Notes under the pieces: model-generated | What the model was told of the DNA's origin: nothing | Databases searched by the model: none | What the model saw: the letters and a program-made list of their open reading frames with translations, nothing else | In this document: positions 1 through 64,000 of the stretch, piece after piece | Position numbering within the stretch: the first letter of the stretch is position 1 | Layout: each line of letters begins with the position of its first letter | Source of the DNA: Haematococcus lacustris | Lineage: Eukaryota; Chlorophyta; Chlorophyceae; Chlamydomonadales; Haematococcaceae | Reading direction: 5' to 3' | Assembly (NCBI GenBank): GCA_030144725.1 | Contig: JASKMD010000021.1 | Location: 3,040,277-3,104,276 of the forward strand | DNA length: 64,000 nt | Made by a program: the position numbers and the translations under genes

Positions 1-531
1 AGGGGCCCATGTGGGTCTGGGTCTATGGATGCCTGCATGGAGCATTGCATGAGGGAGGGGGCTGGGTGGAAGGTGGAAGGTGTGGCAGTTGATGGGGGAG
101 GGGGAAGGGGAGGGGGGGGGTGCTCAGGGAAAGGTGGGCAGAGGAGGGCAGAGGAGGGTGGGGGGTGCATGGGGGAGGGGGAGGGGGGTCCAGGGAGGGG
201 GTCCTGCTGCTGCTGCTGCTGCTGCTACACTGCTCTGGGCACTGGCAAGCAGGTGTGGGGTGCTATCCAGGAAGGTGAGGCAGCGGGCAGTGCAGCACTG
301 CAGGGGCTGTCAAGAACCCCCCAGCTGCTCTGCAGCTTCCCTGCCGCATGCTCAGCAATCGAACTGGTCACCCTTCACGTCGTGCTTTCATTCATCGTTT
401 TTGTTTATCAATACTTGTTCCTTGCATTCTATTCATGGTTTCTTCCTATTTGTTATATTTTAATTCTTTGTTTTCATCCTTTGTTCCCCTAAGGGATCCC
501 TTATTATTCGTTGTTTTCATCCTTTGTTCCC

Positions 532-1936
532 CTAATGGGGCCCAGAGAGTGGCACCTGGCGGGACTGCTTGCGCGGCCGCCTGGGGTCAAGGACGTCTGG
601 GCTGTCGTACGTAAAGTTGGTCTTTGCCTTGGTGCCGTGCAGCGCTCGTGCAGCCTGCATGGTGGCGACCAGCAGGGGCGAGACAAGCAGGCACGGGCTG
701 AGCAGACCCTCTTGTCGTGCCTGACACTCTGACACAGGCCTGGTCTGCCACCTGGTGAGGGTGGTTAGAGCGGTTGGAGATACAACCGACCAACTGCCAC
801 CTGGTAAGGGTGCTGTGCGGCACAGCAGCCTGAGCGCCAGACATGCCCCAGGCACCCCCCGCTACTCAGCATTCTGACCCAGCCCACCTGAAGCTAGCAT
901 GCAGCCCTCCCACTGCCACACAGCTTGCCTGTACAGGGTGCTGAGGCGGCAGCTCTCAGCCTGCTGATCCAAGCCTGCCGATCCTAGGCCTGTTGATCCC
1001 AACTTGCTGCTGCACGAGGGCGCTCCCACCTGGTCATAGGCCAGTGCAGCCTCATGCGCGGTGGCAAACGTGCCCACCCAGCGGCGTTTGTTGCAGCTGC
1101 CGTCACGGATCTCAGCGGCATAGCTGCCCCATGGCCGGCGCCGAACCTGAGGCAGGGGCAGTCAGCAGTGACCTGTAGTGGCTAGGGTGCCATGCTGGGG
1201 CCTGTAGCCTCAGCTGCTGCTCTAGGGCACTGCACATCTTGTGAGGTCTCGTGAGCTCGACGGGAGGGGGAGGGGGAGGGGGAGGGGGAGGGGGAGGGGG
1301 AGGGGGAGGGGGAGGGGGAGGGGGAGGGGGAGGGGGAGGGGGAGGGGGAGGGGGAGGGGGAGGGGGAGGGGGAGGGGGAGGGGGAGGGGGAGGGGGAGGG
1401 GGAGGGGGAGGGGGAGGGGGAGGGGGAGGGGGAGGGGGAGGGGGGGGGGGAGGGGAGGGGGAGGGGGAGGGGGAGGGGGAGGGGGAGGGGGAGGGGGAGG
1501 GGGAGGGGGAGGGGGAGGGGGAGGGGGAGGGGGAGGGGGAGGGGGAGGGGGAGGGGGAGGGGGAGGGGGAGGGGGAGGGGGAGGGGGAGGGGGAGGGGGA
1601 GGGGGAGGGGGAGGGGGAGGGGGAGGGGGAGGGGGAGGGGAGTTGTGCGAGTGTCTCAAGGGATGTGTGGTCCTGGAGGGAGGGACACAGTTTTAGGGAC
1701 CCTAACCGACCTGCTTGCCAGAGCCCCGGAAAATCATGTCCTGTGCAGATCTGTCCAGGCCATGTCAGACTTATCACCCATGCTGCCCATGCCCAGACCT
1801 GCTGCCCATGCCCGTCACTAACCCCGCGGAATCCATGCTTGTTGCCCATGTTGGCAGGCCGTGCCACATCCTCGTCCCATGAAACTCGGCCCAGAGCAGC
1901 GTCGGCATCATGGAAGGGGGTGATAAACTCGTCCAT
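532..1936 (-). CDS. AP2/ERF-domain transcription factor (3 exons)
   Basis: Proposed exons on the minus strand: 1936-1823, 1146-1030, 654-532, all joined in phase 0 (117 residues). The joined product holds one complete AP2/ERF DNA-binding domain: KHGFRG at the end of exon 1, then [16 protein letters not shown] and [17 protein letters not shown] in exon 2, and [16 protein letters not shown] at the start of exon 3. These match the RGVR, WAAEIRD, WLGTF, AARAYD and GxKAxxNFP blocks of the family. Splice sites are GTTAGT/CTCAG and GTGGGA/ATGCAG. The ATG at 1936 opens [10 protein letters not shown]; open frame continues upstream to about 2053 and an acceptor-like CAG sits just before 1975, so an additional 5' exon is possible. 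The domain nearly fills the protein, and the tail RRPRKQSRQ is basic. Intron 1 (676 nt) contains the long GGGGGA array. The target genes cannot be inferred. The domain call is secure; the exact N terminus is not. Confidence -1.
1262..1641. repeat. GGGGGA hexanucleotide array, about 60 copies
   Basis: Nearly uninterrupted GGGGGA repeats with one irregularity near 1441-1456, where a run of G's is followed by AGGGG. The strand asymmetry is complete: G/A on plus, C/T on minus. It lies inside intron 1 of the minus-strand AP2/ERF gene, so that pre-mRNA carries the C-rich complement while the non-template strand of the DNA can form G-quadruplexes. All long open frames here (poly-Gly, Gly-Arg, Pro, Pro-Ser) are artefacts of the hexamer. 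Confidence -1.
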
Positions 1937-1975
1937 ATGCGCATTGGCACCTGCTGGGTTGGTTGCCAACCGCGG

Positions 1976-2837
1976 CTGCGTATCAGGCCGCCTTCCAGGA
2001 TTTAATGCGGTTGCGATGTGTACGTGAAGTGTCAGGGTTTTCAGACAAACCACACATCGTGCTTCGCAAGCCTTAACAGCCCTGGCGCGACTTGCACATA
2101 CCCACCCTTATTTCACTCCCGGCAAGTAGTTCTAATGGGACGATTCAATGGCCACGAAGTCTAGATGCGCCCTATGCTGAGCCAGGTGCGGCACTTCTGG
2201 GCTCCGCCGGTGGTAAGCAAGTGCCGGTGGGCGCGGTGGGCGGCACGTTATTTAGACTCGCAGGCTACAATGGATGTTGTTGTGAAGTAGGGTGCGGGTT
2301 TGCTTCTTTGGTTGAACGTCACACTAAATGGGATCGCCAGGTGCCGCATTCGGTGCCGTATGCAGCACCCGATCAACCTGATCACAGCACCCACCCCACC
2401 CCCCTCACGCAAAGAGCACCCTGCCAGGGTGCTAGCCGGAGAGAATTCTCCCTCACGAGTCACGACACATACCTTTCATCCCAATTGACATCTACATCCC
2501 CCATTCTGGTGGGATGTATTGTATTTCCTCTGGTCCACTGCTCTTCTCCCGAGAAAAGCCAAGAACTCAGCCTAAACAGCTGCCACGGGCACGGGTGTGT
2601 GAAAGAGATTGTTTTCAAATTGCTCCATTTGTTCGGCCAATCCAAACAGGCCGAGCAAAAGGAGCAACATCCACTAATCTGACACCATTTGCGACGATTA
2701 TCATTCCCCGGGCGGCTGCCATAGCACAGAAGAATTCTATGGGGTCAGACCAGTAAGAGCTGCAGCCAGTCGTGCGGGCGGCGGAAAACATAATGGATTG
2801 TACATCCTTACTCTTGTACAAATCCTAGGAAAGCAGT
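1976..2837. other. Upstream region of the AP2/ERF gene; no gene seen
   Basis: A 196-codon open frame on plus (2092-2682) has no recognisable domain, no clear splice-site pattern and unremarkable composition. The first part presumably contains the AP2/ERF promoter and possibly an upstream exon. No TATA box stands out. Confidence -1.
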
Positions 2838-4125
2838 TCCCATTGAACTGCACAGATTTACACGCGGATTGAAGCGTCGGAGTGCGGCTGCGCTAAGCCA
2901 CACGCTGAGCTGGTCGGGCATGTTGCCGGGTATCCGACCCTACCGTGCCTGCGGACCTGATGTACGTTGGAACGGGGCTTTGGAACTAGAGATCACGGCA
3001 GAAGCACAGCAGTGCCAACAGCATCAAGGCCGTGGGGGCCCCTTGATCAATAGGCTCCAAGAGGTACTTGAAGAATAAAGAGGGGGCCCACAAGGAGCAG
3101 ACCGTGTATGTGATGACAGATGGGAAGGAGCAGTCGGCAACCATTACCCAAGCAGCAATAAACCAGGTGGTGTATTACTTGCTGGCAGAGCATGACATGG
3201 ACCTGAGGCAGTTGTACATGTGGTCTGATGGGTGTGCAGGGCAGTTCAAGGGCGCCCCAGCCATGCGACAGCATTGGGGCATGGCACAGAGGTTCAGCAT
3301 GCCGGTGTGGTGGAGCTATGGGGCTACAGCTCACTTCAAGGGCAGGCATGATTTAGAGGGAGGGGTGGTGGAGCATTGGCTGAGGGGTGAGATCCTGGCT
3401 GATCGTGCTGGGATGTGCAATGCCTCAGAGTTTGTGCGGCACTGCAATGCATATCACAAGCCAGCTACTGCTGCTGACCCCAGCAAGGCTCACCGTGCAC
3501 GACGTGCAATGCATGACCCCCGCACCAAGGGGTGTGTGTATGAGGCCCTCCATCACAAAGCCCTTTGTGGCCATGCCCATGTTTGATCAGAAAAGGGATG
3601 ACAAGCATTGGGACGATGAGTGCCTCACCCTTATGTGCTCATTTTCACCAGACAACGTGAAGCAGTTATGCACCTTGGGCAAGAAGCTGGGCGTGAAGAT
3701 ACTAAACGAGTATTGCAAGGCTGTGGGGTTGTATGTGCCAGCCGGCACCTTGCGTGCTGACCTACGGTTCATGGTACTGGAGCATTTGAATGAGAAGGCA
3801 GAGTGGGGTTGAGCTTGCTGTGTAAAATGACGTTGAGAAAACTGGGCTCCATGCGCAAGTTGTACCGCAGTGTACAGCAGAGGAGAACTCTGCATCTTGC
3901 GTTGTGGGTGTTGTAAAGCAGCACTTAACACGCCCATTGCGCAGAGCGAAACCGTTCGCGTGCCTGGCAGACTGCCAGTCACCGTGGGTGCCAGCAGCTC
4001 GGGCGCGCAGGCGCAAACGCGACGCAGATATAAGGCGTTCCGCGTTAAACTGACAACTCAACTCTCACCAGGCACGCCGCAAATTCAAATGCCCCTAACG
4101 TGGTGGTTCAATAGGAGGGGTAGCC
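2838..4125 (+). mobile_element. Decayed TIR DNA transposon, family also at 60.9-61.9 kb
   Basis: Two blocks of this stretch recur in inverted orientation at the far end of the window: 2847-2940 matches about 61760-61865, and 3825-4125 matches about 60922-61215. The right end, TGGTGGTTCAATAGGAGGGG at 4101-4120, is the same terminus as in the intact copy and is followed by TGCT, the target duplication seen there. The left terminus looks rearranged: only CCCATTGAAC (near 2843) remains fused to subterminal sequence. Between the ends lies the transposon-like reading frame 3068-3812, absent from the other copy. Inference: an older, longer member that once encoded protein, now with a damaged left end. 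Confidence -1.
3068..3812 (+). pseudogene. Frameshifted transposon protein (WSDGCAGQFKG motif, SAP-like tail)
   Basis: Frame A (3068-3586) carries YMWSDGCAGQFKG, SYGATAHFKGRHDLEGG and ADRAGMCNASEFVRHCNAYH. The aspartate in WSDGCAGQ followed by a histidine/glycine-rich block recalls the DNCAGQNK-type motif found in RNase-H-like transposase-associated proteins of eukaryotes; that is similarity by eye, not a proven assignment. Frame B takes over near 3550 and reads cleanly to 3812 (PMFDQKRDDKHWDDECL, then KKLGVKILNEYCKAVGLYVP and LRADLRFMVLEHL). The last segment has the helix-turn-helix spacing of a SAP DNA-binding motif. There is no ATG at the start of frame A and the frame shifts once, so the gene is probably dead unless an intron joins the frames. 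It sits inside the decayed TIR element. Confidence -1.
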
Positions 4126-4462
4126 TGCTGTGTGGGTACCCTAGATCAGCTGTGACACGCCTGATAAAATGTTCGCATGGGTCAGTTTGGGTCACACAGG
4201 CCACCTCAGGACATCGCGTTTGCACCAGCCCGCTCTATAGCTCAAGCCGTGTCTGTGTCGCTGGCCTCTAGTTCGGCCGCGATGGTGGTGGGCGAAGATG
4301 TTTCCCCGCGGATGAGCCTATAGTGGTAGTCTCTATCACTGGGCATCGCACAAATTGTTCCAGCGACGAGTTTCAAAATCAACAGGAGCCGGAGGTGCAT
4401 CTATAGTCCTAGTTTGCTCAGGTACGTGGCGCAATACCAATAAACGCGACATGCCCCATGTC

Positions 4463-4883
4463 CAGTGATGGGTAATACAAGATACGTGTATCGATACCGA
4501 TACGTATTTTTTGTATAATACAGAAATACACGTATCGTATCAAAAAATACAAGCGCCGGCCGGCAAGTAGCGTGGATGCCTTTGAAGCAGCTGCTTGCTG
4601 CTGCCACAACTAGAGTCCGCGCTAAAGCCATGCCGCGCAGGGCTAATGCAATCGGTCTGCTTCCGGAGCAGTCGGTCGCATTTGCCGGTTATACATCAAA
4701 CTTGGGAGGCCCTGACTTTCCGCCGTCGCCGTCCTGCCCAGCCATCAAGAACAGCTCCAAACTGCTCCTTTCCCGCGTGACATGTCGCCTCTGTATCGCT
4801 GTATTGTATCGATACAAAAAATACACGTTTTTTCGTGTATTTTCTTGTATTTCCTGTATCGATACACGTATCACCCATCACTG
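4463..4883. mobile_element. hAT-type MITE, 421 bp, with 8-bp target duplication
   Basis: The left end begins CAGTGATGGGTAATAC and the right end finishes with the inverse (GTATCACCCATCACTG), so terminal inverted repeats of about 11 perfect bases extend imperfectly for roughly 30. The 8 bases immediately outside are identical, CCCATGTC at 4455-4462 and 4884-4891. Eight-base duplications and CAGTG-like termini are the signature of the hAT superfamily. The interior is AT-rich for this genome and contains further inverted GTATCGATAC motifs; there is no open frame for a transposase, so it needs a partner in trans. The perfect duplication points to a fairly recent insertion. Confidence -1.
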
Positions 4884-5057
4884 CCCATGTCGTGACTGAC
4901 CAGATTTCGGTGTTTCTCTGACTGGCGCCAGGCACTAGCCAGGGCTCCATCCGCGACCGTTGGCACACACATGTGTCCGTAGCAAGCACATCTACACAAC
5001 AGGTAAGGTTACTGCAACATGCAAGTGAGGTGTGAGTGACAGCGTCTCAGCAAGCCC

Positions 5058-5142
5058 ATGGCACGCCCAGCCATGCCACAGCCATGAGAACCAATAAAAT
5101 GGTATGCCTCTTAGCTTGTGGCCTGTTTGCACCCAAATGAAA
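5058..5142 (+). repeat. 85-bp direct repeat, copy 1
   Basis: Nearly identical to 7494-7577 in the same orientation, starting ATGGCACGCCCAGCCATGCC and ending CACCCAAATGAAA. It contains AATAAAATGG. The pair bounds about 2.35 kb of repetitive DNA and could be the ends of a small LTR-like (TRIM) element or a tandem duplication; no TG...CA ends or target duplication were found. Confidence -1.
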
Positions 5143-7493
5143 GTACAGCCCAAGTTTCATGTGGCACTGACGATTCGTTCAGCACTAACATGGGTATGCA
5201 ACCCCACAACCTCATGTCCTCTCACTACCACCATGTGCCATCCTATTCGGCTGCAGGAAGGCATGCCAAGGTACTAGCACCCCAGCCAGTAGCAGTGAGG
5301 GGCAGGGAGGGGCAAGGCTGCAGGGGCAGGGGGTTGGGCTGGCGCATGTGGCTGCAGGTTGTAACAGTCCAGACACTCAGCTAGGATGAATGGTAGGTTT
5401 GTGTTTCTTTTCTCCATGCAAGTTTCTGTGAGATTTGAATTGCATCTTACTTATGACGAGATCTTGCGTTGCTTAAGGACTTCTTGGACTTTTCAGGGAC
5501 TTCTCGAGTGCTAGATGCTGGAGGGGCTTGGTTCAGACTTCTTGCAGCCTTCTGATGGACTTGCTTTGGTTCTGCTTGCAATGACAACTCTTCTCTCGAT
5601 GGATTAGTTTTTTACGACGTCTTCACGATGTAAGTACACTGCACTACCCACTGCGCGACTCGGAGGCTGTCGATGAGTATGTGGACAGCCGCAGCGGCAG
5701 CAATAGCCGCACAAGTCAGCATGCCTCACGGCTGCAGCCGGCATTTATGCCTCAGCCGACCATGCATCCTGACCGCACAAACACTACTGTTACATCTGGT
5801 TTCCGCAATTGTTCGATCTTCGCGACCTTTGCGCAGTGACACCGGACCTAACTCAGTCAGAGGTGCCAGTGGAGCCGGAACTGATGGCCTCAGCTCCAGC
5901 GCTTGTCACTGTGCCTGCTGCTGCAGAGACTCCCGCTTCTAGAAGTCGCTGTACAGCTTGTACCTGCTGTGCTGTGCTGTGCTTGCAATGCTGTTTCGCA
6001 GACTTCCTTTGCCCGTTGCCGGAGCCTGCTGTCGCAGAGGCTTGTACTGCTGTCTTGCTTTGCCCGTTTACTCGGAGAACCCCGCTTGCGCGGAGCCTGC
6101 TGTGTTGCAGAGACTCCTGCTATCGCAGAGACTTACTGTGCCCGCTTTTGCGGAGAATGTTTAACTATTCCCGCTTGCTGACGCTTCCTGACTGCTGACT
6201 TGCTTTGTCCCACTCACGCGGAGAAATGCTTAGCTTGCCTTGCACAATGTCGCTGCCCTTGCACAATGTGCGCTGCTTACCACCTACATCCCCGCCACCA
6301 CCCTAACTGATGGGAGCCTAGCACCAAACCTGGTCAAAGAAGCAGCCAACCGTCCATAGCCTGCCCTTAGCAGAGTTACGTCATAGTGAAACTGCAGCCA
6401 ACACACATCCAGCGCCTTGCTGAGACCATGCAACATACTAGGCTGCACAACCTTACACCAACCTGCTCCTTGCAGGTCCCTACACAACCTGCCCTATGCA
6501 GAGCCTCATCTCTATCACCACAACCAGCCTGCTCAAACAGAGAACACATAACTGCACTCCTGCCCTGAGCAGAGACGCCTTACACCAGCAACAACACATA
6601 CCTGGCCGCCTCTAGGCACAAAGCACACCCAGCATGTGACCACCACCAACATCACCCTGCTAAAGCAGAGAACAGTACCCTGCAGTGCACCAGCCTGCAG
6701 AGAGCCACATCATGCACCTGGCAGTCTATCTAATCTATCTACCAGGCATTGTCTGAAACTGACAGAAACGACAAGCAGGGCAAAGTGGCATGGGGGCCAG
6801 CCCAGTAGTCATATCTCGACGTCTAAAGGCATGCACTCTCATCTGACCCAGCGATCAGTGCACCATTCGCCACCCTTCGCCGCTTCTCCAACCCACAGTT
6901 CCACTGTCGACATCGCTCTGGGACGACTTGGTCGACCATTTGCAGCTCAACTCTAACATTAGCGGAGCCCCACAGCGGAGAGCTCGGATGCCCTTCTACG
7001 CTTCTATGAGGAGAACACCTTGCACAGGTACAGTCGCGGTTGTTGCACCGTCGCATCCCGCTTCAAGCGAGACCTCACAGAGCCGCAGTCCCATTGCATC
7101 AGCCCTGTTGGCATCAGCCACAGAGACGGCACACAGCACATCACTCGCTACATGCACCCTGCTGGCTTCAGCCACAGAGACCATCAGCTACAGACTACAC
7201 TCCTGCATTCCATGCAGAGAACATCATACACAATTGGCAGCATAGCTATCCAGCCTAGCAGCCTGCCCACACAAACAAGCCGCATAGCTTCACAGCATGC
7301 GCACATCATGGCAGCCCAGGTAATACCTGAGAAGGCACACATACATCATGGCAGCAGAGCTACGCAGCCCAGCAGCCTGCAAGAACACTCAAGTCGCATT
7401 ACGCACGGCATGCGCACATCATGGCAGCCCAGGTAGCACCTGAGGTAGCACACAACAACGGTCAACCTGACCGCACAAATACTTCTGTTACAA
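5143..7493. other. Imperfect short-repeat region without a supportable gene
   Basis: From about 5590 to 7440 the sequence consists of diverged copies of short units built on cctgct...gcagag and agcagagaac, with another recurring phrase, cctgaccgcacaaa, at about 5767 and 7467. Frames rich in Cys, Leu and Ala on plus are by-products of these units. No domain, splice pattern or conserved start was seen. Confidence -1.
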
Positions 7494-7577
7494 TGGCACG
7501 CCCAGCCATGCCACAGCCATGAGAACTAATAAAATGGTATGCCTCTTAGCTTTTGGCCTGTTTGCACCCAAATGAAA
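7494..7577 (+). repeat. 85-bp direct repeat, copy 2
   Basis: Partner of 5058-5142; differences are a handful of bases (for example CTAATAAAATGG against CCAATAAAATGG, and CTTTTGG against CTTGTGG). It directly precedes the copy of the long interspersed repeat that starts near 7585. Confidence -1.
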
Positions 7578-7584
7578 CATGTTT

Positions 7585-8270
7585 CAGTGTTCGAGGAGTG
7601 CTGAGTGCTTCTGCTGTCTACACCCACGTTCTCATTCTGAGGCACAAGGTTTGCAAATTGCAATGCACTAGCTCAAGCCGCTGATTTGCTACACTTTCCT
7701 GACTCGCATTGCCTCTGCCAGCAGCCCCGCTCTGCGTACACATATGTTTGCCAAGCGTGGACCTAGCCAGGCTGCATGTGCATGCGCATATGATGCAAGT
7801 CCTCTCCATGAGAGTCCCATGTCTCCCGCATCTGCTCTCCTTGCTCCTGCAAGCAAACCAGGTCCACGCATGGCAAGCAAGATCACTGTCATTGGAACTT
7901 CAACCAGATTTTGGAGACGCAACATGAGAGGCTGTAGCGGTGCGGGGAAGCAGCTCTGCAACATTTGCCAAGTTCTGGGGCATGCGTGGAAGCGCATGAA
8001 GTGCAGGATGACATTCCTTGCTATTGTCCATGCCAGCTGCCATTGCTGTAGCACTCAGCCTGGGGCGGCTGATGAAGGGTGCTCAGGAGGCTGGGGCCGT
8101 GCCATTGTGGTGCCTGGGGTGCTGCTCTGCCCCAGCCCAGAACCCAGGGTGCCCAGTGGCTTCAACAGCCCAAAGGTTGGGATGAAGTGCAGGGCCATGA
8201 TGGCGCCGTACAGCACCGCCACCTGCGCCACCAGGCAGGGCCAGCCAGGCTTGCAATGCCGCTCAGCGGT
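7585..8270 (+). repeat. Interspersed repeat, uninterrupted copy (second copy at 54.8-56.3 kb)
   Basis: This roughly 690-bp segment, beginning GTTTCAGTGTTCGAGG, is repeated with about 95 percent identity at 54817-55257 plus 56100-56300. Here the two halves are continuous (ATTCCTTGCTATTG near 8017); in the other copy 842 bp intervene at exactly this point. The segment ends inside the minus-strand exon described at 8055-8222, so the duplication carried part of a gene. Confidence -1.
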
Positions 8271-8510
8271 GCATGGGACAGATGCATGCAAGCTGCTGCC
8301 TGTGAAGTGGTGAGAGAGGAGTGCGCACTGGGCCGGGCATTGCCAGCAAAGTGCATGGCTGTTGTCAGGCTCCCTGTGAAGTTGTGAGGGAGGAGTGCGC
8401 ATGCAATGGCAGGTGCAGGCTACTGTGGGCCCCTTGGGTTGCTGGCGAGCCCACTCACTGTCATGACCGGCGTCAGGAAGGTGAAGACCGGCCACAGGCC
8501 CAATATCAAG
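8055..8510 (-). CDS. Two terminal exons of an unidentified membrane protein (fragment)
   Basis: Minus-strand exons 8510-8459 and 8222-8055 have proper splice sites (acceptor TTGCAG, donor GTGAGT, acceptor GCGCAG) and compatible phase. The joined reading is hydrophobic: LILGLWPVFTFLTPVMT then VAVLYGAIMALHFIPTFGLL, followed by a polar Gly/Ser/Pro tail and a TGA at 8057-8055. This looks like the last membrane segment or segments of a membrane protein plus its C terminus. Upstream exons were not identified with certainty. The second exon is also present, still open, in the repeat copy at 56113-56290, which is unusual for a dead fragment, though the duplication may simply be young. Function unknown. 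Confidence -1.
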   Translation of the reverse strand, partial: LDIGPVAGLHLPDAGHDSEWARQQPKGPTVACTCHCMRTPPSQLHREPDNSHALCWQCPAQCALLSHHFTGSSLHASVPCTAERHCKPGWPCLVAQVAVLYGAIMALHFIPTFGLLKPLGTLGSGLGQSSTPGTTMARPQPPEHPSSAAPG

Positions 8511-8904
8511 CTGCAAGGCTGGGAGGGGTGACCAGCAGCCCTACTGCTCCCCTACAAGTTTGCTGCCTAATGGGCCTACCACTGAGCGGCCTGTCAATAC
8601 CCACAGCTTATTGCTCGAGAGGCTGTAACAGCCTGCTACAATGGCCTGTGCCGTGTGGGTCCAAGGGGACTGTACCCACCGCCTGTGCTCGACAGGCTGA
8701 TACAAATACATGCACCCTGTGAAAGTGATCACGAGTGAGCAGGACATCTCCTGGGAGGGTACAGGGCATGACAGGAAACCTCTGGTGCACCATGTGTGTG
8801 TATTGGACCTCACCTTCGGTTGGACAAAAACAACCGCTGCCGGCTGCATGAGCAAGCAAGCATGCAAACCGTTGCATCCCCACCCAACCCCCCTCCATTT
8901 GTTT

Positions 8905-9048
8905 CATGCCAACGTCAACCGCCCAGATTTGAAACAACGGAGTAAGGTGGTGAAGCAGCATAGCAGGACCAGCACGTTTGTCAGACCTAGCAGGCTGGTG
9001 ATCACGGATAAGTTCCGCACCAGCCGGGTCAGCTCGTCTCTGAACAGA
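8905..9048 (-). pseudogene. Possible polycystin-channel-like exon remnant
   Basis: Reading 9048 to 8905 on minus gives FRDELTRLVRNLSVITSLLG then LTNVLVLLCCFTTLLRCF. The spacing of the hydrophobic run resembles a late transmembrane segment of polycystin/TRPP channels, in which such a run is followed by FxPRLGVVTRT; here that continuation is absent or garbled. The antisense (plus) frame is also open and basic, so the hydrophobic reading may be coincidental. Low confidence. Confidence -1.
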
Positions 9049-9433
9049 CCTCCCAGGCCCCCTTGTCCCTCACTAGGGCCTCCATTTGAGCCGGACCACC
9101 AGGGACCACTAGTGGCCGCTAGCGGGAATACTAGTGACCACTAATGGGCAATAGTCGCCCGACTCAAGTGGTGTTACAGGGCTGTGTGGAGTATACCCAG
9201 TGCACATGGACATGGTGCATGAGTGCCTACCACCTACATCATTGCCTGACCCTTGAGGGCTATTGTGTAGAGTTGGCATGACGTGCATGCACCAACTGTG
9301 AGCTGATGACAGCTCAAAAAGGGGCACACATTACTATGCCACAGCAGGCTGCTGCTGCTGCTGCTGCTCCTGGGCCTTGGGAGGCTTGTCTCGCAGCCTC
9401 TTGTAGCCCAGGCCAGGGCACTCCTTGCTCTTG

Positions 9434-9646
9434 GCTGGCAGATCATCGACAAGATGATACAGTCCAACAAAACAGCTTGCTTGCTTAGAGATCGCAGGCA
9501 GTCACACAGCCCAGGCACTCCCCAGCCAGCCAAGGGCGCCAAGCGCACAGTGGCTGCGCAGGCCGCTGTCTCAATTCAGCGAGCTGAGCTAGACGAATAG
9601 CTGAAGACACTCGATCTGAAACAGAACTTTACTCGGACACAGGTGA
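9434..9646 (+). pseudogene. Coding-like exon with an internal TAG
   Basis: After an acceptor-like GGCAG the plus strand reads IIDKMIQSNKTACLLRDRRQ and TPQPAKGAKRTVAAQAAVS, then QRAELDE, a TAG at 9598-9600, and continues in the same frame LKTLDLKQNFTRTQ to a good donor (CAG/GTGAGT). A glutamine codon CAG would fit at the TAG. Either a nonsense-mutated gene fragment or a chance frame. On the minus strand, 9470-9334 offers a competing frame with GYKRLRDKPPKAQEQ. No function assigned. Confidence -1.
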
Positions 9647-9916
9647 GTTAACAGGATGGCATGGACAAGACACAAGCAACTTCAATACGTATCAATACCT
9701 CCGCTGCTCGGCAGCATGTATGGGTTCCAGGAGCTGCCCCCGTGCGAGGCCCGCACTGTGGCACCACATGGTTGCCATAGAAAAACCCCATGTTTGCACT
9801 GGGCACGGATGCCGGCGCCAAATCCGTCCTTTCTTCGAATCAACTTCTTACAGCGCCAGAATTGAGTGCGCGCCAATAGTGAGCACGCCCCTGGGAGGCC
9901 TTGTGGCCCAACCTGA

Positions 9917-12900
9917 ATGAGCGGGCGTGGAACCAGCAGCGGTAGCAGTAGAGGCAGAGGGCGTGAAGCAGCAGGCGGGCGTCACGGCGGATCAGCGCAT
10001 CCAGACGCACAGCAAAACAGGCAGAGGTATTGTCGGGGTGCACGGGCGCGGCGACTGCGCTGTTGACTCAGCCACTGGCGAGCCGCGATGCAGGTCAAAG
10101 GAGAACGGGGCGTTGCCCCCTTCTAATGGCGCCAGTCCTGGGACTGACCAGGCGGCACCAGCAAAGCCAGCAGCAGGTGCGTGCAGCGACAACCCAGCAG
10201 CTGCTGCAGGACCGTGCACCCCTGCTGACGACGCAAGAAGCGTGCACAGGGGGCTGGGGCAAGGGCCCGTCTTTTGCGGCGGTGCTCACAAAGGCTGTGG
10301 AACCAGTAAAGAATGTGGATGCGAAGCCTGCTCCGGTAGCTAGTCGCCCAGGAGGTGAGGTTGCGGTCGCGGTAGCTGCCCGTGGGCATCTGGTCTTCAT
10401 TCGTCAAGAGCCTATGCATGCAGACGCAGCGAAGCCGTCAGAGAAGGCGTCCGAAGGCAGCGTCACAGAGCCGAGTATCCAGTTTGGGACCTTAAACACG
10501 GGAGCGGTGCAGGAGAACAAGCCGCCAGCCAAGGACAAGGTGCGCGGATCGGCGATCTGGCACAGCACGCCTGCTTGTTCTCTACAGAGCGGGCCAGTAC
10601 CTGGCGTGGTCAAGGACACGTAGTAGCAGCAGCGCAGCCCGAGACCAGCCAGCGTGAGAAGCTGACTTTGCTCCTGACTCGGTGCTTTTGTCCCTGACTA
10701 CTCATGCTGACTATCCAAGCTACAGTAGCCCGGGTGTTCTACTGCAGCTGCAGCTGTGGCCGCATGCTCACATCACATGTGTGCTGCCCGTGCCGCAGGC
10801 TAGCTTCCAGTCACCAGGTCTGGCGGGTGCCTACCAGCGGACTGCCTCCGCCCCCCCGGGCCCCTCCCCAGCAGCTTTCCGTGACCCCAACTTCATCCCA
10901 GAGAAGGCTAGCCGCATGTCAGGCGGACCCCGTGGCCCCCCCCATGGGCCCCCCCATGGCACCCCTCATGCAGCTGGGGCTGGGGCTGGCCGCCACCATG
11001 GTGGGCCCCACCATCACCACCACCACCACCACCACCCAGGTCAGCATGGAGGCCCATTTCATTCTGGCAACGGTCCTCGCCGGGGGCAGGGGCCCCCAGG
11101 ATCTGGTGGACCCCCCCACCCAGCAGCAGCAGCAGGCCACTCTGGTCCTGATCTGGCAGCAGGGGGAGTGGGCGGCGCAGCAGCTGCTAGGCAGCAGCAG
11201 GCAGCAGGAGGTGCTGGAGCAGCTGTGCCAGCCGTGCCAGGGGTACTCCAAGCAGCTGCTGCTGTGGCAGCAGGAGTGGGCCCTGAGGAAGCTGGCTTAC
11301 CGGGCCCCCCTGTGACCTCCCAGGTGACAGCAACAGCGCCAGCGCTGGGGGGCGCCACAGGCGAGAAGGTCCTTGCTGACGACCAGCGTGAAGTAGTGGT
11401 ATCATGGACAGGTGACAAGGAGTCAAATAAGCCTCCCGCACCCATCCCCCCCCCCCACCCCCCCTGCTGTCGTCCCGGTCCATCCATCACCCGCCTCAGC
11501 AGCTTCAGCAGCTGAGGCAGAGCCCTCCCCAGCACCTGCCCAGCAGGCCCTGCCACCTGGGGGAGGGGACGCCACCGCTGAGACTACCCCAGCGGCGCAG
11601 TCAGACAGTAGCCCCGTGCCTCCCGTGCTGACCCCAGCCACTCAGCCTAGCCAAGCACCTCCTGGGCCCAGCCAGGCCGGTCCAGCTATGAGCCTCACCA
11701 CAGTTCCAGCATCCCCGCAGGACAGCTCGGTGACCCTCCCCCCCGCCCCCCTGGCCCCACCCACCGCCCTCCCTCAGGTTGTCCCGACCCTGACCCAGCC
11801 CACAGCAGGGCCCCCACACCCCATGGCAGCAGCTGGGGCCGCACCTGCTGCTGCGCCTGCCATGCAGGTGATGCCCCACCCCACCCCCACCCCCACCCCC
11901 GCACCTGCCCCCCTGCAGGCTCAGGGTGGTGGGCGGGGCCCTGGCTATGGGCAGCAGCACCCCTCTGCTGCCAGCGCCTCATCAGGCCGCACAGGGGGCT
12001 CCCACCCCCCACCCCCCAACCCTGCTGGCAGTAATGGCTACTCTCACTCTCACGCTCACACCCCAGGGGCCCACCAGGGCATGGGCTACCAGGGCGGTCA
12101 CCGCGGGTCAGGCCCACGAGGAGGAGGAGGAGGAGGAGATCAGTACATGGGGGCACCCCCCGGTGGCCCTCCCCCGCAGCAGCACCACCCTAATCATGGC
12201 CCCGCACCCCTCCCCTCACAGCAGCAGCAGCAGCAACACCAGTACCACCCCCGCGCGGGCCCGGCCATGGGCATGGGGCCAAGCCAATACCACCAGCAGC
12301 AGCCACAGCAGCAGGGGGGGTACCCAGGCGCCCCCCCAGGGGGGTACCCCATGCTGGCCCCCAGCTTCCATGGGGCCACCGGGTATGTGATGCAGCCCGC
12401 CATGGGGATGATGGGGCCGGGGCCGTACTCCGGGCAAGCCATCTACACCACAGGCGGTCAGTACGGCCCAGCAGGCATGGCTGCCCACCTGGGCCCCCCC
12501 CCCTTCCACTACCACCAGCCTCAGCAGCTCCCCCCTGCCCCTGGGGGCCAGATGGCCTTTGCGCCTGCCAACATGCACCCCTCCATGGGCCCTCCCATGC
12601 ATGGCCAGCAGCTGCAGGGGATGCCCAACACCATGCCACAGCTGCAGGTCAGCGGGGGGGCGGCCATGCCCATGGGCATGGCCATGACCCATATCAACCC
12701 TGCTGGCGTCGGTGGCGTGGGGGGAGGTGTGGGATTAGGAGGGAACCCCCCACCCCCACCCCCTGGCACTCACCCCCCCCCCCTCGCTGGTCACACCCAG
12801 GGGTCACACTCAGGCCATGGGGTCACACATGAAGCGCATATGGGAGGAGGGCCAGGTGGTGGGGCAGGTCTGGTGGTAGGCTCTGCTCCTGGGGGGATGG

Positions 12901-15521
12901 GGGTCCCCCTGCCAATGGCTGGCATGGGCCTGGCGGTCCACATGGTACCAGGAGACCCCAGCACTGCCCCCCAGCACACTGCTGCCGCAGCTGCCCCCCA
13001 CGCCGCTTTGTCTGGCACAGCCATTACCACTGGTGCAGCAGCAGCAGGGGGGGGGGCTCATGCCAGCAGCAACTTGAGCGATGGTGGGTCTCTTGCTTCC
13101 CGCAGCAGCTCTGGGGCACCTGGAGCAGCAGCAGCAGCGGCAGGGGGAGGGGCGCAGGGGGTCCACCCAGGGGCTGACACCGCGCCTGCTGCCCCAGTGC
13201 CAGGCTCTAGTCTGCCTGGGGCTCAGCACAGTGCCTACCACCACCACCCACCCCTCCCCCACCAGCAGCAGCACCACCCACAGTATCAGCAGCAGCAGTA
13301 TCAGCAGCAGCAGCAGCAGCAGGGGGGTGGGAGCCATCGTGGGGGACCCCCCGGTGGGATGGGGATGCGTCATGGCCCCCCCGCTGGCCTGCCTGCTGCC
13401 ACGCCTCCCCCGGCCCCGGCCCCGGCATCGCCCGCAGTGCAGCGGAAGGCGCTGGTGATCAAGAACCCCTCCACCAAGGAGGCCATCGACCTGCCCAGCC
13501 ACTCCCCAGCAGCGGCGGCAGCAGCGGGCCCAGGGCTGCGCGCACCAGGCAGTGCGGGCTCCTCTGGCGGTGGGTCGGGCAGGTGCAGGCCAGAGGGGGG
13601 GGGCAGGCCAGGTCGTGGTAGACGTAGCCAAACTGGGTTGGGCAGGTGCAGGCCAGAGGGGGGAGGGCAGGCCAGAGGGGGGGGGGCCAGGCCAGGTCGT
13701 GGTATGCGTGGCCAAACTGGGTTGGGCTGGACATGTTGGGCACCAGGTTGCGAGGCTGTGACGGTAGGGTCAGCAGGGTGGCTGCCATTTCACAGTTTGC
13801 TGTGCGGCGTGGGCCGAGTTGCTGGACCTCCTCCCCCGGGATGTCCTGTGCCAGGGATCAAGTCGAGGCCAGTGGGGCATGTCAAGAACATGCGTCTTGG
13901 TGACATATCAAGACAAACGAACAGCACATGTCAAGGATGTTGCCCCTGAATTGAAGCACTGCCAAGGCCTGGCATGCCCCTCCCCCTTGTTCTGCACACG
14001 CAACATCAGAGAACTCTAACTCTGCTTAGAGCCTGACACATGAACCTGGCCTCGAGACCAGTGACTGCACGTGCCAAGGATGTTTCCCATGTAGTGAAGC
14101 ACTGCCCAGGCCTGACACGCAAACCTGGTCTCAGAAAACCTGCTCTAACCCTGCCTGCCTGACTGGTTGGACCGTACTATGCCACCTAGCCTGACCTGCC
14201 CACCTACCTTGCCTGCCTTCCTGCTTGCCCCCCACTCCACCTGACCCCTGCCCTGCCTTGCCCCCTGCCTTGCCCCCTGCCTTGCCCCCAGGAGGTGTGG
14301 TGAGGTCCCCCCCCCCAGCCGTCCCCCCCCCTGGGTCAGCAGCGCGCACCATCAAGCCCCCCACTCCAGAAGCAGCAGCCAAGCTCCACCACAGAGGCAC
14401 TGACCTGCATGCCGCTGCCACCCTGGCAGCTGCTGCTGCTGCCGCTGCTGCTGCTGCTGCTACCACTACTGCCGCCTCCGCCCCTGCCCCTGCCCCTGCA
14501 CCCCCCTCCCCCGCTGCTGCTGCCACTGTAGCTACTCCCTCAAGCACAGCATCCCCCACCCAGGCAGCCCCTGCCCCTGCACCTGCACCTGCCCCAGTGG
14601 CAGCACCTGCTGCCGTTCCCACCCCAAGCCCTGATCTGGCTGCGACTACGCCAGCTGCTAGGCAGCCCTCCCCAGCTGTTGACCAAGCACTGGCAGCAGC
14701 ACCAGCAGCCGAGGCAGTGGCAGTGGCGGTGGATGCTGCCCCTGCCCCTGCCCCTGCCCCTGCCCCTGCCCCTGCTGCTGCCGCTGCTCCTGCTCCTGCA
14801 CCACCCGCAGCCGCTGAGACAGCAGCAGCCACAGAGAGCTGCGTGAAGGAGACCACCCCTGCCTCACCTGCCAGCGGGGCTGAGGCTGCAGGCGCGGAGC
14901 CAGCCCAGCCCAATGGGGTGCCTGCCGCCCCTCCATCACCATCACCGTCACCACCAGCTGATGTGGCCACTCCAGCATCAGCAGCGGAGGATGCAGGCCC
15001 GACAGCCACGCCTCTGCCTCTGATCACGGATGAGGCCAGCAAGGCAGCGGTGGCTGTTCCAGACACCCCGCCAGCCCCCACCCCCGCTGCTGATCCTGCA
15101 GCACCCACCCCCCCTGCCGCCCCTGCCGCCCCTGCCGCCCCTGGGGTGGAGGAGCACCTTGCTGTAGCCACTCAGGTCCTAGAGCCCAGCCACTCAGCAG
15201 CTGCAGAGCCAAGTGAGAGTGTGACGCCAGAGAAGAGTGAGGCGGCAGGTGGCCACGGTCCAGGCAGCCAGGCCAGCACAGCTGCAGCAGATGAGCCGCC
15301 CGCTGCTGCTGCTGCAGTGGTGGAACAGCAGGCAGTGAAGGAGGACAGCACAGGGGAGGTGCAGGCAGCAGGGGAGCCTGAGGTGGTGGAGGCTGGGGTG
15401 GAGGGGTTGCAGGGGTCCGCTGCCAACGGGCCACCAGGGGCAGAGGGGAAGAGGGAGGCAGAGGGGGAGGTCAGCGTGTCAGCAGAGCAGCAACAAAAGG
15501 ATGAGCCGCAGGCAGTGGCCT

Positions 15522-15564
<43 letters not shown>

Positions 15565-18500
15565 GGGTCAGGAGGTGCAGGAGCCCACAGCAGCAGCATC
15601 TGCTGCAGAGCAAGGGTCCCTGGCCGCCGCTGCTGCTGGCAGTGTGGCAGACGGTGGCAGTCAGGCAGCTGACAAGGAGGCAGGGGCAGCAGCAGCAGCA
15701 GCAGCAGGGAGTCCAGCTGCACCCCCCACTGACCCCCTGGCCGCTGGCCCCACCCCGGAGGCCCTGGCCCTGGTGGGGGTGGAGGCTGACGCCACACTGG
15801 CTGCTCAGCCGGAGGTCTCCCCTGACCGCAGCCCCAGCCCCTCAGCTGCGACCCAGCCAGCCCCCACCCCCACCTCCACCTCCACCTCCACCCCGGCGCC
15901 TGCTCCCAGTAAGCCGGGTGTGGCTGCGGCAGAGAAGGAGGCTGCTGCTCCAACAGCGGCGGCGGCTGCTGCGGCGGCGGCGGTGGCTTCAGGCCCTGCT
16001 GCTGGCCCTGCAGCTGCGGCCCTGAAGGGCAAGCGCAGTGTGAAGGAGCTGTGCAAGGCTGCAGACCAAAAGGACGTGCAGGTGAGGCAGGCCAGACTGG
16101 ACACTGCAGGACAGGGGGCGGTGGAGGGGGCAGGGGCAGGGGCAAGGGGGGGGGGGGCAGGGGCAGGGGCAAGGGGGGGGGGGGCAGGGGCAGGGGCAAG
16201 GGGGGGGGGGGCAGGGGCAGGGGCAAGGGGGGGGGGGGCAGGGGCAGGGGCAAGGGGGGGGGGGGCAGGGGCAGGGGCAAGGTGGGGGGGGGCAGGGGCA
16301 GGGGCAAGGGGGGGGGGGGGCAGGGGCAGGGGCAAGGGGGGGGGGGGGCAGGGGCAGGGGCAAGGGGGGGGGGGAGCAGGGGCCACTGCATGTCCTCACC
16401 CGTTCTGAACTCCGTACTGCCCCTCTGCACTTTGGGGTGGGTGGTATGGCGCTGCAGGAAAAATCACTGCACTGCATGCTACAGTCCAGTACAAGTTGGT
16501 ACATAGCACAGCACTGCCTGCTTCAGCGTGATGCAACCCTCTACCTAGTGCCGTGTGAAGTGACATGGTCGGGGCAAGCTGCTGCTGCATCATCGCCTTG
16601 AGCCGCCCTTGCCCACCTGGCCCCTCCCCCCCCCACGCTTTCCACAGGTCAAGAGCTTGTTGGACCCCTTCGCCAAGCCCCCACCCCCCTCCGCCGCCGC
16701 CCCTGCCGCCCCGCCCGCCCCCGCCCCCGCCCCGCCTCCAAAGCCTGCTCGCGCTAGTGGCCCTGCTTCCAAGAGCACCTCCCCCGAGCGCCCCCCCCCA
16801 CCCCCTCCTGTGTCTGACAACTGGGAGGAGGAGGGGGCGGTCAGCGCAGGCCTGCTGGGGGGGGGCGTGGAGGCAGGTCCAGGGGGCAGGGATGCTCAGG
16901 ATGGGATCAAGATCTACAGCCGCGACTTCATGAAGACGCTGGGAGCCAAGCCGCAGTGCTTGGCCAGGCCAGGTGGGACAGGGCAGGGTGGGGGAGGGGG
17001 AGGGGGAGGGGGAGGGGGAGGGGGAGGGGGAGGGGGAGGGGGAGGGGGAGGGGGAGGGGGAGGGGGAGGGGGAGGGGGAGGGGGAGGGGGAGGGGGAGGG
17101 GTGCGCAGCGCTCAGGGCCTGGGGCTGCTCTAGGCCTGATTTGGCCAAGTGAGGTGGCACATGGCATGTGGGTGCAGATGCTGCTTTAGGCAAGCTTGGT
17201 GGCAGTGCTTGCGCCATGTGATCTCACACACACATACACACATGTCAAGGTGCATCGGGCATGTGACCTACCCTTAATGGCCACCAACCTTGTCAACATA
17301 ACCCGACCCGACCTGACCTGACCCAATCTGACTCGACCCGCCCTGACCCTTCGACCCCACTACCCTCTGACTAACCATCTGGCTCACCCCCTGACCCACA
17401 CGCTGCACACATGCCCCATCACTGCCCTGCTCCCCCACCCTTCTCCCCCCCTGCTCTATGTTTTGCAGATTTCCACAAAGATTTTGCATCCTGCCAAGCC
17501 TGCGTCATTGAAGTCATCCGCAAGGAGCCCCTGCCCTTCAGCGCGACCGACAGCCTGGGGGTGGGCGGGGCGCTGCGCATGCACGGCCCCCGCATGGGCC
17601 TGCCTCCTGGCATGGGCCCCGCTGGCCCAGGGGCGATGGGGGGACCCCCCGGAGGTGGTGGCCCCCAGTGGGGCGACCGCAGGCAGGCTGGGCCCATGGA
17701 CCCCCGGTTCCAGGTGTGTCCGGGTGTGACGCAGGTGTGAGAGGGAGTGAGAAGGAGTGAGAGGTGGTTAGGCAGGGTGGCAGGCTGCAAGGTGCATGAA
17801 GACACCCTCCTGAACTCCCTGCCTCATCCTCCCACCTCCACCCACCCTCCTGGCTGTTGACAACCCCTCACTGGCTCACCCTGCTGCTCACCGCGTCCCT
17901 GCCCCTCTGGACCCCCACCCTGCAGGGATGGCTGCTCCCGCTTGCTTTCCCTCTCATTGCCTTTGAAACCATTTCAGGCTGTTATCCCACCACCAGTTGC
18001 TGCCTGCCGGAGCTGCTACTGACCTTTGCCACCACCTGCCCCTGTGCAGGACGCGCGTGGAGGGCGGGGTGGGGTCACTGGCCCCCCTGGCCCTGGAGCA
18101 CGTGGCGCAGTTGGCACGCGTGGCGGGGGCATGGACGACAAGCAATGGGAGCGGCGCGGGCCGGGTGCCGCCGGTGGCATGGCCGCAGGCGGTCGTGGTG
18201 GGTCTGGGGGGCGTGGCGGCGGCATCGGGTCCCTGCACCGTGCAGAGAGTCGGTTTGTGATTGGGGCGGTGCGCGGGGATGACCCGGTGGAGGAGAAGAA
18301 GCAGAAGGAGATCCTGGCGACGCTGAACAAGGTCACGCCCAACACCCTGGAGAAGCTGACGGACCATGTGGGTGGACAAGGGGCCCTGGGGGGGGCTAGG
18401 GTGGGGGATGGGCGATGTGGGTGGCTGAGTGGCTATGCCACTGCCTGGGGGGGTGGGGGCGGGGGAGGGGACGCACTGTGTGCGTGAGTGGCCTCAGAGC

Positions 18501-20927
18501 CCCCTCTGCGCCACCTTGAACTTCTGTTTGGGCTCTTTATAGGGCTGGCTGCCTCCATAGCAGGACAGGCGTAGGGCGGCACACGCCTTGCTGGCGGAGT
18601 GCTCTGCCACTGCCTGGGTCCGGGGGCGGGGTAGGGGAAAGCCTGGCTCACCTGTGTGTCCAGCCTGGGGAGGTTTTGATGTGCGGGGCTGGAAGTGATG
18701 CCGAGTGAGTGAGATCAGCAGCTGGGAGTGTGAGGGCGTGTGAGAGTCTGTAGTAGGACCCATCTCACTGTCATTTTCCTCAAGGCCTTTTTTCCACAAG
18801 GCCTGAGGACGAGTGGTGTCGTCCCCTTGGAGCCGTGAGCCACAGTTGCTCTGCTGTTGCTGTGGGCCACCACTGTGGCTGCACACCCTGCGGCTGACCT
18901 GCTGCGTGTGGGGCGAGGGTGGCTGCAGATCATCAATGACGTGAAGCTGGAGGACCAGGTGACGCTGGAGGGGCTGATTGACAAGATCTTTGACAAGGCG
19001 CTCACTGATACCCACTTCAGCGAGATGTACTCAACCATGTGCCACAGAGTGTCAGTCAATGAAAAGACGCCCAAGGTGGGGTGGGGCCAGGCAGGGCAGA
19101 GGCAGAGGCAGAGGCAGGGTTGGGCGAAGGCATGGCTGGTGGCAGTGGGGAAGGAGACGAGCACATAGGGTTAGTGAAGGGTTTTAGTGGTATGATGTGG
19201 GGAGGTTGGGTCTGTTAGGGCAGATAAGGGATGGGAAGGGAAGGGATGTGGTGGTGATGTGGGCAATGCGTTGCTGGCAGCAGAGCTGGAAGCAGGTCCA
19301 TGCTACAGTCCTAGGCAGCGCCCCTCAGCAAGCACCTGCTTACGCTCTGCTGCAGAATGCTCAACCCTCAGCTTGATGTCCTGCTCTGATGACCTGCTGG
19401 GTGGCCTGACTACAGTCGTGGCTGTCCCTCACACCGTGTGATGATGGGATGATGATGTGCCTCGACCGCAGTTCCCTAACCCAGATGGCGGCAAGGACAT
19501 CGACTTCCGCCGCCTGCTGCTCAACAAGTGCCAGGTCAGCCAGAAAGCCCTGCGATGCCCTGTGATGCCCTGTTGTCGCTCCTCCTTTCACCCACACCAC
19601 CCAGCTTTGCCCAGCCTCTCCAGCCCCTGCCTCCTACACCTACCCCTGACCTGGTGTTAGGCCAGCTGCATGCCAGCAACGCCTTCTCTTGAAACCTTGC
19701 AACTGCACTCAACGCATGTTCTGGCTCTGGCAGCAGCCCCTTCAGCACTCTGCATGGATGCATGGATGCATGGATGACCCTGTGGCCACCTGTGTCTGGG
19801 GCCTATGTCTTTGCACTTCTCAGCCAGCTGCTTCCACCCGCCTGGTCCCCATTGCAAACTGCCCGTTTAACCGCGGATGTCTCCATTCCCTATCTTTCAC
19901 CCATGTCCGTGAGCTTCTCTCACCCGGACCCCTCCCTGGCCTTGGCCCAGACTCCCACTCACACCCTCTCTACTCCCTGCCCCCCCACCCTGCTCTGTGA
20001 GCTGCTCCCACCTGATCTTCCCGCTTGACCAACGCCCCACAGGTGGAGTTTGAGCAGGGCTGCCAGGCAATGGACAGTGTGAGCACCCAGGAGAAGGAGC
20101 AGGGTCTGGCAGCGGGCGCAGCCCTGCCTGCTGAGGAGGGGGAGGCGGACAAGGCAGCAGAGGTATGTGATTGGGGCTGGACGCAGGGCTGGGGCTGGGG
20201 GTAAGGGGATAGGCTTGGTTAGGGCTGGGGTTGGGGGCTGGGGTGCAGGGTGCAGGGTGAAGGTTGGGGGTGAGGTCAGCGCGCACTTGCTAAAGCTTAT
20301 GTGAAGTGCATTGGCCCCGCCCTTGTCTGTTCTCCTGCTCATGCCACAGCTTGATTCCATCAGGCAGGCAGGCAGGCAGGCAGGTGGGTGGGCGGGCGGG
20401 CGGGCGGCTGCAGCATGCTATTGTAGGCCTCCTTGTCTGCGTCTACTGTCTGACCTCCATTGTTGGACTGGCTGCAGGGCAAGGAGGAGGTTGAGCTGCC
20501 GCAGCCTGCAGTGGAGGCCAAGCCCCTGACAGCCAACCAACTCCTGCAGCAGAACCGGGCAGCAAGGAGGCGCATGTTGGGCAACATCTTGTTTGTGGGC
20601 AACCTGTTCAAGATCAGCCTGATCACCGAGCGGTGAGCGACAAGGCGCAGCGGGCCTACGGCTACATCCTCTTTCCTGCTCCCTGCCCTCCCCCCCTTTG
20701 CCCCATGCCTCTGTTATTACATGACATGCCCTATGCCTCGTACATGAGATGCTCCATGCCCCATGCCTCTATTGTCACATGACATGCCTCTTCATCAGCA
20801 TTGCTGTAGCACTCATACTAGACTAAGCCACAAGTGGGGCAAGGTGTAACAGGTTCACACCCTTTTACCAAACTGTATAAGATCCCAAACTAAAGATGCA
20901 ACAAATAATAATTAGCTGAAGTTGAGG

Positions 20928-20984
<57 letters not shown>

Positions 20985-23709
20985 ATGCTGGCCGCAGCAT
21001 CCTGCACAGCTGCATTGTGCAGCTGCTGAAGGAGGAGGCCTCCCCCCGTGCAGACGACATCGAGTGCTTGTGCAAGCTGCTGGTCACAGTCGGACACAAG
21101 CTGGACAGCACCAACAAGCCAGAGCACAAGCAGGCCATGGTCGCGTACTTTGAGCGCATGAAGCGGCTGGCAGTGTCGCCCACCTTGGACAGCCGTATCC
21201 GCTTCACCATCAAGGTGGGGAGGGCATGGGAGGAGGAGGGGGCGGGAGGAGGGGTGGGGCGGAGGAGGGGAGGGGCACAGGGCCGGTGCCGCCCTGGTAA
21301 AACAGGGACATATGCGCCCCAGCTGAGGTTACAAAGGCTGGTGAAGGGCAGGAGTGTGAAGGTAGAGGAACTGATACAAGGAGGAGGGGTGTGTGAAGCA
21401 TGTGGGGTGGGGACATGGAAGGGGAAGGGAATGTAGGAGAAAATGAGGTTACGGCAGTGCTGTAGCAACCAGAGTGGCATGAGGGGCGGGGGTGAGAGAA
21501 GCATAGGGAACTAGGGGTACAGCAAAGGTGGGGGTTCAGGGAGGGTGAGGAGAGAAGGTCCAAGTCTGGGTGTGATGGGTGTGAGCCTTGAGCCCCTGCT
21601 GTGCTGAGGACCTGTGTGAGGCACTGCCACTGTGTGTACGCCTCGCTGCCAGCGGCCCTGTTCCGTGCGTGCCTCGCGTGCTTATCACAGGACGTGCTCG
21701 AGATGCGCGAGAACAACTGGGTGGCGCGCCGCAAAGCAGAGGGCCCTAAGAAGATTGAAGACCTGCACCGAGAGGCCACCGCGGAGCTGGAAGCTCAGGC
21801 CAGGCGCGATGAACAGGAGCGTCGCAATGCGCGCGGGGGCGGGGGCGGGTATCGCGGTGATGACCGTCGCGGCGGCGGCGGTCCCCCAATGCGCGGCGGG
21901 CCGCCCCCCACGCGCAACGACGACTACAGCCGCCTGGTCGCCAAAGACGAGATGCCACGCCAGGCAATGTCCCTGTCAGCCAACCGTCAAAGCAGTACAG
22001 AAATCAGCCTGCGGCCTCAGGCGTCCAACAGCCGTGGTGCTGCGATGGGCGGGCGCACAGCCAGCTCTGCATTGTCAAGTGCAGCCGCTGCGCGTGGGGC
22101 CGGGGCACAAGATGTCCGCGTGTCAGCTGACCCACCCCCTCCACCTCGCAGCGCACCGCATGCTTCTGAAGCTCGCGCGCCTGCACCCCCTCCTCCGCAA
22201 GCCCTTCCGCGGATGGCTCCAGCCGATCTCGTGACACCCGCGAAGAGTTTGGTCGAGGAGTACTTTGTGAACCGCAGCACGAGCGAGGCTATCCTGAGCA
22301 TGGCGGACTTGAGAAAACGAGGGGCGGACATGGCAGCCTTGCTATACCCTGTGCTGGTAGCCGCGCTGAATGTGCGAGGCTTAGGTTTAGAGGAGCGTGT
22401 GGCACCCCTGCGCGAGTTGTTCGTGGCAGCGCTGAAGGAAGCTAATGGAGGGGTAAGCTCTGAGGAGTTTGTGGCGGGGGTGCGACTAGTGGGCTGTGAG
22501 CTACACCGCCTTGTTGAGGACCTGCCAAAGGTAAGGGGGGAGGGGTGTGAGAAGGGGAGTGAGAAGGGGTCGACCCCACATACGCAAAAGGCATCCAGGA
22601 GGTAGAGCTGCAAGGCTGCCATGCGATAGAGCTTCGCTGCTTTGCATGTATGGCTGGCGTGAGGCATTTGAGCAACATTGGAATACTTGGCCGAGCGTGG
22701 TGGGTGGGTGGGTGGGTGGTAAGGGTTTGCACTGCCACGACCAGGATGGGATGTGTTGCAAGTGCTTGAAATGTGTGTGGGGGTGTGTGACGTATGTGTT
22801 GTGCAGGCGCCCATGGTGCTGTCTCAATTCTTTGGGGAGTTTGTGGCGGACGGGGTTCTGCCCTTGGCTGCGGTGCTGCAACCTGTGTTGGATGTACCGC
22901 CGTCAGGTGAGGTGCTGGGTGGGCAGGCTTGAGGAAGCCTTGGGGGAAGGTGGGAGGCTGGACAACAAGGGGTCAGGGCTAGGGCAGCAGGCGGCAGGGT
23001 GGTGTCGAGGTCAGGCTGGGGAAGGGAGCTGCTGGTCTCACGGCTGCATGGTCTGGCTTGCAAAGATATACAGTGAGAGCAGAAGAAAGGTTCATGTTTC
23101 ATGTGCTGCCATCATGACAGGTGGACAGCTCAATCCCCAAAAGCTGTGTTGTCAGATTGGTGTAGGTCAGGTGTGCGAGCTGATCAGCAGCTATGGCCTG
23201 ATGCCATGGTACCCTGCACACGTCATGAAACTCACTTGTTCTGAATGTGCATGCCTGTGGGTGCAGAGGATGATGGTGGTACGAACCCTCCATTGGTGGA
23301 TGTAGGTGCAGCACCAGACCTTTTGCTGGGCGTCATGGCAAAGTGAGTGTGCAGCATGGATTGTGAGGGCATCACTGGCATGGCCCCTGCAAGATACTGC
23401 ATGGTGTATAGGGGTGCATGTGGAGGGAATGTTGCGGTGGTGGTGGATTTGTGGGAGGACGCTGGTGGACAGTCTCTTCCCGGTGCCTGTGCGCAGCCCA
23501 TGTGATTTGCTTGCTTGACCCCCTGTTTCTCGCTCGGTCGCTTGCTACACAGGATAAAAGAGCGGCTCGGAGAAGCATCTGCAGTCTCGCAATGGACGTC
23601 TAGCGGCTTGGACGCTCTGCTGTTCTGGCCTGATTTTGAGCGTGACAACCTGGGCCGCATACGCGCAGCGGTTGGCAAGATGGGCCTGGATTTCCTGGTC
23701 GCACCCTAA
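9917..23709 (+). CDS. EIF4G: Eukaryotic translation initiation factor 4G (17 exons)
   Basis: Proposed exons: 9917-10026, 10152-10539, 10799-11411, 11500-13569, 14292-16081, 16648-16972, 17469-17713, 18050-18367, 18929-19075, 19472-19534, 20043-20162, 20478-20632, 20998-21214, 21691-22530, 22807-22906, 23267-23342, 23553-23709; total 7734 nt, 2577 residues, all GT-AG. eIF4G is the cytoplasmic scaffold joining cap-binding eIF4E, helicase eIF4A, eIF3 and poly(A)-binding protein. An RG-rich start (MSGRGTSSGSSRGRGR) is followed by SIQFGTLN and RTASAPPG, as in plant eIF4G. The MIF4G domain (about 1915-2187) contains KVTPNTLEKLTDH, IFDKALTDTHFSEMY and RMLGNILFVGNLFK; MRENNWVARR follows; an MA3 domain (about 2367-2577) contains VEEYFVNRSTSEAI. 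The eIF4E-binding site is atypical: YSRDFMK at 1747-1753 instead of YxxxxL-phi. The protein is much longer than plant homologues (about 1700) because exons 4-5 encode some 1280 residues of Gln/Gly/Pro/Ala. Exon 1-2 junction and exon 4 end are the least certain. Confidence -1.
13577..13710 (+). repeat. Minisatellite in eIF4G intron 4
   Basis: Imperfect direct repeats of gggcaggtgcaggccagagg and gtggtayrygtrgccaaactg at about 13577, 13641 and 13690. They begin only a few bases after the proposed donor at 13570 and repeat a GCAGGTGCAG phrase that resembles a donor, so the exact exon 4 end deserves transcript support. Confidence -1.
16120..16380 (+). repeat. G-rich minisatellite in eIF4G intron 5
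   Basis: About nine tandem units of roughly 26 bp built from GGGGCAGGGGCAAGG plus a run of 9-13 G's; unit length varies by the G run. Purely G/C/A with very few pyrimidines on the sense strand, so the pre-mRNA itself could form stacked G-quadruplexes. Confidence -1.
16986..17100 (+). repeat. GGGGGA array in eIF4G intron 6
   Basis: About 19 copies of the same hexamer found in the AP2/ERF intron at 1262-1641. Here it lies on the sense strand, starting only 13 nt after the proposed 5' splice site. Confidence -1.
20930..20977 (+). repeat. TG dinucleotide microsatellite in eIF4G intron 12
   Basis: About 23 TG repeats ending roughly 20 nt before the acceptor GGCCGCAG at 20990-20997. Confidence -1.
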
Positions 23710-24166
23710 CCTTAGGCGTCCGGGACAAGCACACCGCAAGTCGTCATCTACCTCTGCTATAGAGCCCCGATACGTTTGTTGGCTTGCGGGCTTAGCTTCA
23801 GGGTTTGCTAGGCTACGTTACTCTAGTCACGTGTCATACCGCTGTGACGGATACGACGGATGCTTTGGCATGACGATAGCGCAGTACATAGGCTCACACA
23901 TGCAGGAGGTTTTGTGACAGGTAGCTGCGACAGACCTGAGTTGAAGCGGACTGGCTCGGTTCCGTCACAGCCAACTTGTTTGTTGTCATGATGGCTTGTG
24001 GCATCTTATGAGCCTCCGTACGACCGGTACCTGCCATGCCCAGCGTGTTTGGAGTCCATCAATCGAGAGCATTTATATCCATCCTTCATTAGCGCCCCTT
24101 CCTGACATTCAGGTGTTCCCAACTATTTAAAAATGACAGGAAACCGACCCCTGGTAGTAGGACGGC

Positions 24167-24171
24167 TGTAA
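24167..24171 (+). terminator. TGTAA polyadenylation signal, candidate for eIF4G
   Basis: TGTAA, the usual green-algal signal, 458 nt after the eIF4G stop. It lies inside the left end of the 8.3-kb TIR element (starts 24108), so if used, the host transcript's 3' end is supplied by the element. No closer TGTAA was seen between 23710 and 24166. Confidence -1.
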
Positions 24172-24298
24172 CTCTGCACTCACTGCGCCAAATAATATGC
24201 TAGATGATTCACAATGTAGCCAACCCGGCCAGCTACCTTTCACCCATTTAGAATAGTTATCCACACTCAGGCAAATTAGTAACAGCATTTTTGAGATT

Positions 24299-24567
24299 CA
24301 GAGCCTCGGACTTGGTACATAGTCTAATGAAGGCATTGTAAGATTGGGGGTTGAAACTAAAATTCGTGATTTTGCGCGGTTGGTGAGATACGGCCATGCT
24401 ACAGTACTGTAGAGGTCTACAGTACTGTCGGGGTACCTCGCGAGTACACGAACAGAGCCTCGGACTTGGTACATAGTCTAAAGAAGGCATTGTAAGATCG
24501 GGGGTTGAAACTAAAATTCGTGATTTTGCGCGGTTGGTGAGATACGGCCATGCTACAGTACTGTAGA
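24299..24567 (+). repeat. 154-bp direct duplication next to the first palindrome array
   Basis: CAGAGCCTCGGACTTGGTAC starts at 24299 and again at 24453 with only a few differences (TAATGAAGG/TAAAGAAGG, GATTGGGG/GATCGGGG). Each copy ends in the CTACAGTACTGTAG palindrome, and copy 1 finishes with GGTACCTCGCGAG, a variant of the spacer used in the array that follows. Confidence -1.
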
Positions 24568-25300
24568 CATCTACAGTACTGTAGACATCTACAGTACTGT
24601 AGACATCTACAGTACTGTAGATACCTCGAGGTACCTCGCGAGACCACTTACAGTACAGTAGACATCTACAGTACTGTAGACATCTACAGTACTGTAGACA
24701 TCTACAGTACTGTAGGTACCTCGAGGTACCTCGAGAGACCACTTACAGTACTGTAGACATCCACAGTACTGTAGACATCTACAGTACTGTAGACATCTAC
24801 AGTACTGTAGACATCTACAGTACTGTAGACATCTACAGTACTGTAGACATCTACAGTACTGTAGGTACCTCGAGGTACCTCGAGAGACCACTTACAGTAC
24901 TGTAGACATCCACAGTACTGTAGACATCTACAGTACTGTAGACATCTACAGTACTGTAGACCTCTACAGTACTGTAGACATCTACAGTACTGTAGACATC
25001 TACAGTACTGTAGGTACCTCGAGGTACCTCGAGAGACCACTTACAGTACTGTAGACATCTACAGTACTGTAGACATCTACAGTACTGTAGACATCTACAG
25101 TACTGTAGACATCTACAGTACTGTAGGTACCTCGAGGTACCTCGAGAGACCACTTACAGTACTGTAGACATCTACAGTACTGTAGACATCTACAGTACTG
25201 TAGACATCTACAGTACTGTAGACATCTACAGTACTGTAGTTACCTCGAGGTACCTCGAGAGACCACTTACAGTACTGTAGATGTCTACAGTACTGTCGGG
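24398..25300 (-). repeat. Higher-order array of palindromic 18-bp units, with 31-bp palindromic spacers
   Basis: Basic unit CATCTACAGTACTGTAGA (18 bp) contains the perfect 14-bp palindrome CTACAGTACTGTAG. Blocks of units are separated by a spacer with the perfect 16-bp palindrome CTCGAGGTACCTCGAG followed by AGACCACTTA. Occurrences of AGACCACTTA start at 24641, 24736, 24885, 25034, 25147 and 25260: spacings 95, 149, 149, 113, 113, that is 41 + 18n with n = 3, 6, 6, 4, 4. Sequence identity between units is close to complete, implying recent amplification or homogenisation. Orientation is opposite to the array at 27822-29193. Open frames here (Y-S-T-V-D-V repeats) follow from the 18-bp period and are not genes. 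Confidence -1.
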
Positions 25301-25990
25301 GGACCCTCGCACCTTGTAACATTTAAGAAACACACTACGGAATGCACTACGGCATAGCACAATGCCTTCAAGCACTTCGAAGATTTCGCGGCTTGCCTTG
25401 CACGGAATGACCACCTCACTTGCATTCAAGGCATCCGTGCAACACCCGTGCCTTAGTCGCATCATCGTGTAGCCGGTATTGTAGCGATGGCATTGCACGA
25501 GGTTACCCATACTCGCAGCCACATCTAGCCCATACTCGCAGCCACATACTCGGCAATCAACCTCGCGGCCACACAGCTGGTCCACAGATGGCATCGCACG
25601 AGGTTACCCATACTCGCAGCCACATCTAGCCCATACTCGCAGCCACATACTCGCGGCCACACAACCTCGCGGCCACACAGCTGGTCCAGCAGCGCAGAAG
25701 CATACCTGCGAGGCAGCTCGGTGCGAGGATCTCACCTCGCAGCCCACCTCGCAGCCATTTTCCTCGCAGCCAGCCTCGCAGCCAGTTTCGCAGCCAGCAT
25801 CGCAGCCAGCATCGCAGCCAGCATCGCAGCTAGCCTCGCGGCCAGTTTCCTCGCAACGATTCTCCGCAATGAATCGCAAGCATTGATGCACCAACGCAAG
25901 GCAGGTGCAACGTGTTGTGAGCAGCGAAGAGGCCAGACGGACTATGGTAAGAGCTTAGGACCAAGGTAAGAGCTTAGAAGGAGCTAACAT
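25301..25990. other. Spacer with duplicated CGCAGCCACA phrases; no gene
   Basis: About 90 bp at 25487-25577 (from ATGGCATTGCACGAGG / ACTCGCAGCCACAT) recur at 25581-25690. From 25730 to 25855 a roughly 10-bp unit (CCTCGCAGCC, variant CATCGCAGCC) repeats about a dozen times, giving a spurious Ala/Ser-rich frame. No coding sequence supported. Confidence -1.
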
Positions 25991-27430
25991 TGCGCAGCAT
26001 AGCCCTTAGTATCCAGCCTAACCGCACCTGGTTGCTGCAGGTCTTACAATCACGCCTAGTACCCCCCTAATTACCACCCCCTCCATATCCCCCTCACCGC
26101 CACCACCACCACCACCACCACCACCACCACCACCACCACCATTTCATCACCTCCCACAACGTTCCCACTGTTGCCTCCCTTGTGTTGCAGCCCAGCCCAG
26201 CCCAGCCCAGCCCAGCCCAGCCCAGCCCAGCCCAGCCCAGCCCAACCCTACTCTCCCACCCTGCACTTCCCACTGAGGTGAGGACAAAGGAAGGTGGGTT
26301 GTAATGGAGGGCTGCTACACCTGCCCCTCCATCTGCCAGCTCTACATCTCCCTACTCTATTGGTGAGTGCATCCAGTACCCATGTCCAATGTTTGCTTCC
26401 GTTGACAAATCGTCACACCGTTGCCGCAGGTCTTGTGCGCCTACACCTGAGACTATCAATGCCCCCCCCACTTCTCTCGCCCTCCCCATGGACCTCCCCT
26501 TCCCTTCCCTCCCCTTCCTCCCCTTCCTCCCACACACATATACACCACACCCCAGCAAAAGGTGAGTGCAGGTATGTGGCAACCTGTACCCACCTTAACC
26601 GCTAGCATGCCCCTTGTCCCGCTGCAGGATTGATCGTCACACCCTTCCCCATCCCCTTTTCCTCCCCTTTCCCACGCCCACCACCAACGCCCAGCTTGTC
26701 GTCCCTCCACTTCCACCTCTACCCACCCCCCACTTCCCCCCTCCCCGTCACCTCTCCCCTGACATCCCAGCAGCCAGGAGAAAGCCCACCCCACCCACCC
26801 TCGTCCCACCCCTCCCTTCCCCCTCTCCCTCCCTCTCCCCTCCCATACTTGTCAAGCCTCCTCTTCCCCTCTCCCACCCTTCGATTGACGTGGCATCGCA
26901 ACCCCTGCCACATCCCACCTTCCCTTCCCTACACCCTACACTCCCCACTGCAGTCCCACCCCACTGGCGCATGGGATATGTTGCCTGGTGCGAGCAGGTA
27001 GGAGGCCAGGAGGACCACAAAGGTAAGGCCACGGTGATAGCTAACACAGTGCCCAGCCTGGTCACACTACCGCACGTGTACGCCCCTTGGTTGCAGGTCT
27101 AGTGGGCACCTCCCTTCCACTTCCCTTTCCCCTACACAACCACCCCCTCCCAATTCATCCTCCCCCGCCCCCGCCCCCGCCCCCGCCCCCGCTCCCTCCC
27201 CCGCCCCCACCCATGCCCCCACCCACCCAAACCCATGCCCCCAACCCAACCCACCCCCGCCCAGCCCAACCCGGCTAAGCCTCCCACCTCCCCACCTCCC
27301 GCCTCCCTGCCTACCGCCTCCCCGTCTCCCGCCTCCCTACCTCCCACCTCCCGCCTTCCACATCTACCCCCCCTCCCCGCCTTCACTCTTCCACTCCCCC
27401 CCCCTTTCTAGCAGCAGTCATCCAGCAGCC
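25991..27430 (+). repeat. Four pyrimidine-rich modules with intron-like boundaries
   Basis: Four consecutive modules each run from a GTGAGT- or GTAAGR-containing stretch through CTAAC/CTTAACC-like sequence to (T/C)GCAGG, then an extended C/T-rich tract: CAGG at about 26040, 26430, 26628 and 27096. The tracts contain a (CAC)n run (26097-26141), a CCCAG pentamer array (26190-26238) and CCTCCC repeats (27270-27390). In frame, each module starts Gly-Leu or Gly-Thr and continues Pro/Ser/His-rich. They look like copies of one exon-plus-intron unit, but codon content is only repetitive, so I do not call a gene. Confidence -1.
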
Positions 27431-27467
27431 AAAAGGTAGGTAGGTGCTACAGTGCCCCTACTATATC

Positions 27468-27820
27468 TACTGCTGCTGCCACTGCTGCTGCTGCTGCTGC
27501 GCCCCTGCTGCTGCTGCTGCCCCCCTACTGCTACTGCTGCTGCCCCCCTGCTGCTGCTGCTGCCCCCCTACTGCTGCTGCTGCTGCCCCCCTGCTGCTGC
27601 CCCCCTACTGCTGCTGCTGCTGCCCCCCTGCTGCTGCTGCTGCTGCTGTCCCCCTACTGCTGCTGCTGCTGCTGCCCCCCTGCTGCTGCTGCTGCCCCCC
27701 TGCTGCTGCTGCTGCTGCCCCCCTACTGCTGCTGCTGCTGCCCCCCTACTGCTGCTGCTGCTGCCCCCCTGCTGCTGCTGCCCCCCCCCCCTGCTGCTGC
27801 TGCCACCCATGCTGCTGCTG
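27468..27820 (+). repeat. CTG-repeat blocks separated by C runs
   Basis: About a dozen imperfect units of roughly 30 bp, each several CTG triplets followed by CCCCCCTA or CCCCCCTG. It abuts the start of the large palindrome array. Poly-Leu, poly-Cys/Ala and poly-Gln frames here are repeat artefacts. Confidence -1.
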
Positions 27821-27821
27821 C

Positions 27822-29193
27822 CTACAGTACTGTAGAGGTCCACAGTACTGTAGAGGTCCACAGTACTGTAGAGGTCCACAGTACTGTAGAGGTCCACAGT
27901 ACTGTAGAGGTCCACAGTACTGTAGAATTCCAAAGTACTGTAGAGGTCCACAGTACTGTAGAGGTCCACAGTACTGTAGAGGTCTACAGTACTGTAGAGG
28001 TCCACAGTACTGTAGAGGTCCACAGTACTGTAGAGGTCCACAGTACTGTAGAGGTCCACAGTACTGTAGAGGTCCACAGTACTGTAGAGGTCTACAGTAC
28101 TGTAGAGGTCCACAGTACTGTAGAGGTCCACAGTACTGTAGAGGTCCACAGTACTGTAGAGGTCCACAGTACTGTAGAGGTCCACAGTACTGTAGAGGTC
28201 CACAGTACTGTAGAGGTCCACAGTACTGTAGAGGTCCACAGTACTGTAGAGGTCCACAGTACTGTAGAGGTCCACAGTACTGTAGAGGTCCACAGTACTG
28301 TAGAGGTCCACAGTACTGTAGAGGTCCACAGTACTGTAGAGGTCCACAGTACTGTAGAGGTCCACAGTACTGTAGAGGTCCACAGTACTGTAGAGGTCCA
28401 CAGTACTGTAGAGGTCCACAGTACTGTAGAGGTCCACAGTACTGTAGAGGTCCACAGTACTGTAGAGGTCCACAGTACTGTAGAGGTCCACAGTACTGTA
28501 GAGGTCCACAGTACTGTAGAGGTCCACAGTACTGTAGAGGTCCACAGTACTGTAGAGGTCCACAGTACTGTAGATGTCCACAGTACTGTAGAGGTCCACA
28601 GTACTGTAGAGGTCCACAGTACTGTAGAGGTCCACAGTACTGTAGAGGTCCACAGTACTGTAGAGGTCCACAGTACTGTAGAGGTCCACAGTACTGTAGA
28701 GGTCCACAGTACTGTAGAGGTCCACAGTACTGTAGAGATCCACAGTACTGTAGAGGTCCACAGTACTGTAGAGGTCCACAGTACTGTAGAGGTCCACAGT
28801 ACTGTAGAGGTCTACAGTACTGTAGAGGTCCACAGTACTGTAGAGGTCCACAGTACTGTAGAGGTCTACAGTACTGTAGAGGTCCACAGTACTGTAGAGG
28901 TCCACAGTACTGTAAAGGTCCACAGTACTGTAGAGGTCCACAGTACTGTAGAGGTCCACAGTACTGTAAAGGTCCACAGTACTGTAGAGGTCCACAGTAC
29001 TGTAGAGGTCCACAGTACTGTAGAGGTCCACAGTACTGTAGAGGTCTACAGTACTGTAGAGGTCCACAGTACTGTAGAGGTCCACAGTACTGTAGAGGTC
29101 TACAGTACTGTAGAGGTCCACAGTACTGTAGAGGTCCACAGTACTGTAAAGGTCCACAGTACTGTAGAGGTCCACAGTACTGTAGAGGTCCAC
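27822..29193 (+). repeat. Tandem array of about 76 copies of an 18-bp palindromic unit
   Basis: Unit ACAGTACTGTAGAGGTCC, 1372 bp in all. The core ACAGTACTGT is a perfect palindrome, extended to 14 bp where the flanking base is T (CTACAGTACTGTAG). Almost all units are identical; rare variants are GGTCTAC for GGTCCAC (around ten), TAAAGG, TAGATG, TAGAGATC, and one TAGAATTCCAAAG near 27925. Because 18 is a multiple of three, frames are open along the whole array on both strands; they are not genes. The unit is the reverse complement of the one at 29642-29749. Confidence -1.
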
Positions 29194-29229
29194 TTGTTGG
29201 CCGGCACCCATCCACTCTTTACTCAGCAG

Positions 29230-29360
29230 TTGGCCCTCACAACTGGTTTGCGGTAGATGGGGCTAAGCTCACACACCTGCTGGTGCCCTTCTTCCCGCAC
29301 AAGGAGGGTGGGGGAGACATGTACTTTGTTCCATTCAGCAACAAATCCATGGACAAGTAG
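29230..29360 (+). CDS. Terminal exon of an unidentified protein inside the 8.3-kb element (partial)
   Basis: Right after the palindrome array, an acceptor-like ACTCAGCAG is followed by an open frame that does not look repetitive: GPHNWFAVDGAKLTHLLVPF, then FPHKEGGGDMYFVPFSNKSM and DK-stop (TAG at 29358-29360). A TGTAA signal lies 64 nt downstream (29424-29428), so this has the form of a real gene 3' end. Upstream exons are not visible; if they exist they are beyond or displaced by the array. Product unknown; probably an element-encoded or captured gene. Confidence -1.
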
Positions 29361-29423
29361 GCAACAGGGGCATGCATGAGTCACAGACATGTTGAATGAC
29401 CTTGCAATGTCGGTCAATCATGG

Positions 29424-29428
29424 TGTAA
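29424..29428 (+). terminator. TGTAA polyadenylation signal
   Basis: Within GGTGTAAGT, 64 nt after the TAG of the partial exon at 29230-29360. Confidence -1.
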
Positions 29429-29641
29429 GTATGAATGGCTCTTACAAGCTCCTTCGTCTATTACTTTGCGCGCCAGCACACGACATGATTCATTCATACA
29501 TCTCATAAACACATCTCATGACCACAACTGTCAGCCGCCAAATCCCATGTGCTTGTACTAGTCGCCAAGACAAGCAGAGTCACCATGAAAAGCAAAGGAA
29601 CGATTGAAATATATGACCTCTAAAAACAGCTTAAGGTTTAC

Positions 29642-29749
29642 CTACAGTACTGTGGACCTCTACAGTACTGTGGACCTCTACAGTACTGTAGACCTCTACA
29701 GTACTGTAGACCTCTACAGTACTGTAGACATCTACAGTACTGTAGGTAC
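29642..29749 (-). repeat. Third palindrome array, six units, opposite orientation to the large array
   Basis: Units read GGACCTCTACAGTACTGT, the reverse complement of the 27822-29193 unit; the last unit carries the GACAT spacer of the first array and ends in GTAGGTACCTC, the same block end as at 24398-25300. Thus this small array bridges both types. Confidence -1.
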
Positions 29750-30124
29750 CTCCACTCCAACTGCTCACACACTCAGAAATTCAACACGCGCCAAGTGTGG
29801 TTGGACTCGCAAAGACAATCCGAGGCGAACCCCATCAAAAAACTACCCCCCTAGGATGTCGAATATTCGCGCTAATTTGCCTGTGTGCAGTCAGTAGGCC
29901 GTGCACAGCAAAGCATCAAAGTTAGTGATTCAAATTTGAGCCGTTGCGGAGCATGCAGTCATCGCTACGACCGCCCGCATCGCTTAGGCTGCTCTACACG
30001 AGCATGCGCGTCGGCAGCAGCAGTCGGATCGGAAAGCGGTTGCGGAAATGTGGCACGGAGGCAGTTGGCAGGTGCGGTTGGGAGAGGTGGCCACTACAAC
30101 CTTAGTCTAACTATGTCTCGTGTG

Positions 30125-30859
30125 TCACCGCTTGCGCTTGGCAGCTGTCTGGGGCTGCCCCAACCCAGCAGGTGTGGTACGCTTGCGGAGCGTGCAGCCA
30201 GGAGCTGGCGCTTGAGCCATAGCAGCCTGCCCCTCGGTGGCGATTGCAGCTAGTGCCAACTGATACATGTGGCCGAAATCAGGTGATGCAGGCGGCCCTT
30301 GCTGCTGGGGTGGCTGCTGTGGGGGTGGCTGTGGGGGTGGGTGGGGCTGTGGTGGGGGCACACCAGCTGACACAACTCTGTTGTACCCTGCTGTTGTTGC
30401 TGCTGCTGCCACCCGTTGCTGGCTTGCATGGTCCCCCACATTCACCACAACCACCCCCACACTGCAAGCAGCTGCTGTGGCTTTGCGTACGGCTGTGGCT
30501 GGTGCCCTGGCTTCGGCTGCAGCCACCTCATGCAGCCGCACCGCAGCGCGAAGCTTAGGCAACTGAAGCGCGAAGTCGTGCACATCTATGTTGTTGAGGG
30601 TGGACCTATGTGTGTGCAGGGACATATGCTCCAGGAGCGCAGGCAGCTCCATGAAGCGGCCAACTCCATGCTTCAGCAGCTGTAGCAAGGACTCCACCGG
30701 GGCATTGGAGGTGGGACATGCCAGAAAGTACACCTCGAGGTGGAGGCGCAACTCGGTGCTGCATGGGCTGCCCTCAGCCATGGCCTGGATGTCCTGTTGG
30801 AACTGACGCCACGTGCAATGAGGGTCCCACACACCCAGGTCACTCTGCCCCTCGTCCAT
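30125..30859 (-). CDS. Element-encoded protein of unknown function, 244 residues
   Basis: Open from ATG at 30859 to TGA at 30127-30125; frame stays open upstream to 30922 without ATG, with a tandem AKVVQCA duplication. The N-terminal part (GVWDPHCTWRQFQQDIQAMA, then LRLHLEVYFLACPTSNAPVE, LLKHGVGRFMELPALLEHM) looks like a folded helical domain. The middle is Ala-rich, then a Pro/Gln-rich linker (residues about 170-195), and the C terminus ends KRKR, a possible nuclear localisation signal. It lies in the 8.3-kb TIR element next to a coiled-coil frame on the same strand, separated by a MITE; both may derive from one gene. I do not recognise the family and no DDE-type triad is evident. Confidence -1.
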   Translation of the reverse strand: MDEGQSDLGVWDPHCTWRQFQQDIQAMAEGSPCSTELRLHLEVYFLACPTSNAPVESLLQLLKHGVGRFMELPALLEHMSLHTHRSTLNNIDVHDFALQLPKLRAAVRLHEVAAAEARAPATAVRKATAAACSVGVVVVNVGDHASQQRVAAAATTAGYNRVVSAGVPPPQPHPPPQPPPQQPPQQQGPPASPDFGHMYQLALAAIATEGQAAMAQAPAPGCTLRKRTTPAGLGQPQTAAKRKR

Positions 30860-30919
30860 GCGCAGGGCGGCACACTGCACCACCTTGGCGGCACACTGCA
30901 CCACCTTGGCAGCTGGATT

Positions 30920-31265
30920 CACTCCTACAAATTAATCCCTGCGTCCGTCCCTGCGTGTTACCAACCTTGTCTGATCGGGCTGAAATTTTGATAGATGGTA
31001 ATTTACAAAAAACTAAACATATTTTGCAAGAAAAATATAATGAAAAAATCAACAGCTGTTGCGCTGTGGCCCGCAACTTATCCCTGCACTCATCCCTGCA
31101 CTCTAGCCACAGGGCCACAGCGCAGCCGCCTTTGATTTTATTAAAATCTTTCTACTGAAAAATATGTTTTATATTCTGCAAACTACCATCTATCAAATAT
31201 CCAGCCCGATCGGACAAGGTCGGTCAACACGCAGGGACGGACGCAGGGATTAATTTGTAGGAGTG
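30920..31265. mobile_element. MITE-like 346-bp inverted-repeat element nested in the 8.3-kb element
   Basis: Ends are inverted repeats of about 40 bp, starting CACTCCTACAAATTAATCCC on the left and finishing with its inverse on the right. The interior is AT-rich with internal repeats of TCCCTGCACTCATCCCTGCA that echo the ends, plus TTGCGCTGTGGCC/GGCCACAGCGCA as a second inner inverted repeat. Only TT is shared immediately outside (30918-30919, 31266-31267), so target duplication is weak. It separates the minus-strand frames 31560-31266 and 30859-30125. Confidence -1.
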
Positions 31266-31560
31266 TTGCATGGGTGCGCTCCTCAGCCAGCTGCTCCAAT
31301 GACACATTCTCACCCTGCACCTCTTGGTGTGCTGCCTGCAGCTGCTCCATGTCTGCCTGCAGCAGCTGATAATCTGCCACCGCATCACCGAGCTGCTGGT
31401 GGAGCTGCTCAACCTGTGCCCGCAATTTCATGGCCTCCACCTGTGCCTTGTTCCTTTGAGCTTTCAAACCATTGGGGCAGCACTTAAATCCTGCCTTGGG
31501 TGAGGCATTCAACTCTTGCAGGGATTGGCGCCGCGTCTTGCTAGGCCTCTTACCCCCCAT
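31266..31560 (-). CDS. Coiled-coil protein fragment, N-terminal part (interrupted)
   Basis: ATG at 31560; 98 codons up to the MITE boundary. It begins basic (MGGKRPSKTRRQS), then a predicted coiled coil with Leu/Gln heptads (KLRAQVEQLHQQLGDAVADY, then LQADMEQLQAAHQEVQ, NVSLEQLAEER). The frame runs a short way into the MITE and stops. Simply deleting the MITE plus the shared TT does not put this frame in line with 30859-30125, so either a further indel or an intron is needed if they were one gene. A nuclear, multimerising, element-encoded protein is a reasonable inference, not a demonstrated role. Confidence -1.
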
Positions 31561-31568
31561 GGTGGCTG

Positions 31569-31765
31569 CAAGGGCTGGGGGTTAGGTTTGGAGGGGTAGG
31601 GCTGGGAGGGTTTGGGCTGGGAGGGGGTGGGCTGAAAGTGGTTGGGCTGTGAAGGGGTGGGCTGGGAGGGGGGCCCAGGGAGGTAGGGGGGCCTGGGAGG
31701 GTGTGGGCTGGGAGGGGTGGGCTGGGAGGGGGTGGGCTGGGAGGGGGTGGGCAGGCTCAATGAGG
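31569..31765 (+). repeat. GGGCTGGGAGGG minisatellite
   Basis: About a dozen variants of a 13-18-bp unit GTGGGCTGGGAGGGG between the coiled-coil frame and the right end of the 8.3-kb element. Strand-skewed, few C or A. Confidence -1.
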
Positions 31766-32404
31766 TGGGCTCCTGCAATGATGGGTGGAGGGGTGGCGGG
31801 CATGGTGGGTCGATGCATACCATGTGCCTAGTGAACATGATGTAACTTTGAAAGTGTCAAACGGATTAAGGCCTGGGCTGTTTGATGTGCGGTTTGTTTC
31901 AAGAGATCCGCCAATGAGTCAAGAACAAACATTACGTATCGCTTTTTCTATGGGTGCAGCGGGTGCAACACAGTGGAGGACACAGTGGAGGAGGGGGGGG
32001 TGTAAGCCGGTGATACCTTAGTGTGCGCCGACCCATATGGTGTGTTCGGCGAAAGCGAATACGCCCAGATGTTTAAATCACCCCGTCAAGGTGCCCTGCA
32101 CGTCCGGCAGGCATCGCGTTGGGTGTTGGCCGGACATTCCATTTGTGCACAACCAGCACACTACGCTAGATAGATGGGGTCACAGGGATGTGGCGCACCG
32201 TGCCAAGGAGACCCGTCTCGCCGATGTGATTTGTTCGCGGGCACATGTGGCAGTACACGAGCAAAGACTCCAATGGCTAGCGCTGATGGTCAGATTACGC
32301 GGAATAAGTTACGGCTGCCAATGTGACAAACGCTATCGAAAATAGTGCAGCATTGATAGAGTACTTGCATGAACATTACCAACCCCATGTTGGGAACGCC
32401 CGAC

Positions 32405-33361
32405 TGACATGCCTGCTAAACGAAAGTGCTTGCACGTACATGTACGGCCTATACGCCCACTGACCCTGCCCCATGCTCAGCCATCCACTCCATCCGTGGG
32501 CACCCTTGACAGCCAGCAACGACTTCCGTTCAGGGGCTAGTTAGCATCATGTTGACCCAATCGCCCCACTTTCCATCGGACGGCGAATGATTGCTAGCAC
32601 TCCGGTTGGAATGTGAGCTGGCGCACTCCCCAGCACGGCTATTCCGCTTGGATAATGTTGTTTAACCCTTGCGATGTCGCCGAAAAAGAAACGCAAGCGC
32701 CCCGTTTCCCCAGTACAGAGTGCAGCAGGTAAACCAGAAAGCTTGGGTTGCGCTGCAATGTACACAAGCAGCCAGCCACCCAGCAGACAACAAGCCACCC
32801 CACCACCCAGCCACAAGGAGCAACGTACCGACAGGAGCGCACACTGCAACCAACGCATGTGGCAATGCGGTGCTGCTCACTCTGCTTTCAGCAGCTAGGA
32901 CCCCTGTGCCCAGCTGTGGCGGGTGCGGAGGTTCCCGGTGCCCCACCTCGACCTCAAGCAGAGCCTTCCACACTGCGCTGGCACCAGCTGATGCTCACTC
33001 ACTGCACCCAAGACGCATTTACAATAGAGAAACATGTAGTGCTGCCAGGGGGGTGCCACCAGGTGGAGTTGCCATGGGGTGCTCCTGTTGGCATTGAGAT
33101 GCCCTGGGGTGTTGCCAGGGGGTGCTGCCAGGGGTGCTGCAAACATCCATGGGGTGCTGCCACGGGGCACTGCCCATGGGGGGGGGTGCTATTGAGGGGT
33201 GGCCAAGTGATGCTCAGCCATGTGCCACGGGGTGCTGCTAGGGGGGGTGGAGGGTGCAGTGGGCGTGTAGTGACAGACAATTGCGATGGGCAACGCTGGT
33301 GAAGTGTTAGGGGCATAAGGCTGAACAAGACCCGTAACAAGGCACAGGGCCTAGTAGTTTG
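32405..33361. other. Region between the two related elements; NLS-type start and a minisatellite
   Basis: At 32674 an ATG opens MSPKKKRKRPVSPVQSAA and meets a GTAAAC donor-like sequence; PKKKRKR is a classical nuclear localisation signal, but no following exon could be joined. From about 33040 to 33240 a 20-25-bp unit, catggggtgctgccaggggg, is repeated about eight times in diverged form. No gene called. Confidence -1.
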
Positions 33362-33540
33362 CACAGGCTGTTAGTTTTGATGAGGTGCTCAATGGTATAG
33401 GGGGAAAGTACCACCGGTGTGGGGTTTGTGGTCATTAAGGGTGCGAACGAGGACGCTACAGTTGTATTATAGCTGAGTGAGGTCGCCCAGAGTCAAAACG
33501 TTGTTCCATGTTGAATGAGCTCTGTTGGACTGTCCGTGCC
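33362..33540 (+). repeat. Interspersed repeat, about 180 bp (inverted copy at 45 kb)
   Basis: From GCTGTTAGTTTTGATGAGGT to about 33537 it matches the reverse complement of 44985-45190. The terminal part, GTTGAATGAGCT(C/A)TGTTGGACTG with upstream AGCTGAGTGAG, occurs a third time at 35911-35980. Probably the end of an unrecognised transposon family. Confidence -1.
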
Positions 33541-33573
33541 AACGCCAAAAGACATGGCATGTGACACCTCTCT

Positions 33574-34800
33574 GTCAGGCGCCCCCAACATGGGGTTGGT
33601 GATATGCATGCAAGTACTCTCTTAATAGTGCATCGTTTACGATAGCGTTTATCACATTGGTAGCCGCAAGTCAATGCGCGTCATCTGACCATCAGCGCTA
33701 GCCATTGGAGTTTTTGCTCGCGTACTGCCACATGTGCCCGCGAACAAATCACGTCGGCGAGACGGGTCTCCTTGGCACGGTGAGCCACATCGCTGTGACC
33801 CCATCTACCTAGCGTAATGAGCTGGTTGTGCACAAATGGAATGTCCGGCCATCACCCAACGCGATGCCTGCCGGGCGTGCAGGGCACCTAGACGGGGTGA
33901 TTGAAACATAAAACTGTGTTCGCTTCTCGCCGAATACATCATTTGGGTCGGCGCACACTAAGGTAGCACCGGGTTACACCCCCCCCTCCTCCACTGTGTC
34001 CTCCACTGTGTTGCAGCCGCTGCACCCACAGGAAAAGCCACACACTTTGTTTGTTCTTGACTCATTGGCGCATCTCTTGAAACAAACCGCACGTTAAACA
34101 GCCCAGGCCTCTATCAGTTTGACATCTTCAAAGTGACATCATGTTCTCCAAGCAGAATCAGGGCCACGGGGCTGTGGGGTGGCAGTTGAGCTATGAAACT
34201 TTGCACGCAGGTGGATGGCATGTAGGGGAGTGTAACTCTCAGATGAGCCGAGTCCAAACTCGGTCATGGTGTGGAGTTGTGCGACTGACTGCATGGCCTG
34301 GCCCTGAGATCGGCTAAGGGAGTTGGGGGTCACCGACCAAAGTGAGCTTTTGGCTAAGCTGAGTATGAGCGTTTGTAACAATGTCTGAGAGGAGCTTAAC
34401 CTAGTAAGTAGCATGTTGTTAGTCAAATTGGTCGAGCTGTGGCATTGCCCTGCAGGTATGGGGGGAAGGTGGGCTCATTGCCACATTGCCGCATACGCTA
34501 TCCGATCCGACTGCTGATACCGACGCGCATGCCCATGTAGAGCAGCCTGAGCGACGCGGGCGGTCGCAGCGATGACTGCATGCTCCGCTACGGCTCAAAT
34601 ATGAATCACTAACTTTGACGCTTTGTTGTGCACGGCCTACTCGGTGTATGTTTATTCTGGATGGGTGAAAGGTAGCTGGCTGGGTTGGCTACATACTGAG
34701 CCAGCTAGCATTAAATTTGGCGCAGCGAGTGCAGAGTTACAGCCGTCCTACTACCAGGGGTCGGTTTACTGCCATTTTTTGAATGTTGGGGGCGCCTGAC
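33574..34800. mobile_element. 1.2-kb internally deleted, inverted relative of the 8.3-kb TIR element
   Basis: Left end GTCAGGCGCCCCCAACAT at 33574-33591 and its exact inverse at 34783-34800. Target duplication TCTCT at 33569-33573 and 34801-34805. Read in reverse complement, its first roughly 310 bp match 24108-24260 joined directly to 29893-30060, and its last roughly 575 bp match 31829-32404. It therefore shows the pre-expansion arrangement of the big element's left end, without palindrome arrays. A 95-codon minus-strand frame (34426-34139) has no recognisable domain. Inference: non-autonomous derivative. Confidence -1.
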
Positions 34801-35362
34801 TCTCTGGAGCCGCACATGCTGAGCAAAAGCCGCTTGCATGGCTGGGCTATGAGAAACCTTCAAGGCTATGTGAGGGGGGAGTTTGTGGGGGGGGCAGGTG
34901 AATGGAAGGGTGTGAGTGGGGCGGGGCTAGGATGGCATGTTCGGTATGCCGTGCGACTCGCTCCATGTGCTGCGGGCGACATGTGATGCAAAAGTGCGAA
35001 CGGCCTTGTGGCTGTCATCCCCTGCCCCTTTGCAAGACAAATGCTGGCTTGCCATTGTAGCTTCCTCCAGATTCCCGCACGGTGTGAACTTCAACTCCGC
35101 TCAACTCCGCTCAACCCCGCGCGACCCTACTTAGGGCATACAGTAGCCATCAAGCAGCATTAGTCGCCCATCAACGCATTGCATTCTCAGACAAAGTTAT
35201 ACAACCAAGGTGGGGCCAACTCTGGAGTTTCTCTAGGCATCAGTAAGCAATCAGCGAAGCAGCAGTGGGCCGCCCGCCTGTTCACATGTGGGTCGCTCAC
35301 CAGGCTCACCTGGCGCTCACCTGGCTGCACTCGCAGGACTGCTCACTCCGTAGAATAGCAGT
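34801..35362. other. Upstream region of the putative plastid-targeted gene; no other feature
   Basis: Contains AACTCCGCTCAACTCCGCTCAACCCCGC, a short tandem repeat, at about 35092-35120. No TATA box was clear. Confidence -1.
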
Positions 35363-36533
35363 ATGCAGTCCATAACAGCATGTCTGTCTTTCTCATGCGG
35401 CTCTCGACCCACTGGGCTGGGCAATGCACCATCCCGGCGCTCCAACTACCGTCGTTCAAACACTACCAAAGCCCCTCGCAAGCGAACCTTCATCCAGAAC
35501 ATGTCGAAGTACAACCCTGGCGAGCTGTGTGCGGCCAGCGGTGGTCTACTCAGGACAGCTGGCCTGAGCGAAGCTAACGGCAGCATGGCCCCCTGGGAGT
35601 TGTGTCAGGGTGAGTCTGGTGTACGGCGAGTCTGGTGTAAGCGCCAGACAGGAGCAGGACATCACTGGACTGGGTATGACCTGGCTGTGAACTACAAGCT
35701 GTCCCTGGCCTGTTGCGATCAATCGTGCACCATCATGAAGCTGTGCCTGCACTGTAATAGAGCCTGGCTGTTGCTCATGGTCATCAAGCCACTGCATCGC
35801 TATTCGCAGGGCAGAGGTGGCTCACATCCCATTTCATCTAATGTGCCCCTGCCCCCGACCTGACTGCACTTGTTATTGCCATGCGATAGGCATGCTCTGT
35901 GTGACGCCAGTGTAGCTGAGCGAGACTACCCACAGTGAAACATGCTGTTCCGTGTTGAATGAGCTATGTTGGACTGTGTGACACCACCACTGTGTTTACC
36001 AGGCTGGCCGCAACTTCTACTGTAACCAGAATCCAGCTGTACTGACCAGCAGGTTGTGCTGACTGTGACTGACAGGCGGCGACAGTGGCAATAGCGCTGG
36101 CTCAGGAGGGAAGGGCAAGGGCCCTGGAGCCCGCCCCACAGCTGCTGTCGCCAGCGGTGATGATGCTCACCATGGCGGCCGCGAAGTGCCCCCCCGCCCC
36201 CCGCACAGCCCCCGCCAAAGCCTGCTCCGCACCGCAATCATGGCCAGCACCGTCGCAGGGGTGGCGTATCTGGGCCTGCCCTCCAGCCCCTCCGTTGCCC
36301 ACTCTGCCCAGCCTGCTGCAGCCGGTGTGCTGGGGCGCAACCAAGGTGTGAATGCCACCCAGGGCACTGCCAAACCTGCTGGAGGTGGCAAGGGTGGGGT
36401 GAGGGCAGTAGGGGCACGGCTGGTGTATGGCATCGCAGTGGAGCTGAGTGCCAAGGAGCGGCGCATGCTGCAGCAGCAGTGCAGCCAGATGCAGTTCAGG
36501 GAGACGCTGCGCAGTGACCGCGTGTGCCTGTGA
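35363..36533 (+). CDS. Putative thylakoid-targeted protein, 234 residues (2 exons)
   Basis: Exons 35363-35609 and 36076-36533 (donor GGGTGAGT, acceptor CTGACAG), total 705 nt. The N terminus MQSITACLSFSCGSRPTGLG followed by RRSNYRRSNTTKAPRKR is Ser/Thr/Arg-rich and acid-poor, as expected of an algal plastid transit peptide. A Gly/Ser-rich linker leads to RQSLLRTAIMASTVAGVAYL and GLPSSPSVAHSAQ: arginine, a hydrophobic stretch, then A-x-A-like residues, the layout of a lumen-targeting signal, though it could equally be a membrane anchor. The remaining about 75 residues include LVYGIAVELSAKERRMLQQQ. I do not recognise the family. A second possible downstream coding segment (36791-36930, reading ELAADFNVQTLHVMMGVFAR) is open but out of this model. 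The TGTAA at 37313-37317 is a candidate 3' end. Intron placement fits by phase only. Confidence -1.
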
Positions 36534-37412
36534 CCACCTAGCATGGCCACCTCGCTCTCTGACACTGGCGCTGTCCCTCATCCTTTGATTGCCGGGAAGT
36601 GGGCAGCGCCAGGCCTCCGGTCAGCATGTAGCCAGGCAGCTGTGCTGCGGCCTGGCTGCTGAAACATGGCCTGCGTCTGAGGTCTACTGGGTAGGGCCCC
36701 ACTGCTGCAAGGATGCCTGGGTGTGAGGCAGATGTTCAAATTCGGAAACTTCGAGCTAGGGCTTTACTGCGGGGTGGGCTAGGTGGCCCTTGCGCTGGGA
36801 GGGCTGCGGGTGGCTGGGGAGCTGGCAGCAGACTTCAATGTGCAGACGCTGCATGTGATGATGGGGGTATTTGCGAGACCAGTGCTGCTCTTGGGGCTGC
36901 TGGGGCCCCCTTTGCCTTCAGGTGCTGGGCAGGTTTGAGAAGCCAGTGCTTCCTGTCCAGGTTAGATTGCAATGTACATTACGGTTTGGTGAAGTGTTCT
37001 TGTATGTCACCCGTTCAACAATTATTGTTGAGGCTGTTGCTAGCGCGCCATTGCCACACTCTTCAACTCCACCTCCCACAACTGTTGCTCACACACATCC
37101 CCTTTGTGATGGGTGGACTTAATCGACTTGACTCATCGCCGCAACCTGCGCAGCATGCATGTACTCCCACCTGGGCCTGACCTGCCAGGCTGGGCGGCCT
37201 CTGTGCCTCATTTGCACAGCTCAGCGAGACGTGGCCCAGGGCTGCCTGACGTGAACCTGTACGACCCTGTAGGCCTGCATCGGCCTTGATGGAGTCTTTC
37301 TTCATTTGCTATCTGTAACATCTTGAGCATGTAGCAACGGGGCTGGCAACAAAGTGATAGTTAACAAAGTCGATCAACAAAGCGACAATCAAACGACAAC
37401 TCACATCGCTGT
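36534..37412. other. Likely 3' UTR and intergenic DNA
   Basis: Contains the open stretch at 36791-36930 mentioned above, preceded by an acceptor-like GCTAG, and TGTAA at 37313-37317. Nothing else supportable. Confidence -1.
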
Positions 37413-38271
37413 ATGGCTAGGAAGAAGCGGAAGGGCCCGCCAAAGAAACTGAAAGGTGCGTGTCCCTAGCCGACCGTGAGCTCTGTGAGGTACGCGCTGT
37501 GTGATAACCCGTCGCCCCGGTTGGTTCCATCGCAGCGTCTCCATTGCAGCGTTCCCCTCAAGGCAAGCAACGACAGGAGCGCCGGGATGGCTGGAACACG
37601 AGCACACGTCAGGTGCAACGCCGCGCCGGCCCTGTGTGTCCCCGCACTGTTTTGTGTCCCCGCATTGTGTCTTGGCTTGTCAAAGTGGCCTGTTGGTAAG
37701 CTATGGGCGCTGGTTGTGGACCTGGCCATCAATGTCCCGCCTGAACTCCGTAGCCTTGTGCAACCGCTGCCTTGCCTTGGGCAACCGGTCATTCACCAGC
37801 TTGATGCCCTGCTGGTACTCCTTGCCTAGGGCAGGCAACCCCTCACGGCCCTTCCAGTGGCACATTTCCAATGTGTTGGAAGTAAGGTCGCAGGGATGTG
37901 TCCCTAGCTGGCCACCTGCCCCATGGGGGGGCTTGGGGTGGTGACACTGGGCAAGGCGCAGGACGAAGGTGCTGGACAAGGGGTGGGTAGAGTGCTAGGC
38001 AGAAGGTCCCCGTCTAGGAGGAAAGGGGAGCTGGCACCTAGTGTTCAACCCAACAGGCCAGCAGTGCTAAGCTGAGCAGGGCGTGACAGCTTGTGACATG
38101 GAATGCCGGTGGCTGGCAATGCCATTGCCACACTCCCTGGCAGGTTTGGGTGTAGCCGAAAATGCCCAATCCTAAGTCTTGACACCATGGCGCTCGATGT
38201 GTTGATGTAGTCCACAGGGCCACATCACGCCGGTGACGATGCAGAGCGGCGCTTAGCACGGCGCTTAGCAC
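37413..38271. other. Weak coding signals on both strands
   Basis: Plus: an ATG at 37413 opens MARKKRKGPPKKLK (basic, NLS-like) and meets GTGCGT at 37456; no partner exon was found. Minus: 37979-37734 reads GLPALGKEYQQGIKLVNDRL, then PKARQRLHKATEFRRDIDGQ up to a GTCCAC donor-like site, which is amphipathic and protein-like but has no recognisable relatives in the window. Left as unassigned fragments. Confidence -1.
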
Positions 38272-40393
38272 CTAGTCGAAGCCAGAGTAGACGCCAAATG
38301 CACGCTGCATGCGCTTCTCTTCCTCCACATAGCTCTTGCCCCGCGAGCTCTTGCCTTCGTCGCGCTTGCGCTTCTCCTGCAAGCGCAACAATGGAGCATC
38401 CTGGCTTCATGGGCTGCACACTCCCCTGTGTCAGCTTCCATCCGTACTGTGTATGTCCAGCATGTCGAAGCATGGGTAGCAGCCCCGCATGGAGGTAAGG
38501 CAACAACCCAGATGGAGGCAATCAAGCAAGTGGTTGAACTCCACACAGGCACAGATGCAAGCGGGCAAAGTGTGAGGGTGAAGGAGTGAGAAGTCGTCCT
38601 GCTGGCCCTGTCTGTTGATCCCGGTCAAGCACAGCCCTGCTTTCCGTCGCCCTGCGTTGTCTTGCGCCTGCCCATCTGCTGCCTGCTGCTTGCCTTTTGA
38701 CTGATGCTGAGCTTCTTCTCTGCTGCAGCCTCCTTCTCCTTCTCCTTCTCCAGCCGCCGCTCCTGCCGCTGCCGCTCAGCAAAGGCCAGCGCAGCCTGTG
38801 CATGACGGGCTGTCTCCTCCGCCCCCAAGGTAGCAGCATGACGGGTGGCCGCCAGCTCCTGACACACCGGCAGCATGCAAGCAAACAGCTCAGCCCAGCG
38901 TCAACACTGCCATTGCCACCAACATGCATGGCACACATTGACCACCGCCACACATGAGACACATTGACCGGCATGATGCATGGCACACTCAGGGCCATGA
39001 GCTTTGGGCCTACTGTCACCTGGCAAGCAGGCTGGTGGACAGCCAGCACCTGGCAGGCACCTGTAGGAGTGTGACTCACACCCCAGACCAGCCCCGTTGC
39101 ATGGTAGGCAGCGTTATGAGTAGGACATGTGAAGCAGGTTGGTAAGTTGTGAGCAACTGGCCCTGACCTGCCATTGAAGCTCGCTTACCACGGTGCACCA
39201 ATAGGCACAAGCATTGCTGCGGTGACTTTGCCTTGCCCAACCCACCCTGACTGACCCAGCCCAAACTCACCTGCCCTGGCCTGACCCAAACCCAGTTGCC
39301 CCCATGCTACACTGACCTGGCTGGCTCACCTCAGCCGTCTCCTGCACCTCCTGCTGCTTGGCGCTGCGCCCATTTGACCTGCAAGCCAGCAAGTTGCATA
39401 AGGAGTGTCACGTTGTGATGAGTGCCTGCTCACCTGGCAGCTGGGCACAGCGGGGGAGCAACAGGGGCGATGGGGTCACCTAGCGAGCTTAGCGACACAA
39501 GGTCCTACACAGCTGGTGACAGTGCCCACTGCCACCAGTCCCAGGTCCTATATGTCTCTGCTGCAACACAACACAAAACACACAGCAGAGTGCAGGTCAG
39601 GTCAGCAGCCACGATGAGAGAAAAGTGAAGCTCATGCATGAGGATGCATGCGTCAGGGGTGTTGCGCCAGCACTCGCAGGCACTGTATGCCCGGTGCCAG
39701 GCGGAGGGTGTATTGCGAAAAGGCGCATACATGAGGGAAGGCTGCAAGTCAGGGTGTGAGGTAGATCAAACACGGGGTGTGATATGGATGGTGTGAGTGT
39801 GATCTGAGTTTGTATATAGCCAGCAGTGACTAGATGTGACAACCAGCAGTGACAAACAAAGCAGGAGATGGTGACGCCAGGCATGTGTCAGACATGTGCA
39901 GCAATAGAAGCTCCCAACCCTGGTAAAATGTCCAGCAGGCTCCCGCGACCGGTTGCCAGCAGCCCCACCCCCAGAGTAAGCAGCACCGCATTGCCACAGT
40001 GTGCGCACCCATCCCCTATCAGCAGCTGCATTGCCCAGCCTGGTCATGCTACCCCACCTCTTGGCAGGCTAGCTACCAGCACCAGCATGCCAGCTGTACT
40101 GATACTCTGGTCTCAGCCCCAGCTGCCCTGCAGCCCGGCTTCTGGCCCTGGTCCCAACCTCAATCGCCCACGTACCAGTCCCAGGTAGACGGCTCCTCTG
40201 GCCGCGGCTCCCTAATGCGCTTAACATCTGGGGCTTTATATCCCGCGGCCAATAGCTCCTCCACGGTCACGGCTTTGGCCTTTTTCTTCAAGACCGCTGG
40301 CTGAGCGTCTTGGCTGCCGCTATCGGGCTCAGAGTCGGACCCATCGGAGAGCTCGTCAAGCGCAAACATCTTCCCTTTCATATTGCTGCTCAT
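38272..40393 (-). CDS. Conserved-looking charged coiled-coil protein, 202 residues (5 exons)
   Basis: Minus-strand exons 40393-40172, 39741-39674, 39378-39330, 38858-38694, 38376-38272; total 609 nt, phases consistent. The N terminus is acidic (MFALDELSDGSDSEPDSGSQ), then KKKAKAVTVEELLAAGYKAP and RPEEPSTWDWY. The centre reads PFRNTPSAWHRAYSAC and ESNGRSAKQQEVQETAEELA; a long charged helix follows (FAERQRQERRLEKEKEKEAA), and the C terminus is KRKRDEGKSSRGKSYVEEEK then RMQRAFGVYSGFD. The clean exon junctions and non-repetitive ends argue strongly for a real gene, probably a small nuclear or RNA-processing-associated protein by composition, but I cannot name the family. Intron 4 begins GC (AAG/GCAAGC) and ends TTGCAG: a GC-AG intron. 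The gene is divergent from the nocturnin-like gene at 41161. Confidence -1.
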
Positions 40394-41160
40394 CGCTGGT
40401 GCTGTAGGTGTGGCCTCCGTGATTGTGTCAACCGCACATGCTTAACGCAAAGTGGAGCGTCAAGTGGAAGATGTCTTAAGCGGATGGGCGCTGACACATG
40501 GATGGGCGCTGCCATCACTGGAGAATCAGGTAGGAGCAGTAAGGCTGCGGCATCCGTACTATGATGTAAAGTGGCAGCATTTATGACATGTCATTCTAGT
40601 CTTCATGCCACATGCCACGCATGCATAAAGATTGGAAAGTGCTCAAAATGTAGCCATTGGAAAGTGCTCAAAATGGATGCATTGAAGCCCCAGTTAATCA
40701 GGTCAACATGAAGAGGTGTGCATGCCCTAAGTCGGTTGCCTTGTCAATTACGAAACAGCTGAAGGGAGCAATGAGGGTTGCGGCCACAAAGGTAGCGGGC
40801 TGGATCAACCAAAGTACAAGGGTGGCCCGCGAGGTACTGAGAATGACGGCAGCTGGGGGGGATAGTGCTCCCACGGCCTGGCAGGAGGGGTTGGCTGCAG
40901 GATAGGCAGAAGGGCTGAGGGCTGGGCTAAAAGAGTATGGTCTTCTTGGCAACGTTTAAGATGAGAAGATTGTGTGCAAGCTCCGAGGTTAACCTCTAGG
41001 ACGGATGGGCGCTGAAAGTGAAACACGGCTGTATAAATAGAAAACTGAGATAGCTTGCATGAACGAAACCCGTCAATTGCGTCTTGGGCGTCAACCCGTC
41101 TTTCCTTGCGCTGCGATGAGCTCTTGACCGCACTTTTCCTGTGGCGATGAATGCCCGATA
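40394..41160. promoter_or_regulatory. Divergent intergenic promoter region
   Basis: Separates the 202-residue minus-strand gene from the nocturnin-like plus-strand gene. TATAAATA at 41032-41039 lies 122 bp before the plus-strand ATG. The 12-mer GGATGGGCGCTG occurs three times in the same orientation (40482-40493, 40500-40511, 41003-41014), one of them 18 bp upstream of the TATA box. A tandem ATTGGAAAGTGCTCAAAATG pair lies near 40632 and 40660. Candidate regulatory sites; factor unknown. Confidence -1.
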
Positions 41161-44092
41161 ATGCTGGCTTTGATGGTACGCGCTCGGCGCCCAATAAAGT
41201 GTAGCGCTAGAAGGGAAATGTGGTCGCTGACGGGCAAGCTTGGGGCCAAGGGCAAGCTCAAGCGTTCGTTTGTGCGGGTGGTCCTCCCTCCTGGTGGGAC
41301 AGTAGCACTGGAATGCGAACGCTTAGAGCAACATGACCTGACCCTTACTTTCCACCTGGACGTGCCTCGCAGCTGATTTGGCACCGAGCGCACCTTCACC
41401 ATTGCGCGTGCTGCAGTGGAATGTGCTGGCCGACGGGCTAGCACAACACGGGGACTTCATCAAGGTATCGCACTTGGCTCACCAGCCAAACTGCATGAGG
41501 GTGCCACAAGACTACATCAGCCACCTGCTCCTCCCGTCCTTTGGGGTCACCTACACGCTGATCCTGTCTGTTTCGTTGATACAACTGTCAGGTCCCTAGC
41601 GCAGCCCTGGAGTGGGAGACCCGGCTGCCTCTGATCCTTGACGAGATAGAAGAGGCCAGTGCGGATATCTGCGCCATCCAGGAGTTGAACAGATATGGTG
41701 CGCAGCTGAGTGAGAGCAATGCACGAGCCCAGCTGCTGTAGTGCCCTGTCAGGCCAGGAGTGCCAGCCAGCTCGTGCTCAACATCACCTGCCCTAGCTTC
41801 TACCCAGCTCATGCCCAACACGACCTGGCCCTGCCTCCTGTTCTGTCCCCAGAGGAGCTGCGGGCTCTCCTGGCCCTGCGTGGCTATGACGGCTGCTTCT
41901 TCCCCAAGCACTGCTCGCCAGCCTCACGGTACCGCTGCCCGGCAGATGGGCTGGCCATCTTCTATAAGAAGGACCGGCTGGAGGTGGCAGCGCAGCCAGC
42001 AGGTGAGGACCCCGGTTTGTGGGGCAGCAAACAGTTTCAACTGCCTACCGTCAGGGTGGAGCCTCAGGGTGGAGGTTGAGGTGGAGCTGCACATCTCGTT
42101 TTCTGTGTGTGTCGTATTCTCAATACATTCTACGCTAGGCACGTTCTCTAAGGTGGAAGGACTGCCTGCTTGCCTGCCTGCCTGGCTACCCTCCCACCCC
42201 ACAGGCACCTACTTTTTGGACAGCAAGGGCCGCAACATGTCTCAGGGCTTCCTGCGAATCACTCTCACAGACCGGCTGCAAGGCCAGCAGGTGGTGGTGG
42301 TGACCACTCACCTGAAGGCCAAGCAGGGGCAGGAGATGGACAGCACACGGCTCAGCCAGGTGACCAGGCTGACTGCCCCCCACTGATGAGAGCAGCAGCA
42401 GGCAGGCTGGGGCAGGCAGGCAGGGGTTGGTCGGAAATGTCCAGCCTTGGCAGATGTGACATGCAGGTGATCAGCTTGGGTTCAGTGTGGAACCTGCACC
42501 CCGCTGTGCTTAGCATGAGCTCGAAAGCCTCAGTGGCAGTGTGACCCAGGAGTGTCACTCTCACGGCCATGCTGCAAGCATGACATGCATGGTGCATGCA
42601 CGCAGGTGCAGCAAATGCTTGCCGGCCTGGGCTCTGACCTGCAACGGCCACAAGCTATGCATGGGGCCAGCAGCCCCCTCCCCAGCACCCCCTCCCTACC
42701 CTGCCCCAACACCTGCACCGGCACCTGCACCTGCCAGCCTGCCAATGCGCGGCACTGCAGCAACACCAGCGCCGCTGCATGTCCCACTGCCGGCGGTGCA
42801 AGTATGGCAGGCCGGCAAGGTAACAGCGGTGGCACCTACTGTTCCATGGCAGCAACTGACTTGGCGCTGCGGATAGCAAATGTGAGTGGGTGTGCGTCCT
42901 GGGGCCTCCCCCCTCAAGGCAATGCCAGCGGGTGGGCTGCCCAGCAGGAGCAGCTGAGTGACAGCAGCAGCGCAGGGGAAGCTGCAGGGCAACTGTCTGA
43001 AGGTGGCGTCCCTGGGTGGCAGGGCAATGGGACTGGCCATACCTTTGGCAACGACAGAAGCAGTAGTGGGGGCCAGGCAGGCTGTGAGCAGCAGCAGCAG
43101 CAGCAGCAGCAGGGGCTCCACCTCGTGCCCGTCATCATTGCCGGGGACTTCAACACCATCCCTACGTCTGCCGTATGCAAGGTCAGGCTGCTCTGCCACC
43201 TGCACCGCCACCTGCCCTGCACCTGCCCTGTATGCCTGCTGAATTAGGATTGCCCGCTAGCCTCCCATCGTCACCTGCTCTGCAGCTCCTGCTGTGTCAA
43301 CGCCACCCACACATAGCTGGTTCTGCTGCCACCCCTCCTCCTCCTGCTGCCTGACATTGACAATGGTTGTAGCGACAATGTGACTGTCCACCTAGTTGGA
43401 CTGCTTGGCACTGCACTTCAGCAGTGTGGGTGTAAAAGTGGTGTCCCGTTCCCTGGCAGCATGCACATAAAGAGGTGCACACAACTGAACCAACCATGGC
43501 AGTGGTGCCTGGGGTGATCGTCCCGCAGATGTTCCAAGGCCACACCGTGCCTCTAGACTCCTTATGGGACTTACCCACCAGTGCCAGCCCCTACCCAGCA
43601 GCCAGCTACCCCCTCTCCACCTCTTCCCTTCACCCAGCCAGCCCCAGCAGCACAGCCACATCAGAGGCATGCCACCACAGCTACACCGAGGCCCTCCCTG
43701 CTGCCGCCGCCACCCCCAGCCCCCTCTGCAGCAATGGCAATGGCAATGGGGTGCCCGCCTCCTTGCCCAGCGCCAGTGCCAGTGGCGAACCCACCGCCGC
43801 AGCCTCTGGTGCTGCTGCTGGTGGTGTGGACACAGAGTTCAGCACCTGGAAGTTCCGTAGTGAGGGGGAGAGCAAGCGCGTGATCGACTACATCCTGTGG
43901 ACGAGGGGCCGTGGGCTGCAACCCGTGGCACGCTGGCGTATGTTGACGGAGCAGGAGATCGGCCCCACGGGGCTGCCCACTCTGCGCTACCCTTCTGACC
44001 ACGTGGCCCTGTGCGCCGACTTCCAGTGGACTTCAAGCCAGGCAGCCACAGGCAGCCCACCAGGCCCTGATTCTGAGCCGGGGCCCAGCTGA
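41161..44092 (+). CDS. Nocturnin-like endonuclease/exonuclease/phosphatase-family protein (7 exons)
   Basis: Proposed exons 41161-41293, 41373-41464, 41592-41697, 41853-42002, 42205-42359, 42606-43181, 43529-44092; 1776 nt, 591 residues. Motifs in order: LRVLQWNVLADGLAQHGDF, ICAIQELNRY (metal-binding Glu), YDGCFFPKHCSPASRY, VVVVTTHLKAKQG, PVIIAGDFNTIPTSAVCK (catalytic Asp/Asn), KRVIDYILWT, MLTEQEIGPTGLPTLRYPSD and the terminal SDH. The LTEEQIGPxxLPxxxYPSDH block is characteristic of nocturnin, a relative of CCR4 deadenylases that in animals dephosphorylates NADP(H). Length is increased by a Gln/Ser/Gly-rich insertion encoded by exon 6 before GDFN and a Pro/Ala-rich stretch in exon 7. The exon 1 end is the weakest point: the frame from ATG 41161 stays open through 41373, so the donor could differ. 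A TATA box lies at 41032. Substrate cannot be decided from sequence. Confidence -1.
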
Positions 44093-45440
44093 GGGTTTCA
44101 GTGGAGACAGCCTGACAGGCACATGGCTTGTACAGCTTGGGCTGGGGCTGGGATTAGGCTGAGTAGGGAAGGGTAGGTAGGTGCAAGCCATACATCAGCT
44201 GGCCCTGTGAGTGTGGTGCAGCACATGGGTGAGGGCATGGGGAATGGGTGGCATGGGGCAGGGTGAGGCAAGGGACAGACGCATGGAATGCATGGGGGAC
44301 GGCAGGGCAGCTGTTTCCTGTCTTGGAGGCTTCACGCACCTGCATTGTACAACCTCGGTGGTAGGGCTGGGAGGGGGGGAGGGGCTGACTTGCACATCGC
44401 TTGACCAGCGCCTAGCCGGGTCAGATATTGGCAGGAGCAGCCTCCATGCCTGGTAGACCATGCACGTCAGGGTGGGTGGCCACAAGGTGCCCAACCATAC
44501 AGTTGGCCCAGTAACCACCTGGTGCCTTGCTAGGCACTTGCCTAGACATGACCTGCCTGTGTGCAAGCTGGCAGGGTCTCCATGCACATGCATAGGCAAA
44601 TGCTGCAGTCACGACGGTGCCAGCTGATGCCTACCTTGTTCTCCTGGAGATCCTGGAGATCTGCCAGCAGGCAAGAGGTGGCCACATTTTTGCGCTTGCC
44701 CAGCATGGCTGGATCGGGCGCCAGTTTTTGTGATGAGCTGCAGGGAGGTGGTGGTGGTGTGCAAGGAGCCATGTGATGGAGTTGCAGATCGCATGTGATG
44801 GTCGTGGCTACACAAAGTGAGGCACGAGGCATCATTGTTTAAATCTTGGCTGCCCTCTCCTTGTTGGAAGATGTTGGGGAGCAGGGGGATGGCCATGGGC
44901 CCAGAACCGCAGGCCGGAGGCTGAGGCTTTAGACACGGCTTTCGCCGATGGCTCATGAAATTGTGACAGTCTATGGTGTTTGATAATTGACAGATAATTG
45001 TACAGACCAAGAAAACTCATTCAACAAGGAACAACATGTCGGCCTGTGGGTAATCTCACTCAGCTACTACAAACATGTTGTAGCATCCTCGGTCGCACCC
45101 TTGATGACTACCAACCCCACACCGGTGGCACTCGTTCCTGGGGCAAACTCCCTTGACCACTGAGCACCCCATCAAAACTAACAGCTTAATTGCTTGAAGG
45201 CTACTAGCCTGGCCCACCTACCCTAACCAGCCCTCGAGTTGCATTTGGATGACGTGTCCTTACCTGACGGAGACCTGACCTGACCTGACCTGACCCGCCA
45301 AATACAGATAATTGTACAGACCTTCAAACATCTTTGACCCCTAAGCCTTACCCTGGGTACTGTTAACCCTTCGTTACATGGCCGGTCGCGCCCTATGTAA
45401 CGGCGAGCCTTCTCTAATGGCGGCGACCTTGTAAGATTAC
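44093..45440. other. Intergenic region with one possible minus-strand exon and a repeat copy
   Basis: Minus 44744-44636 reads SSQKLAPDPAMLGKRKNVA then TSCLLADLQDLQENK between an acceptor-like CTGCAG and a GTAGGC donor, plausible as an isolated exon, not joined to others. The inverted copy of the 33362-33540 repeat lies at about 44985-45190. Short ACCTG pentamers occur near 45277-45296. No other gene seen. Confidence -1.
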
Positions 45441-45445
45441 TTTTG

Positions 45446-45614
45446 TGTTACGTGACCATGCTGAGTAAAGTAGCATGCGGATCTGAGATCTCTACTCCCA
45501 TGTGAGAAAGTGTTAGTGGTGAGGTGTTCTGAGGCTGGGTCCGATTCCCAGGTAGATGGACTACGCCCTGATCTACGATGGATACCTCAGAACACTATAG
45601 CCGCTAACGCAACA
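45446..45614 (+). repeat. 5' LTR, 169 bp
   Basis: TGTTACG...CGCAACA, the standard TG...CA ends with a 7-bp imperfect inverted repeat. Unusually short for a chromovirus LTR. Identical to 51229-51397. It presumably contains the promoter for the genomic RNA; no clear TATA box seen. Confidence -1.
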
Positions 45615-45615
45615 G

Positions 45616-45633
45616 TGGTTCCGGCCGATGCCC
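45616..45633 (+). other. Candidate primer-binding site
   Basis: One base after the 5' LTR, TGGTTCCGGCCGATGCCC starts with the TGG expected opposite a tRNA CCA end. The matching tRNA (3' end GGCCGGAACCA) was not identified; it is not the initiator-Met type commonly used by plant elements. Confidence -1.
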
Positions 45634-45842
45634 TGAGCCGGACTGGGTGTGTTTGAGCCGAGCGACAGAGAGCGTCCTGGTTGGCGTGTGGAAGCACGGT
45701 TGTATTGAAGCGACTGTAGTGCGCCAGTGTAGTGCGCCAGTGTTTGTAAAAGTCGCGAGGCGACGGCGGAGTGCGGACGCTGAGTGGCTAGTGAGCCTGT
45801 GTGGCTAGTGAGCCTGCGTGCGGAAGACCTTTGTGCGGTACA

Positions 45843-47150
45843 ATGACCCAGTCGGCTGAGGGAGATTCTGCGAGAGCGGCGATGGAAAGGGGCAATAGTC
45901 CGGAGGACTTGCAAAGAACTGTGGAGGCCTTGCAAGCTCAGTTGGCCGCAAAAGAGCGGGAGTTGCAAGAGTCCCGCGAGCAAGGGAAGCGTAGTGGTGG
46001 CCCAGGAAGTAGTGGGCGTGAGGCGATTGAGCGCCGAGAGGCACATTCTGGAAGCGCGGCCGGGGGTGGTGCAAGCCAGCATGGAGCGCTTGCAAACCTT
46101 GGCGGAGCTGGCCTGGGACTCCCAGTGGGAGAGGCAAGTGGTCGGTCGCTGCCAGGAGCACCAGCGGCACAGCATGTGGTCAGAACGAACGTGAGCCTGC
46201 CTGAGGCTTGGAAGATTGATGATGTGCTGCGGAATAGGGACTTTGAGTCTTATTTCTGGCTTGTGGGTCAATGGTGCCGTGCAACGCAGCAGCCACTGGT
46301 GGCGGGAGTGCTGCAGGCGCTGAGCGGAGACCTGAAGGCCGCCGTGGTACAGCTGGTGAGCAGCTACAGGCAACAAGGCAAAGATCTTACTGATGCGGAG
46401 CTAGAAGCGTGGCTTAGGAGGGCCACTGGGTGCACCAATCAGAATAATGAGGCGGATCTGATGCAGAAGCTGGTGGATCGGGAGTATCACCAGAAGGGAG
46501 CGGAGTTGATGAGTTACTGTCTGCAGTTTTCGCTGATGTCCATGCGCTTGCATCGTTTGCCCCAGGACCTCCTGTGTATGTACTTCATCGCTGGCCTGAA
46601 ACCTGAGCTGAAGCGAGAGTGTGCGACTATGCCCGATGGGAAGCGATGGGAGTCGTTGGATGCCTTGCTTGCTTTTGCACGTGGGCGTGATGTTGCTGCG
46701 CGAGCTGCCAAAACTTCTGTGCGTGCTGTCACTGCACCATTGGCTTCATCCCTGCCTGACGACGATGGGTTTGATGGAGGGCCCGGAGTGGCCGTGTTTG
46801 CGGGGCGAGGGCGCAGCTTCAGTGGAAGGAGCAATGGGCGCTCACGAAGCCGTTCTGCTGATGGTGGGCGTACAGGGCAGGGTCGTTTGAATGAGCGACT
46901 GGACCGGTTCCAGCCGGCGGACCTGCGACGCCGTGATGAGGGTCGAGGGCACAACAGAGGCCGCAGTCCAAGCCGGGACGCACGCCATGTGTCGTTCGCA
47001 GACGACCGGGACAGTGCCAAGAGGCACAAAGGGTCCAGCCAGGACCGTGAGACGTGCTACGAGTGTGGAGGGCAAGGGCACTTCGCCAAGGACTGTGCTA
47101 ACAAGCGGTGGAACCGTGGTGGCCGTGGTGACTACAATGAGGGTCAATAG
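45843..47150 (+). CDS. gag: Gag polyprotein
   Basis: ATG at 45843 (frame open upstream to 45801 without ATG), 435 residues ending at TAG 47148-47150. An N-terminal Glu/Gln-rich helical part (EDLQRTVEALQAQLAAKERE) precedes a retrotransposon gag capsid-like domain (about residues 120-280; YFWLVGQWCRATQQPL, AELMSYCLQFSLMSMRLHRL, DLLCMYFIAGLKPELKRE). An Arg/Ser/Gly-rich linker leads to a CCHC zinc knuckle CYECGGQGHFAKDC (405-418), which binds the genomic RNA. Gag forms the virus-like particle in which reverse transcription occurs. Only 15 codons separate the stop from the first long stretch of Pol, in the same frame without further stops, so suppression of the UAG would make a Gag-Pol fusion directly. 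Confidence -1.
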   Translation: MTQSAEGDSARAAMERGNSPEDLQRTVEALQAQLAAKERELQESREQGKRSGGPGSSGREAIERREAHSGSAAGGGASQHGALANLGGAGLGLPVGEASGRSLPGAPAAQHVVRTNVSLPEAWKIDDVLRNRDFESYFWLVGQWCRATQQPLVAGVLQALSGDLKAAVVQLVSSYRQQGKDLTDAELEAWLRRATGCTNQNNEADLMQKLVDREYHQKGAELMSYCLQFSLMSMRLHRLPQDLLCMYFIAGLKPELKRECATMPDGKRWESLDALLAFARGRDVAARAAKTSVRAVTAPLASSLPDDDGFDGGPGVAVFAGRGRSFSGRSNGRSRSRSADGGRTGQGRLNERLDRFQPADLRRRDEGRGHNRGRSPSRDARHVSFADDRDSAKRHKGSSQDRETCYECGGQGHFAKDCANKRWNRGGRGDYNEGQ

Positions 47151-50100
47151 GGCTTTGCCTGGTGGGAACGAGGTGCAGACCTGCCAGGACCGCCTTTGTA
47201 TGAGCCTATACCTGTGTTTGATGAGAGATCAACATGTAAGAAGCTCATCTTGGCTACCGCACCGAATGGGACTCTCAATGACAAGACTGAGACGCTACAG
47301 CTACCCTTCATGTATGTGGGCCGCTTTGGAGGCAGGACATGCCAGATTATGATGGACACTGGCGCTACCTTCAGCATCATCAGTGATCAGTGGCTGCAAA
47401 AGCACAAGATAGACCCATCTGATGCTACGTTGGAGAAGGAAGCCATGAGGCCAACACCAGTATTGACTGCCAACAATGAGCGTGTGGTGCTGAATGAGAA
47501 GAGGACAGGCCTGCTGGAGATTCAGAAGAGCAAGACTATCGTAATGGCCAGAGTCATGCCCAGAGTAATTGAAGGTGTCGACTTAATCCTGGGATCGGAC
47601 TGGCTGTTCGCCAACGACGTGGTGATGAAACCGAAGCACGGGGTGTGCACGTTATTGTCGCCTGAGGGCAAACCGGTGAACCTGCTGGCACTTCGCTCGA
47701 AACACCTGCCATCTTTTGAAGCCGTAGCTCAGGCTGCCGTAGCCTCAGGAGGGCTAGTCGAGCCAGCGGAACCGCTCAGCGTGGGACAGACGGCGAGGCT
47801 GCTTCGCAAGGGATGCCGCAGCTTGCTGCTATTGGTGCAGCCTGGCAGTGAAAGTGACACAGAGGGCTGGCACAAGGGGAGCCTGGCTGCTGCAGTGGCA
47901 GGCTGCAAGGAGAGCAGTGGAAAGGATAGACCTGAGCTGGTCACAGATGCAGAGCTGCAGGCTGTGCTAGATGAGTACTCTGATGTGTTCCAGGACATGC
48001 CGCCAGGTCTGCCCCCAGACAGGGGTGTAGGGCACACCATCAGGATGGAGTCTGATGCTCCGCCACCATACAAGCGGCCTTACAAGCTGAGCCCCAGGGA
48101 GGAGGCTGAGGTCAAGAGACAGGTGTCAGAGCTGCAAGCCAGGGGGCTGATAGAGCCCAGCGGTAGCCCCTATGGAGCCCCTGTGCTGTTTGTGGAGAAG
48201 AAGGACGGGTCGTTGAGGATGTGTATTGACTACAGAGCACTAAACAAACTGACGGTGAAAGACAGATATCCCCTACCGAGGATTGATGACCTCTTTGACA
48301 AGTTGGCTGGCAAGAAAGTGTTTAGCTCCCTTGATCTCCAATCCGGGTACCATCAAATCAGGATCACAGAGGCGGACCGGCCCAAGACAGCATTCCTGAC
48401 GCCCATGGGGCAGTTCCAGTTTAAAGTGTTGTGCTTCGGGCTTACAAACGCTCCTGCTACCTTCCAACGAGTCATGAACAACGTGTTTCGACCTCTGATC
48501 AACAAGTCTGTGCTGGTTTACATTGATGACATCCTGGTCATGAGCAATACTGCTGAGGAGCATGTGCGACATCTGAAAGAGGTGCTGGAGCTCATGAGAC
48601 AACACAAGCTCTACGCCAAACGCTCCAAATGCGAGTTCAACAAAACAGAGCTGGCGTTCCTCGGCCATATTGTGGGCGAACATGGCATTGCTGTCGACCC
48701 AGCAAAAGTGAAAGTGGTCCGGGAGTGGCACGTTCCGCGCAACCTGAAGGATCTGCAGGCCTTTTTGGGGTTGGCGAACTATTTTCGGCGCTTCATTCCT
48801 AACTTCAGCGCTATCGCTGCGCCGCTGACCGACCTGACCAGCAAGACGGCTGCGGCACAGTTCGACTGGCAAAAGTTCGGGGGGGCACATTTGAAAGCAT
48901 TTAATGGCCTGAAAGACGCCCTGTGCTCTGCTCCTGTGTTGGCGCTGCCTGACTTCACCAAGCCCTTTGTGGTGTGCACTGACGCGTCGCTGGTGGGCAC
49001 TGGAGCAGTGCTGCTGCAAGAAGGCAGACCCATAGCTTACACCAGCAAAAAGCTGTCACCACCTGAAACAAGGTACTCTACAGGAGACCAGGAGCTGCTA
49101 GCCATCATCAGGGCTGTGAGGGAATGGAGGTGCTACCTGGATGGAGCTGTGGATGTTACAATACAAACTGATCACAACCCCCTAATCTACCTTCAAACGC
49201 AAGCAAACCTGTCAAGGCGGCAGACACGGTGGATGGAGGAGCTGTCCCGTTACAAGTATGAAATCAGATACCATCCTGGTGCGGACAATGTGGCTGATCC
49301 CATCAGCCGCAACCCGGCGCTCAGCATGCCTGCCACAGAGAGCTGCCCGGTGCTACTGCTGGTGCCTGGACATGACGGTGCAGTGCTGGCTGCCACCACC
49401 CGCCGCACAGCAGCTGAGCTCCGCAAGATGGCTGAGAGAGAGCAGGCTGTGGCCAGGGAGAGGGCCTATGAGGCTGGCAAGCTGACCCCGCCTGCTGACA
49501 TGGCTGCTGGCACGCCTAGGGGGCTGCAGCCAGGTGGGGGGGAAGCCCTGCGGCAGGACACACAACAACAAGAGGCCAGTGACGGGTCAGACCCCACGAC
49601 GCTGCTGCAAGCAGTCAGGCGGGCCTACGGGACAGACAAGCGGTTTGACGAGGCTGCCTTCACCTCAAAGCTACACCGGCTAGAGGGGCTGTGGCTAACA
49701 GAGCGTGGCCAGGTGGTGGTGCCTAATGATGAGAAGCTGAGGAGGAGAGTGATACACACCATGCACGATGCCAAGTCTGCGGGTCACTTGGGCATGACAA
49801 AGACCCTTGAGCAAGTAACACGCTATTTTGTCTGGCACGGTGTGTCAGAGGCTGTCAAGCACTACGTGCGCACCTGCCACTCGTGCCAACTAAACAAGTC
49901 CAGCGCCCAGAAGCCCGCTGGCAAGCTACAGCCGCTGCCCATCCCCTTGAGGCCTTGGGGCTCCGTGTCGCTGGATCTCATTGTGAAACTACCTGCAAGC
50001 GGGCCAGCCAAGTATGATTCAATTCTGGTGATTGTGGACCGGCTGACCAAAATGGTACACTTGGCCAGAACCTGGGAGCGCATGAATGCCGTGCAATATG

Positions 50101-51101
50101 CCAAACTCTTTGTCGACAACGTGTTTCGGCTGCATGGCTGGCCAGACAGCATTGTGAGCGACAGAGGACCTAACCTGAACAACAACAGGTTCTTTGTTGA
50201 GCTGGCGGCGCTACTCCAGGTGGACCTGGACCTGTCAAGTGCTTACCACCCCCAGACGGATGGTCAGACGGAACGCATGAACCGGGTGATAGAGGAGATG
50301 CTAAGGCATTACATCAGGCCCGACCAGAAGGACTGGGCGGAACACTTACCCCTCGTCGAGTTCGCCATCAACAATGCCAAGCAGGAGTCCACCCGTTGCA
50401 CGCCCTTCTACCTAAACTACGGCTACCATCCGCGAGTGGCTGAGCTGCTGGACCTGCCCCAGAGAGTGCCGCAGGCGCACGAGTTCGTGGCCAATGCGAG
50501 GCAGGCGGTGGAGCAGGCCAGGCAGTGCCTAGCCCGAGCGCAGAAGCGCATGAAGGCCTATCAGGATACTAAGCGGCGTGACGCGGTGTTTGAACCTGGC
50601 GACATGGTGTTGTTGAGCACACAAAACATGAGGGGCAGAGTGGGCCAGCCTGGTGCCAGAAAGCTGAAGCCACGCTATGTCGGTCCTTTCCGAGTTGAGT
50701 ACATGGTGGGCAGAGCAGCAGTGAAGCTGGACCTGCCTGAGGAGTGGTCCCGGATCCACCATGTGTTTCATGTGTCCCTTGTGAAGCCTTACAGGACCTA
50801 CGATGCCTCTGACCAGGTGCCTGGGCACGCAGGCCCACCCCCACTGCAATGGCTAGATGGAGAGCCAGAGTACAAGGTGGAGAAGGTGGTGGATCACCGG
50901 CTGGCCAAGAGCCAAGGCAAGCGGGGTGGCAAGCCCAAGAAGAGACAGTTGGAGTTCCTGGTCAAGTGGCAGGGCCATGGGGACGAGCACAACACGTGGG
51001 AGACCAGGTCACAGCTGGTGGGATGCCATGAGTTGTTGACTGCGTATCTACAAAAGCTCGGTTTGGAGTCTGATATGGTCGAGGCTGAGGCGGTGGGCTG
51101 A
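47151..51101 (+). CDS. pol: Pol polyprotein: protease, RT, RNase H, integrase, chromodomain
   Basis: Open from the codon after the gag TAG to TGA at 51099-51101. It has no ATG near its start (the first usable one is far inside), which favours expression by readthrough. Counting from TTG 47196: aspartic protease DTGA at 54-57; RT with YIDD at 442-445; RNase H with CTDASLVGTG at 594; integrase zinc-binding HDAKSAGH...CHSC from 857; integrase core Asp in LDLIV, Asp in SDRGPN (989) and Glu in QTERMN (1026); chromodomain at about 1225-1285 (EYKVEKVVDHR, LEFLVKWQGHGDEHNTWE), which would bind methylated histone tails and steer integration. The spacing between the last two catalytic acids is 36 rather than 35 because of an extra Asn in the NLNNNRFF loop. 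All catalytic residues are present. Confidence -1.
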   Translation, partial: GFAWWERGADLPGPPLYEPIPVFDERSTCKKLILATAPNGTLNDKTETLQLPFMYVGRFGGRTCQIMMDTGATFSIISDQWLQKHKIDPSDATLEKEAMRPTPVLTANNERVVLNEKRTGLLEIQKSKTIVMARVMPRVIEGVDLILGSDWLFANDVVMKPKHGVCTLLSPEGKPVNLLALRSKHLPSFEAVAQAAVASGGLVEPAEPLSVGQTARLLRKGCRSLLLLVQPGSESDTEGWHKGSLAAAVAGCKESSGKDRPELVTDAELQAVLDEYSDVFQDMPPGLPPDRGVGHTIRMESDAPPPYKRPYKLSPREEAEVKRQVSELQARGLIEPSGSPYGAPVLFVEKKDGSLRMCIDYRALNKLTVKDRYPLPRIDDLFDKLAGKKVFSSLDLQSGYHQIRITEADRPKTAFLTPMGQFQFKVLCFGLTNAPATFQRVMNNVFRPLINKSVLVYIDDILVMSNTAEEHVRHLKEVLELMRQHKLYAKRSKCEFNKTELAFLGHIVGEHGIAVDPAKVKVVREWHVPRNLKDLQAFLGLANYFRRFIPNFSAIAAPLTDLTSKTAAAQFDWQKFGGAHLKAFNGLKDALCSAPVLALPDFTKPFVVCTDASLVGTGAVLLQEGRPIAYTSKKLSPPETRYSTGDQELLAIIRAVREWRCYLDGAVDVTIQTDHNPLIYLQTQANLSRRQTRWMEELSRYKYEIRYHPGADNVADPISRNPALSMPATESCPVLLLVPGHDGAVLAATTRRTAAELRKMAEREQAVARERAYEAGKLTPPADMAAGTPRGLQPGGGEALRQDTQQQEASDGSDPTTLLQAVRRAYGTDKRFDEAAFTSKLHRLEGLWLTERGQVVVPNDEKLRRRVIHTMHDAKSAGHLGMTKTLEQVTRYFVWHGVSEAVKHYVRTCHSCQLNKSSAQKPAGKLQPLPIPLRPWGSVSLDLIVKLPASGPAKYDSILVIVDRLTKMVHLARTWERMNAVQYAKLFVDNVFRLHGWPDSIVSDRGPNLNNNRFFVELAALLQVDLDLSSAYHPQTDGQTERMNRVIEEMLRHYIRPDQKDWAEHLPLVEFAINNAKQESTRCTPFYLNYGYHPRVAELLDLPQRVPQAHEFVANARQAVEQARQCLARAQKRMKAYQDTKRRDAVFEPGDMVLLSTQNMRGRVGQPGARKLKPRYVGPFRVEYMVGRAAVKLDLPEEWSRIHHVFHVSLVKPYRTYDASDQVPGHAGPPPLQWLDGEPEYKVEKVVDHRLAKSQGKRGGKPKKRQLEFLVKWQGHGDEHNTWETRSQLVGCHELLTAYLQKLGLESDMVEAEAVG

Positions 51102-51216
51102 TGTGAGGAGGCCATGAAAGGAACTCAGACACCTAGCGCTAGTGTGGGCGCGAGTGACGGCACAATGTGCCTGAGCGGGGCAACACCACGGTGGTCAGCT
51201 GAGTGCAGCTGAGCCA

Positions 51217-51228
51217 GGTGGGGGGGAA
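51217..51228 (+). other. Polypurine tract
   Basis: AGGTGGGGGGGAA ends directly at the first base of the 3' LTR; apart from one T it is all purine, as needed to prime plus-strand DNA synthesis. Confidence -1.
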
Positions 51229-51397
51229 TGTTACGTGACCATGCTGAGTAAAGTAGCATGCGGATCTGAGATCTCTACTCCCATGTGAGAAAGTGTTAGT
51301 GGTGAGGTGTTCTGAGGCTGGGTCCGATTCCCAGGTAGATGGACTACGCCCTGATCTACGATGGATACCTCAGAACACTATAGCCGCTAACGCAACA
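51229..51397 (+). repeat. 3' LTR, 169 bp
   Basis: Same sequence as the 5' LTR over all 169 bases, followed by the TTTTG target duplication at 51398-51402. Confidence -1.
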
Positions 51398-51402
51398 TTT
51401 TG

Positions 51403-51911
51403 GCCCCACCTTAACTAGACAGGCGCACCTGGCGAAAGCTAGATAGCAAAACTGGACAGCCTGTCCTACCTTGCGTCCAATCCGGATCAGAAGTCTTTGG
51501 TTGTGTGTAACCCTAGCTTCCACACACCGACACATCAGCAACGCACGTCGGAGTTTGGAGTCTATCCCTTCCCTTGACCTACACCCAGTGCTTCTTTGCT
51601 GTAGCTCTCCAGCTGTACATGATGTCATGGCGCCTGGGCTGAATGGACGATGATGGCCTACACCGCCGATCTGCCTGCAAAAGCAACATGCACAGAATAT
51701 ACAAGCTATCATTATGCCCAGATTCGAGACAAGTTACAGCCATGAAGGTATCCCTGGCATCAGCGTAGGACAGGCCTCGCTGTCGCACCGTCGCACTGTT
51801 TAAAGAGCACTGTTCTACAGATTTGCGCAGGAGTGACCATTAGAATGAGGTCAAGATCTACGGGGCCTGGGTACGCTCACGGACACATTTGTTGACGGGA
51901 AGCAGATTAAG
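51403..51911 (+). promoter_or_regulatory. Upstream region of the LHCII gene
   Basis: About 510 bp between the retrotransposon and the LHCII ATG. A TTTAAAG at about 51799-51805 is the only TATA-like motif, about 110 bp upstream of the ATG. If the retrotransposon truncated the original promoter, this is all that remains upstream before the LTR. Confidence -1.
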
Positions 51912-54533
51912 ATGTCAGCCATCCTTGCCTCTTCCCGCCAGCTGTCCGTCAGGTGCCAGGCAAGTGCCTGCATCTTCCAGGACAGGTTCCGCAGCAAATG
52001 TCGGGCCGTGGATGGCTGCATCTCACCTTACCGTGACTGCCATCGCGCAGGCGGCCAAGAGTGCCAAGAAGGGCACCACCAAGGCAAGTTCTGACGCAAT
52101 GTGCCGATCCAGGCAGGCGCCCAGCCACTTGTCAGCTAGTTGCACAGTGGGGCAGCGCCCAGCTGCTCTTCGTGTGCCAGCATGGCTGACGAGAATCTCC
52201 GATTGACCGCAGGCTGCCAAGTCCAAGCCCGCGTCCTCCGGCATCAGCTGGTATGGCCCTGACCGCGCCAAGTGGCTGGGTGAGCGCGATGCACTTGGCC
52301 AGCAAATCTCCGGTTCAGCTTTTCCCGGTATCTTGCCTTGAGCTCGCGACTGCCTGCCAGACCACTACACAGCTGCCTGCAGAGCTTAGCCCGGTCCGTT
52401 GACGAGCTTGCGCAGGTCCTTACTCCGAGAACGCTGCCCCCGCGTGGCTCACTGGCGAGTTCCCCGGTGACTACGGCTGGGACACCGCTGGTCTGTCCGC
52501 CGACCCGTAAGTGGCGCAAGCAAGGCGCCTGGCTGTCCGCGCTGTACCGCGGCTGACCCGCCGCTGTCCTGTGCCCTCTTCGCAGTGAGACCTTCCGCCG
52601 CTACCGTGAGCTGGAGCTTATCCACGGTGCGACGACGTCGACGCATGTAGCCCAGACTGCCGTATTCCAATGCAGCGCACAAGGACTGGCCGTAGCTGCT
52701 CAGACACATGGCGGCACCTCACCTCACCTCACCTCATCATCCCTCACCTCACCAGCTGCACACAGTTGTGGCGGTCAGCACTTCAGCCTGCCCCTCTAGC
52801 CTGTGGCCAACGCAGCTCTGCCTCTGCCCCTGCAGCTCGCTGGGCCCTGCTGGGCGCCCTGGGCATGGTGACCCCTGAGCTGCTGGCAGCCAACGGCGTG
52901 TCATTTGGCGAGCCCGTGTGGTTCAAGGCTGGGGCCCAGATCTTCCAGGACGGTGAGCGTCATGATGCCTCCTCCCTCCCCTCTTTCCTTCTTGGTGCAA
53001 GGCCTCAGGACTGCCCTAGGCCAGCTGTGGTAAGGATCAGGGGAGCAGTGTCCTAGCATTGTGCATGGCAAACCTGCCTGATGTTGCCTATTAGCAGTTG
53101 CCTGTGGGCGACATTGCAGCCCCTTCCTGGTCAACATTCTGCCCTGCCCTGCCCTGCCCTGCCCTGCCCTGCCCTGCCTACCTGCAGGTGGCCTGAACTA
53201 CCTGGGCAACCCCTCCCTGGTGGGTGGCAGGCGCAACCCTAGCTGGCCCCTGCTCACTCCCTCACGCCTCAGCTTCACTTAGCATGGCCCCTGCCAAAGC
53301 AGAGCCAGACCTTAGTCAACCAGCCTGCAGGCCCTGAGGAGCTTAGGGCTGCGACTAGTGGCATGCAGCCAGCACCCCAGCTGCCTCACCCACCCTCCTG
53401 GATGTCTGGCAGCTGCAGCATCTGATCTCAGCCCCTGCCTTGGTGGGCAACCCCAACACCATGCCTGAAGACCCACTCACCACACGCACCTTGATGTTGT
53501 GACAGGTTGCTGATGCGTGAGGCAGTGCTGAGTGGTCATGCAGTTTCATGAGCCGCTGCAATGCAGGAAGAGCAGCCCTTCTTGCCTGCCTGTGCCAACC
53601 TTGCCTGCCTCTCCTGCCTGCTGCCACTGCTGCTGCAGATCCATGCCCAGAACATCGTGGCCACCCTGGCAGTCCAGGTCATCCTGATGGGCCTGGTGGA
53701 GGGCTACCGCGTGAACGGCGGCCCAGCAGGTACTCCTCCTGCCACCCCTAGGCTGCTGCTGCTGCTGCGTGAACAGGGTCTGTGGCAGGAATGACAGCCA
53801 GCTGGCTTTATGCCCAGGAGCTTGACAGCGGGCTGGCTGTGCACTGTCTGGACTGGGGCAGCCTGCTCCTGCTGCCTGGCTGGGTTGAGCCTGCCTGGTG
53901 CTGGCTGCTGGCTGCAGGTGAGGGCCTGGACCCCCTGTACCCCGGTGAGGCCTTTGACCCCTTGGGCCTGGCTGATGACCCCGACACCTTCGCTGAGCTG
54001 AAGGTTAAGGTGAGGCAGGCGGGGCAGCAGCCCAGCCCGGCTGCTCACCTACATCATGCTTGCCTTGCAATCGACTGTATGGGTTGGCGGTGCCAGGGCT
54101 GGAGCAGGTGACGATGCTGGACCAGTTCATGCCAGCCACCAGCCACTGTTGCTGATGTCTCCCAGCCTTAACTTGCTGGCTGTGGGAGGTGATCCTGTGA
54201 GTCTGGTCTTGCGGCCTCAGCTGGTGTGCTGACTGACTGGTGCGACTGCAGGAGATCAAGAACGGGCGGTTGGCCATGTTCTCATGCTTCGGCTTCTTCG
54301 TCCAGGTAGGCATCCTGGGTTGCACCCTGCCCTCACCGCTCCTGCGCACAGTCGCGCCCCTGGTGCTTGGCTTAGATTTGGTCTGCACACTCGCTGCCTG
54401 CCACGCTGCGGGCGCGCGTGTGTCGCAGGCCATCGTGACCGGCAAGGGCCCCATCCAGAACCTGACTGACCACCTGGCCAACCCTGCCGAGAACAACGCC
54501 TTCGCCTTCGCCACCAAGTTCACCCCCCAGTAG
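51912..54533 (+). CDS. LHCBM: Major light-harvesting chlorophyll a/b protein of photosystem II (11 exons)
   Basis: Exons 51912-51959, 52051-52083, 52213-52279, 52416-52506, 52586-52626, 52836-52952, 53188-53219, 53639-53729, 53918-54009, 54252-54305, 54429-54533; 771 nt, 256 residues, the usual length. A transit peptide ([16 protein letters not shown], then [11 protein letters not shown]) precedes [12 protein letters not shown] with the WYxxxR trimerisation motif. [38 protein letters not shown] (helix B, chlorophyll ligand Glu/Arg pair), [20 protein letters not shown] (helix C), [20 protein letters not shown] and [20 protein letters not shown] (helix A) follow. It forms the trimeric thylakoid antenna binding chlorophyll a/b and carotenoids. 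Which Lhcbm type it is cannot be decided. Introns 1 and 2 both begin GCAAGT and end GCAG: GC-AG introns required for the transit peptide to connect in frame. A TGTAA lies 54 nt after the stop. ALAD, needed for chlorophyll, is the next gene. Confidence -1.
53130..53182 (+). repeat. GCCCT pentamer array in LHCII intron 6
   Basis: About nine GCCCT repeats ending just before the acceptor CTGCAG at 53182-53187; it serves as an extreme polypyrimidine tract. Confidence -1.
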
Positions 54534-54586
54534 ACAGCTGCCGTGCCATAGCAGCGACATTTGCGGCTTCGAGTTGAGAGACGTTG

Positions 54587-54591
54587 TGTAA
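54587..54591 (+). terminator. TGTAA polyadenylation signal of LHCII
   Basis: TGTAA 54 nt after the TAG, within GTTGTGTAACATC. Confidence -1.
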
Positions 54592-54816
54592 CATCGAGGG
54601 AACGGTCGTCGCTACTGTCCTCGGCCGCCTTGTCCGTGCTGCGGCTCGATAGCATAGAAAAGCCTTGGCTCCACGTCAGCAGTTGCTTGTTGCCGTCTAC
54701 TGATGGCAAACCCAGACCACTACCCCTCGATATGTCAGGCTGAAACACAAAAACCAGCTTGCTGGATGCGCCGCACAGCAGCCACAACAGTGACCATCCC
54801 TAAGCAGAGATGCCAC

Positions 54817-56300
54817 TGTTTCAGTGTTCGAGGAGTGCTTAGTGCTTCTGCTGTCTACACCCACATCCTCATTCTGAGGCCCAAGGTTTGCAAATTGCAA
54901 TGCACTAGCTCAAGCCGCTGATTTGCTACACTTCCCTGACTCGCATTGCCTCTGCCAGCAGCCCCGCTCTGCGTACAAAATATGTTTGCCAAGCGTGGAC
55001 CTAGCCAGGCTGCGTGTGCATGCGCATATGATGCAAGTCCTCTCAATGAGAGGCCCATGTCTCCCGCATCTGCTCTCCCTGCTCAGTAAGCAAACCAGGT
55101 CCACGCATGGCAAGCAAGATCACTGTCATTGGAACTTCAACCAGATTTTGGAGACGTAACATGAGAGACTGTAGCGGTGCGGGGAAGCAGCTCTGCAGCA
55201 CTTGCCAAGTCTTGGGGCATGCGTGAAAGCGCATGAAGTGCAGGATGACATTCCTTGAGCTGACAACAAGGTGACAAGCTGACAACAAGGTGACACAACA
55301 CAACAACACACAACACAACACAACAACAACGTCCAGCTTCATGTCATGCCTTGTTGACTCCTTGCTACCTCCTTATTGGCTGCTGCTCTACGCCGTTGCT
55401 GCCTTGCTCAGTGATGGAGATGGGGGTGATTGTTTGGCATCCTGCACACACAATCACAAAGACAAGGTCTTGGGGCACACACCACAAAACATGCTTATTA
55501 ATCAAATCTTAAGGCCCACGACAGTTGTGTGCTAACCTCAGCTGTTCATGCCTGTCATGCCTTGCGGAAGTGTGCGAGTGAACATCAAACTGACCTAGAC
55601 AAGGTGACATACAATACTATCTTACTCACCTCTTGCTCACTGTTTTCAAGAGCTGAATGCCTGGCTGCACTGCTGCTTGGGAGACCCTTGGGCTGGTGTG
55701 GGTTTGGTGTTGATCCTCAAAACGGCCAAGCACCTATGCAGGTCAGCAGATTTGGTTGCATGTGTTAGCATCGTATGCAATACGCACTAAGAAACAGCAC
55801 CCCGTGCTTACCTGGGATGTAATCGCGAGTTGCAAGTCCGACGGCAGCATAGGCTGCTCGGCACGGAAATGCCTCCGGCCACCAATTCATCTCTCCTGTT
55901 GCGACACGCATATAAACAGATGGGGGATGACATTGCGAAGCTAATCAAGTCGTTGAGACAATGCAGTACAATCGACAAAAGAGGGCCTAACCTGCTAGCG
56001 ACACCGTTGTGAGATGTAGAGCTCAACGGTGGAAGAATTACATGCAGCGGATCAAAGACGGTGCCAAAAAGTGACTTGCGGGGCCAATGGCGGGGGTGAC
56101 CTGCTATTGTCCATGCCAGCTGCCATTGCTGTAGCACTCAGCCTGGGGCGGCTGATGAAGGGTGCTCAGGAGGCTGGGGCCGTGCCGTTGTGGCGCCTGG
56201 GGTGCTGCTCTGCCCCAGACCAGAACCCAGGGTGCCCAGTGGCTTCACCAGCCCAAAGGTTGGGATGAAGTGCAGGGCCATGATGGCGCCGTACAGGTCC
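54817..56300 (+). repeat. Interspersed repeat, copy 2, split by an 842-bp insertion
   Basis: 54817-55257 and 56100-56300 together match 7585-8270. In copy 1 the join reads ATTCCTTGCTATTG; here AGCTGAC...GTGACCTG (55258-56099) lies between CCTTG and CTATTG. The insert starts with two AGCTGACAACAAGGTGAC units and an ACAAC-rich run, has no obvious terminal inverted repeats, and no clear target duplication. A short plus frame inside it (55529-55768) has no domain. 56113-56290 retains an open copy of the minus-strand membrane-protein exon (YGAIMALHFIPTFGLVKPLG). Confidence -1.
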
Positions 56301-56825
56301 AGCCAGGCTTGCAATGCAGCTTAGCGGTGCATGGGACATATGCATGCATTTGAGCTGCCTTTGAGATACCATGGGAGCATGGATTGTGTGAGGTTTTGTG
56401 AAGCAACCTGCACAACTGGGGTTAGGCACGTGACCTTCCCTCCTGCACCTGCCTGCACCTGCGGCATGACTGAACCCAAGGTAGAGCTATGCTGTGCTAG
56501 GTGCTGATGAGAGCGTGTCTATGTGCTGCTGTGTTGTACTTCCACAGGGTCTGCAGCGCCCTCCATACGTAATAGGCACATCAAGCAGGCAGTCATGACG
56601 ATGTCGACACATTGCTGTGCAATACCTCACATCAAGGACATAGATCATCCTCCACTTACACTGGTACCTCCACACAGAGGTTGCATGCTTGATCAAGTGA
56701 ACCTAGGGCAGTCCATGTCCTCTTGGAAAGTTGCTACGGATCAAATTCTTGGGATCGTGTGACCTCAAAGACCAGTCGGACCAGTGGTTCGGAAGCAGGC
56801 AACACATCGTGAGCTTAACTGCACC
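56301..56825. other. ALAD upstream region; no gene seen
   Basis: No domain, TATA box or transposon end recognised. Presumed promoter of ALAD in the last few hundred bases. Confidence -1.
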
Positions 56826-60125
<3,300 letters not shown>

Positions 60126-60921
60126 GCTTCTGGCTGCTGCTGCACCCAACCAAGTGACAAGCAAAGTCAGCTTTCAGATCCTAGGCAAGAAACAGCTGCC
60201 ATGGCATGCCATAGCGTGCCATGCCATGCAATGCCACATCATGCTGCCATGGCTGGCTGAGGACTGTCCATTTCTCTTTCATTGCCTTGCTTGTTGTGCC
60301 ACTGAGTTGTTTGGACGTTTTCTACTGTCAGGTCTCTATCACGTGCAAGCATCTGGTCAAATGCACTAGGTGGTTGATACAATGCTGGCTACATCTTACA
60401 TGTTAGGTGATGAGATTACTGAAGCCATTGCAGGCAGTAATGTGTGTATGGGAAGTTTCCACAAGCATGACCAGGGTTGGACTTGGCAACGGTGGTTTAG
60501 GCTGGGCCGCTGGTTAGAAGCCAGCCGCACTGGTCACTCTGAAAAATGAAATCACATCGTAGGGCGACATTAGAGCGACCAGTGCGACCGGCCTCTTCTG
60601 ATGAGTCTGAGCAGCTGACCAAGCCGCCCCGCCATGCCAAACTTAGGCAGATCAGGCTAAGGATTACCAATCGCTACTTGTCGTGAAGGAGTGTAGGGGC
60701 TCCCCAGGATAGGGACGCAGATTTCTTGGTAATCTTCAAGAAGGTGGCGCAGGCAGCTGGCTACAGCTCCAGGACGCAGTACTGTGGGGGCTGCTGAAAA
60801 GGAACAGTCCCGAGGGGTTAGAGAAGGCTTGGAGAAAGGCTCAGTTGTTATGAGCAGCATGTGCGTGAGATGCCTTCAGGAGGTCGCTGATGCTGGCAGG
60901 CTCTTCATTGAGTGCACTGCT

Positions 60922-61926
60922 GGTCACCCCTCCCATTGAACCACCACGTAAGGGACATTTGACTTTGTGGCGTGCCTGGTGAGAGTTGAGTTGTCATTTT
61001 AACGCAGAGCGCCTTATCTTTGCGTCGCGCTTGCGCCTGCGCGCCCGAGCTGCTGGCACCCACGGTGACCGGCAGTCGGCCAGGCACGCAAACGGTTCCA
61101 CTCTGCGCGATGGGCCTTTGAAGTGTTGCTTCATAACACCCACAACGCAGGATGCACAGTTCTCCGCTGCGGTACACTTTACGCATGGTGCCCAGTTTTC
61201 TCAACATCCTCTTACACAGCCTCCCCCTGCACATGAATCTCCACCCAGCCAGTGCTGCCAGCTGGCGTAGACCTCACACAACACGCACAGCGGCCAACCT
61301 GGCCCTCCTTCCGTTTGTAGTGGTGATACTTGGATGTCGGCATGCTGCAGGCATGTGCACACGCCAGCTTCTAAAAACCCCTCTTGGGAAATCTTGGGAA
61401 GAGTTGAGACTTTGGCAGGGGGTTCACAGTGAGTTTCCTAGCCAGTGACGCAAGGCTGGAGAGTTTGATTAAGTTTGATGGTTGTCAAACGGGCATCAGC
61501 AGAGTGGGCAGCATGGAGGAGGGTTATCCCACCTCTTGGAGCCTAATCAACAAATGATTGATGCAGTTGCCACTGCTGTGCTCCTACTGTGGTCTCCTCC
61601 TAGTTCCAGAGCCCCAGAGCCTAGTTTCAGAGCCCCTGAGTCAGCGCATGTTGGTCACGATGTTGGACATGGGGTCGGGCTCCTCGCACATCGCGCACTA
61701 TCCATCGCGTTAATCAGGAGCTCACAGATACTGGGTCAGCGTACATCAAGTCCGCAGGCTCGGTAGGGTCGCATACCCGGCAACATGCCCGACCAGCTCA
61801 GCGTGTGGCTGAGCGCAGCCGCTTTCCGACGCTTCAATCCGCGTGTAAATCCGTGCAGAAATGAGTCCGGAAAAGCCGTTGTCCCTTACCGTGAGGGGGG
61901 TTGGTGGTTCAATGGGAGGGGTGACC
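60922..61926. mobile_element. 1-kb TIR element with 25-bp inverted ends and TGCT duplication
   Basis: Left end GGTCACCCCTCCCATTGAAC... (60922-60946) and its exact 25-bp inverse at 61902-61926. TGCT directly flanks both sides (60918-60921, 61927-61930). About 300 bp inside the left end and about 100 bp near 61760-61865 match, in reverse complement, the decayed element at 2838-4125; the interior between differs and has no long frame. Inference: non-autonomous copy of the same family, transposed in opposite orientation. Confidence -1.
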
Positions 61927-62365
61927 TGCTACGAGCTCTCATATGCAGAAGCCACAACTTGAGACACAACGCCAGTCTCATCGTGGCTGTACACTTGCAT
62001 GTAGCTGCTATGCCGTGGTTGAATACCAATGAGCTCCCCTCCGGTATGAACTAAACAAAACTGACCACACTCACGGCAAGTCATATCCTTGGTGTGCCCT
62101 ATGTGTGCAACAAGTTGAGCAAGGGAGCGGGCATTCAGTCGCTGCCACTAGCATTCCTAAACACGGGACTGGTCTCCCAGGGTCACTAAACAGATGCAGT
62201 GATGCATGACATATGCACATTGATCACCAAGCAAATGTACACATGCAGTGGGCGCGGCCCCTGTATTGCAATATGTGAGGGATAAAAGAGCAAAGGGATG
62301 CGTTGAGGTGCAGCACTGGTTGTGGTACTGGCGTCAGGCAAAGCTGGGAAGCAAAACCCAACGCA
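61927..62365. other. Intergenic; RAD51 3' flank, nothing further seen
   Basis: No open frame with a domain and no minus-strand TGTAA close to the RAD51 stop was found. Confidence -1.
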
Positions 62366-64000
62366 TCAGTCCTTTGCATCACAGACCCCTTCTGCACCGA
62401 TAGCAAACGTGGCCTCCCGCTCGGGCAGGCTAGGTGAAGCCATGATCTTCACGCTGCGGTTGTCACCTTTGGCCTTCTTGAGCCCTGCAAGGGGGAAAAG
62501 CCAACAACCTGTACCAGGTGAGTCATGGCACCCAAGCTGAGGCTGAGGCTGACTGAGCAGCCAGGCTCCCAGGCTGAGGCTGACAGGGATGTGCCCAAAC
62601 TGACAAGGCTAGAGCTAATTGCCAAAGTTTGAGGGGGGTTGATGTAGTCCCGTGGGCAAGGACTCACATAGGCGTGTTGTGGTGGCGTGAGCCATGATGT
62701 TGCCGCCAATGGGCTTGACGCTGGGGCCAGCAAACATAGAGGCTCCATCCAGATTGGCAGCGACCACCTGCGGCCCAGGGTCAGCATGGAGCTCAGGAGC
62801 AGAGAAGGGACACTGACATGGTATGGTATACATGGTATGGTATACATGGTATGCGCATACCTGGTTCGACACGACCACTGCCACGCCAAACTCGCTAGCT
62901 AGTCGTTGCAGCGCACGCAAGAATTTGCCTAGGCCGTTTTGCCGAGAAGCAAGCTCCCCTCTGCCCATGAACTCCGTCCTGGAAATGCACAACAGCCCGC
63001 ACATCGTGTCAGTGAGCAAAGTGGTTTGGACACTGCCACTTCCTTCCTTGCAACCACCACAGAAACAAAGAGTAAGGATAGGAATACATGGTCGTGGTGC
63101 ATACGTTGTGATGGACATTGTGTCGGTTGCTCATAGCTCAATACCCGTACTGGTGCTAGGTCCATCCATGGCACGTGGATGGAACCCATTTTGCCATGGA
63201 GGTGCACAAGGCACATTTGATTTGTTACTTTCCAAGGCTGGGCTTAGCTAAGGCATGGGACGCATTCTAACAACGCATAAACCACACCAGTGCTACCAGC
63301 CAATACAATGGTGGTCATTTGTTCGCTTGGCTTACCTGTACAAGGATGTTGCACTGTCCACCACAATCAGGGCGAACCTAGACTCTGCCATCATAGCAGC
63401 TGCCTGCTGTAGTAACTGCAGCTGGTGATCAGTGTTGTGAGCTCGCGCATATGCGACGTTATCCAACACATCTGTTACGTTCAATCCATACCTGTGCATG
63501 CACAATGCAGCGATCACAAATACAAGACTGTTGACATGCAGCGGTTGAACAGTAAGCGCTGTGCACTGCCTCAGCATTGCACATTTAGTGTCCCTTGACC
63601 CAGTTCTTGACAGGTCTCTTACCTTTCTGCAATTTGTGCCAGACGTTGTGGTCTAAACGTGCCCTCTGTGTCAATGTACAGTGCCTTGCCCTCCGCCCCT
63701 CCCATGTCAATAGGCAACTGTGGGCAAGCGCAAAAGAGCACCGTAGTAGCACTGCAAGCACTGAACAGATGTGTGAACACTATATCAATGAAGCCTCACC
63801 TGGCATGTTACACACAAGGTATGACAAAGCTGTGTTTTCCCGCTGCGGAATTCACCATACATCTCTGTTATTGATCCAGTCTCAATCCCACCTGACCATC
63901 AGGAACAGAGGTGTTCAGGCCATGAGCTTGATGGCACTGCATTGCTGGCCTTAGCAGCAGAGACACACCTTCGAGGATGCTGTCTAACTCCTTGCATCCA
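62366..64000 (-). CDS. RAD51: DNA repair recombinase RAD51, C-terminal part (5' end outside window)
   Basis: Minus-strand exons in order: 64000-63969 (partial), 63891-63800, 63717-63623, 63491-63336, 62978-62861, 62767-62668, 62484-62366; all phases agree, stop TGA at 62368-62366. The product reads [30 protein letters not shown] (Walker A GEFRSGKT), [55 protein letters not shown] (Walker B), [51 protein letters not shown], then [23 protein letters not shown], ARAxNTDHQ and the GGNIxAHAxTTRL block distinguish RAD51 from the meiotic paralogue DMC1. The nuclear enzyme forms filaments on single-stranded DNA for homologous recombination and would use ATP. About the first third of the gene (N-terminal helical domain) is missing because the window ends. 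Confidence -1.

Follow-up and report, generated by a model that had tools for sequence, protein, structure and literature searches.

Three palindromic arrays in Haematococcus as parts of a single DNA transposon insertion

A single DNA transposon insertion carries all three blocks of an 18-bp palindromic unit in a 64,000-nucleotide stretch of Haematococcus lacustris DNA, here called the window; the insertion belongs to a large transposon family in the nuclear genome of Haematococcus pluvialis/lacustris. The transposition anatomy of the array-bearing element is directly visible, and we infer that the dyad arrays bind protein. The probable explanation is that these are the subterminal arrays of a CACTA-like cut-and-paste transposon, bound by dimers of a transposon-encoded protein, with block 2 possibly having a self-regulatory role.

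The core of the unit, ACAGTACTGT, is found in 116 exact copies in the window, every one of which lies within the three blocks (35 at 24401-25296, 75 at 27824-29183 and 6 at 29644-29743), where about 0.06 would be expected by chance in 64 kb (64000/4^10). Two further units, at 24650 and 27932, carry one mismatch each and bring the cores to 118 overall. The first-pass annotation, which had described more than 100 near-identical units in three blocks and about 76 copies in block 2, was confirmed, block 2 containing 75 exact cores and one variant. The step in block 2 is 18 bp everywhere save for one of 36 bp at the mutated unit 27932, and block 1 has steps of 18 and 41 bp together with one of 59 bp (mutated unit 24650) and one of 136 bp (the duplication). 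The CTCGAGGTACCTCGAG spacer palindrome occurs five times, in block 1 only, on exact search of the window, and the recurrence previously given for it (95, 149, 149, 113, 113) was recovered with the same steps. The commonest linker is ACAT in block 1, AGGT in block 2 (72 of 75) and ACCT in block 3. Neither the terminal repeats that bound all three blocks nor the 154-bp direct duplication in the block 1 region had been noticed in the first pass.

Table 1. Features of the insertion, in window coordinates
Feature	Position	Strand	Basis or remark
Complete transposon insertion, 5,624 bp, non-autonomous copy	24264..29887	+	Sharp ends common to other copies; empty sites
Target site duplication CA, left copy	24262..24263	.	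Empty-site comparison
Target site duplication CA, right copy	29888..29889	.	Empty-site comparison
Left terminal inverted repeat CACTCAGGCAAATTAG, 16 bp	24264..24279	+	End comparison
Right terminal inverted repeat CACACAGGCAAATTAG on minus strand	29872..29887	-	End comparison
Direct duplication (154 bp) taking in left subterminal DNA and the array's first units	24299..24582	+	Period 154, 1.8 copies, 96% matches
Block 1, left subterminal array, 35 exact cores, linker mostly ACAT, 41-bp steps with CTCGAGGTACCTCGAG spacer	24401..25296	+	
Interior, partly or wholly common to L020, L023, L024, L026, el2, L089 and L090	25408..27458	+	
CTG-rich repeat adjoining block 2 on the left	27470..27821	+	
Block 2, internal array, 75 exact cores and one variant	27822..29193	+	Like array intronic in el1 and L091
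Transposase-like gene, last-exon remnant with stop codon	29192..29360	+	Match to 11.9-kb copy
Block 3, right subterminal array, 6 cores, last core ending 144 bp from right end	29642..29745	+	
Host dispersed repeat interrupted by the transposon	24109..30892	.	Host DNA at 24109-24263 and 29890-30892

The element has the termini CACTCAGG...CCTGTGTG, with a 16-bp terminal inverted repeat, CACWCAGGCAAATTAG. When the flanks were joined with one CA removed, they matched uninterrupted host-repeat copies across the junction at all 40 scored loci, which were drawn from 1,959 first-look candidates, with 96-99% identity, and the four empty sites inspected base by base were all free of gaps. These sites read ...ttatcca/gtcagtagg (ttatcta in L086), against ...ttatcCA[element]CAgtcagtagg in the window. 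The host repeat shares 99.3% identity over 1,158 bp with two of the loci (L084 and L085), unbroken across the insertion point. The window copy has lost most of the transposase-like gene and is non-autonomous. Its last-exon remnant aligns at 91.7% over 444 bp with the 3' end of that exon in an 11.9-kb copy, a stretch that takes in DNA beyond the stop, and the interior at 25408-27458 appears intron-like and of low complexity by eye and gave no match to the transposase-like P0001.

The family terminal inverted repeat is a 16-bp sequence, CAC(T/A)CAGGCAAATTAG, and exact ends number 638 and 656 genome-wide, 1,294 altogether, with none for the reversed-pattern control. Among 100 ends listed, 62 make 31 convergent pairs of less than 20 kb and 38 are without a partner within 20 kb in the pairing used; in each of the 27 pairs of less than 13 kb, one end is of the CACTC form and the other of the CACAC form. 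A 2-bp target duplication flanks each of the 15 complete copies checked, which were selected for both ends being intact, and a 3-bp duplication flanks none. Both end arrays are present in all nine copies that were read through, the first left core lying at nt 138 in eight of them (175 in L088) and the last right core ending 144 nt from the right end in eight (136 in L091). The left-end arrays are regular 18-bp tandem arrays of 12-47 units, and many copies have a third, internal array. As the arrays occupy nearly fixed places near both ends, they belong to the anatomy of a transposon and not to a free-standing chromosome structure, so that the free-standing array of unknown kind which the first pass implied is not supported and a DNA transposon family takes its place.

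The genome-wide search for the unit that had been recommended in the first pass found 33,277 core dimers and none with the reversed control. Among the 100 of these dimers listed, which fall in 8 regions of C1, every region adjoins an end of the transposon family, with the nearest dimer 122-836 bp from an exact end. In viral contigs the dimer pattern was met in 10 contigs, at a single palindromic place in each (both strands) and never as an array, and a literature search for the core letters gave, among the matches listed, no title on algal repeats. A palindromic array that lacked an explanation is now assigned to a defined family of mobile elements in an industrial, astaxanthin-making alga.

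Minisatellite arrays might also expand within a transposon by replication slippage and do no work, and this we regard as rather unlikely here. Array length and unit make-up certainly differ between copies. Even four copies with the transposase, which agree at 99.55-99.74% across a neighbouring 1.56 kb, carry different array variants, and a CACTA element with a satellite array in it has been reported (PMC8978399). However, slippage of idle repeats sits poorly with the near-fixed distance of the arrays from both ends, with the concentration of variation between arrays on two non-palindromic bases and with the two smallest copies (1,309 and 1,598 bp), which retain both end arrays and consist of ends plus these arrays, with no other match of at least 60 bp. 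Block 2 is absent from these two copies, and for this block such hitch-hiking could still hold. The four near-identical copies with differing arrays fit a fast array turnover, in keeping with the expansion or conversion that had been read from the homogeneity of the units. Overall, the copies range from 1.3 to 12.3 kb and place very unequal dyad arrays beside closely similar ends, a series that suits the question of how many subterminal sites a transposase needs.

Linker letters 1 and 4, for the most part A and T, extend CTACAGTACTGTAG to a 16-bp palindrome, TCTACAGTACTGTAGA, and this conserved dyad is exact in 39 of 45 run consensuses. The palindromic nature of the units stands as first described, but the dyad reaches 16 bp and not just "up to 14 bp". 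Similarly, the opposite directions of the blocks can be seen, with a polarity contrast like that of block 1 versus block 2 in other copies too, but since the dyad covers linker letters 1 and 4 the "opposite orientation" rests on only two bases per unit. Although the letters ACAGTACTGTA are constant in all 45 run consensuses, the runs stem from few elements and six of the letters, AGTACT, are constant by construction because the runs were seeded on them; core constancy could partly stem from array homogenisation as well. Variation between arrays is concentrated mainly on two non-palindromic bases, the two positions outside the dyad carrying a base other than the most frequent one in 42% and 60% of runs, and within arrays the T preceding the core varies considerably (34% in 294 units; C in block 2 of the window). 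Folded as a single strand, five units have only a slight advantage over shuffles, of which 5 in 200 did as well (z -2.17). Cruciform extrusion seems unlikely for so short a dyad.

One conserved 16-bp palindrome per unit would, to judge from the sequence, suit the dimeric DNA-binding protein that the first-pass annotation had envisaged, although no separate DNA-binding protein was identified. In the transposon explanation the element would move by cut and paste, with blocks 1 and 3 serving as cis-acting subterminal sites for dimers of a transposon-encoded protein, and the cutting machinery probably binds near the element ends, where the arrays sit. The bound protein may help to bring the ends together, much like TNPA on the subterminal motifs of En/Spm. 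TNPA recognises the subterminal repeats, and these act in cis to determine excision and transposition (PMC2613891). The number of units would drift through slippage or unequal exchange, whilst the need for binding, it is proposed, preserves the 16-bp dyad. Block 2 lies inside the gene and may give this protein a means of controlling its own gene.

Four terminal-repeat pairs of about 12 kb were found on C2, of which the two that were read are el1, the 11.9-kb copy with the gene, and el2, which has the window interior and Gypsy-like ORFs inside its internal array. In el1 the gene is divided into seven exons bordered by GT..AG, its frame stays open over 932 aa, and the counterpart of block 2 sits in intron 4; the copy also has a second ORF, of 509 aa. 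In L091 an array lies between the same two exons, and no match to P0001 was found there before residue 348. The long C-terminal region of P0001 has 33 matching loci, 31 of them without a stop; for the upstream long exon all seven matching loci have stops inside the aligned stretch, which crossing of a splice border may explain. The earlier view that no coding explanation works is supported by the position of the internal array between two exons in two longer copies. A coding repeat or an assembly artefact has a next to negligible probability. Several reading frames are open through block 2, as expected of any 18-bp repeat without stops, but the internal array of el1 lies between splice sites, the same layout occurs at other loci and the 33,277 genomic dimers contrast with none in the reversed control. 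The assembly, of strain SAG 192.80, was made from HiFi reads with a mean length of 16.6 kb (PMC10400597), and an artefact, which the first pass had named as grounds for refutation, is very unlikely because such reads exceed the 5.6-kb element and unrelated loci share its layout.

An improbable alternative is that the arrays act as RNA, with a long hairpin in the block 2 transcript feeding small-RNA silencing or affecting the splicing of the transposase intron. For a 540-nt piece of block 2 the folding energy is -288.7 kcal/mol, the shuffle mean being -196.9 (n=100; z -14), and both el1 and L091 have their internal array in an intron, but such folding is expected of any array of palindromic units, and the presence and positions of blocks 1 and 3 would go unexplained.

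At the curated cut-offs neither Pfam nor NCBIfam gives a match for the transposase-like protein, and an AlphaFold model of P0002 reaches a pLDDT of only 32 (35 for P0006); its enzymatic role hence rests on genetic context. A protein search with one 286-aa exon gave no match, in a search where a length filter left out full-length relatives. Transposase_21 (PF02992) matched neither the spliced 932-aa protein nor P0001 nor the genome, and 14 control genomes were silent too. P0001 has a C(2)C motif at residues 361 and 364, after a conserved ADTPAR stretch. Within residues 251-760 no C(2)C is followed by H(3-4)H, an arrangement present in 100 of 2,000 shuffles, and later H(3-4)H motifs occur at 772 and 804.

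Among green algae, Jordan of Volvox is a non-autonomous DNA transposon that likewise has short terminal repeats, but it is 1.6 kb long and makes a 3-bp duplication. The Haematococcus family resembles the CACTA/EnSpm elements (En/Spm, Tam1, Tgmt) in its short CAC..GTG terminal repeats (definition in PMC12730594), in the repeated subterminal motifs at both ends of the nine copies read through, and in having a large multi-exon gene with deletion derivatives. Palindromes are also formed by the subterminal repeats of soybean Tgmt, 2 on the left and 12 on the right (PMC2613891). Unlike classical En/Spm, which makes a 3-bp target duplication, the family makes one of 2 bp; each of its units forms a near-perfect 16-bp dyad on its own, repeated in tandem at a regular 18 bp, an extra array lies in the transposase intron, and the PF02992 match is missing, as in the control genomes. 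Jozin and other CACTA elements with subTIR tandem repeats share mirrored end repeats and a satellite array inside the element, whereas the passages on those arrays (PMC8978399) mention neither dyads nor an intronic position.

The CMCT clade offers further likenesses, namely the CA..TG termini seen in most cases and target duplications of 2-5 bp (PMC12730594), the Haematococcus value being 2 bp in all 15 copies, as well as the C(2)C motif of P0001. Transposases of the clade carry C(2)C and H(3-4)H between the second D and the last E (PMC12730594); in P0001 no H(3-4)H after C(2)C was found within residues 251-760, the stretch searched. A tentative possibility is a new CMCT-type lineage, in which one 16-bp dyad serves as a shared address at the ends and in the transposase intron and limits transposase output; the protein bound to the intronic array, or a hairpin RNA, would limit the transposase as copies accumulate, and the transposase would, on sequence grounds, fall outside current Pfam models. 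Plavaka elements may likewise have 2-bp target duplications, and a weak Pfam similarity to them exists over 35 residues (PF18759, E 0.047, 13.3 bits), below the cut-off of 26.3 bits. Their termini are TGT..ACA or CATCA..TGATG (PMC12730594) and not those of the Haematococcus family, and neither the termini nor the PF18759 score points to membership of Plavaka. The unclassified transposase bears on the diversification of CACTA-like elements in green algae.

No Photo_RC (psbA/psbD-type) gene was found in the assembly, in a search whose control was positive in 1 of 14 genomes, and the assembly is therefore probably without the plastid genome. GC-rich repeats, many of them palindromic, abound in the organelle DNA of this species (PMC7235400), and it is conceivable, if highly improbable, that the nuclear palindromes are relatives of these repeats spread by the same route; the nuclear units, however, move inside a terminal-repeat transposon with target duplications.

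The three palindromic arrays of the window, left (block 1), internal (block 2) and right (block 3), are all parts of one element, a transposon insertion of 5,624 bp at 24264-29887. When the array-masked window was compared with the eight 10-kb regions surrounding array clusters on contig C1, matches started at about 24260 and stopped at about 29890, and at L026, another genomic copy, the full order of block 1, interior, block 2 and block 3 is repeated. The transposon ends are sharp, with CACTCAGGCAAATTAG at the left boundary and CTAATTTGCCTGTGTG at the right one. A perfect 2-bp target duplication is found in all 15 complete copies examined (the window, L026, L057/58, nine pairs from the end list, el2, L088 and L091), and a 3-bp duplication in none of them. 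Joined with one CA removed, the window flanks match at 96-99% across the junction in all 40 loci scored out of 1,959 first-look candidates, and the junction is free of gaps in the four inspected base by base. The transposon is therefore one that has moved, and the match of its flanks to uninterrupted loci places the insertion within a copy of another dispersed repeat. A 268-aa open frame on the minus strand (30125-30931), for which no Pfam match was found, may be part of this host repeat.

Within the window the core ACAGTACTGT, the heart of the 18-bp unit, occurs exactly 116 times, divided as 35, 75 and 6 among the three blocks, and a scan of the 64 kb found no exact core outside them. The three-block layout described in the first-pass annotation is thus borne out, as are its spacings, the 41-bp step, the second (spacer) palindrome and the linker polarity, all of which match the window sequence. 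A second minisatellite, of CTCGCAGCCA-type units, lies within the transposon interior at 25506-25845, and the same stretch is found in other copies.

The constancy of the dyad was assessed in 45 runs of at least five units (566 units from 13 loci, with several runs per element). The consensus ACAGTACTGTA is identical in all 45, although seeding of the runs on AGTACT leaves six of its letters unable to vary by construction. The first of the four linker letters is A in every run and the fourth is T in 44, so the unit amounts to the palindrome TCTACAGTACTGTAGA, 16 bp long, and two further bases. This dyad is exact in 39 of the 45 consensuses; in the other six, the T preceding the core is replaced by C (three), the G following it by A (two) or linker letter 4 is changed (one). 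At the two positions that are not part of the dyad, 60% and 42% of runs carry a letter other than the commonest. In a second count of 294 units, phased solely from adjacent units whose cores are exact, variation amounts to 0-4% at the ten core letters, to 4, 50, 31 and 6% at linker letters 1-4, and to 34% at the T ahead of the core, which is C in block 2 of the window and in other arrays; the units are not independent because the arrays copy themselves.

The geometry of the end arrays is nearly fixed within the family. Nine copies were read through (the window, el1 at L057/58, el2 at L077/78, L026, L087, L088, L089, L090 and L091), and both end arrays are present in every one, with 12-47 units on the left and 3-6 on the right. 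In eight copies the first left core begins at position 138, the exception being L088 at 175; on the other side, the last right core stops 144 bp short of the element's end in eight copies and 136 bp short of it in L091. Among block 1 linkers ACAT leads in every copy, though sometimes with less than half of the units (10 of 24 in L087), whereas internal-array linkers mostly end in GT (AGGT, ATGT, GGGT, GTGT), with ATGT at 15 of 28 and ATAT at 9 in L026. Right-array linkers are mixed, ACAT or ACCT being commonest in most copies and ACAT absent from L088. The polarity between blocks 1 and 2 hence recurs as a family trait, with exceptions.

The window spans 3040277-3104276 of contig C100 in an assembly that comprises 308 Mb in 597 contigs. 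For Haematococcus pluvialis SAG 192.80, sequenced with PacBio HiFi reads of mean length 16.6 kb, transposable elements are reported to make up 50.8% of the genome (PMC10400597). The end pattern CACWCAGGCAAATTAG has 638 + 656 genomic matches and its reversed-pattern control has none. Pairing neighbours among 100 ends listed from these gave 31 convergent pairs closer than 20 kb and left 38 ends without a partner. All 27 listed pairs below 13 kb join a T-type (CACTC) to an A-type (CACAC) end, as do three of the four above 13 kb, the other (16.3 kb) being T-T. Genome-wide, adjacent cores (the core dimer) were located at 33,277 places and the spacer palindrome at 3,252. The search for arrays outside transposon copies covered the C1 matches listed: 100 core dimers form eight C1 regions, the closest dimer in each lying 122-836 bp from an exact end, and none of the nine spacer clusters is farther than about 1.6 kb from a CACTC end. 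One of the eight regions, L022, has four array clusters and looks rearranged.

A transposase-like gene is carried by el1 (11,921 bp), in which seven exons with GT..AG borders, placed by the present authors, give an open frame of 932 aa and block 2 sits in intron 4. Its protein shares 89% identity with P0001 (QJQ45_009822) over the first 152 residues searched; by eye, the two gene models differ at intron 1 and the C-terminus. The long C-terminal region of P0001 scored a match at no fewer than 33 loci, 31 of them free of stops, and its upstream long exon at no fewer than seven, all with stops within the aligned stretch; the el1 upstream exon is open and is not among the matches listed for the latter. 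In L079-L082 the array lies upstream of the gene match and an exact right end follows at equal distance in each. In L091 an array occupies the same position between exons that it has in el1, and there is no match to P0001 ahead of residue 348. Against el1, L079-L082 give dN/dS values of 0.46-0.53 (7-8 synonymous and 14-15 replacement changes), which hints at constraint on the gene, short of proof. Of the nine proteins found, eight go by the name of hypothetical protein in Haematococcus lacustris; the remaining one, P0006, derives from a contig of 1,220 bp that bears the label Bosea and is probably algal contamination. The 11.9-kb copy has a second long open frame of 509 aa (L057:1509-3035, minus strand), which shares 91% identity with a hypothetical protein from Haematococcus; no Pfam match exceeds the cut-off, and an HxD...H...R pattern is, by eye only, reminiscent of 2-oxoglutarate dioxygenases.

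Two miniature copies, L087 and L088, retain about 110-130 bp at the left and 135 bp at the right besides their arrays. With arrays masked, neither has a further match of at least 60 bp to the window or the 11.9-kb elements, and thus block 2 and the gene are missing from two complete copies. With both end arrays in place, the two are natural test pieces for what the arrays do. One dyad per 18 bp, at an almost constant offset from each end, would suit a dimeric protein, which we infer may act at the end arrays and do the job of known subterminal-repeat binders such as TNPA of En/Spm. The subterminal repeats of soybean Tgmt likewise form palindromes (PMC2613891). Autoregulation is a possible role for block 2; alternatively, it could act as a long RNA hairpin, in keeping with a folding z of -14, but a similar fold is expected of any such array.

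PMC12730594 describes a CMCT clade whose termini and duplication length agree with those seen here. In contrast, EnSpm has a 3-bp duplication and the termini of Plavaka (PMC12730594) are different. For the transposase-like protein, neither Pfam nor NCBIfam gave a match above cut-off. The transposon would thus appear to work like a CACTA element, and no superfamily is assigned. Among the Haematococcus publications listed on palindromic repeats, on the genome and its transposable elements, and on CACTA, no title or abstract opening describes the family.

Features of the window and the two miniature copies
Feature	Location	Length	Remarks
GGGAGG hexamer arrays, long	1262-1640, 16986-17101		outside transposon
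Interrupted host repeat	24109-24263, 29890-30892		99.3% identity to L084/L085
Remnant of transposase-like gene	29192-29360		3' end of last exon, nothing else kept
Gypsy-type LTR retroelement with chromodomain	45446-51397		Pfam RVT_1, RNase H, integrase zinc-binding, Chromo
Delta-aminolevulinic acid dehydratase open frame	59072-59698		PF00490 match; tetrapyrrole-pathway gene
L087	contig C11	1,598 bp	both end arrays, target duplication
L088	contig C11	1,309 bp	both end arrays, target duplication

The PF00490 gene places the window in gene-bearing nuclear DNA. On the organelle side, a Photo_RC gene was not found in the assembly (the control was positive in one genome). The 169-bp repeats at the two ends of the Gypsy-type retroelement are identical, so it is probably a recent insertion. 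Reverse-transcriptase-like open frames were also seen by eye at about 1100-7700 of L077, in reverse orientation within el2, where a Gypsy-like retroelement has apparently inserted into the internal palindromic array.
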